Source: a virus. Taken from it: a stretch of DNA of 32,542 nt. The notes beneath the pieces are model-generated. The model was not told where the DNA came from. It did not search any database and saw only the letters and a list, made by a program, of their open reading frames with translations. A program made the position numbers and the translations under genes. Positions 1 to 32,542 of this stretch are shown piece after piece (the first letter of the stretch is position 1; each line of letters starts with the position of its first letter). Location: IMG/VR virus record IMGVR_UViG_3300020198_001775, positions 1 through 32,542 of that record; one strand, given 5' to 3'.

Positions 1-19
1 CTTTGGGTTGTTTGGTCAT
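1..19 (-). CDS. Start of the next EPS-operon gene, probably GDP-mannose 4,6-dehydratase (partial)
   Basis: Only six codons are visible (MTKQPK), running off the left edge. The ATG lies 11 bases beyond the fcl stop and is preceded on the minus strand by a GAGGA ribosome binding site at a spacing of about eight bases, so this is very likely a real start. GDP-mannose 4,6-dehydratase (gmd) is inferred only from context: Gmd makes the substrate of Fcl and the two genes are usually adjacent. The residues seen are too few to prove the identity. Confidence 0.55.
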
Positions 20-29
20 TAATTTGTCC

Positions 30-1013
30 TCAAATCTGAGTTGTGTAGTTCTTTTGAAAGTCCGCGTATGCCAAACACAGCCCCTCTTCGAGGCTTACGT
101 TGGCGTGCCAGCCCAGTGCGTTGAGTCGTGAGCTATCCATCAGCTTGCGCGGAGTTCCATCCGGTTTGCTTGGATCGAAGACGATCTCACCCTGGTAGCC
201 GATGGTTTTGCCAACCAATTCGGCGAGTTCCTTGATCGTGATATCCAGACCGCAGCCGACGTTGATGTGGCTAAGCATGGGCTGGGTGTGCTGGTCGTAG
301 GTGGCTTTGTCTAGGTTCATGACGTGCACGCAGGCGGCGGCCATGTCGTCCACATACAAGAATTCGCGCCTGGGTATGCCCGTGCCCCAGATGGTGACGC
401 TGGGTGCTTGGTTAACCTTGGCTTCGTGAAAGCGGCGGATAAGCGCCGGGATGACGTGGGAGTTTTCCGGGTGGTAGTTGTCGCCAGGGCCGTAAAGGTT
501 GGTGGGCATGACGCTGCGGTAGTCCACCCCGTGGCTGTCCCCATACTGGCGGTTGTAGCTTTCGCAGAGCTTGATGCCGGCAATCTTGGCAATGGCGTAG
601 GGCTCATTGGTGGGTTCCAGCGTGCCGGTGAGCAAGGCGTCTTCGCGCATGGGCTGCGAGGCCAGCTTGGGGTAGATGCAGCTGGAGCCCAGAAAGAGCA
701 GCTTTTGCACGCCGTTGCGGAAAGCCGCATCAATGACGTTGGCTTCCACCATAAGGTTGCTGTAAATGAACTCAGCCGGGTAGGTGTTGTTGGCGTGGAT
801 TCCACCGACTTTGGCAGCAGCCAAGTAGACCTGGTCGGGCTTTTCTTTTTCAAAGAATGCGTTGACCACAGCCTGATTCGTAAGGTCGAGTTCTGCATGG
901 GTGCGGGTGACGATGCGTTCAGCAGGATGACCCTGGACCAGCAACTGGCGCACGATGGCCGAGCCCACCATGCCCCGGTGGCCAGCGACGTAGATTTTGG
1001 GATGTTGGGTCAT
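30..1013 (-). CDS. fcl: GDP-L-fucose synthase
   Basis: A 327-residue short-chain dehydrogenase/reductase-type epimerase-reductase that converts GDP-4-keto-6-deoxy-D-mannose to GDP-L-fucose with NADPH, in the cytosol, as the last step of GDP-fucose synthesis. The N-terminal Rossmann motif GHRGMVG is at residues 11-17. The catalytic Ser/Cys segment GSSCIYP is at 109-115, and the YxxxK pair is Tyr139/Lys143. His186, in the NSHVIPA segment, matches the catalytic histidine of the E. coli enzyme. Length is normal for the family and similarity to E. coli Fcl/WcaG runs end to end. The ATG overlaps the manC stop by four bases (ATGA), so the two are translationally coupled. Members of the family are also called WcaG. 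Confidence 0.96.
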
Positions 1014-2476
1014 GATTGCGCCCGTCCGTAGGTGTCCTCGAACCGGACGATGTCATCCTCGCCCAAGTAACTGCCCGACTGCACCTCGATGATTTCGAGT
1101 GGAATGCTGCCGGGGTTGGCCAGTCGATGCACCTCGCCCAGTGGGATGTAGGTGGACTGGTTTTCGGTGAGCAGCAACACCTGACTGCCATTGGTGATTT
1201 CGGCGGTGCCTTTGACGACGACCCAGTGCTCGGCCCGGTGGTGGTGCTTTTGCAGGCTGAGGCTGGCACCCGGCTTGACCTGAATGCGCTTGACCTTGAA
1301 GCGCCCGCCTTCGTCGATGCTGTCGTACCAGCCCCAGGGGCGGTGCACTTTGCGGTGCAGGGTGTGTTCTTCGCGCTTTGTGTTCTGCAACTGGGCGACG
1401 ATGTGCTTCACGTCTTGGCTGCGAGACTTGTCGGCCACCAGCACGGCGTCGGGTGTTTCCACCACGATGAGGTTTTCAACTCCCACCAGACTGACCAGGC
1501 GGCTGGAGGCATGCACCAGGGTGTTGCGGCTGTGGGTGGTGAGCACGTCGCCCACATGGGCGTTGCCGTTTTCGTCTTTGGGCAGAACATTCCAAACGGC
1601 GTCCCACGCGCCGAGGTCGCTCCAGCCGGCGTCCAGCGGCACCATGTGGATCGGAAATGGGCTGCCGGGGCAACGTTCCATGACGGCGAAGTCGATGGAT
1701 TCGCTGGGGATCACTGTGAATTCGGCCTTGCCTGGGCGAACAAATGGAGTAGCGGGGTTGGCGTCGGTGCTGCGCTTAGCCCAAGCTTCGGCTGTGGCTT
1801 GGTAGATATCGGGCCGTAACTGCGCGAGCGCCTGCAGCCAGACCGAGGCTTTGAGCACGAACATGCCGGCGTTCCAGTAGTAGCCGCCTTCGGCGAGGCA
1901 CTGCTGCGCTGTGGCGACGTTGGGCTTTTCGACAAAGCGTTGGACTGAATGGATTGCTTCGGCCTCGCCTCGCAATGACGGAGACGTTTGGATGTAGCCA
2001 TAGCCCGTTTCGGGCCGGTCGGGTGTGATGCCCAGGATGACGATGCTGCCCTGTTCAGCCACGCGCACGGCTTGCTGCATGGCGAGGGTGAAGGCGGCGG
2101 AGTTGGCTACCGTCTGGTCAGCGGGGGTGACGACCAGAACAGGGTCGGTACCGTTTTGTTGTGCGGCCAGCGCAGCCAGGGTGAGTGCTGGGGCGGTGTT
2201 GCGACCCACCGGTTCCAGCAGCGCTGCGCCCATTTCGATGCCAACTTCCCGCAGTTGCTCGGAAGCCAGAAAGCGGTGCTCTTCGCCAGTGACGATCAGG
2301 GGCTTGGCCACCTGAATGTCGTCAGTGCCGACGGAAGCCAGGCGTTGCGCGGCTTGCTGGAAGAGGCTTTCGTTACCGGTGAGGCTCAGGAACTGCTTCG
2401 GAAAGCCGGCACGCGACAGCGGCCACAGGCGGGTGCCAGAGCCACCGCAGAGAATGACGGGGGTAATTTGAATCAT
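1010..2476 (-). CDS. manC: Mannose-1-phosphate guanylyltransferase / mannose-6-phosphate isomerase (bifunctional)
   Basis: A 488-residue type II PMI-GMP enzyme that supplies GDP-mannose for EPS synthesis. The N-terminal nucleotidyltransferase carries the GGSGTRLWP signature at residues 11-19, PAD at about 118-120, and FVEKP at 181-185. The C-terminal cupin isomerase domain carries RPWGWYD at 379-385 and a metal-binding [10 protein letters not shown] at 409-418. An upstream in-frame ATG at 2497 would add seven residues. I chose the ATG at 2476 because family members begin a few residues before the GGSGTR loop and because it gives an ATGA overlap with the regulator's stop. The stop in turn overlaps fcl by four bases. 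Alternative names in other species are algA, cpsB, xanB or rfbM. Confidence 0.95.
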
Positions 2477-2844
2477 GCTTTCTGAGTTTTCTGGCAATCG
2501 GCCTGGTCATCACCCACTTCAGCCTTCAGCGCCTCAATCTCCACCTTCAGCGCGTCGTACTCTTCCATCTTGCGTTTCAGGAACCGGCTGGTCAGCGCCA
2601 CTTTTTCGGCAATGCCTTGTGGCGTGAGCAGGTAAACGTACTTGAACTTGTTCTTGCTTTTGGAGAAGTTCGCCATCTTCACAAAGCCCTTGTCGATGAG
2701 GGCGTTGAGGCAGTAGTTCAGCCCGCCAACGCTCATGCCGAGCTTGTCGGCCAGCTCACGCTGGGTCAGATCCGGGTTGTCTTGCAAGATGCGCATGATC
2801 CGGAAATGGGTGTCCTCTTGGATCTTGGCTTGGCGGCTGATCAT
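2473..2844 (-). CDS. MarR-family EPS-associated transcriptional regulator
   Basis: A 123-residue protein. Residues about 8-75 form a winged helix-turn-helix (DLTQRELADKLGMSVGGL is the recognition region, followed by a basic wing with several Lys). The C-terminus from about residue 85 is charged and helical, likely a coiled coil for dimerisation. This matches the small MarR-type regulators found at the head of exopolysaccharide operons; the family assignment is from memory of that architecture. It is the first gene after a 233-base leader that carries an ops element, and it overlaps manC by four bases. Upstream of its ATG there is only a weak AAGAG ten bases away, which is compatible with RfaH-assisted translation. 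It could autoregulate the operon, but no operator is proven. Confidence 0.88.
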   Translation of the reverse strand: MISRQAKIQEDTHFRIMRILQDNPDLTQRELADKLGMSVGGLNYCLNALIDKGFVKMANFSKSKNKFKYVYLLTPQGIAEKVALTSRFLKRKMEEYDALKVEIEALKAEVGDDQADCQKTQKA

Positions 2845-2893
2845 GTTTGTGCGGCTCTTTTTTGAGTTGTCGTAAGGACTAAATGGGCTTCGG

Positions 2894-2906
2894 GCACGCT
2901 ACCGCC
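2894..2906 (-). promoter_or_regulatory. ops (operon polarity suppressor) element, RfaH recruitment site
   Basis: On the minus strand the sequence reads GGCGGTAGCGTGC, matching all 12 positions of the ops consensus GGCGGTAGCGTG known from E. coli rfa/wca-type operons, plus the usual following C. It lies in the coding orientation, in the 5' leader of the EPS operon, 49 bases before the regulator's ATG. RfaH binds the non-template strand of ops in a paused RNA polymerase and then travels with it, suppressing termination. An RfaH-like protein is encoded in this window at 8371-9303. Confidence 0.85.
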
Positions 2907-3002
2907 ATGCCGTGTCACGATCGGCTGGCGCGGTCTGGGGGGCAAAAAGTAAGGTGTAACGCACTTCCGTAAGAAGTCGAACAAGTCTACCGCAGAACCG
3001 CC

Positions 3003-3025
3003 TTCCGTTCGAGAGCTGAACGGAA
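3003..3025. promoter_or_regulatory. Perfect 8-bp inverted repeat in the EPS leader region
   Basis: TTCCGTTC and GAACGGAA flank a 7-base spacer, giving a perfect dyad about 160 bases upstream of the MarR-type regulator gene and 97 bases upstream of the ops site. The size fits an operator for a dimeric regulator, for example the MarR-type protein itself. It could also be a simple RNA hairpin. No convincing sigma-70 promoter was recognised around it, although the adjoining 3022-3040 stretch is AT-rich. Confidence 0.35.
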
Positions 3026-3050
3026 TTAATTTTCGAATCAAGAACAGACT

Positions 3051-3074
3051 GGGGCTGCACCGGGCCGGTGCCCC
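3051..3074 (-). terminator. GC-rich hairpin just after the repB-like gene (possible terminator)
   Basis: A stem built from GCACC/GGTGC, extended by flanking GGGG/CCCC with a small bulge, begins four bases past the stop of the RepB-like gene. It is positioned to end the recombinase operon before the EPS leader. No T-run follows on the minus strand, so an intrinsic terminator is uncertain. Confidence 0.3.
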
Positions 3075-3077
3075 GTG

Positions 3078-4157
3078 TCAGAGCCCCGGGGTTGCCACCT
3101 CCTGGGTCGCTTCGGCGGTCTCGGCCTGCTGCTGTTGCACGGCCTCTTCCATGCTGACGGTGTTCACCACCAACTCCAGGTGGGTCAGGATTTCGGGTTC
3201 GTGGCGGCCGATGTAGCTCTTGACGGCCCCGTTGGCCAGCAGCTTGGTCAGATAGCCCTTGGCCACCACCAGGTTGAGCAGGTCAGAGCCGTAGGAGCTT
3301 TCGGCCTCCTGGTACTTTTCCTGTACTTGGTTCATCTCTTTTTCCAGCTTCTCGATCTGCTCGATGGGCGCGGTTTTCTTTTCCCGCTCGGCGGGCTTCA
3401 CATCAGTGCGCTGCTCCGGCGGCGTGGCTTTGAGCAGAGCCTCGGCATGCGCCACGGTGATGGTGTTGCTGGCAATCATCAGCTCCACCGCCTCCACCTG
3501 GCGGGCAGCCTTCATGTTGCGCAGGATGCGGGTCACGTCTGGGGTGAACTGCTTGTCTTGCAGCAGGGTGATGGCTTCGGGGCAAATGCCTTCGAGCAGG
3601 TTGATGCGCCGGTTGATGGAGCTCAAGTTGACGTTGAACGCCCGGGCCAACCTCTCCTTGCTCACGCCCCGGTCGATGGCGCGGCGGATCATGTAGTGCT
3701 CGGCGATGGTCGACAACCTATTGATGTGATGGTTATAGCTGAAGGTTTCGTCGTCCTTGGCGAACAGGCAGGGGCCAACGCTCATGCCCAGTTCCTTCAG
3801 GGCCAGCACCCGCAGGTGGCCGTCCAGCACCAGGTACTCAGGCTTTTTGCGGTCGGGCTGGATGACGGACAGCGGCTCGATCAGACCCACTTCGTTGATG
3901 CTGGAGACGATCTGCTTGTACTTGCGGGTGCTCATCACCCCGTCGGGCACCTTTTTGCTGGGCAGCAGCTGGTCCAGCGGGATCTGGTAGGTCTCCAGTT
4001 CGAAGCCCAGCAGGGTGTTGAGGGGGCCTGTTGGTAGGTTCAGCAGGTGGGGGGCGTCGTCGCCATCACCGACGTTGCCTGGGCGGTAAATGCCGGGGTA
4101 CATCTCAGTGAGGTTACTGTGCGGGGCGTGGTGGTTGGCTTGGCGTGCGGTGTTCAC
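3078..4157 (-). CDS. RepB/ParB-like DNA-binding protein
   Basis: A 359-residue protein of the plasmid-partition RepB type. A ParB/sulfiredoxin-fold domain lies at about residues 56-150, with LDGHLR at 111-116 and NHHINR at 142-147 in the positions of ParB boxes II and I. A helix-turn-helix covers about 163-190, and a charged coiled coil about 265-295. The tail is rich in Gln, Glu and Ala. It starts at GTG with a strong AAGGAG seven bases upstream and overlaps the preceding ParB-like gene by four bases (GTGA). No ParA ATPase is present nearby, so classical partition is doubtful. A role in recognising DNA sites of the recombinase module is my inference. Confidence 0.8.
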   Translation of the reverse strand: MNTARQANHHAPHSNLTEMYPGIYRPGNVGDGDDAPHLLNLPTGPLNTLLGFELETYQIPLDQLLPSKKVPDGVMSTRKYKQIVSSINEVGLIEPLSVIQPDRKKPEYLVLDGHLRVLALKELGMSVGPCLFAKDDETFSYNHHINRLSTIAEHYMIRRAIDRGVSKERLARAFNVNLSSINRRINLLEGICPEAITLLQDKQFTPDVTRILRNMKAARQVEAVELMIASNTITVAHAEALLKATPPEQRTDVKPAEREKKTAPIEQIEKLEKEMNQVQEKYQEAESSYGSDLLNLVVAKGYLTKLLANGAVKSYIGRHEPEILTHLELVVNTVSMEEAVQQQQAETAEATQEVATPGL

Positions 4158-5104
4158 AGGGTGGCTCCTTCGGGTTCGGGGTGGTCGGGTGTGCTGGCGC
4201 TGCCCAGGGTGTTGATGCGCTCGGCCAGGTACTTGGGCAGGGTGTCCAGCCCTTCGGCGCGCAGCAGGTTCACAAAGTGCTCGTCGGCGAACAGTTTTTT
4301 GAGGCCCTGCACCACCAGCAACAGACGTTGGTGGGCGTGCTCGGCTTTGAGGACCATCTTGCGCTGGCGCTCCACCTCGCGCTGGTAGGTGCGCACCAGG
4401 CTGTAGCTGGAGGTGGGTGGTTTGATCTGGTCGCGGTTGGGGGATGCCGGGCCATGCTCCATGCGCTTTTCGATCAGGCGCTTGGCTTCGATGATCTGGC
4501 GGCCCTTGAGCTGGCCGTTTTCGTAGGCCTCTTGCAGCAAGTCGCCCAGGTTAGCCTGTCCGTCGCCCTCGGTAGCGTTTTCGTTGGCGCGGGCGATTTC
4601 CAGGGCGGTGGTCAGCGGGATGGTGCCGCGCTGCACACCTTCAATCAGGCGTTCTTCCCCCTGGTCGAGCAGGAAGACGATGTCTTTGACGTACTTGGGT
4701 GAGAGGCCAGTTTTCTGGATGATGATTTCGGCGCTGTAGCCGCGTTTGCGCAGCACCTCGATGTCTGCCAGGATCTCCAGTGGCCGGTAGCCGCGCCGGG
4801 CAATGTTTTCGGCCAGGCTCATGATGAAGGCGTCTTCATCGGTCACATCCACCACCAGGGCCGGGATGTGGGTTTCGCCCAGGATGCGGAAGGCGTTGAG
4901 ACGGCCCTCACCGCAGACCAGCACGTAGCGCGGCTCGCCATCGTCGCCCGGGCGTTCGGCCACGGTGATGGGTTTTTTGAGGCCGATGGCGCGGATGTTG
5001 TCCACGATCTCCTCAAAGACCTTCATGTTGCGGTCGCGGGAGTTAAGGATCTCGATCCGGTTGATGGGAACGAGCGTGACGGTGTCGGGGGTGCCGGTCA
5101 TCAT
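4154..5104 (-). CDS. ParB/RepB/Spo0J-family protein
   Basis: A 316-residue ParB-like protein. Residues about 8-105 form the ParB N-terminal domain, with CGEGRLNAF at 64-72 (box II, the GERR-type CTP/phosphate-binding motif) and ENIARR at 99-104 (box I). A helix-turn-helix follows at about 118-142. The C-terminal half (about 225-290) is helical and basic, ending in a Pro-rich tail. The start ATG has a strong AGGAGG six bases upstream. The stop overlaps the GTG of the RepB-like gene, so both are made from one mRNA below the recombinase gene. This protein differs from its neighbour beyond the shared fold, suggesting paralogues with separate roles or a heteromeric complex. No parA is visible. Confidence 0.85.
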   Translation of the reverse strand: MMTGTPDTVTLVPINRIEILNSRDRNMKVFEEIVDNIRAIGLKKPITVAERPGDDGEPRYVLVCGEGRLNAFRILGETHIPALVVDVTDEDAFIMSLAENIARRGYRPLEILADIEVLRKRGYSAEIIIQKTGLSPKYVKDIVFLLDQGEERLIEGVQRGTIPLTTALEIARANENATEGDGQANLGDLLQEAYENGQLKGRQIIEAKRLIEKRMEHGPASPNRDQIKPPTSSYSLVRTYQREVERQRKMVLKAEHAHQRLLLVVQGLKKLFADEHFVNLLRAEGLDTLPKYLAERINTLGSASTPDHPEPEGATL

Positions 5105-5148
5105 GAGGGCCTCCTGTTCTGTGGTGATTTGGGTGATATCGGGTTCAT
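5101..5148 (-). CDS. Possible 15-residue leader ORF coupled to the ParB-like gene
   Basis: A short frame, MNPISPKSPQNRRPS, begins at an ATG preceded by AAGGA about nine bases upstream. It ends with a TGA that overlaps the parB-like ATG by four bases. It lies in the 93-base gap between the recombinase and the ParB-like gene. The coupling geometry is suggestive, but such a short frame may occur by chance, since the AGGAGG of the next gene lies inside it. Confidence 0.25.
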   Translation of the reverse strand: MNPISPKSPQNRRPS

Positions 5149-5197
5149 GGGTGGGTTTCCTTTCTGGGTGGTGTGGGTTGGTTTTTTGGGGCTGGGT

Positions 5198-6778
5198 TCA
5201 GACACGGCGCTGCAGGCGCTCCCGCTCCGACATGCCGTAGAAGAAGTTCAGGTCGTCAAAGCGAAAGCACTCGAAGTCGGCGCTGTTTTTGTTGCTGACG
5301 CGGATTTCCTGATCGGGCAGGTCCAGCCGGGGCAGCAGGTAATAGTCCAGCTCGCTCGCGTTGGCGGCGTCCAGCCGGATAGCGACGGTGATGTCGGGAT
5401 CGAACTTGGCTGGGTCAAACCGGATGCGCCAGCGCTGGTGGCCGTTGGCCGCTGTCTGGCAGCGGGCCAACACCAGGCTGATGACCAGTTCGTCGTTGAG
5501 GGTGAGCAGATCAGTCTTGGGGTCGCGCCGGATCTGGCCGCCGAGTTCGGCGATGGTGTGCTCAGTGCGGCTGACGATTTCCGGGTGGAGTTGACGCAGG
5601 CGCCGGTTGATCTCCAGGAACTCGGTGCTGCGCGGGCAGTGGTAGCCCACCAGCTCATACGCCCGGGTCAGGCTGCCAAAGCGCTGGATGTAGGTGGCCG
5701 CACTGGGCAGCGCCGGGGCCTGGTCGATGATGAAACCCGACAGGCGACCGCATTCGGCGTACAGGGCCTTGAGGTGGTCGAGCAGTTCGGCATCGGTCAG
5801 CTTCTTGCTGCGTTCGGCCAGGATTTCCTGCGCGGCCATGAAGGTGGCCACCGGCACGATGCCGTCAAACGCGCCTTCCTTGCGGATCCACATCTCGGGC
5901 GGGTTATCAACATGCTTCTTCTTGAGCTTGAAGGAGTGGCGGTTGTAGACGTTGTTGCCGATGTATTTCTCGTTGGTCAGCACCTGGCGCACGGTGCTGT
6001 AGGTCCAGGGGCGGTCCTGGTCGGTGTAAATGGGCTGGTCGTTCAGGCGCTTGACAATCTCAGCCAATGGCAAGTCGCCCTCCACCAGCCAGCGGTAGAT
6101 CTGGTTGACGGTGGCGACTTCTGAATCGGGCCCGGGCATCAGGATCACCCGGTCGGTCTGCAGGCTTTTGTGCTCGCCGCGCTTGAGTTCGCCTTTGACC
6201 TGGCCAGACTGGTCGATGAGCACCCGGCGCAGGCCAAAGCCTGCCGGGCCGCCCTGGCGAAAGCCCATCTCGATCAAGCGGCACTGGCCGGCGAAGACCT
6301 TGGCCGAGAGTTCGCGGCTGTATTCACCCGCCATGGCGCGCTTGACGCCTTTGACGATGGTTGAAACGGGCGAGCCGTCGTTTTCGAACTGCTCGGCGAC
6401 GTAGGCGACTGCGATGCCTTTGCGCTTGCAGATGTACTCGTAATACGCCGACTCATCCGCGTCCTGAAATCGCCCCCAGCGACTGACGTCGTAGACCAGG
6501 ATCAGGTTGAAGTCGGTGTTGCCGGACTCGACATCGGCGATCAGGCGCTGGAGCGAGGCGCGACCGTCGATGGACAGGCCGCTTTTGCCTTCGTCGGCAT
6601 AGGTGCGGACGATCTGAATGTTGCGCCGGTCGGCGTATTCTTGGATCTTGTCGGCCTGGTTGTGCGTGGAGTACTGCTGATGCTCGGTGGACATGCGCAC
6701 GTACTGGGCGGCGCGGAAGGCCGGAGTTGAACCTTGGGTTGTCGGTGGCTCTGGGGTGGGGTCGGATGCTGTGGCCAT
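5198..6778 (-). CDS. Site-specific serine recombinase (large, resolvase/invertase type)
   Basis: About 526 residues. The N-terminal resolvase catalytic domain has YVRMS with nucleophile Ser30 at residues 26-30, KSGL at 65-68 and the arginine-bearing DVSRWGR at 97-103. A recombinase domain follows at about 175-285. The C-terminal 200 residues are family-specific, and I see no obvious zinc ribbon. It probably catalyses integration/excision or inversion of DNA through a phosphoserine intermediate. The ATG at 6778 has a weak AGAAAG upstream; in-frame alternatives are ATG 6808 and TTG 6826. It heads an operon with the two ParB/RepB-like genes and is divergent from the hydrolase gene. No att sites were recognised. 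It could serve its own small element rather than the downstream prophage. Confidence 0.9.
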   Translation of the reverse strand: MATASDPTPEPPTTQGSTPAFRAAQYVRMSTEHQQYSTHNQADKIQEYADRRNIQIVRTYADEGKSGLSIDGRASLQRLIADVESGNTDFNLILVYDVSRWGRFQDADESAYYEYICKRKGIAVAYVAEQFENDGSPVSTIVKGVKRAMAGEYSRELSAKVFAGQCRLIEMGFRQGGPAGFGLRRVLIDQSGQVKGELKRGEHKSLQTDRVILMPGPDSEVATVNQIYRWLVEGDLPLAEIVKRLNDQPIYTDQDRPWTYSTVRQVLTNEKYIGNNVYNRHSFKLKKKHVDNPPEMWIRKEGAFDGIVPVATFMAAQEILAERSKKLTDAELLDHLKALYAECGRLSGFIIDQAPALPSAATYIQRFGSLTRAYELVGYHCPRSTEFLEINRRLRQLHPEIVSRTEHTIAELGGQIRRDPKTDLLTLNDELVISLVLARCQTAANGHQRWRIRFDPAKFDPDITVAIRLDAANASELDYYLLPRLDLPDQEIRVSNKNSADFECFRFDDLNFFYGMSERERLQRRV

Positions 6779-6947
6779 GTTCTTTCTGCGCTCGTTCGTT
6801 TGAGCCATGTTTGCTTCGAAGGCCAAGACGTATCAAGGCGTTCGGCGCAGAAAGAAGGCGATAAGGCGAAGAAAGCGGCGGTGGCCAGCATTGCATCGAG
6901 GGGTGATCCGGTATCCTGTCTCGAGATGGATGTATGAATGGTTTTCG

Positions 6948-7478
6948 ATGAGAAAAACAGAAGCGGATGGCCAGGCCAGTCAGTGGCTCAGTGAGGAAGT
7001 TTTCAGCAGCGCGTGCGCGGCACTACCCTTGGTCTCGATTGATTTGATGATTACCCGGCCGGGCAATCAAGGGCGGGAACTGCTCTTGGGCTTGCGCAAT
7101 AACCGACCCGCACAAGGCTGGTGGTTTACGCCTGGAGGCCGGATTCGCAAGAACGAACCGTTGCCGACTGCTTTACGACGGGTGGCGCGGGAAGAAATTG
7201 GGTTGAATCTCGACTGGTTGGGTCGTGCTCAACTCTTGGGCGCCTGGGACCACTTTTACCCGGACAGCGCCTTCGACCCGGGCGTTTCCACCCACTACGT
7301 GAATTTGCCGCATGTGCTGCACTTGACACAGGACGAGGCCCAAACGGTGCAGCCCCCAAGTGGTCAGGAGCTTCAGCACCAAACGTGGATGTGGGTGCCT
7401 GTGGCGCAGGCCTCTACTGACGAACGCATCCACGAAAACGTGCGCGTGGTATTGCCCCGGCTGGGGGCAGCCTGAAAT
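6948..7478 (+). CDS. GDP-mannose mannosyl hydrolase (Nudix family)
   Basis: About 176 residues, the only plus-strand EPS gene. RPAQGWWFTPGG at residues 53-64 leads into the Nudix box (64-86), which has the variant form typical of GDP-mannose hydrolases: the first Glu of REUXEE is replaced (RVAREEIGL). The protein resembles E. coli Gmm/WcaH throughout, including the WDHFYPDS segment. It would hydrolyse GDP-mannose to GDP and mannose and so tune the sugar-nucleotide pool. The start is uncertain: ATG 6948 fits the family's N-terminus, ATG 6930 adds six residues and has a slightly better GAG upstream, and the open frame extends to 6807. The coding part ends with the TGA at 7473-7475, after which a 6-bp palindrome (7470-7483) spans the convergent stops. 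Confidence 0.87.
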
Positions 7479-8239
7479 CAGGCGAACTGTGAGAGCTTGC
7501 TCAGGTTCTTCCAGGCGATGGCACGCAGGGCGCCAGGCACGCTGAATTCACAGCTGCGCAGGGCACGCCAGTCCTCTTTGGACTTCTTGATGATGGCTTT
7601 GATGGACTTGTTGCTGGCGCCGCCCAGTCGCATGGTGACCAGCACGTCGGGGATGTACACAGTTTTGAACTGCGGATGGGTGAAGAACTTCAAGATGCTG
7701 AGGTAGTCGGCGGCGATCCGGTAGCTGATGTCAAACCCACCGATCTTCGAATACCAGTCGCGCCGCACATACAGCGTCGGATGGGCGGGCATCCAGCCCC
7801 AGCCGAGATCCCGCCGGTTGAACGGCTTGCTTTGCCAGCGGCGAATCACCTTCGACGTGTCTTGCTGGCTGACATATTCCAGGTCGCCGTATACAGCGCA
7901 GACTGTAGGGTCCTCGAAGGCCTGGGCGATCTTGGAAAGCACATCGTCTGAGGTGTACAAATCGTCCGCATGCAGGAACCCCACCACATCACCAGTGGCC
8001 AGTTGGATGCCTTTATTCAGGGCGTCGTAAATGCCCTTGTCACGCTCGCTTTTGAACGTGGCGATTTGGTCGATGTGCTGGTTAATGACATCGATGGTTC
8101 CGTCGGTGCTGGCGCCGTCGACGATCACGTGTTCGCGATGGGCGTAGCTTTGCCGCGCCACCGATGCCAAACAGTCTGGAAGTGTACTGGCGCAGTTCCA
8201 TGTCGCTGTAACGACGGAGATTGTTATGTTGTTTCCCAT
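7478..8239 (-). CDS. Family 2 glycosyltransferase (WcaE-like)
   Basis: A 253-residue GT-A enzyme. The chain opens with the hydrophobic strand ISVVTATWN, then VDGASTDGT at about 41-49, ERDKGIYDALNKG at about 65-77, and the metal-binding HADD at 90-93. These are hallmarks of GT2 enzymes of the colanic-acid WcaE kind that transfer a sugar to a growing lipid-linked repeat at the cytoplasmic membrane face. I chose the ATG at 8239 because the family begins right before the SVVTA strand; an upstream in-frame start at 8320 would add 27 unrelated residues and overlap the leader hairpin. It is convergent with the hydrolase gene and lies downstream of the RfaH-like gene in the same direction. The donor sugar cannot be read from sequence. 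Confidence 0.9.
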   Translation of the reverse strand: MGNNITISVVTATWNCASTLPDCLASVARQSYAHREHVIVDGASTDGTIDVINQHIDQIATFKSERDKGIYDALNKGIQLATGDVVGFLHADDLYTSDDVLSKIAQAFEDPTVCAVYGDLEYVSQQDTSKVIRRWQSKPFNRRDLGWGWMPAHPTLYVRRDWYSKIGGFDISYRIAADYLSILKFFTHPQFKTVYIPDVLVTMRLGGASNKSIKAIIKKSKEDWRALRSCEFSVPGALRAIAWKNLSKLSQFA

Positions 8240-8287
8240 ATTGTGGGATTTTCTCAGATAGATGATGTCAAAAGCCAGAAGAAGCGA

Positions 8288-8312
8288 CACGACCCTGCGA
8301 AACAGGGTCGTG
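8288..8312 (-). terminator. 10-bp perfect stem-loop between the RfaH-like gene and the glycosyltransferase
   Basis: CACGACCCTG and CAGGGTCGTG form a perfect 10-bp stem with a 5-base loop. It stands 58 bases after the RfaH-like stop and 48 bases before the glycosyltransferase ATG. On the minus strand it is followed by an interrupted pyrimidine stretch (CTTCTTCTGGCTTTT) rather than a clean T-run. It may end the RfaH-like transcript or act as an attenuator in the glycosyltransferase leader. Confidence 0.5.
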
Positions 8313-8334
8313 AATGGCACGAATGTCTGAGATG

Positions 8335-8362
8335 TTTACATAGAGTGCAGCGCTTGGGTCAA
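8335..8362 (-). promoter_or_regulatory. Candidate sigma-70 promoter for the glycosyltransferase gene
   Basis: On the minus strand TTGACC (-35, five of six matches) and TGTAAA (-10, four of six) are separated by 16 bases, just past the RfaH-like stop. A transcript from here would pass through the 10-bp hairpin before reaching the ATG at 8239. This rests on pattern matching only. Confidence 0.3.
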
Positions 8363-8370
8363 GCTTTGGG

Positions 8371-9303
8371 CTACCCGGCCTTGCGCAGCCGCCCGGCATC
8401 GATCTGCATGGACACGGGTTTGGCGAGGATTTCGAGCAGGATGAAGGCGCGGCGCTCGGCGTCTGCCGTCTGGTAGATCGCCTCAATGCCGGCGAATGGG
8501 CCGTCGGTGATGACCACCGAATCGCCGCTGTGGAACATGGCTTCGGTGGGCAGGGTCCGCTCCCGCTGGCGCAGCAGATCGACCAGGTTGTCATCCACTT
8601 TGGCCGCTCTAGCTCCGAAATGCACCAGCTGGCTCACCCCCAGGGTGGAGCGGATCGGTGACCAGCTTTTGCCTTGGTCGCTGCTGTCCAGCCGGATGAA
8701 TAGGTAGCGCGGGAACATGGGCTCGGTGGCGACCTCTGCCTTGCGCCGCCGGATTCGCTCGATGCGCATCTGGGGCCGGTAACACTCGTAGCCCTGACGT
8801 TCCAGGTTGGCCAGGGCGATGTCTTCTTGGCGGGGTTTGGTGTGGACCAGGTACCAAGAGAGCGTGCTGGGTGCTGAGGACTCAGTGCTGAGTGGGGTGG
8901 CTTCGTCACTGCTGATGACGGCCAGCACGGGTGGCGTGGCAGGTGGTGGCTCGTTTGGCGGCGGCAGCGGCGCCGGTGTCGGCGATGAAGTGGCCACAGA
9001 GACCTGTTGCAGGATGGGCGAGAGCTTGAAACCGGCATGATCCGCCATCGCCCGCAGCAAGGTCAAAGGTCGTTCACTGGCCAGCACCTGCTCGATCAGC
9101 ATCGCGGCCTCGTGCCGCTCGATGTCTTGCACATCGGCCGGCAGGTAGTGAATCGACAAGCCCCGCTGCACGATGGGCGGGCCAATGCCCCGCAGCCGAA
9201 GGTCTTGCAGTTGCCGTGTGGTCAGGCCCATGCGATCAGCGACCTGGGACGCACTGAGCGTGGTGGCCGGTGTTGGCGTGGAGCGGTCGTTTTTGTTCTG
9301 CAT
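8371..9303 (-). CDS. RfaH-like transcription antiterminator fused to an N-terminal helix-turn-helix
   Basis: 310 residues in three parts. Residues about 15-65 resemble the AlpA/excisionase (MerR-like) HTH: LSASQVADRMG, then LRLRGIGPP. A Pro/Ser/Thr-rich linker spans about 103-148. Residues 149-246 are an NGN domain and 258-295 a KOW domain. EPMFPRYLF, TLGVSQLVHFGA and GDSVVITDGPFAG align better with E. coli RfaH than with NusG. RfaH binds RNA polymerase paused at ops sites and suppresses termination in long surface-polysaccharide operons; an exact ops site is in this window. RfaH itself is about 160 residues, so the 148-residue N-terminal half is extra. The frame is unbroken and no start codon lies near the NGN boundary, so the fusion looks genuine. 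GGAG sits just before the ATG. The prophage terminator lies immediately upstream. Confidence 0.88.
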   Translation of the reverse strand: MQNKNDRSTPTPATTLSASQVADRMGLTTRQLQDLRLRGIGPPIVQRGLSIHYLPADVQDIERHEAAMLIEQVLASERPLTLLRAMADHAGFKLSPILQQVSVATSSPTPAPLPPPNEPPPATPPVLAVISSDEATPLSTESSAPSTLSWYLVHTKPRQEDIALANLERQGYECYRPQMRIERIRRRKAEVATEPMFPRYLFIRLDSSDQGKSWSPIRSTLGVSQLVHFGARAAKVDDNLVDLLRQRERTLPTEAMFHSGDSVVITDGPFAGIEAIYQTADAERRAFILLEILAKPVSMQIDAGRLRKAG

Positions 9304-9370
9304 GCTCCGATGAAGGCGCTGTTTGCGAACAAAGCCAAGTCAATCCAGCACAGTTGCGCGCCACCAACGA

Positions 9371-9429
9371 CAAAAGACCCCGCCTCCACCACCTGCCGGG
9401 GTTGGCAGATGATGAAGACGGGGTCTTCT
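9371..9429 (-). terminator. Intrinsic terminator at the end of the prophage late operon
   Basis: Arms AAGACCCCG (9374-9382) and CGGGGTCTT (9419-9427) form a 9-bp stem. Within the 36-base loop is a smaller CTGCC/GGCAG hairpin. On the minus strand the stem is followed by TTTTG. It sits about 45 bases past the Rz stop and would insulate the RfaH-like gene from phage late transcription. The rest of the 169-base gap (9304-9472) shows no gene. It is the natural place to look for a phage attachment site, but none was recognised. Confidence 0.7.
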
Positions 9430-9472
9430 GGGGGGATTCAGCGGCGCTGCGCTGCCGAAATTGGCCCGCTCG

Positions 9473-9958
9473 CTAGCGCGTCTGGCGGATCCAGTCCTGC
9501 AGGGCTTTCAGTTGCTCGGCGTTTTCAATGCAGGTTTGGTAGTTGGTGACGACGGTAGCGGCAACGGCAGAGAGCGCAAGTCCTTCGGCGGGCGCATCAG
9601 CATCTCCGGGGGCTGTGGGCAACTCACCGGCGGCGGCAGCGTCGTGCAGGCTGACAAAGCCACGGTGGACAGTGCAAGCAACATCGGCTTGAACGGGGAC
9701 ATAAACGGGTACCTCCTGGATGAGGGTGTCGCCCTTTTCTCGGACGACCTGGATGCGGTCGACGTACTGGGTGACGACTTGGACGGTGGCTTGCGCCTGC
9801 CGGGTTTGCGCTTGGGCCTGAGCCTGCTGCTGTGCGACTGTGGCGGCGTCCCACTGGGCATGAACGTAACTCGCGCCCTTTAGCCAGCCGAAGCCGAACA
9901 GAGCGATGCCAAGCACCGCCAGGGCCAGCAGCCGGTTTGGCCACGAGATCAGGCTCAC
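9473..9958 (-). CDS. Rz-like spanin, inner-membrane subunit
   Basis: 161 residues from a GTG at 9958 whose GTGA overlaps the endolysin stop. An N-terminal transmembrane segment (about residues 8-26, LLALAVLGIALFGFGW) is followed by a Gln/Ala-rich helical periplasmic domain, as in i-spanins that bridge to the outer-membrane Rz1 lipoprotein and fuse the two membranes in the last step of lysis. An ORF extension to 10087 reads back into the endolysin gene and lacks a reason to be used. Position after holin and endolysin and the embedded Rz1 support the call. Confidence 0.85.
   Translation of the reverse strand: MSLISWPNRLLALAVLGIALFGFGWLKGASYVHAQWDAATVAQQQAQAQAQTRQAQATVQVVTQYVDRIQVVREKGDTLIQEVPVYVPVQADVACTVHRGFVSLHDAAAAGELPTAPGDADAPAEGLALSAVAATVVTNYQTCIENAEQLKALQDWIRQTR
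9508..9702 (-). CDS. Rz1-like outer-membrane spanin lipoprotein embedded in Rz
   Basis: A 64-residue frame lying wholly inside the Rz gene in another reading frame. It begins with a short hydrophobic signal (MLLALSTVALSAC) ending in a lipobox with the acylated cysteine at residue 19, followed by a Pro-rich body (TTLPPPVSCPQPP) typical of Rz1. The ATG at 9702 is preceded by AGGAGG nine bases upstream, which is better than the internal ATG at 9684. It would be anchored to the outer membrane and pair with Rz. Confidence 0.85.
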   Translation of the reverse strand: MSPFKPMLLALSTVALSACTTLPPPVSCPQPPEMLMRPPKDLRSLPLPLPSSPTTKPALKTPSN

Positions 9959-10464
9959 GGCGCTTCCCCGATGCACTGCCGGTATTCGGCCTCGCGGCGC
10001 TTGGCCAAGCCACCGCAGAGGCGTGCATTGGTGGGCAGCGCACAGTCCTTGCCCTGAAAGAAGCGCCAACGCAGCAGCTCTTGGCACGCACCGGGGTAGT
10101 CCTGGCTGTTGAGCTTTTTGACGAGGGTGGACTGGCAGAACGCGCGCGGGCCCACGTTGTAGGCAAAGCTGACGTAGGCGTCGTACTCGTGCTGGGCCAG
10201 CGGAACCGTGACGCAGGTTTTGAGGGCACCTTCGAACTGCTGGACATCGCGCAGCGCCCGGGCCAAGGCCTGGGGCGGCGTGGTGGTGTCGCCCAGGCGC
10301 ACGGGCGAGCCGTCAGCACGGGTGGTGCTGCCAAAGCCGAGCGTGGGCACATCGCCCTTGACCGGAATGATGGCGCGGTCGCTGTAGCCCTCGTGCAGCA
10401 CCAGGCCCACCAGGGCGGCGGCCGACAGGCCCAGCGCGGCCACGGCGGTGCGGGGGCGCCTCAT
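9955..10464 (-). CDS. Phage lysozyme / endolysin (GH24)
   Basis: 169 residues. An N-terminal hydrophobic segment (residues 7-23, no clear cleavage site) resembles a signal-anchor-release domain, which would export the enzyme by Sec and hold it inactive until the membrane is depolarised. The catalytic region begins HEGYSDRAIIPVKGD with Glu25 as the likely acid; Asp38 and Thr41 are candidates for the rest of the triad, followed by LGFGST. Several cysteines in the body are compatible with disulphide control. It cleaves the glycan backbone of peptidoglycan. It overlaps the holin-like gene upstream by four bases and Rz downstream by four bases. Confidence 0.9.
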   Translation of the reverse strand: MRRPRTAVAALGLSAAALVGLVLHEGYSDRAIIPVKGDVPTLGFGSTTRADGSPVRLGDTTTPPQALARALRDVQQFEGALKTCVTVPLAQHEYDAYVSFAYNVGPRAFCQSTLVKKLNSQDYPGACQELLRWRFFQGKDCALPTNARLCGGLAKRREAEYRQCIGEAP

Positions 10465-10703
10465 GGCTGTACCTCATGCATCTTGGGCTGGGCCACCAGG
10501 CGCGCCACGGTGGCACCCAGACTGGCGGCAAAGGCCAGCAGCACGAACAGGCCCCGGGGCAGGACGTCGCCCAAGAAAGGCAACACCACCTCGGCCGCCG
10601 TGAAGCACGCGGCCAGCAGCGAGAAACGGATGCTCCAGGCCTGGCGCAGCACGCGCGGCCAGTTGGTCAGCAGACTGGGAGTGGGCATATTCACGGGCTT
10701 CAT
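10461..10703 (-). CDS. Holin-like small membrane protein
   Basis: 80 residues with two hydrophobic stretches (about 27-46 and 50-68), separated by a short turn with Pro-Arg. That layout suits a small phage holin or related membrane protein. The ATG at 10703 overlaps the previous stop (ATGA) and the gene overlaps the endolysin by four bases, so it belongs to the lysis cassette. A longer open frame up to 10895 is antisense-free but runs through the neighbouring gene and is not needed. Function as holin is inferred from position and topology. Confidence 0.65.
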   Translation of the reverse strand: MKPVNMPTPSLLTNWPRVLRQAWSIRFSLLAACFTAAEVVLPFLGDVLPRGLFVLLAFAASLGATVARLVAQPKMHEVQP

Positions 10704-10990
10704 TGCGTGCCTCCCATGAGCTTCAATTTGATGGCCGCACCGACCAGGATGACGGCCAGCAGCCCAGTGGTGGCCACCTTGATGATGGTTTGCCAGGCGG
10801 TGTGGCGGGCCTCGCGCCAGGCTTCGAGCAGGTCGCGCAGTTCGCGGATGTCGCGCGCGGCGTGGCCGTTTTCCAGGCCGAGGTGAGCCAGGCAACGCTC
10901 GGCTCCGCGTTCGGCGGCGCGGGTGAGCAGGTCGTCCAGGTCTTCGGGGCGCAGGGTGATGGCGGCCTCGCTGGTTTCAGTTTCAGACAT
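10700..10990 (-). CDS. Small phage protein with C-terminal membrane helix (lysis cassette)
   Basis: 96 residues. The N-terminal two thirds are acidic and helical (a RAAERGAERCLAHLGL segment, then a coiled-coil-like ELRDLLEAWREAR), and the C-terminus carries one hydrophobic helix (about 70-90). This is the layout of a family of uncharacterised phage proteins (DUF6127-like, from memory) found beside holins. The ATG at 10990 has GGAG eight bases upstream. It is the first gene after a strong terminator, so the lysis genes must be reached by readthrough, antitermination or a local promoter. It might be a holin, an antiholin or an accessory factor. Confidence 0.65.
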   Translation of the reverse strand: MSETETSEAAITLRPEDLDDLLTRAAERGAERCLAHLGLENGHAARDIRELRDLLEAWREARHTAWQTIIKVATTGLLAVILVGAAIKLKLMGGTQ

Positions 10991-11006
10991 CGGTGGTCTC
11001 CAAAGC

Positions 11007-11040
11007 AAAACGCCCGCACTGGCGTGTAACCAAGCGGGCG
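11007..11040 (-). terminator. Intrinsic terminator between the oxygenase gene and the lysis cassette
   Basis: CGCCCGC (11011-11017) and GCGGGCG (11034-11040) form a GC-rich stem with a 16-base loop. On the minus strand the stem is followed directly by TTTTGC. It ends the tail-fibre/oxygenase segment 20 bases after that operon's last stop. Confidence 0.72.
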
Positions 11041-11060
11041 CGGTGTTGTTGAGGGGATAG

Positions 11061-11642
11061 TCAGGTTTTCAGGGGAATGCGGTGGGCGTCCCACAGGCCC
11101 GTCGGGCAGCACATGGAAAGCAGCAGGATGTAACGCGGTCGCAGCCCCTGCGCGGTGGTCACCGCGTGGATATGGGCACTGGCCGCGTAGGCGTGCAATT
11201 CACGCTCCTCGATGGGCCAGTGGGTGTTCTGACCGCGCTCATCTTTGAGCCACAACTCGCCACCGACGTCGGCCTGCCGGATCAGGACGTTGAGCCGGAT
11301 GACATCAAAGCCTTCCAAGGGCGTTGGGTCACGGTGGGCATAGGTATCGCCACCGGGCAGCGTTGCCACCAGGATGACGCCATCGCCTTGTGCGGTTGGC
11401 TCCGGTCGGGATCCATCTGGCCAGTGATACAGCGCACGCACCCGCTCAAAGATCTGACGTGCCTCATCGGGGATGGCAAAGGACGTCTGCTGGCGGGTGG
11501 TCAGGCGCTCACCATAACCCCAACGTCCACGGCTCAGACCCGGCTTGAGCAAACCGCCGGGCTGTACATTGGCGTCAAACCAGCGCACCAGTTCTTGCCG
11601 CTCGGCCTCGCTGATGAACTCGGGGTGACGATCAAAGCGCAT
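11061..11642 (-). CDS. 2OG-Fe(II) oxygenase-like protein
   Basis: 193 residues. An HxD pair (HRD, His103 and Asp105) and a distal His159 followed by an Arg (about 170, in RPRYIL) fit the iron- and 2-oxoglutarate-binding residues of the prolyl-hydroxylase-type double-stranded beta-helix family. Between them lies a VGGELWLKD segment typical of the fold. The ATG at 11642 overlaps the cupin stop by one base (TGATG), so the two are coupled. An upstream extension to 11732 would run through the cupin gene. Such oxygenases occur in many phage late regions, where they may hydroxylate a phage structural protein or a host molecule. The substrate here is unknown. Confidence 0.75.
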   Translation of the reverse strand: MRFDRHPEFISEAERQELVRWFDANVQPGGLLKPGLSRGRWGYGERLTTRQQTSFAIPDEARQIFERVRALYHWPDGSRPEPTAQGDGVILVATLPGGDTYAHRDPTPLEGFDVIRLNVLIRQADVGGELWLKDERGQNTHWPIEERELHAYAASAHIHAVTTAQGLRPRYILLLSMCCPTGLWDAHRIPLKT

Positions 11643-12124
11643 CAGACGGTGTCCATCGGCACCGGTGTAATCCGGAAGTAGCGCTCCGACTTGGCGCCGG
11701 CAACCAGCGGGTGCGTCTCGTCGCCGAACCACTTGCCTTCGGGAATGTCGTCCGGGTTCATGATGTCCTCGACCTTGGTGCCATTGCGAACGGCGTGGAT
11801 GCAGTACGCCACAGAGTCATCCTCCAAGGCCTCGATCAGGTGTTCCTTGCCGGCGGCGACAAACACGATGGTAGGCGCTGCGAACTCGGCCAACCGGTCT
11901 TCCACACGCACACGGAAGCGTCCCTTGGCCAGCAATGTCTGGTGATCGAAAGCGTGCTTGTGGCCGCAGTTGCGGTCGCCGGCCTTCCTGAAATGCATTT
12001 GCTTGATCCAGGTGTTGGCGACCAGGCTCACTTTTTCATCGGGGGACGAAGAGTCGGAGGGAAAGGCAGCCGGTCCAACGGTGCTGCACTGGGCTTTCTT
12101 GTTGATGGTCAGGTTGTCAGTCAT
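11642..12124 (-). CDS. Cupin-like phage protein
   Basis: 160 residues. HKHAFDHQ (His55, His57, His61) followed by Gly69 resembles cupin motif 1. AGKEHLI (His95) resembles motif 2, so a metal-binding beta-barrel is likely at about 40-115. The N-terminus is polar and probably flexible, and the C-terminus is unassigned. GAGG six bases upstream supports the ATG. It is coupled to the oxygenase-like gene by a one-base overlap and lies between the tail fibre genes and that enzyme, suggesting a joint role. Function is not known. Confidence 0.65.
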   Translation of the reverse strand: MTDNLTINKKAQCSTVGPAAFPSDSSSPDEKVSLVANTWIKQMHFRKAGDRNCGHKHAFDHQTLLAKGRFRVRVEDRLAEFAAPTIVFVAAGKEHLIEALEDDSVAYCIHAVRNGTKVEDIMNPDDIPEGKWFGDETHPLVAGAKSERYFRITPVPMDTV

Positions 12125-12125
12125 G

Positions 12126-12359
12126 TCATACCTCTACGGCAGGGATGGTTTCAGAGGGATTGGGGGCTGGTGCGGCCCGCATCACCACCTGGCCGTCGAT
12201 GTAATACAAGGCTTGGCCCTCAGGGCAGTTGCTCAATTCGTCCATTACGTCGGTGGGCGTTTCGAGCAAGTCGGATTCGGTGACGAGCTGGTCGTCGGGA
12301 TAGCGATAGCAGTCGGTGATCAGGCCGCTGTCGGGCGCGATGCGGATGTAGTTGCGCAT
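12126..12359 (-). CDS. Small phage protein downstream of tail fibre gene
   Basis: 77 residues, MRNYIRIAPDSG at the start, acidic overall, with a short YYIDGQVVMR strand. AGGAG six bases before the ATG supports translation. It follows the receptor-binding candidate gene and precedes the cupin gene by one base. Its place suits a tail-fibre assembly or chaperone-like protein, but I do not recognise the family. Confidence 0.6.
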   Translation of the reverse strand: MRNYIRIAPDSGLITDCYRYPDDQLVTESDLLETPTDVMDELSNCPEGQALYYIDGQVVMRAAPAPNPSETIPAVEV

Positions 12360-12393
12360 GGTGTGCTCCTGGTATTCGTTAGATCATTTGGAA

Positions 12394-13287
12394 TCAAGCC
12401 GTACGCAGGAACAGTAGCGAGCCAATTCCCGCGCTTTCGGCGATGCGGATTTCCATGCCGCCCGAGTTGTTGTAGTAAGGCGCGTACTGCGATCGAGTCT
12501 GCAGTTCGATCACATCCCCAGTGTTGAGCGTGACCGCAACAGGCGCTGAGTACAGGTAGTTGGAAACGTACGTCGTGCTGTTGGTGGACACTGCCACCTT
12601 CTCGACTCCATTGACCAGCACGCGGGCGTAGCCGTAGCAGTAATTGGTGCCCTTGCCATAGAAGTAACGGCCGACTTGCGTCTTGGCATACAGGTTGACT
12701 ACGGAGCCACTTTTACCGTTGAAGGTATGCACACCCCGTTGTGTCCAGGCTGTACTGGGATGACTCCCAGTGATGCCGATCGGCGTGTTGACCGTCCCGG
12801 CCGTGGTCAGCGTCGCGGCCGCAGCTTCAAACAGCGTGGTCGGCTCCACGATCGGCGTCTTGCCAAAGATGCGCCAGGTGGTGCCGGTGCTGACGCACAG
12901 ACACGAGATGCCCGGTGCGAGCGTGATCGTGATGCTGCCGTCGATGGTCTCGCTGGCATACGGATCAATGGTGATCGTTCCTGAACCGGAATTGCATACG
13001 GCAAAGGCGAACCCTGAACCCAGACTGGCGGAGGCAGAAAGGCTCAGCGTCCAGGTGCCACTGCAGTCGATCAATCGACCTCGATCGGCCGTCACAACGG
13101 TGTAGGCAGCGGTCTTGGTGAGCACGCCACTGACCAAGGCGCCCATGGTGGCCAAGGCAGTGGCAATCGCACCATCGGCACCCAGCAGTGAGGCCAGGAA
13201 TTCACGCTGATCGGTAATGGCTTGCTTGAACTGGGCTTCGGTAACGGTGGAGCCCGTGAAGGATGAACTGGCGGGTAAAGCGGGCAT
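12394..13287 (-). CDS. Distal tail fibre / receptor-binding candidate
   Basis: 297 residues. The N-terminal 45 residues are helical (EAQFKQAITDQREFLASLLG). The rest is Ser/Thr/Gly-rich beta structure, with a middle block (about 55-145) containing a TYVV-type repeat-like strand pattern common to phage fibres and a C-terminal block (about 185-290) rich in Tyr, Asn and Gly that could be the receptor-binding head. GGAG seven bases upstream of the ATG supports the start. The ATG abuts the stop of the preceding gene. No enzymatic motif was seen. Binding of a host surface polysaccharide is a guess from position. Confidence 0.7.
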   Translation of the reverse strand: MPALPASSSFTGSTVTEAQFKQAITDQREFLASLLGADGAIATALATMGALVSGVLTKTAAYTVVTADRGRLIDCSGTWTLSLSASASLGSGFAFAVCNSGSGTITIDPYASETIDGSITITLAPGISCLCVSTGTTWRIFGKTPIVEPTTLFEAAAATLTTAGTVNTPIGITGSHPSTAWTQRGVHTFNGKSGSVVNLYAKTQVGRYFYGKGTNYCYGYARVLVNGVEKVAVSTNSTTYVSNYLYSAPVAVTLNTGDVIELQTRSQYAPYYNNSGGMEIRIAESAGIGSLLFLRTA

Positions 13288-13515
13288 TTACTGTCTCCAC
13301 ATCAGGGTGGAGGTGTTGAGACTCCACATGGGGGTATCGGGGCCGAGCACCGCGCGCGCTTCAAGCATCAGCATGGTCTCGACGCCATTGAGGTTTTGTT
13401 TGAGGAACAGGCGGCCGTCATAGGTATTGATGGCCAGCTCGCCCAGTTGCAATTGCGCCGTGGTCGGCACTCGGCCAGACACAGCGGTTTGTTTGACCTT
13501 GATGGTTTGCGGCAT
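13288..13515 (-). CDS. Short fibre protein with Mtd-like N-terminal domain
   Basis: 75 residues. The opening MPQTIKVKQTA and the LQLGELAINTYDGRLF segment resemble the N-terminal domain of major tropism determinant-type fibres. The adjacent larger fibre gene begins with a near copy (MPQTIQIKRST, then SLAAGELAWSETSKNLF). The protein is little more than this domain plus a short tail that ends MWSLNTSTLMWRQ, reminiscent of the C-terminus of the I-J protein (MWQANAASLMWRY). It may be an adaptor that anchors the next fibre or a truncated duplicate. It is 12 bases downstream of the larger fibre gene. Confidence 0.65.
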   Translation of the reverse strand: MPQTIKVKQTAVSGRVPTTAQLQLGELAINTYDGRLFLKQNLNGVETMLMLEARAVLGPDTPMWSLNTSTLMWRQ

Positions 13516-13527
13516 CGCCCTGCCCCG

Positions 13528-14727
13528 TCAGAAACTACCGCCATCAATCACTGCGCTGGTCGACAGTGCATCCGTGATACCAAAGCCTGCCAAGGTGGTG
13601 GGTTTGCCAGTGACACTGCTCCACGCCGGGGTGTTGGTCGTGGTGCCGGCAACGGTGAGTCGGCCCTTGGCGTCCACCGTGAAGGTCGGAATCAAGGCGC
13701 CAGCGCCGTAACTGGCCGCCGTCACACCAGTGCTGGCCAAGGTGGCAGAACCCGTGACGTTGGCCGAGCCATCAAAGGCGGCGGACGTCCAACTCACATC
13801 GCCCGTCATGGCGATGGTTCGAGCCGTCAGGAGCTTGGTGGCGGTACCCGCATTGCCCGTGATGGTGGTGATGGTCACGGCACCTGTGGCACCGTTGACG
13901 CTGGAGACCGAGTCGGTGTTGTCGATCTTGTCCCAGGCCGCGCCGTTGCTGACGATCCAGTCCCCCACCTGCCAGTCGGTGATGCCGCTGACGTTGGTGG
14001 CGCCTGCGGTGGCCACCTTGTAATAGAAGCCCTTGTTGCTGCTGGACGCAGTAGGGATAGTGGGCGTGTTGGTGCTGGCGTTCCAGGTGCCCTGGTAATT
14101 CATGCCACCAATGGCCACCGCCGGCAACTGCGAGGTTGGCACCTTGCCGTCTGCACCCAGACCCGCCACACCGTTGGCCGCACCAATGGCCGAGGTGGCA
14201 ATGGCGCCGATCGCTGCTGGCGTGGGCAAGGCATGAACGTGGTCGGCGCGTGCGGCGGTGGTAGCGGTGCCGGCTGTTGCACTGGCCGCCAGCGAACTGG
14301 GTGCAGCAGTGGTCAGGCCCAAGGCATCGGTGATGCCGTAGCCACTGAGTGTGGTTGGCTTGCCTGTGATCGAGGTCCAAGCCGGGGTGATGGACATATT
14401 GGCCGCCGCCGTCAATCGCCCCTTGGCATCGACCGTGAACTGGCCGACCTGGGTGGCGCTGCCGTAACTGCCAGCGGTGACACCGGTTGCAGGCAAAGCC
14501 ACCGCGACTCCGGCAGACACGGTTCCGGTGCCAGACACGTCGCCGGAGATGGCTAGGCTGTCTGCCTTCTTGGCAAAGGTACCTGCACCGGCGATGGCGG
14601 TGATGGCGTTCCCACTCTCACCGATGAAGAGGTTCTTGGAGGTTTCCGACCAGGCCAATTCGCCTGCCGCCAGGGACGGCGGTGTGGCGGTGGTGGTCGA
14701 GCGTTTGATCTGGATGGTTTGGGGCAT
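13528..14727 (-). CDS. Tail fibre protein with internal repeat
   Basis: 399 residues. An Mtd-type N-terminal domain occupies about 1-50. The rest is Gly/Ala/Thr/Ser-rich, with two copies of a block holding FTVDAKGRLT and ITGKPTTLSGYGITDAL, at residues 83-137 and 335-389, which are typical phage fibre shaft repeats. Between them is a region (about 205-285) with GTWNAST and WQVGDWIVSNG that looks like a separate globular insert. AAGGAG seven bases before the ATG supports the start. It would form a trimeric fibre attached near the baseplate. The gene sits between a collagen-like small gene and a short gene sharing its N-terminus. Confidence 0.8.
   Translation of the reverse strand: MPQTIQIKRSTTTATPPSLAAGELAWSETSKNLFIGESGNAITAIAGAGTFAKKADSLAISGDVSGTGTVSAGVAVALPATGVTAGSYGSATQVGQFTVDAKGRLTAAANMSITPAWTSITGKPTTLSGYGITDALGLTTAAPSSLAASATAGTATTAARADHVHALPTPAAIGAIATSAIGAANGVAGLGADGKVPTSQLPAVAIGGMNYQGTWNASTNTPTIPTASSSNKGFYYKVATAGATNVSGITDWQVGDWIVSNGAAWDKIDNTDSVSSVNGATGAVTITTITGNAGTATKLLTARTIAMTGDVSWTSAAFDGSANVTGSATLASTGVTAASYGAGALIPTFTVDAKGRLTVAGTTTNTPAWSSVTGKPTTLAGFGITDALSTSAVIDGGSF
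13561..13725 (-). repeat. Tail fibre internal repeat, copy 2
   Basis: This encodes residues 335-389 of the fibre protein. It matches copy 1 at 14317-14481 in the order VTA(G/A)SYG, FTVDAKGRLT, TPAW, TGKPTTL, GITDAL. The copies have diverged in their third codon positions, so the duplication is old. Confidence 0.75.
14317..14481 (-). repeat. Tail fibre internal repeat, copy 1
   Basis: This encodes residues 83-137 of the fibre protein and is the partner of the copy at 13561-13725, about 0.75 kb away. It could support recombination that shortens or swaps the insert between the copies. Confidence 0.75.
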
Positions 14728-14759
14728 GTTGGTGCTCCTTAATGTTTAGAACTGCCGAG

Positions 14760-14963
14760 TCAGAAGTAGCCGGCGTTTATGACGGCATCGGGGTCGAGCA
14801 CGCCTTGATCGCCTTTCTCACCTTTGGGGCCGGTGGGACCTGGCACACCGATGTTGGTGAGCACGGTGCGCAGGCCTTGTGGCTGCACCCGCACGGTTTG
14901 GGTGTCGGCTTGCACCGTGACGCCGGGCTGGCGCGGCGTGGTGATGGAGATGCGGATGGCCAT
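14760..14963 (-). CDS. Small protein with collagen-like segment
   Basis: 67 residues. A beta-rich N-terminus (about 1-38) is followed by GPTGPKGEKGDQG, four collagen-type G-x-y triplets, and a short tail. Phage fibres often use such collagen triplets to trimerise. The protein probably links the baseplate to the large fibre whose gene follows. The upstream ribosome binding site is weak and the ATG lies ten bases after the previous stop, so coupling is likely. Confidence 0.7.
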   Translation of the reverse strand: MAIRISITTPRQPGVTVQADTQTVRVQPQGLRTVLTNIGVPGPTGPKGEKGDQGVLDPDAVINAGYF

Positions 14964-14973
14964 GGGTCACCCG

Positions 14974-15312
14974 TCAATTGCGCGTCACGCGCATGGCCAC
15001 CAGCACATTGCCTCTGAGCAGCTGGGTGCGAATCCCTGCGGGACTGGTCATGAAGAGGTCGTACACACAGGCCCGCACCGGCAATGCACTGGTGACTGAA
15101 GCGGGCAAGGTGATGGCCACCGTGCCACTGGCCAGACGACTTTCATCAAAACCAAAACTCGCCAGTACGGTGGGGTCTTCCGGCGTGCCACGGATCTGGC
15201 CTTCAAAGACATAGCCCGTCAGGTCCATCACCGCCCCGCCCTCGTCGAGCGTGAGCGCCGTGTAAAAGGTTTCGCCTTGCGCCAGTGGAATGTCGTACTT
15301 GGGGGCGCTCAT
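14974..15312 (-). CDS. Baseplate-associated beta protein (BppU-like N-terminal domain, tentative)
   Basis: 112 residues that begin YDIPLAQGETFYTALTLDEGG, then DLTGYVFEGQIR, and end in a VYDLFMTS...GNVLVAMRV strand set. This pattern resembles the small beta domain at the N-terminus of phage baseplate upper proteins. AGGAG seven bases before the ATG supports the start. It stands between the I-J tail tip gene and the fibre genes, as expected for a connector. The assignment is by motif impression only. Confidence 0.65.
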   Translation of the reverse strand: MSAPKYDIPLAQGETFYTALTLDEGGAVMDLTGYVFEGQIRGTPEDPTVLASFGFDESRLASGTVAITLPASVTSALPVRACVYDLFMTSPAGIRTQLLRGNVLVAMRVTRN

Positions 15313-15345
15313 TGCTGAACTCCTGTTACTTGTTTGCGTGATCGG

Positions 15346-18246
15346 TCAGTAGCGCCACATGAGCGATGCCGCATTGGCCTGCCACATCGCCTGCGAATCA
15401 CTGACCCACATGTAGTCGGCACTGCTGCCGTAGAAGAGCGCCACCCACGGACCAGCGGTCAGACCCACGCCACGCACCCGGATCAGGGTTTGCGCGCCAT
15501 AGAGCGCCGTGACTGCGAAGTTGTTGGCACTGGTCTCACCCACCCGCGTCCAGACCAGGTTGGCCGCATACGGGTTGCTGCCTGCGGCCATCTCGATCTG
15601 GTAGGTCTCAGCGCCAGGAGCTGGCGTCCAGGTCAACAAGGCCTTGCTGTTGTCCGTGGTGCTGGAACGCAGCGTGAGATCCGCGATCAGCGGCGTGGTG
15701 TAGAGCGTGGTCAACTGACTGGTCACCACCGCTGGGGCCGTCACACCCTGATCGGCGCTGTGAACCGACGGATCCTCATTGATCGCCTCGATTTCGACCT
15801 GGTGCAGACCGCGCGGGCGCACGGCAATCACCTTGGCCAACTGCCGCCAGGTCTCGCCCCAGCCAAACGCTACGTGGGTGCGATCGTAGTCGGCGCCCGT
15901 GTAGGGAAGCAGCGTGGGCGCCACGGCGAACACCAGTTCGTTGTCGGTCGCACCCCGTGTCACTGCATACGGCCCATCCACCCCACCCGCCCTAGTGCGC
16001 AGGCCCACATAGTGGGTGCCCGTGCTCCATGTCATGGGTTCTGACACGGTCAGCGTCCGACTCGCCGCATTCCACGCCGTGCATTCGGCGAACTGGCCCC
16101 AGGCCGGCATGTCGTGCTGGATGGCGATAAGGTCGCCAAACGCCGGTATGAAGCCTTCCATCTCGGTGGTGAATTTCACCAATCGGCGGCGGTATCGGTT
16201 GCTGGCCGCCTGGTACAACCCTTCACGGTAGGCCTGCTGGCGACTGGTCACACCGAAGAGCTCGATTCGGGCGGGTTTGGCGGCTGTGCTGCCAGTGAGT
16301 TTGGCTGTCACACGGCGTGTGGCCCAGACCTCGGCGTCCCAGTAGCTCACCTCCACCGCATCGGCCATGTCGTCCGACGGCAGCAGGTACTCCACGCCGA
16401 AGCTGCCCCGCACAATGTTGCGCATCGAGAACATGGCCACCGGCAGGCTCTGCGCGCCATCACGGGTAAACCGGATGATGCCGCCGAGCATGTACGGCTT
16501 GGCTCGCCCCGCCTGCGCGATCTTGGTGATCGCCTCCCAAAAGTTCAGCGCCGAATCAAAGCGGGCATTGAACTCGTCGCCCCGGCTGGCCCACAGCGCA
16601 TCGAGCGCTTTCAACCCGGCCAGATCCAAGCGCGCATCGGGCAACTTGGCCCCGTAAGTGGTGTTGCGACAGGCATCGGCCAGCGCCCAGGCAATGCTGC
16701 GCGTGGCCACGGGCGATGACCAACTGCTGCCATTCCACACCGGCAGCTTGCGGGTGCAGACCACGTTGATCTTGCGCGAAGCCTGAGCCGAGAGGTTGTT
16801 GGACGCGCGCATGCGCATCGCAATCAAGGTCACACTGCCAAAGGTCCGCGTCTCGGGAAGGTAGGCCCGCAGCCCACCCCAGAGGATTTCATGGCCAAAG
16901 CGGGTGTCGGTCTGCTTGGTATCCAGGCGTCGCACACGCACTTCGTAGCGGCCACCGGTGACCATGAAACGCTCGGAATTTCGCTGCGGCGTGGTGGTCT
17001 TGGCGGTATAGGTCTTGTTGCCCAACAACACCCAGTTGCCCGTGGCCACGCCTTGGTCATTCAGTGTGCGGGCCTCGATGGCGACCGACAGGCTCAGCTC
17101 CCTCAGACTGCCATCGTTTTGTGCCTCATACAGACCGCGCGAAAGGATGAAGTCCAGCCCTAGGGTGTTGGCCTGGGTGCCAGCGGCATTGGCCACGAAA
17201 CCGCCGATGTAGTGCTGCAGGGTGACATTTCCGCTGGTCGAGAGACTGCTGGCAGCCGTCACCGTGAAGGTGTTTGCACTGGGCACCGTGGCAATGGTGT
17301 AAGCGCCATCGACTGAAGTTCCAGACGTGACATCCAGGTACAGCACCCGGCCCACGGCATACCCATGAGCATTCAGCGTGACCGTGATCGTCGTGCCGGA
17401 CTGGGTGTAGGTGGCGGCGATGCTGCCAGCCAGCTCCTGGCCAGAGACTTCTACCGAACTGACCACATTGGTCGGGAACTTGGTGATCGCGCCACCGGGT
17501 GGAATCACCTCATAGTCGATCTCGGCAAAGTTCGCGACCGGCGTGTCCTCAATCCGAACCGCTTCAATCTCGTACTCACCCATGCCCAGGCATAACAGCT
17601 GGTACAGGTACTGCTCGTTGCCCGCGTATTCCACATAGGGCTGCGCGGCGAAGTCCGGGTAGGCGCAGACCCGTCCGTACTGCACCGGAATGGCTTGGTC
17701 CAGCCGGGCCATGTTGCCCTGCGCCTGCAGGTTGTAAGTGGGCGACGGGGCGGCCAGGCTTGCTGCTTGCTGGGCGGTGGTGGGCTTGGGTGGCGGAATG
17801 ACTGCATTGACCAGCGCCATGCCCGCCATGGTGATGCCGGCGGTGGCCACCGAGACGAAGGCGTCGAAGGCCGCCACCGAGCCAATGCTGCCCGCAGACA
17901 CCCCTGCCCAGGCCAGGTTGCTGGCCAGCATCGGCGCGTACACCATCACCGCCAGCATCAGCACCATACGCAGGGGGTTTGACCCACCACCGCCACCGCC
18001 TTGCGGCAGCACGATGATGGCGATCAGGTCCCCGCAGCGAACCGGCTGGTCCCACGTGGCCCGCAATTGCGCTTCGCCGTTGCGCAGCACCAGGATGGGC
18101 TGATCCATCTCAGGCACCAGCGCACGCAGGGGCACTGGCCCCGGGATCGCCGTGATCTGGCGGTCCTGGTGCGGATGGAACGGATTGCGGACGGTGATGC
18201 TGTGGGCGAACGGCTGGCTGTGGAAAGTCAGCGCCGTCGATGCCAT
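15346..18246 (-). CDS. Tail tip attachment protein J with fused gpI-like N-terminus
   Basis: 966 residues. The first 80 residues look like a small beta-grasp domain ending in LPQGGGGGGSNPL (Gly83-88). Hydrophobic helices follow at about 93-150, as in lambda gpI. From about 165 the chain becomes J-like: IPVQYGRVCAYPDF, then the phage tail tip (about 190-760) and an FN3-like domain near the C-terminus (about 860-960). In lambda, I and J are separate genes. A short Ig-like insert (about 275-350, TITVTLNAHGYAVG) appears within the J part. The protein would form the tail tip and contact the host receptor. The neighbour just upstream is the K-type peptidase, overlapping by 19 bases. Confidence 0.88.
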   Translation of the reverse strand: MASTALTFHSQPFAHSITVRNPFHPHQDRQITAIPGPVPLRALVPEMDQPILVLRNGEAQLRATWDQPVRCGDLIAIIVLPQGGGGGGSNPLRMVLMLAVMVYAPMLASNLAWAGVSAGSIGSVAAFDAFVSVATAGITMAGMALVNAVIPPPKPTTAQQAASLAAPSPTYNLQAQGNMARLDQAIPVQYGRVCAYPDFAAQPYVEYAGNEQYLYQLLCLGMGEYEIEAVRIEDTPVANFAEIDYEVIPPGGAITKFPTNVVSSVEVSGQELAGSIAATYTQSGTTITVTLNAHGYAVGRVLYLDVTSGTSVDGAYTIATVPSANTFTVTAASSLSTSGNVTLQHYIGGFVANAAGTQANTLGLDFILSRGLYEAQNDGSLRELSLSVAIEARTLNDQGVATGNWVLLGNKTYTAKTTTPQRNSERFMVTGGRYEVRVRRLDTKQTDTRFGHEILWGGLRAYLPETRTFGSVTLIAMRMRASNNLSAQASRKINVVCTRKLPVWNGSSWSSPVATRSIAWALADACRNTTYGAKLPDARLDLAGLKALDALWASRGDEFNARFDSALNFWEAITKIAQAGRAKPYMLGGIIRFTRDGAQSLPVAMFSMRNIVRGSFGVEYLLPSDDMADAVEVSYWDAEVWATRRVTAKLTGSTAAKPARIELFGVTSRQQAYREGLYQAASNRYRRRLVKFTTEMEGFIPAFGDLIAIQHDMPAWGQFAECTAWNAASRTLTVSEPMTWSTGTHYVGLRTRAGGVDGPYAVTRGATDNELVFAVAPTLLPYTGADYDRTHVAFGWGETWRQLAKVIAVRPRGLHQVEIEAINEDPSVHSADQGVTAPAVVTSQLTTLYTTPLIADLTLRSSTTDNSKALLTWTPAPGAETYQIEMAAGSNPYAANLVWTRVGETSANNFAVTALYGAQTLIRVRGVGLTAGPWVALFYGSSADYMWVSDSQAMWQANAASLMWRY

Positions 18247-18638
18247 GACAGCACCCTCAAGCCCACGCTGGGCAATGCAGCCACCGGGGTGAAAACCACA
18301 CCGGCGGTTTCCAGGGAATGCAGCACACCACCCCCATTGGCCTGCAGGTAGATGCCAATGTGGCTGGGGCGTTCGGACTTGCCCATCAGGCAGGCATCGC
18401 CTTCACGTGGCTCGCTCACGCTGTGCCAATGGCCGTATTCCGGATGATCGTCAAATGCACGCAGCGAGGCCAAGCGACTGGTCGCATCCACATCAATGGC
18501 CGCCACATCCCAGCCGAATCGTTCACGCCAGACACGACGTGCAAACGACCAGCAGTCGCTGCTGCCCGCCACCCAGGGCAGGCCGATGTACTGGCTGGCC
18601 CAGTGCGGTGTGCTGTCACCATGGTTTGAAGGGTTCAT
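18228..18638 (-). CDS. NlpC/P60-type tail peptidase (gpK-like)
   Basis: 136 residues. The catalytic Cys29 is in SSDCWSFARRVW, His93 is in PSHIGIYL, and His107 may complete the triad. These fit the C40 peptidase fold seen in lambda gpK. Lambda gpK also has an N-terminal JAB metalloprotease domain, and none is present here. The enzyme may cut peptidoglycan during injection or process the I-like domain of the next protein. The gene overlaps its upstream neighbour by four bases and the I-J gene by 19 bases. Confidence 0.88.
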   Translation of the reverse strand: MNPSNHGDSTPHWASQYIGLPWVAGSSDCWSFARRVWRERFGWDVAAIDVDATSRLASLRAFDDHPEYGHWHSVSEPREGDACLMGKSERPSHIGIYLQANGGGVLHSLETAGVVFTPVAALPSVGLRVLSWHRRR

Positions 18639-19174
18639 TGCGCAATCAGTCCAGGAAATACTTCGGCCGTGTAGTCCAGGCCAGGAAACCGCCTGTTGGC
18701 GAGGTTCGGAAACCCACAGGTGGCACGCACCCGGAACACGGTGGCGGAAATCGACATCACGGTCAGGGTCAGCGGCGGGTTGTTCTGCGGAGCCGTGAGA
18801 TCTGAGGACAGGAATGCCCGGTAGGTCACGGTGATCAACTCGCTGCTACCAGGCTGTCCGTTCATAGACGCCTCCACGTTGGCCAGGATGTCGCGGCTGA
18901 CGTTGTCGATCTCGATCACGCATTGCGGCACGGCGGTGTGCGTAACCTCGGGCGGCACCACATCAAAGGCGTAGCCCACAAAGGTGACGTACTGACCTGC
19001 GTTGCGCGGCGCACTGGACTCCAGCTTGGCTGTGAGATCTACGTGATCACGCACGACCCGGATCGGCGTAGTGAAGTTTGGATGCCAGATCTCCAGCGTG
19101 TGGTGAATCACCAGGTTCGATGGCGCACTGGCGTAAGCCTCCTTGATCGCCAGACTCAAAGTGTCATCTGGCAT
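18635..19174 (-). CDS. Minor tail protein (gpL-like, DUF1833 type)
   Basis: 179 residues. The opening DDTLSLAIKEAYASAP and the HTLEIWHP segment match the tail-tip family of DUF1833 proteins as I remember it, which occupy the lambda gpL position. I chose the ATG at 19174 because it overlaps the previous stop by one base (TGATG); the ORF extends to 19207 without a better start. It lies between M- and K-like genes, so it is probably part of the tail tip hub. Confidence 0.7.
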   Translation of the reverse strand: MPDDTLSLAIKEAYASAPSNLVIHHTLEIWHPNFTTPIRVVRDHVDLTAKLESSAPRNAGQYVTFVGYAFDVVPPEVTHTAVPQCVIEIDNVSRDILANVEASMNGQPGSSELITVTYRAFLSSDLTAPQNNPPLTLTVMSISATVFRVRATCGFPNLANRRFPGLDYTAEVFPGLIAQ

Positions 19175-19527
19175 CACCGCACCTCCAGTTTGGAGCTCAC
19201 CTGCCAACGCGGGCCAGGCTGCATCTCAGATTGCCAGGGGCCGACGAAGCGGGCCTGGACCGAGCGCAATCCGGCGTCCCCGGTGTTCAGGTCGACCGTG
19301 AACCAACTGGCTCCATTGGCACAGTCGCCATCGAACCAAGCGCGAAACGCGGCCATTTGGGCATCGGAGAAACGCCAGGACGCACTCACTTGGTCATTGC
19401 GCGCAGCACTGCGGCGACGCACACGGGGCGTTCCAGCCTCCATGTCGGTGCGAACGGTGGCATCCACGGACGCGATCGCGTAGCCCGCGACCAAGGGCCG
19501 AGGCAAAGTTGTGGGCCAGGTGGCCAT
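19174..19527 (-). CDS. Minor tail protein (gpM-like)
   Basis: 117 residues. It begins MATWPTTLPRPLVAGYAI and contains SWRFSDAQMAAFRAWFDGDCANGASWFTV, a pattern of small tail-tip proteins encoded right after the tape measure gene in lambda-like phages. The gene starts 13 bases after the tape measure stop. Role is inferred from position and resemblance to that group. Confidence 0.7.
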   Translation of the reverse strand: MATWPTTLPRPLVAGYAIASVDATVRTDMEAGTPRVRRRSAARNDQVSASWRFSDAQMAAFRAWFDGDCANGASWFTVDLNTGDAGLRSVQARFVGPWQSEMQPGPRWQVSSKLEVR

Positions 19528-19540
19528 ATTTGTCTCCGAA

Positions 19541-22144
19541 TCAGTACGCGCCTGCGACGCGGTTCAGGCCATAGGTGTTGGCCAGCACGCCCGGGCCAGG
19601 ACCGGCTCCGCGCGCCACATCGCCCCAGACCTTGGCCGTGATCTGCTCGACCCAGACGTCGATCACCTGGTTGCCGTTGCTGTCGGTGCGCTGCTGTTGC
19701 TGACCGCCTTTGCCAGCGGCCTCGATGACGTTGACAATCACCGTGCTGCCACCGCCATGGACTTTCACGCCCAGATCACCATCGCGCATGCGCGTGAGCG
19801 GCATGATGGCCTCGCCTGGGCTGCCGGGTTTTTCTCCCATGAGGCCGATGCGAGGAACGCTCGCAAAGCCAGCACCCTGGGCAAACGGAAACAGCGTCGG
19901 GCGATCGACCACCGTGTTGCGGTAGGCCGATAAGGCTGGGCCTTCGAACACATTGCCTTGGGCCGAAGGGAACAGGCTGCCCCACATCGAGCCCAAATCC
20001 AGCCCGGCCATGGCATTGGCCAGCGGCAAGGTGATGGATCGCTGGATCTGGATGCGCACCAAGTCAGAAATGATGGAATCGGCCAGCGATTTGAAGTCCA
20101 GCTTGCCGGTCATGACGAACTGGGTCAGTGCCGTCTCCATCCCCTTGAATGCATTGGCCGTGACTTGCTGCACCTGCTTGGCTGCATTGCTTGCCTCATC
20201 GATATAACTTCTGAGGGCTGATTTGGCGCCGTATTCAAAGCTGCGCTGGTACTCGGCGTTCGCCCGCACCAGGTCTTCCAAAATGGGCAACTGCCGAGCC
20301 AGTGCGTCGTTGATGGCCTCTATCGTTTGTGCCCGCAGGCCTGGATCCTCAATCTGGTTGGCTTCCTTGCGAGCAGCAGCAGCGGCCTTTTCCAGATCGG
20401 TGCGGGCTTGCAGGGCAGCCTTTTCTGCATCGGTCATGTCCAGCATCTGGCGCTGCAACTGCAGGGCATCAATCCGTTGGCGGTTGCTGCCGATCAGGCC
20501 TTCAGTGATCTTGCGCGAGGCGGCCTCTTCCTTTTCAAACGAATCGAATGCCTTGTCTTTCTCCTTCTGGCGCTCAATCGCTTCGAGGACCTGGATGTAC
20601 TGCTCGGCTTGGGCAGCAACGCCCTGGTAGCCCTTGGCCTCTATCTGCAGCGCACGTGCACGCAACTCAGCGGCTTCACCGTCTTGGGTGCGTGTCAGGC
20701 GTGCGCGCAGTTGATTCAGGAAGGCTTCGTCTTCGTTGATCTTCTCGGCAGGCTTGGGCTTCTCGAAGCCAGAGAGATCCAGCGATGGGCGGGGTTTGCG
20801 CGGCAGGGTTGGCAGCAGCTTGTCGTAGATGGCCTGCACTTCCTTGGCCTGCGCCTCGGTGTCCAGCACGAACTTCTGGCCCATGACACGGACCGTGCGG
20901 CGCTGCTCGTCGAAGAATTTGGCCACTCGGTCGACATAGCCGGGGTTCTGGTTGATGTTGAAGAGCCGGTCGTTGGCGGCGCGCACGTAGTCGTCGCGGG
21001 CGGATTGCAGCTTGGCGATTTCGGCGTCGATGACCTTGGGGTCATAGCCCATGGACTTCATCGATCGCAGCAGGTCCGTCTTGAACCAGGTCTCGATGTC
21101 CTTGCCCACCACCGACAGGCTGTCAAAGGGCTGGGCAATGACGCGCTTGGCCAGCACGGCCGATTCGGCAATGAAGGCCAGACCCGAGGCCACCGACTCG
21201 AGAAACGCGAGCGTGGCCTCCCGGTTGGCGGTGATGCGCTGCAGCTCGTTGCTGAAACTGCCGGTCTCGCCTTGGGCCAGGATCACCTGCTCGGTGAAGT
21301 CGGCCAGCACCGGGATGACGGCGGCGCCAATCTGGCGTTGCACGCCTTCCAGCATGGCGCGCAGACGGTCCAGGTTGTCATTCAAGAGTTCTGCTGCCTG
21401 CGCGGTCTGGCTGTTGATGACCAACCCAAAGCGTTCGGCCTCCTCCATCAAGGCGGTGATGCCTGCGCGCCCCTGGTTGAGCAGCGGGATCAGGCTCATG
21501 CCTTCCTTGCCAAAGAGCTTGATGGCCAGCGCCGCCTTGTCCGCGCCGTCGGGCATGTTGGCGAACTTGTCCGCGAGATCGAGCAAGACCTGCTCGGTGG
21601 GCCGGATTTGTCCCGATGCGTCTACCGCCGAGACACCCAGCGCCTTGAGGGCGGCACTGCCCTCTTCACCCTGGGTCTGGGTGTCGAACATGGCCACCGA
21701 CAGACGTTGCAGGCCTTTGACCAGACCCTGCAAGTCGGTGTCGGACATCTGGGCCACATAGGTCAGTGCCGACAGGGCTTCGACCGAAACCCCCGTCTTT
21801 TGCGCTAGGTTGGCCAGCTCGTCGGCGGTGTTGGCCACCGGGAGGACCAAGGCCGTGATGCCCACGCCCGCTGCGGCAAGTCCAGCACCGGCGATCAGAC
21901 CAGCGGGACCGAGCTTGCCCAGGACCGAGCCCAACATGCCGAGTCGGTCGGTGGCGGCTTGCAGCTGGAACTTGGCGTCGTTGGCCGCACTGGACAGGAG
22001 CTTGAGGCCACCGGATGCTGGGGTGGCCGCCGCCTCGATTTTTTTGAGCGAGCGCTCCCCCTTCTCGCCGATCTCGGACAGCTCGGCCTTGACCTTGCCG
22101 CCGTCGACCACGGTCAGGCGGATAGAGAGGTTGCGTTCTGCCAT
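19541..22144 (-). CDS. Tail tape measure protein (gpH-like)
   Basis: 867 residues, alpha-helical and Ala/Leu/Glu/Lys-rich. The N-terminus (about 65-200) holds a hydrophobic, Gly-rich stretch and the segment LAQKTGVSVEALSALTY seen in many tape measures. Long coiled-coil regions occupy about 480-650. The C-terminus resembles the lambda tape-measure C-terminal domain (about 690-760, FVMTGKLDFKSLADSIISDL). It sets tail length and is pulled out during DNA injection. No good ribosome binding site precedes the ATG at 22144, so coupling to the upstream G-T gene, 18 bases away, is likely. Confidence 0.92.
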   Translation of the reverse strand: MAERNLSIRLTVVDGGKVKAELSEIGEKGERSLKKIEAAATPASGGLKLLSSAANDAKFQLQAATDRLGMLGSVLGKLGPAGLIAGAGLAAAGVGITALVLPVANTADELANLAQKTGVSVEALSALTYVAQMSDTDLQGLVKGLQRLSVAMFDTQTQGEEGSAALKALGVSAVDASGQIRPTEQVLLDLADKFANMPDGADKAALAIKLFGKEGMSLIPLLNQGRAGITALMEEAERFGLVINSQTAQAAELLNDNLDRLRAMLEGVQRQIGAAVIPVLADFTEQVILAQGETGSFSNELQRITANREATLAFLESVASGLAFIAESAVLAKRVIAQPFDSLSVVGKDIETWFKTDLLRSMKSMGYDPKVIDAEIAKLQSARDDYVRAANDRLFNINQNPGYVDRVAKFFDEQRRTVRVMGQKFVLDTEAQAKEVQAIYDKLLPTLPRKPRPSLDLSGFEKPKPAEKINEDEAFLNQLRARLTRTQDGEAAELRARALQIEAKGYQGVAAQAEQYIQVLEAIERQKEKDKAFDSFEKEEAASRKITEGLIGSNRQRIDALQLQRQMLDMTDAEKAALQARTDLEKAAAAARKEANQIEDPGLRAQTIEAINDALARQLPILEDLVRANAEYQRSFEYGAKSALRSYIDEASNAAKQVQQVTANAFKGMETALTQFVMTGKLDFKSLADSIISDLVRIQIQRSITLPLANAMAGLDLGSMWGSLFPSAQGNVFEGPALSAYRNTVVDRPTLFPFAQGAGFASVPRIGLMGEKPGSPGEAIMPLTRMRDGDLGVKVHGGGSTVIVNVIEAAGKGGQQQQRTDSNGNQVIDVWVEQITAKVWGDVARGAGPGPGVLANTYGLNRVAGAY

Positions 22145-22162
22145 GGGGAATCCGTCTTCGCT

Positions 22163-22812
22163 TTATTCGTCTTGATGAAATGCGCTCATGAGGCCCGCCT
22201 CTGCCGCCGGAAACAGATCGATCGCTGTGGCCTTGTCCAACCCAGCGCACTCGCACGTCAACATCCAGGCGTTGAGATCGAGCCCGACCACGCGACCCTG
22301 CGCCATGCGCAACTGGCTGGCACACAGTTCAACGGCACTGGCTGCTTGCCAGCCTTCAAGGCTCAGTGGCACATTCATGGTGTACGGGCACTCGGGGCAC
22401 GGATTGGGGCAGGCTTGGCAGTAGCTCGGCCCGCCGCCGAAGTGCCATGCGGTGCGGGCCTTCAGACGTTTTTTTCAGCATCCAGGGCGTAGAGGCCAGC
22501 CAGGTACTCGCGCTCGAAGGCATCTGCCAAGAGCCAGTGCTCCATCAGGGCCGCCACACCCTCGGGCGTGACGGCAGCCGGTTTTCCCTTGTCATCGGCA
22601 ACGCCCTCCCAAGCGAGCACCGCCAGCTTGGCCAGCTCGGTGATGAGGGTGGCGGTGCGTTCGCCCGCGGCGGCGGTGTCGGTACCGGCCACTTTGGAGG
22701 CGGCGTGGCGCGCGGCCATCACTAAGGCAGTCGTGGCGGGGCGAACTTGCAGGCGCACGCCTGCGGCCAGCGTGATCCAGTGCGGTTCACGTGCAATGTT
22801 GAGTTTGATCAT
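22163..22812 (-). CDS. Tail assembly chaperone G-T fusion made by -1 frameshift
   Basis: The G frame (22462-22812) can slip -1 on A AAA AAC at 22468-22474 and continue without a stop into the frame of the small downstream ORF (ATG 22378). The product would be about 216 residues: G residues 1-115, then 30 linker residues including a C-x2-C-x3-C-x2-C cluster, then the 71-residue T-like part. In lambda, G and G-T are both needed for tail assembly and bind the tape measure. The ORF at 22163-22378 on its own has no clear ribosome binding site, which favours the frameshift. Both frames were checked codon by codon. Confidence 0.82.
22462..22812 (-). CDS. Tail assembly chaperone (gpG-like)
   Basis: 116 residues from an ATG at 22812 with AGGA upstream; an ORF extension to 22908 enters the intergenic space and is unlikely. 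It opens MIKLNIAREPHWITLAAG, and the middle is helical with an Ala-rich block. Placed between the tail tube and tape measure, it holds the lambda gpG position. Its last codons GAA AAA AAC GTC are where the -1 shift happens, so this is the short, majority product. Confidence 0.78.
   Translation of the reverse strand: MIKLNIAREPHWITLAAGVRLQVRPATTALVMAARHAASKVAGTDTAAAGERTATLITELAKLAVLAWEGVADDKGKPAAVTPEGVAALMEHWLLADAFEREYLAGLYALDAEKNV
22468..22474 (-). other. Programmed -1 ribosomal frameshift slippery site
   Basis: On the minus strand the heptamer is A AAA AAC in the X XXY YYZ arrangement, read in the G frame as GAA AAA AAC. The zero frame stops two codons later (GTC TGA) and the -1 frame stays open for 101 codons. 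Lambda uses a similar device (G GGA AAG) between G and T. Confidence 0.82.
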
Positions 22813-22832
22813 GAGAGTGTCCTGGGGGTGAA

Positions 22833-23771
22833 TCAATAAGTGGTCACGTCGTTGAGCAACTCGACGGTGAGCATCTTGTTGGCTGCGACGTTCTTGGCGG
22901 CTTGCCATTCAAAGGTGGCCTGGATGCCGCCCGGCCCAGAGATGGAAACCTTGGGCTTGGGCAGGTAGACCTCATGCGCAATGAAGGTCAGGCGCTTGGT
23001 CGCATCGATCGTGTAAGCGAAGGTCAATTCCAGCGGCGTGTTGTTGGTCGCCGCATCGATGAGCTGGGTGTCGGCAAACCGGACCTCCAGATTGCCAGTA
23101 AGGCTCGCCACCGTGGGATCGGCGCCATCGATCTTGCCGTCGGAGCGGATGGTCTCGATGCGCTCCAGGTTGTTGGAGTACGTCAGCTGCGCGGAGACCA
23201 CATTTCCCAAAGCGGTGCCACCCTTCTTGATGGAGCCTTGGAACTGGTTGAAGCGCAGGATGTCGCGCGTCGTTGGCGTTGTGTCCAGGCTCACGGCCTG
23301 CTTGGTTTCACCTTGCGCAATCAATCCGACAGTGGCATTCGCTGCGCCAGAGCGGGCAAAGCCCACCTGCAAGCTATTGACCATGACACCCGAAGCGACA
23401 AACCAGGCGGGGATATCAGGCAAGCCGGTTTCCAAACTGATGCTTGGCAGACTGGACTTACCGGAAATGAAGGTATGAGTCAGCGTGCCGGTGCCTGTGG
23501 TGGTGGCACTGCCCAGTAGGGCTTTGAGCCACATGCCGATGTTGCGCACATCGATGGGCACGACGATGTCGCCCTCGACCTTGATGACATCGCGGATGGG
23601 GGCGCTGGGGTCGCGGCCTAGACCGATCAGGTCGTTGGCGATCAGCCCCTGCTCGGAGCCGAGCGTGGTGGAAACGAAGGGCAGCTTCCAGTAGTCGCCC
23701 ACTGGGTTGCTGCCATAGGTGGTTTCGAACGCAGCCAAGAGGCTGGCGTTCGCGCCATAGGCACGGGCCAT
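22833..23771 (-). CDS. Phage tail tube protein
   Basis: 312 residues, MARAYGANASLLAAFETTYG at the start and beta-rich throughout, with a series of substitution-tolerant Gly/Thr/Ser loops, like the tail tube (gpV-like) proteins of long-tailed phages. AAGGAG seven to eight bases before the ATG supports strong expression, as expected for a major structural protein. It precedes the G chaperone and follows the tail completion genes. It would stack as rings to form the tail tube. Confidence 0.88.
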   Translation of the reverse strand: MARAYGANASLLAAFETTYGSNPVGDYWKLPFVSTTLGSEQGLIANDLIGLGRDPSAPIRDVIKVEGDIVVPIDVRNIGMWLKALLGSATTTGTGTLTHTFISGKSSLPSISLETGLPDIPAWFVASGVMVNSLQVGFARSGAANATVGLIAQGETKQAVSLDTTPTTRDILRFNQFQGSIKKGGTALGNVVSAQLTYSNNLERIETIRSDGKIDGADPTVASLTGNLEVRFADTQLIDAATNNTPLELTFAYTIDATKRLTFIAHEVYLPKPKVSISGPGGIQATFEWQAAKNVAANKMLTVELLNDVTTY

Positions 23772-23796
23772 AGGTTTTCTCCTTCGGAGTTGGGAT

Positions 23797-24228
23797 TCAG
23801 TTCAGGGGTCCCGTACTGCTGTAATGCAGGACCACGGGCAGCAGGCAGGCCTTGATGCCACCTGTGCCGTCGGGTGCCAGTTCGTCGAATTTGGGAGGGC
23901 CGATTTCGGCGTACTCGATGACGCCACCAAGCGTCCGGTCGGCTTCGATCAGGGTGGCCAGTTCAACCAGCAAGTCGTCCATGCGGGCATCACGCGCGCT
24001 GGCATCTGGGTCGGCGACAAACAGTTCGATGGCCACCTGGTGCTGCCAGTGGTAGGTCAGCGGCGAGAGCGACACTTCGGGCTCGCCCATCTCGCCGTCG
24101 CGCAGGATGGACATGGTCTGATCTGTGACACGCTCCGGTAACGCTGCATTGCGCTTGACCGTGCTGCCCAGGGACAACTGGCCGAGCACAGCGAACAGTG
24201 CGCCGATCGCGTTTTCTCGTTGGCTCAT
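23797..24228 (-). CDS. Tail terminator / completion protein (gpU-like)
   Basis: 143 residues. It opens SQRENAIGALFAVLGQL, continues with a YHWQHQVAIELFV strand block and ends LLPVVLHYSS. This fits the small alpha/beta tail terminator group in the gpU position, just before the tail tube gene. The ATG at 24228 overlaps the previous stop by four bases. Family not firmly recognised. Confidence 0.68.
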   Translation of the reverse strand: MSQRENAIGALFAVLGQLSLGSTVKRNAALPERVTDQTMSILRDGEMGEPEVSLSPLTYHWQHQVAIELFVADPDASARDARMDDLLVELATLIEADRTLGGVIEYAEIGPPKFDELAPDGTGGIKACLLPVVLHYSSTGPLN

Positions 24229-24887
24229 GACGGTGCCCCTTTGCGGTTGGCTTCATCGAAACGGTTGGCGATGCGGTTGGCCAGGGTGGTGATCCAGCGG
24301 CGCGAGCTGCGGTCGATGTCGAATTTCTTCTTCAGGGTCACTTGGGGTACGAGCAAGAACATGGGCACCGTGACCAGCCCTCGACCAGCCGCTTGGGCCT
24401 TTTGCGAGGCAGCGGAGAAGCCACCGCGTTGGCCTTGGCGGGCACGCTGGTTTTCTGCGACGAGCAGCGAGGGCTGGCCCCGGCGGTAGACGAAGCGCAG
24501 GCGCTGGCCGCGGAGCTTTTCCCAAAGACCGGGGGTCATGCGCTTGCCGCGCGGGCCTTTGCCCGCGGCCGGTAACGGAATCGCCAGCCAGAAACCGTCC
24601 TTTGAACGGATGGTGGCGCCCTGATCGTGTGCGCCGACGATGACGGGTGCTCGGCTGTAAACAAGGCCCGCCGCCTTGATGCTCATCTGGCCTTTGGGGT
24701 AGACCTCGCCGCGCCAGGTGTTGGCCAGGCGCTGACCCAGACCAGCACCAGTGATCTGGCTGCGCAGCTCGGTCTTGAGGCCATCGGTGGCTTCACGGAT
24801 GGAATGCGTGACCGCCTGTTCGGCAATGCGAACCTCGTCAGCCAACATCTGATCCAGATTGCCGGTGAGTGCCGCCATGAGCTTCAC
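24225..24887 (-). CDS. Phage structural protein in gpZ position (DUF6441-like)
   Basis: 220 residues from a GTG at 24887 that overlaps the previous stop (GTGA) and has GGAG seven bases upstream; ATG 24878 is a possible start with a weaker site. The N-terminal third is helical and the middle is basic (GKGPRGKRMTPGLW, then RRGQPSLLVAENQ). I recall DUF6441 phage proteins with this look. In lambda the gpZ-like minor tail protein is encoded here. It is probably involved in head-tail or tail completion. Confidence 0.65.
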   Translation of the reverse strand: MKLMAALTGNLDQMLADEVRIAEQAVTHSIREATDGLKTELRSQITGAGLGQRLANTWRGEVYPKGQMSIKAAGLVYSRAPVIVGAHDQGATIRSKDGFWLAIPLPAAGKGPRGKRMTPGLWEKLRGQRLRFVYRRGQPSLLVAENQRARQGQRGGFSAASQKAQAAGRGLVTVPMFLLVPQVTLKKKFDIDRSSRRWITTLANRIANRFDEANRKGAPS

Positions 24888-25192
24888 AGCGGCGCTCCAG
24901 TCAGCGTCCAGATCAAGCGGTCCCGATCCGACAAGGGCTCACCCACCACTTGGTAAGTCTGGCCAGCAACCGTGAAGCGCTCGCCCTCGCGGGGCGAAGC
25001 CACGTCGCGGGCCATGACGTCAAAGCGGTGAGTGGCCAGCGCCAGGCGCGTGTCGCCGAAGGACTCGACGACATCGGCCTGCTTGGCGATGAACCGCGCA
25101 GCGATCTCACGACCATCGGCCAGCCGGTAGGTGCCGGGCACCCCCAGCCGGGCAAACAGGCGCGAGACTGCGCGCTCGAAAGCGTGCTGCAT
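24884..25192 (-). CDS. Head-tail joining protein (gpFII-like)
   Basis: 102 residues from the ATG at 25192, nine bases past the capsid stop; a longer frame to 25243 overlaps the capsid gene. Content is MQHAFERAVSRLFARLGVPGTY followed by a small beta barrel with a MARDV...REGERFTVAGQTYQVV pattern, as in phage head-tail attachment proteins of the FII type. In lambda, FII links the portal/connector to the tail. No clear ribosome binding site, so coupling to the capsid gene is likely. Confidence 0.65.
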   Translation of the reverse strand: MQHAFERAVSRLFARLGVPGTYRLADGREIAARFIAKQADVVESFGDTRLALATHRFDVMARDVASPREGERFTVAGQTYQVVGEPLSDRDRLIWTLTGAPL

Positions 25193-25200
25193 CGCAGTGG

Positions 25201-26223
25201 TTACACCGAAGTGAGTTTGATCAGCACGCCCGGGCGGTGGCACATGGGCAGCGGATTGCTCTGCGTGTGCAGGTCGGTACCGCGATCGAACTGACGAGGT
25301 GCCTGCTTGGCATACAAAGGCTGGCCCAACGTGTTGACCGTTTCGTTGAAGTCGGCCGGTGCGAAGTAGGTCGAAAAGGTATCGACCGTGCCCAGAGGAA
25401 AGGCGTGCGCTTCGCCTTCTGCGATGAAATCACGCGTGGCCATGTTTCCATTTGCATCCAGGAAACTGGCCTTGCCGCGATACTCCTCGAAGGTCACGCC
25501 GGTGTAGTTGAATCCGGCGCGCACATCGCTGATCAGCATCGAGCCTTGCAGCCAGTTGGTATATGCCGTCTTGGTCTCAGCATGGGTGGTCAAGGCACGG
25601 AAGAAGCCGGGCGAACAAAGCACATGCACACCGGTCATCAGCTCGCCGTCGAGTCCTTCCTCCATCTTGCTCAGCAAGTCGTAGCAGGCCAGCTTGAGTT
25701 TGCCCTCGTCGGCTTTGACGGAGAACTTGAATGGAATGGTTGTCTGACCAATCTTGAACGCGTCAAAGAGGTCGATGATTTCGGAACCATCGGCATCCAG
25801 AATCTTGCCTTTCAGGGCACCCATGCGAAGGTGCTCCAGCGTGATAGCGTGCTTGTTGCGCATGGTTTCCATGTGGCGGGCCAGCACACCAGAAATCGCT
25901 TCCATTTCGGTCTCCGAGCCGAATGCGCGGATCCCTTGGACCTCCTCGGGTAGCACCACATCATCATGCGGGATGTGCGGGACGACGAACGAACGCAGGT
26001 TTCGCTTGCCACGCTCGCCGACCGTGCCAGGCGAGCCGGGTGCGCGGGTAGGCAACAGGTTCAAGCGACCGGCGTACTCCTCCACGATGATCTGGCGGGT
26101 GCGCACGGGCTTGGCCGGAAACAGATTCAAGGCCTCCAGGCGGCCATAACGGTTGGGGATGAGGTTGATGGCGGCGGTCAGGCTGGCCATCGAGAAACCG
26201 GGATTGAGAAACGGATTATTCAT
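25201..26223 (-). CDS. Major capsid protein (gpE-like)
   Basis: 340 residues, close to the 341 of lambda gpE. Segments such as NLFPAKPVRTRQIIVEEY, RSFVVPHIPHDDVV and FNYTGVTFEEYRG fit the lambda E family (HK97-like fold). GGAG six to seven bases before the ATG at 26223 supports this start; a longer frame to 26268 runs into the terminator. It is the most abundant head protein. The terminator-like hairpin between it and the decoration gene lies about 20 bases upstream. Confidence 0.93.
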   Translation of the reverse strand: MNNPFLNPGFSMASLTAAINLIPNRYGRLEALNLFPAKPVRTRQIIVEEYAGRLNLLPTRAPGSPGTVGERGKRNLRSFVVPHIPHDDVVLPEEVQGIRAFGSETEMEAISGVLARHMETMRNKHAITLEHLRMGALKGKILDADGSEIIDLFDAFKIGQTTIPFKFSVKADEGKLKLACYDLLSKMEEGLDGELMTGVHVLCSPGFFRALTTHAETKTAYTNWLQGSMLISDVRAGFNYTGVTFEEYRGKASFLDANGNMATRDFIAEGEAHAFPLGTVDTFSTYFAPADFNETVNTLGQPLYAKQAPRQFDRGTDLHTQSNPLPMCHRPGVLIKLTSV

Positions 26224-26241
26224 TTGGGGCTCCAAGAATGA

Positions 26242-26278
26242 CAAAACCCGCACAAGCCAAGCGGCCATGCGGGTTCGT
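26242..26278 (-). terminator. Intrinsic terminator-like hairpin between decoration and capsid genes
   Basis: AACCCGCA (26245-26252) and TGCGGGTT (26268-26275) form an 8-bp stem with a 15-base loop. On the minus strand it is followed by TTTTG-like sequence (TTGTCATT after the stem's own TT). It lies just upstream of the capsid gene, so it could cut late transcription by a fraction or require antitermination. It would also work from the plus side. Confidence 0.62.
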
Positions 26279-26300
26279 TAGGGTGAGGGACAGAAGAGGT

Positions 26301-26678
26301 TTATGCAGACTCGCGCACCAGCACGCCACGCTCGGCCAACTGCTGCTCGTAGGAAATGCGCTGGGCACCAGTGAGCGCAATCGGCCAGACCAACGCGGTC
26401 TTGGCAACGATGGCGTGGCGCGCAATCAAGATCGCATCGCTGCGATCGGCGTTGGTGGCGTCGACCTCGTTGACCAGCACACCGATGGCGGTTTCCGTGC
26501 CGTCGGTGGCGGCCGGATCGATGGCGTAGTGCTTGCCATCGTCCGTCTTGCGTCCAAGCACCGTGCCCAGGGGTAGGTTCTGGCCTGCAGCAATGGTGGC
26601 AACGTCACGCGAGTAGCGATTGGGAGCTTCGTACTTCAAGAGGTCGCCAAGGTTGTTTGCTTCGGTGATGGTGGACAT
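26301..26678 (-). CDS. Head decoration protein (gpD-like)
   Basis: 125 residues. The N-terminus (about 1-25) is extended, and the body is beta-rich with LPLGTVLGRKTDDGKHYAIDP and AIGVLVNEVDATNADR, matching the lambda D / HDPD family that trimerises on the capsid surface. AAGGA seven to eight bases upstream of the ATG. Positioned between the protease/scaffold gene and major capsid gene, as in lambda. Confidence 0.92.
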   Translation of the reverse strand: MSTITEANNLGDLLKYEAPNRYSRDVATIAAGQNLPLGTVLGRKTDDGKHYAIDPAATDGTETAIGVLVNEVDATNADRSDAILIARHAIVAKTALVWPIALTGAQRISYEQQLAERGVLVRESA

Positions 26679-26681
26679 GGT

Positions 26682-27038
26682 TTATTCCTTTGCGGTGAGT
26701 TTTTTGACAGCAGCCACGATGGGCGAGGCTTCCGGGCGGTCGAGCGACTCGGTGCCCGCGTTGACGGTGATGGTCGATCGGATGTCGGCGGCATCAGACT
26801 TCGCAGCCCGGGCGTCGATCAGCACGCGGCGTACGTCGGCTTGCGATTTACCGGCAGCAATGAACTCGGCGGCGCGCTCGGGGCAGTTGGCCAACAAACA
26901 CAGCTCGGCAATGGCCTGGGCAGACTGCATGACTTCGCGTTTGGCCTCGGCGACCAGTTGGGTCACTTGTTCTGCGGCGACTTCGTCAGGGTTGTTGTCA
27001 GTTGAGGGGTTTTCGGGGAGGTGTTCTGCATCACGCAT
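26682..27038 (-). CDS. Nested in-frame scaffold protein (Nu3-like)
   Basis: 118 residues made from an internal ATG (Met305 of the protease gene), preceded by a perfect AAGGAG six bases upstream. It consists of an acidic, helical region (EVAAEQVTQLVAEAKREVM) and an Ala-rich C-terminus. This mirrors lambda, where Nu3 scaffold is the C-terminal third of C and is made from its own start. The strong ribosome binding site inside the gene makes independent translation likely. Confidence 0.8.
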   Translation of the reverse strand: MRDAEHLPENPSTDNNPDEVAAEQVTQLVAEAKREVMQSAQAIAELCLLANCPERAAEFIAAGKSQADVRRVLIDARAAKSDAADIRSTITVNAGTESLDRPEASPIVAAVKKLTAKE

Positions 27039-27950
27039 GGTGAGCTCCTTGTTGGGGTGTGCCGCCTCAGCACGGATGACGCCCCGTACCTGAGACGGCG
27101 AATGGTTACGGGCGTTGTTTTTGGCGTTGAGAAACGAGTGGAATTCGCTCAAGGTGGCTTCCAGCGTCTGGATGCCATCGGCAAGTCGCTGACTGACTGC
27201 ATTCGCGCCGAAGTACAACCCAGCCTCGGTAGCTCGCACAGCGTCCAGATCCATGCCGCGCATGGCGGCCACGTGATCAGTGAAGATGGCGTAGAGCCGA
27301 TCCACTTCGCCTTGCAGCTCGGTCTTGGCGGCATCCGACAAAGGCTCGTGAGGCGAGTAGTCGTTCTTGTGAGCACCTGCCGTGATGGCGGTGAACCGAT
27401 AGCCGTCCTTGGCATCCTTGACCGATTGGTCGACATGCAGGGCGATGACACCGATGGAGCCGACCCCACCCGTTTCCGTCACAAACAGCCGCTGGGCGCT
27501 GGCTGCAATCGCATAGGCCGCTGAGTACGCGGCATCGTTGGCCACCGCCCAGACGGGTTTGACCGCAGCCACCTCGCGCACGCGGCGGGCCAACTCGAAA
27601 CTGCCCGAGGCTTCACCGCCCGGCGAATCGATATCGAGCAAGATGCCGCTGACCTGCGGGTCGGCCAGGGCGGAGTCCAGCATGGCCGCGATCTCGCCAT
27701 AGGACGTCAAACCCGAAGCGGCCTCCATGCCGAGTGAGCGCTTGACCAACGAGCCATGGATCGGGATCACCGCAATACCGTCGGGCGCTGCGGCTACAGG
27801 TGGCCGTTGGTACACGGCCATGTCCATGGTGGGCATGGCGGGGACATCGGTCATGCCAATGCGCTGGCCGACCACGGACAGGATCACGTCCAGTTTGGGT
27901 CGGTGAATCAGAAGGGGCGTCCCGAACAGGCGGGAGGCAAGGTAAGTCAT
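26682..27950 (-). CDS. S49-family head maturation protease (gpC-like)
   Basis: 422 residues. The signal-peptidase-A-like core (about 55-260) holds IDSPGG at 107-112, the nucleophile Ser143 in AYSAAY, and Lys195 in AGAHKND as the general base of the S49 Ser-Lys dyad. The C-terminal third doubles as a scaffold with its own start. The enzyme would cut head proteins during maturation. The ATG overlaps the portal stop by four bases. Confidence 0.93.
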   Translation of the reverse strand: MTYLASRLFGTPLLIHRPKLDVILSVVGQRIGMTDVPAMPTMDMAVYQRPPVAAAPDGIAVIPIHGSLVKRSLGMEAASGLTSYGEIAAMLDSALADPQVSGILLDIDSPGGEASGSFELARRVREVAAVKPVWAVANDAAYSAAYAIAASAQRLFVTETGGVGSIGVIALHVDQSVKDAKDGYRFTAITAGAHKNDYSPHEPLSDAAKTELQGEVDRLYAIFTDHVAAMRGMDLDAVRATEAGLYFGANAVSQRLADGIQTLEATLSEFHSFLNAKNNARNHSPSQVRGVIRAEAAHPNKELTMRDAEHLPENPSTDNNPDEVAAEQVTQLVAEAKREVMQSAQAIAELCLLANCPERAAEFIAAGKSQADVRRVLIDARAAKSDAADIRSTITVNAGTESLDRPEASPIVAAVKKLTAKE

Positions 27951-29488
27951 GGTTGGGGGTCCTGGTTGTTGGGTGGCGCGTCCTGCGGGTCACTGGTCTG
28001 CGGATCCGTCGGCTGCACGTCTGGGGCTTCGGTGGGCGGTGCAGCGAGTACCTGGTCATGACGGGCATCGGAGTCAAAGACCAAGCCCAGTGCATCGGCC
28101 CGGGCGTTGTCGGCCGCGATCTCGTGGTCCACGTCTTCGGCGTCGTAGCCGTTGCCGGAGATGGCTTCTGAGCGGCTCATGAGGCCTGCCCGGATGGCGA
28201 GCTTCATGGCGTTGAATTCCTTCTGCGGATCCACCCAGCTCCAGCCCTGTGGAATCCACTTGGCGGCTTGGTAGGCGCGGCGGTCTTTGCGGTAGCCGGG
28301 CAAGTCCAGTGCACCTTCCAACACCGCCTGGTCCATCCAGGCGCGCCAGATCGGGCGACACAACTGGTGCACGATCACACCGTGCTGCAGGGCTTCACAG
28401 CGACGGCGGAACTCCAGCAGACCCGCCCGGATCGAGGAGTAGTTCACCTGCGTCAGGTCCCCAGTGAGCATCTCGTAGGTGATGCCCATGGCAGCGGCCA
28501 CCGCACGGAACTGCTGGCGCATGAATTCAGCGTAGGAACTTCCGACATCGGCAGGGGCTGAGAACTTGATGTCTTCGCCCGGCTCCAGGATCTGCAGCGT
28601 GCCGGGCTCCATGCCAGCGAGCGCCACGCCATTACCATCGGCCGCCGACTCGCCCATCAGGTTGTCTTCTGGAGCCATGCGAGTGATGAAGCCAGCGAAC
28701 ATGGCGGCGGTTTTTTTGCGCACCAGCTCCGCGTCGTCGTACTGATCCAGCTCGTTGAGTTTGACGAGCGCCCGGGTGAGCCAAGGCTCGCCCCGGATCT
28801 GGCCGGGACGCAAGGGACGGAACAGGTGAATGAGTTCACTGGCGTCCACACGCACGGTGTCCATGCCACCGCCGCCGGCACTGCTGGACATGGGTGCCAG
28901 CAAGCCGTCATTGGGATGCGAGCGGTACAGGTGGTAAGCCACCCGGCGACCCAGTTTGTCGAATTCGATGCCAGCGCGAATGACATTGCCACCAGGCAGA
29001 TCCCGGTTCATGGTGGTTGGCAGATGCTCTGCTTCCAGCACCTGAATCTGCAGCGCCACCGGCAGGCCATCTTCAGTGCGGCGGTAGCGCAGTCGTACAA
29101 GTGCTTCGCCGCCTTCGAGCATGGCGCGGGTGGCCAGGGCCTGCAAACCGTAGAAGTCGGTCAACCCTGCGGCATCGGCCTGCTCGCACCAGTCCCACCA
29201 CAGGCTGTGGATCGCCTCGCGCGTGGCCTGGTCTTGCACCATGCTCTGCGGCTTGATGCCGGTACCGATGGCGTTGGCCACAAAGGCTTCGATACCCGCC
29301 GCTGCCCAGGCGTTGCGACGCACCAGATCACGGCTTTTGGCGCGCAGTTCGTCTTGGGCCAGCGACAGCGCCGCGACAGCACCCGGGTTGCTAGGCATCC
29401 AGGCCAGGGCGCGGCGACCGCCACCCGTGCCGTCGTAGACCGGCGTGCCGCCGAACATGCGACGACGGAGATTTTTGAGCCAGGCCAT
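27947..29488 (-). CDS. Phage portal protein (gpB-like)
   Basis: 513 residues, lambda portal family. Early segments include LRAKSRDLVRRNAWAAAGIEAFV, and later ones QVNYSSIRAGLLEFRRRCEALQHG, the hallmark segment of lambda-type portals. The C-terminus is Pro/Asp-rich and disordered. It forms the dodecameric ring for DNA entry and exit at the head vertex. The ATG overlaps the gpW stop by one base (TGATG), and the stop overlaps the protease ATG. Confidence 0.95.
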   Translation of the reverse strand: MAWLKNLRRRMFGGTPVYDGTGGGRRALAWMPSNPGAVAALSLAQDELRAKSRDLVRRNAWAAAGIEAFVANAIGTGIKPQSMVQDQATREAIHSLWWDWCEQADAAGLTDFYGLQALATRAMLEGGEALVRLRYRRTEDGLPVALQIQVLEAEHLPTTMNRDLPGGNVIRAGIEFDKLGRRVAYHLYRSHPNDGLLAPMSSSAGGGGMDTVRVDASELIHLFRPLRPGQIRGEPWLTRALVKLNELDQYDDAELVRKKTAAMFAGFITRMAPEDNLMGESAADGNGVALAGMEPGTLQILEPGEDIKFSAPADVGSSYAEFMRQQFRAVAAAMGITYEMLTGDLTQVNYSSIRAGLLEFRRRCEALQHGVIVHQLCRPIWRAWMDQAVLEGALDLPGYRKDRRAYQAAKWIPQGWSWVDPQKEFNAMKLAIRAGLMSRSEAISGNGYDAEDVDHEIAADNARADALGLVFDSDARHDQVLAAPPTEAPDVQPTDPQTSDPQDAPPNNQDPQP

Positions 29489-29694
29489 CAGAGTACCTTG
29501 CTCGTGGTCACGCGGATCTGGCGCGATTTGGGTGCGCCGGATTCACGAGCCATGGTGGCTTCGACTTCGGCAATCGCAGCCTTCAAATCGGCCACGCTGC
29601 GGTACTCGATGCTTTTGCCCTCGTAGGTCACGCGGTGCTCGCCGCTGGCCAGGGCTTCGCGCAAGGCCTGCAGGTGTTCTGGTGTGTAGGTCAT
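29488..29694 (-). CDS. Head-tail joining protein gpW
   Basis: 68 residues from the ATG at 29694, the same length as lambda gpW; a frame extending to 29721 overlaps the terminase by 13 bases and is less likely. The pattern TPEHLQALREALASG, then SIEYRSVADLKAAIAEVEATM, fits the gpW fold (two helices and a beta hairpin). It completes the head for tail joining. Confidence 0.9.
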   Translation of the reverse strand: MTYTPEHLQALREALASGEHRVTYEGKSIEYRSVADLKAAIAEVEATMARESGAPKSRQIRVTTSKVL

Positions 29695-29708
29695 GCTTAT
29701 TTGTTCAC

Positions 29709-31685
29709 TCAAGTCATCCATCGGCTGCGCACCACGCGCCGAGCGGGCGCTGGCGTGCTGCTAGAAGTGCTGAGGCCACCGTCGAACTGCTGTTCTCGGG
29801 TGGCCTCGGGGGTTGTGATTTGTTGGGCAACGACTGGTGGGTCGGAGCCGAGTTGTTTTTCGAGTTCTTGCCAGTGGCGGTCTTCGAATCGGTCCAGGCC
29901 AGCAGCTGCTGCCGCTGCCCGGGCGTAGACGTAGCAATCCAAGGCCTCGTTGCGTTCGCGCATCTTTTGCCATTCGCGGTGGGCAAAGCCGTTGCGGTCT
30001 CGCCGGGTAATCAGTTGCTCGGCGCACAGCTGCTGCAGGTACTCGGCATCGACCTTGGGCAAGTGCACGAAGCCGGCCGGGTAGATCGGCGTGATGCCGT
30101 CTTCGGCCACCTCGGCGCTTTTGCGCAGGTTGTTGTAAAACTCCAGCTTGGCAATGCCGCCCGCCACTGGGAACACCTTGATGCCCCGGCGCAGCTTCTT
30201 GCCGCTGGCCGTGGCGTCCACCGCTGTGGGCGTGCCGATCAGCGCTGCGCCCCCGGCAATCCCCTTGATGGGCATGAGCCGTGCATCGCGCAGGCTGCGC
30301 ACAAAGGCGTAGGCCTCCTGGGTGGCATATCCGGTATCGAGCGCCAGGCGCGCCAGGCTCAACTGGCAGCCACTGCTGTGCGTCCAGGTCTCGCCCATGA
30401 GCTTGGCCAAGCCCGACCAGACCTCGGTGCGGGCCGTGTCACCCATCAACACCCGGTGCTCCACCAGCCACGCCGCCTTACCCCGCCCAAAGGCCCAGAC
30501 AGAGACTTCGATGCGGTCCTTCTGCACGTCGGCACCGGCGGTGAGCAGCAAGCCGCCCACGGGCACGGTGCCGATGCGATAGTCCTCCCGGCGCTCCAGC
30601 AGGCGCTGCCAATCCGGCGCCTCGCCCTCTTCGACCCAGGTTTCACCCAGTTCGGTGTTCTTGAAGGTCTTGATGGCCGAGGCCGAGCGAGAATCGGCCA
30701 TCGCCGCCGACTCCCAGGCCCGGGCGATCTCGATCCAACTGCGCCAGCCGACCGGGCTGTAGAGGCTCGACAGGTGAAACCCCGCCGTGCGCCCGGCTTG
30801 TTCCGGCGCGCAGGCCTGCCACCGGCCGTTGTCCAGCATCCAGGTCTTGTGATGCTCGGCAATCGGCTGGCTGCAAGACTCGCAGATGTAGGCCGCCGTT
30901 TCCGGCTGGCCGCGCTCCCAGCGCAATTGCTCAAAACGCAGCCACTGCCGATGGTCGCAATGCGGGCACGGCACGAAGTAGCGGCGCTGGTCCGACGATT
31001 CGAACTCGCGCTCCACCGCACTGGCCCCTGCAATCGTTGGGGTTGAGACGATCAGGATCTTGCGCCGCGCAAAGGTGCGAGTGCGGGCTTCGGCCAGCGA
31101 GATCGCGTCGCCTTCGCCTTCCACATCCAGCGGATAGCCATCGACCTCATCGAGGAACAGATAGCGCACCGGCATGGAGCGAAGCCCCACCGCGCTGTTC
31201 GCGCCGGTCATCACCAGCACACCACCATGGAACTCCTTGGCGAGGATGGTGTTACCTGAGTCCCGACTGCGCGCCGGGGCGATGCGCTCCTGGATGGCGG
31301 GGCTTTCCTCGATCAGCGCGTCGATCCGCTGCTTGGAGGCACGTTTGGCCATCTCGACCGTGGGCCACACCGCCATCATCGGACCCGGGGCATGGTGGAT
31401 CACATAGCCCACCCAGTTCAGGCCCAGTTCGGTGCCACCGACCTGCGCACCTTTCATGAACACCACCCGCTCAATCGGTGACATGGGCGACAAGCAATCC
31501 ATGATCTCGCGCAGGTAGGGCGTGCGGCTGGTGCGCCAGCGTCCTGGTTCGGAGGCAGCCTTGCTGGAGAGCACCCGATGCTTGTCAGCCCATTCGGACA
31601 CCGTGAGCAGCGGATCGGGCGTCAGGCCTTCGCGCCAGGCACGCTCGATGGCGTCCCAGCCTTCGTAGTAAAGCTCTTCCATCAT
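29709..31685 (-). CDS. Terminase large subunit (gpA-like)
   Basis: About 658 residues; TTG 31688 or ATG 31685 or 31682 are the possible starts. The N-terminal ATPase has a Walker A-like KGAQVGGTE (about 79-87) and Walker B YLFLDEVD (about 175-182). Two CxxC pairs (CPHC at about 240, CESC at about 268) suggest a zinc-binding element, as known in GpA-family terminases. A nuclease domain occupies the C-terminal half. It packages DNA and cuts cos ends. The gene follows the small subunit by 11 bases. Confidence 0.94.
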   Translation of the reverse strand: MMEELYYEGWDAIERAWREGLTPDPLLTVSEWADKHRVLSSKAASEPGRWRTSRTPYLREIMDCLSPMSPIERVVFMKGAQVGGTELGLNWVGYVIHHAPGPMMAVWPTVEMAKRASKQRIDALIEESPAIQERIAPARSRDSGNTILAKEFHGGVLVMTGANSAVGLRSMPVRYLFLDEVDGYPLDVEGEGDAISLAEARTRTFARRKILIVSTPTIAGASAVEREFESSDQRRYFVPCPHCDHRQWLRFEQLRWERGQPETAAYICESCSQPIAEHHKTWMLDNGRWQACAPEQAGRTAGFHLSSLYSPVGWRSWIEIARAWESAAMADSRSASAIKTFKNTELGETWVEEGEAPDWQRLLERREDYRIGTVPVGGLLLTAGADVQKDRIEVSVWAFGRGKAAWLVEHRVLMGDTARTEVWSGLAKLMGETWTHSSGCQLSLARLALDTGYATQEAYAFVRSLRDARLMPIKGIAGGAALIGTPTAVDATASGKKLRRGIKVFPVAGGIAKLEFYNNLRKSAEVAEDGITPIYPAGFVHLPKVDAEYLQQLCAEQLITRRDRNGFAHREWQKMRERNEALDCYVYARAAAAAAGLDRFEDRHWQELEKQLGSDPPVVAQQITTPEATREQQFDGGLSTSSSTPAPARRVVRSRWMT

Positions 31686-31696
31686 CAATCCACTGA

Positions 31697-32290
31697 TCAG
31701 TCCACTTTCGGCTGCAGGTCGCCCAGGTCCTGAAGCTGCTGGCGCACGGCAGCATCCAGCGCCACATGCAAGACGTGCGCATCGACGCCCAGTCCTGCAG
31801 CCATCTGCGAGGAGATGCGTGCGGGCCAGTTGAGCCAGGCATCGCGCTCGGCACGGGCCAGCTTGAACACATGGGCCACGGCCTGTGACCGATCAACCAA
31901 TTCGCCCTTCAATCGGGCCAGGCGCACCTTGTTGGTCTGCGCCTTGACCACCTCATTGACGGTGCGGGCTTGCAGGAGTGACGTGCCGCCACTCGACAGG
32001 GCTGGTGTTGGGACTTCTGGCGCTTCCCGTTGCAGGCGCGTAGGCGTTGCTGCGGAAGCCTGCGGAATCTCGCGGGCATTTGCGGAAACCTGCTGGGCCG
32101 GTTTGTCACTGGCGACATCGGCCACCGACCGTCGGGTCGGTGTGGTGTTGGCCGCCCACTGGGCATCGGCCACCACCGGATCGATGGTGCCGTCCGGCAG
32201 CTGGCTGATGCGCCCGGTGTCGATGGCCTTTTTGACGGCCACGTGCGACACGCCTCGGTGGCGCGCGTAGGCGCGAATGGACAGTCCCAT
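31697..32290 (-). CDS. Putative terminase small subunit / packaging HTH protein
   Basis: 197 residues. The N-terminus (about 1-45, GLSIRAYARHRGVSHVAVKKAIDTGRI) is an HTH like Nu1-type or 'elements of external origin' proteins that bind cos DNA. A long Pro/Ala/Gln-rich linker follows (about 55-105), and the C-terminal half is helical. An in-frame TAG stops the frame three codons upstream of the ATG, so the start at 32290 is the only one. No clear ribosome binding site. Position directly before the large subunit supports the call. Confidence 0.78.
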   Translation of the reverse strand: MGLSIRAYARHRGVSHVAVKKAIDTGRISQLPDGTIDPVVADAQWAANTTPTRRSVADVASDKPAQQVSANAREIPQASAATPTRLQREAPEVPTPALSSGGTSLLQARTVNEVVKAQTNKVRLARLKGELVDRSQAVAHVFKLARAERDAWLNWPARISSQMAAGLGVDAHVLHVALDAAVRQQLQDLGDLQPKVD

Positions 32291-32446
32291 GGTGTTGATC
32301 TACTCAGTGCAAGTGGGTGGCCTCCTGGAGGTATGGGTCAGGCAAAGGCGAGTGAATCACCCGGGATAAGAAAGAGCTTGGCTTCTGTGGCGCGCAGCGC
32401 GTGAATGCGGATGTCGATTGACAAGCAACCCACCAAGGAGCCCCAC
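32291..32446. other. Divergent intergenic region, cos/promoter candidate
   Basis: 156 bases between the terminase small-subunit gene (minus) and the plus-strand gene at 32447. It contains the near palindrome CCTCCTGGAGG at about 32321-32331. In lambda, cos lies just before the small-subunit gene, so cos or a late promoter could be here. No sigma-70 promoter was firmly recognised. Confidence 0.35.
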
Positions 32447-32542
32447 ATGGCCAAACCCAAGCAACCCACCGCACTCTCCCCTGACGAAGTCGAGCTCTTG
32501 CTCGAATCGATTGCCCTGGACCACCTGTTCATCGAAACCCTG
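32447..32542 (+). CDS. Start of an unknown plus-strand gene (partial)
   Basis: 32 codons run off the right edge: MAKPKQPTALSPDEVELLLE, followed by SIALDHLFIETL. A perfect AAGGAG lies six bases before the ATG, so translation is likely. The sequence is acidic and helical. The family is not recognised. It diverges from the prophage late operon, so it may be another phage gene or the first gene of the neighbouring host region. Confidence 0.7.
   Translation, partial: MAKPKQPTALSPDEVELLLESIALDHLFIETL

Follow-up and report, generated by a model that had tools for sequence, protein, structure and literature searches.

An ops element preceded by a conserved hairpin, in the leader of a polysaccharide operon beside a phage-module RfaH gene: a probable betaproteobacterial analogue of JUMPstart

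The window analysed here, a viral IMG/VR record of 32,542 nucleotides, contains a prophage end together with flanking DNA, and in its 5' leader the flanking operon bears an exact copy of the 12-mer GGCGGTAGCGTG (minus strand, 2895-2906), the next base, at 2894, being C. An RfaH gene lies in the same record, raising the question of whether the 12-mer is a site at which RfaH is loaded onto RNA polymerase and, if so, which RfaH would use it. The features discussed are collected in Table 1; phage late genes fill the right two thirds of the record.

Table 1. Features of the window, with position, strand and the basis on which each was assigned.
Feature	Position	Strand	Basis
fcl, GDP-L-fucose synthase	30..1013	-	NF047922, 519 bits
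manC, mannose-1-phosphate guanylyltransferase / mannose-6-phosphate isomerase (GMP_PMI)	1010..2476	-	TIGR01479, 645 bits
MarR family EPS-associated regulator (MarR_EPS), first gene of the operon	2473..2844	-	TIGR04176, 159.3 bits (cut-off 88)
Whole conserved island: CGCGC arm, hairpin, ops, CCCRAA tail	2889..2932	-	Leader alignments, covariance model R1; no RF01707 match
ops element GGCGGTAGCGTG, candidate RfaH loading and pause site	2895..2906	-	Exact match; conserved in 28 aligned leaders
Leader hairpin GCCG-ATCGTGACA-CGGC, ending 2 nt before ops	2909..2925	-	Folding, covariation, non-redundant folding test
Possible -10 box TAGACT, weak	2984..2989	-	Relatives have a TAGAAT/TAAACT-like hexamer at this alignment position
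Probable MarR_EPS operator GTTCAGCTCTCGAAC, GTTCA-N5-TGAAC type	3007..3021	-	Palindrome common to MarR_EPS leaders
ParB-like protein 2 of phage module	3078..4157	-	Profile search; its end marks the phage/leader border, ~3045-3125
ParB-like protein 1 of phage module	4154..5104	-	Profile and PHROGs searches
Large serine recombinase, phage integrase type	5198..6826	-	Resolvase and Recombinase domains; phrog_95 integrase
Nudix hydrolase resembling GDP-mannose mannosyl hydrolase	6807..7475	+	117 bits, under the 146-bit cut-off
GT2 glycosyltransferase	7478..8320	-	Absent from the same place in L003 and L145
RfaH with N-terminal extension: predicted HTH (~residues 16-60), linker, NGN + KOW (149-309)	8371..9303	-	TIGR01955, 166.1 bits (cut-off 144.5); AF2 model
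Prophage late genes: Rz, endolysin, holin, tail, tape measure, capsid, portal, large terminase	9473..31688	-	PHROGs for endolysin, tail, tape measure, head, portal, terminase; Rz and holin by position and sequence

By sequence the 12-mer is an ops element, lying on the non-template strand of a 5' leader. The motif scan agreed in its coordinates with a preliminary description of this DNA, which had reported a full 12/12 match plus the following C, on the minus strand, 49 bases 5' of the first gene: the MarR ATG is at 2844, leaving 49 nt from 2894 (about 50 nt from the 12-mer). This is the sole copy in the window at 0 or 1 mismatch, while the window composition (62% GC) predicts an exact match 0.012 times per window over both strands and 4.6e-5 times per 250-nt leader. 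At up to 2 mismatches there are 6 matches against 5.2 expected, which is the chance level, so that the exact site alone counts. Of the operon proposed in the same description (marR-like/manC/fcl/(gmd)), family profiles bear out the first three genes; gmd is not in the window. Its further argument, that the weak ribosome binding site of the first gene fits RfaH-assisted translation, does not discriminate, since such sites are weak whether or not ops is present (medians 0.6 kcal/mol where it is and 0.2 kcal/mol where it is not; p=0.08).

Among 28 aligned leaders, ops bases 2-9 and 11-12 are invariant, as are the C3:G8 pair and the loop G4-A7. Genome-wide the 12-mer occurs at 0-2 copies in most genomes, the same as a reversed-motif control. 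The search for extra copies that had been suggested as a check therefore returns the chance level and is not informative about function: the signal lies in position, and copy counting is a poor test. Position was assessed in 40 relatives of the window MarR gene taken from GTDB genomes, about half of which have ops or a close variant 14-72 nt from the start codon; the antisense strand of these leaders gave no comparable matches.

A sample not chosen for ops consisted of 300 Burkholderiales genomes, of which 45 have a MarR_EPS gene scoring over the cut-off, 44 of the leaders being read. RfaH is present in 33 of the 300 genomes. Counted at no more than one mismatch, ops was found in 10 of the 44 leaders and all ten come from RfaH-bearing genomes, while RfaH occurs in the genomes of just 3 of the 34 leaders lacking ops (co-occurrence table 10/0/3/31, p=1.2e-7). 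Loci in which MarR_EPS and RfaH are present and ops is absent (G017 and G094) count against RfaH loading at ops. Inspection of the DNA behind 35 rfaH genes from the same genomes revealed a same-strand exact ops 71-524 nt 3' of the RfaH domain in eight cases, with neither antisense ops nor reversed-motif matches, and the variant TGCGGTAGCCTG 154-221 nt downstream of three further rfaH genes. The common order in Burkholderiales is thus rfaH, ops leader and polysaccharide operon, whether or not MarR is present; in G049, G266 and G093 the gene after ops reads as a sugar-nucleotide epimerase or dehydrogenase. These comparative data, the co-occurrence and the placing of ops behind rfaH, make RfaH-controlled expression of the operon, as originally suggested, the best reading. 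In the open-access papers searched, ops was nowhere described in front of MarR_EPS genes, which is weak evidence of absence.

The variant TGCGGTAGCCTG constitutes a second ops class, changed at positions 1 and 10 and seen both in MarR leaders and behind rfaH genes (loci L009, L011, L012, L020, L029, L033, L034, L145, L208, L209 and L215); it is usually preceded directly by the end of a hairpin. A one-to-one pairing of ops class with RfaH type was sought and no simple rule emerged. Limnohabitans-type genomes also have a second, more divergent RfaH-like group, scoring 100-115 bits on TIGR01955 (G001 C22:285220, G309 C7:7675, L134, L126, L123 and L125).

The ops element does not stand alone in these leaders. 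A block of about 44 nt, CGCGCTTGCCGATCGTGACACGGCATGGCGGTAGCGTGCCCAAA, is common to the leaders of 13 loci, with ops near its 3' end, and the general layout of this island is a short hairpin, 0-2 nt and then ops. The stem has 4 bp in the window, where the outer pair is lost, and 5-6 bp in relatives. Aligned without gaps, the 28 leaders support a hairpin of 5 bp (TGCCG/CGGCA) that has a loop of 9 nt and stops 1 nt short of ops: in its stem 90% of cells are paired, compared to 86% in shuffles and no more than 48% in slid versions, and the covariation score (0.256 vs 0.171) was reached by none of 500 shuffles. Two of the pairs show compensatory changes from C-G to U-A, and at one of the two the change is seen in 5 sequences. 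In a folding test on 20 non-redundant segments upstream of ops, 75% formed a hairpin of -4 kcal/mol or below ending within 3 nt of ops (shuffles 43%, best of 200 shuffled sets 70%), and their mean folding energy was lower than that of all 200 shuffled sets; the segments include leaders of unrelated sequence, for example L110 (genome G298) with its 10-bp stem. Counting against the hairpin, RNAalifold on the whole alignment favours a different, weak pairing of -3.3 kcal/mol. An alternative hairpin with ops in its loop (GGCA...TGCC) has 82% of its cells paired and covariation no better than shuffles. A count of contiguous stems with anchor shifts was less clear, stems appearing at other offsets too, and the folding test was used instead.

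A covariance model built from the island, R1, was run on the 300 Burkholderiales genomes and produced 12 strong matches of 48.6-68.3 bits, the next best scoring 32.6. All but one of the 12 lie in genomes with RfaH (11/12, p=6e-11). Seven of the 12 genomes had also supplied sequences to the model; in four of the remaining five rfaH lies 130-170 nt upstream of the element, the exception being G069.

The arrangement recalls JUMPstart, whose stem-loop has been reported for gamma-Proteobacteria (PMC2864571). Like the island, the JUMPstart RNA or 39-bp element (RF01707) has a 5-bp stem, an 8-9-nt loop, about 1 nt and ops at the 3' end, and sits in the leader of a polysaccharide operon; the E. coli JUMPstart sequences of rfb, wza and rfaQ folded into a hairpin at the same distance from ops. 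The two differ in that the sequence 5' of ops is unrelated and that in Burkholderiales rfaH is often encoded directly upstream. RF01707 scores 13.8 bits on the window, with ops alone aligned and a cut-off of 35, and reports none of the 12 strong island relatives even at E≤5. By score the window element is not a member of RF01707, yet it has that family's architecture, a stem-loop directly 5' of ops. Comparison of the sequences leads us to regard the window island as a betaproteobacterial JUMPstart analogue that would work as JUMPstart/ops does. No description of a betaproteobacterial form was found in the literature searched. On the other strand Rfam veev_FSE scored 23 bits against a cut-off of 55, a match attributed to chance.

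The hairpin stops 11-13 nt short of U11, where the RNA 3' end is expected, a spacing close to that of hairpin-stabilised pauses such as his. The ops pause has been treated as distinct from the hairpin-stabilised class (PMC11001881), and for this reason a role of the hairpin in pausing is offered solely as a proposal.

Upstream of the island lies a further shared element. A palindrome GTTC-N4-9-GAAC, nearly always GTTCA-N5-TGAAC, is present in 40 of 45 MarR_EPS leaders (shuffle mean 1.0), other palindromes occurring in 0-2 of the 45, and is the putative binding site of MarR_EPS. In leaders without ops its distance from the start codon is mostly about 70 nt or less, and in those with ops mostly 100-190 nt, which places the ops block between the operator and the gene. 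The palindrome sits downstream of the -10-like hexamer. A scan of the leader for a consensus sigma-70 promoter found none, which counts against the transcription start proposed below.

The RfaH paralogue noticed in the preliminary description is confirmed by its family profile, which scores over its cut-off across NGN and KOW. Residues 149-309 align to E. coli RfaH and the best PDB match of the AF2 model is 8phk_P, RfaH on the ops-paused complex; residues 1-148 form an extension with a low-confidence predicted helix-turn-helix, and this domain modelled alone by AF2 likewise gave low confidence (59.6). E48 and R138 help to keep E. coli RfaH in its closed form, and the pair is kept in the window RfaH and nearly all relatives; the role of E48 is described in PMC13015549. 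A 2026 preprint ties a beta CTD to ops-independent RfaH (PMC13015549), and the beta CTD that AF2 draws for the window protein, from a 32-sequence alignment too shallow to judge the closed state, counts against ops use, while the conserved E48/R138 argues the opposite way. Among residues contacting ops, K10, R23, Q24 and T72 are kept while H20 is N and R73 is L. As K10, H20, R23 and R73 are the four side chains touching ops bases in E. coli (PMC5995543), the change of two of them counts against the RfaH-ops reading. In sum, the window resembles the E. coli system (PMC5995543, PMC7593976) in its 12/12 ops bases, its RfaH equivalog score and several contact residues, and departs from it in H20N, R73L, the N-terminal extension of about 148 aa and the location of the gene in a phage module adjoining its presumed target. 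Like NusG paralogues encoded beside their target operon (PMC7593976, PMC13015549), its RfaH gene adjoins a long polysaccharide operon; beta-CTD RfaH in such a position is proposed to be ops-independent, whereas the window keeps a conserved ops.

The extended RfaH recurs in G001 (Limnohabitans sp. Bal53), in G309 and in 8 viral contigs, within a module that mostly runs, where the contig is long enough, from lysis genes or holin through HTH-RfaH and serine integrase to two ParB-like genes; the window RfaH is thus a phage-module gene. Extended RfaH loci beyond the window are L042, L118 and L221-L227. In the window, G001 and G309 the module ends at the ops-MarR leader, behind which stand manC-fcl in the window and G309 and other genes in G001. 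A more divergent module in G093 ends beside a complete host rfaH-ops locus: in L217, at 5262-10624, it directly adjoins the intact rfaH-ops-polysaccharide locus. Between HTH-RfaH and integrase the window has a 1.5-kb block (6885-8374; Nudix hydrolase on the plus strand, GT2 on the minus strand) which L003 and L145 do without, no more than 16 nt remaining at the junction. In the related prophage region of G001, the first residues of the translations point to three consecutive recombinase-like frames (contig C1 166041-169194, minus strand) and a second serine recombinase (C1 185058-186429). When the two ends of the G001 prophage were searched for an attachment repeat, the repeats found were of chance length only.

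Taken on sequence evidence, the window ops is very probably an RfaH loading site in a polysaccharide operon leader, loaded during leader transcription and antiterminating. RNA polymerase would start upstream, near the MarR_EPS operator; after some 80 nt had been transcribed a short RNA hairpin would form, and the polymerase would pause at ops with the hairpin, which may assist, just outside the RNA:DNA hybrid. RfaH could then read the exposed non-template ops strand, join the polymerase and make it less likely to terminate within the long marR-manC-fcl operon.

The RfaH in question would be that of the phage module rather than a chromosomal one. The converse, that a chromosomal RfaH acts at the window ops and the phage-module protein serves the phage or another target, is an appreciable, if lesser, possibility: the closest relative, G001, has a second RfaH-like gene (107 bits), and G093 has an intact host rfaH-ops locus next to its phage HTH-RfaH. 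Against it, no other rfaH lies between phage module and ops leader in the window, G001 or G309, and the core of the phage protein is 83% identical to the RfaH of L005, which stands alone upstream of an ops-marR operon. That RfaH is not involved at all, and ops acts simply as a strong pause, we think quite improbable; ops is a consensus RNA polymerase pause by itself (PMC5995543), and the two altered contact residues would suit such a role, but MarR_EPS genomes without RfaH are also without ops, and a pause alone would not track RfaH.

Improbable too is that the island is a DNA-binding or attachment site instead of an elongation signal. It lies next to the edge of a prophage that encodes a serine integrase, and it is partly palindromic; nevertheless, it directly follows rfaH, with no phage module, in G049, G266, G223, L028, L030 and L031, the MarR-linked palindrome is a site separate from it, and in G001 a search of the opposite end of the prophage region for the border sequence gave no copy longer than chance. 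As for a chance match, the 12-mer alone does occur at chance frequency genome-wide, but where it lies, how it is oriented and the fact that it is conserved, both in 28 leaders and behind 8 rfaH genes, leave that reading scarcely credible, conservation having already refuted it.

What is known of RfaH and ops comes mainly from enterobacteria, to which a large betaproteobacterial set with the same 12-mer is now added. Since the leader sequence is independent and its hairpin geometry the same, the unexplained JUMPstart stem-loop becomes directly testable; it seems, from the alignments, to be the position and pairing of the hairpin that are kept and not its sequence. The cis order rfaH-hairpin-ops-operon also supplies natural pairs of protein and site, including the second site class TGCGGTAGCCTG, and the presence of an RfaH-carrying phage next to such operons suggests how lysogeny might change the host surface. 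More speculatively, a temperate phage lineage with RfaH fused to a DNA-binding domain might integrate beside ops-controlled host sugar-coat operons and take over their expression by antitermination, a lysogenic conversion through an elongation factor, and the fixed-distance hairpin might add to the loading signal a second component that resides in structure alone, common to gamma- and betaproteobacteria.
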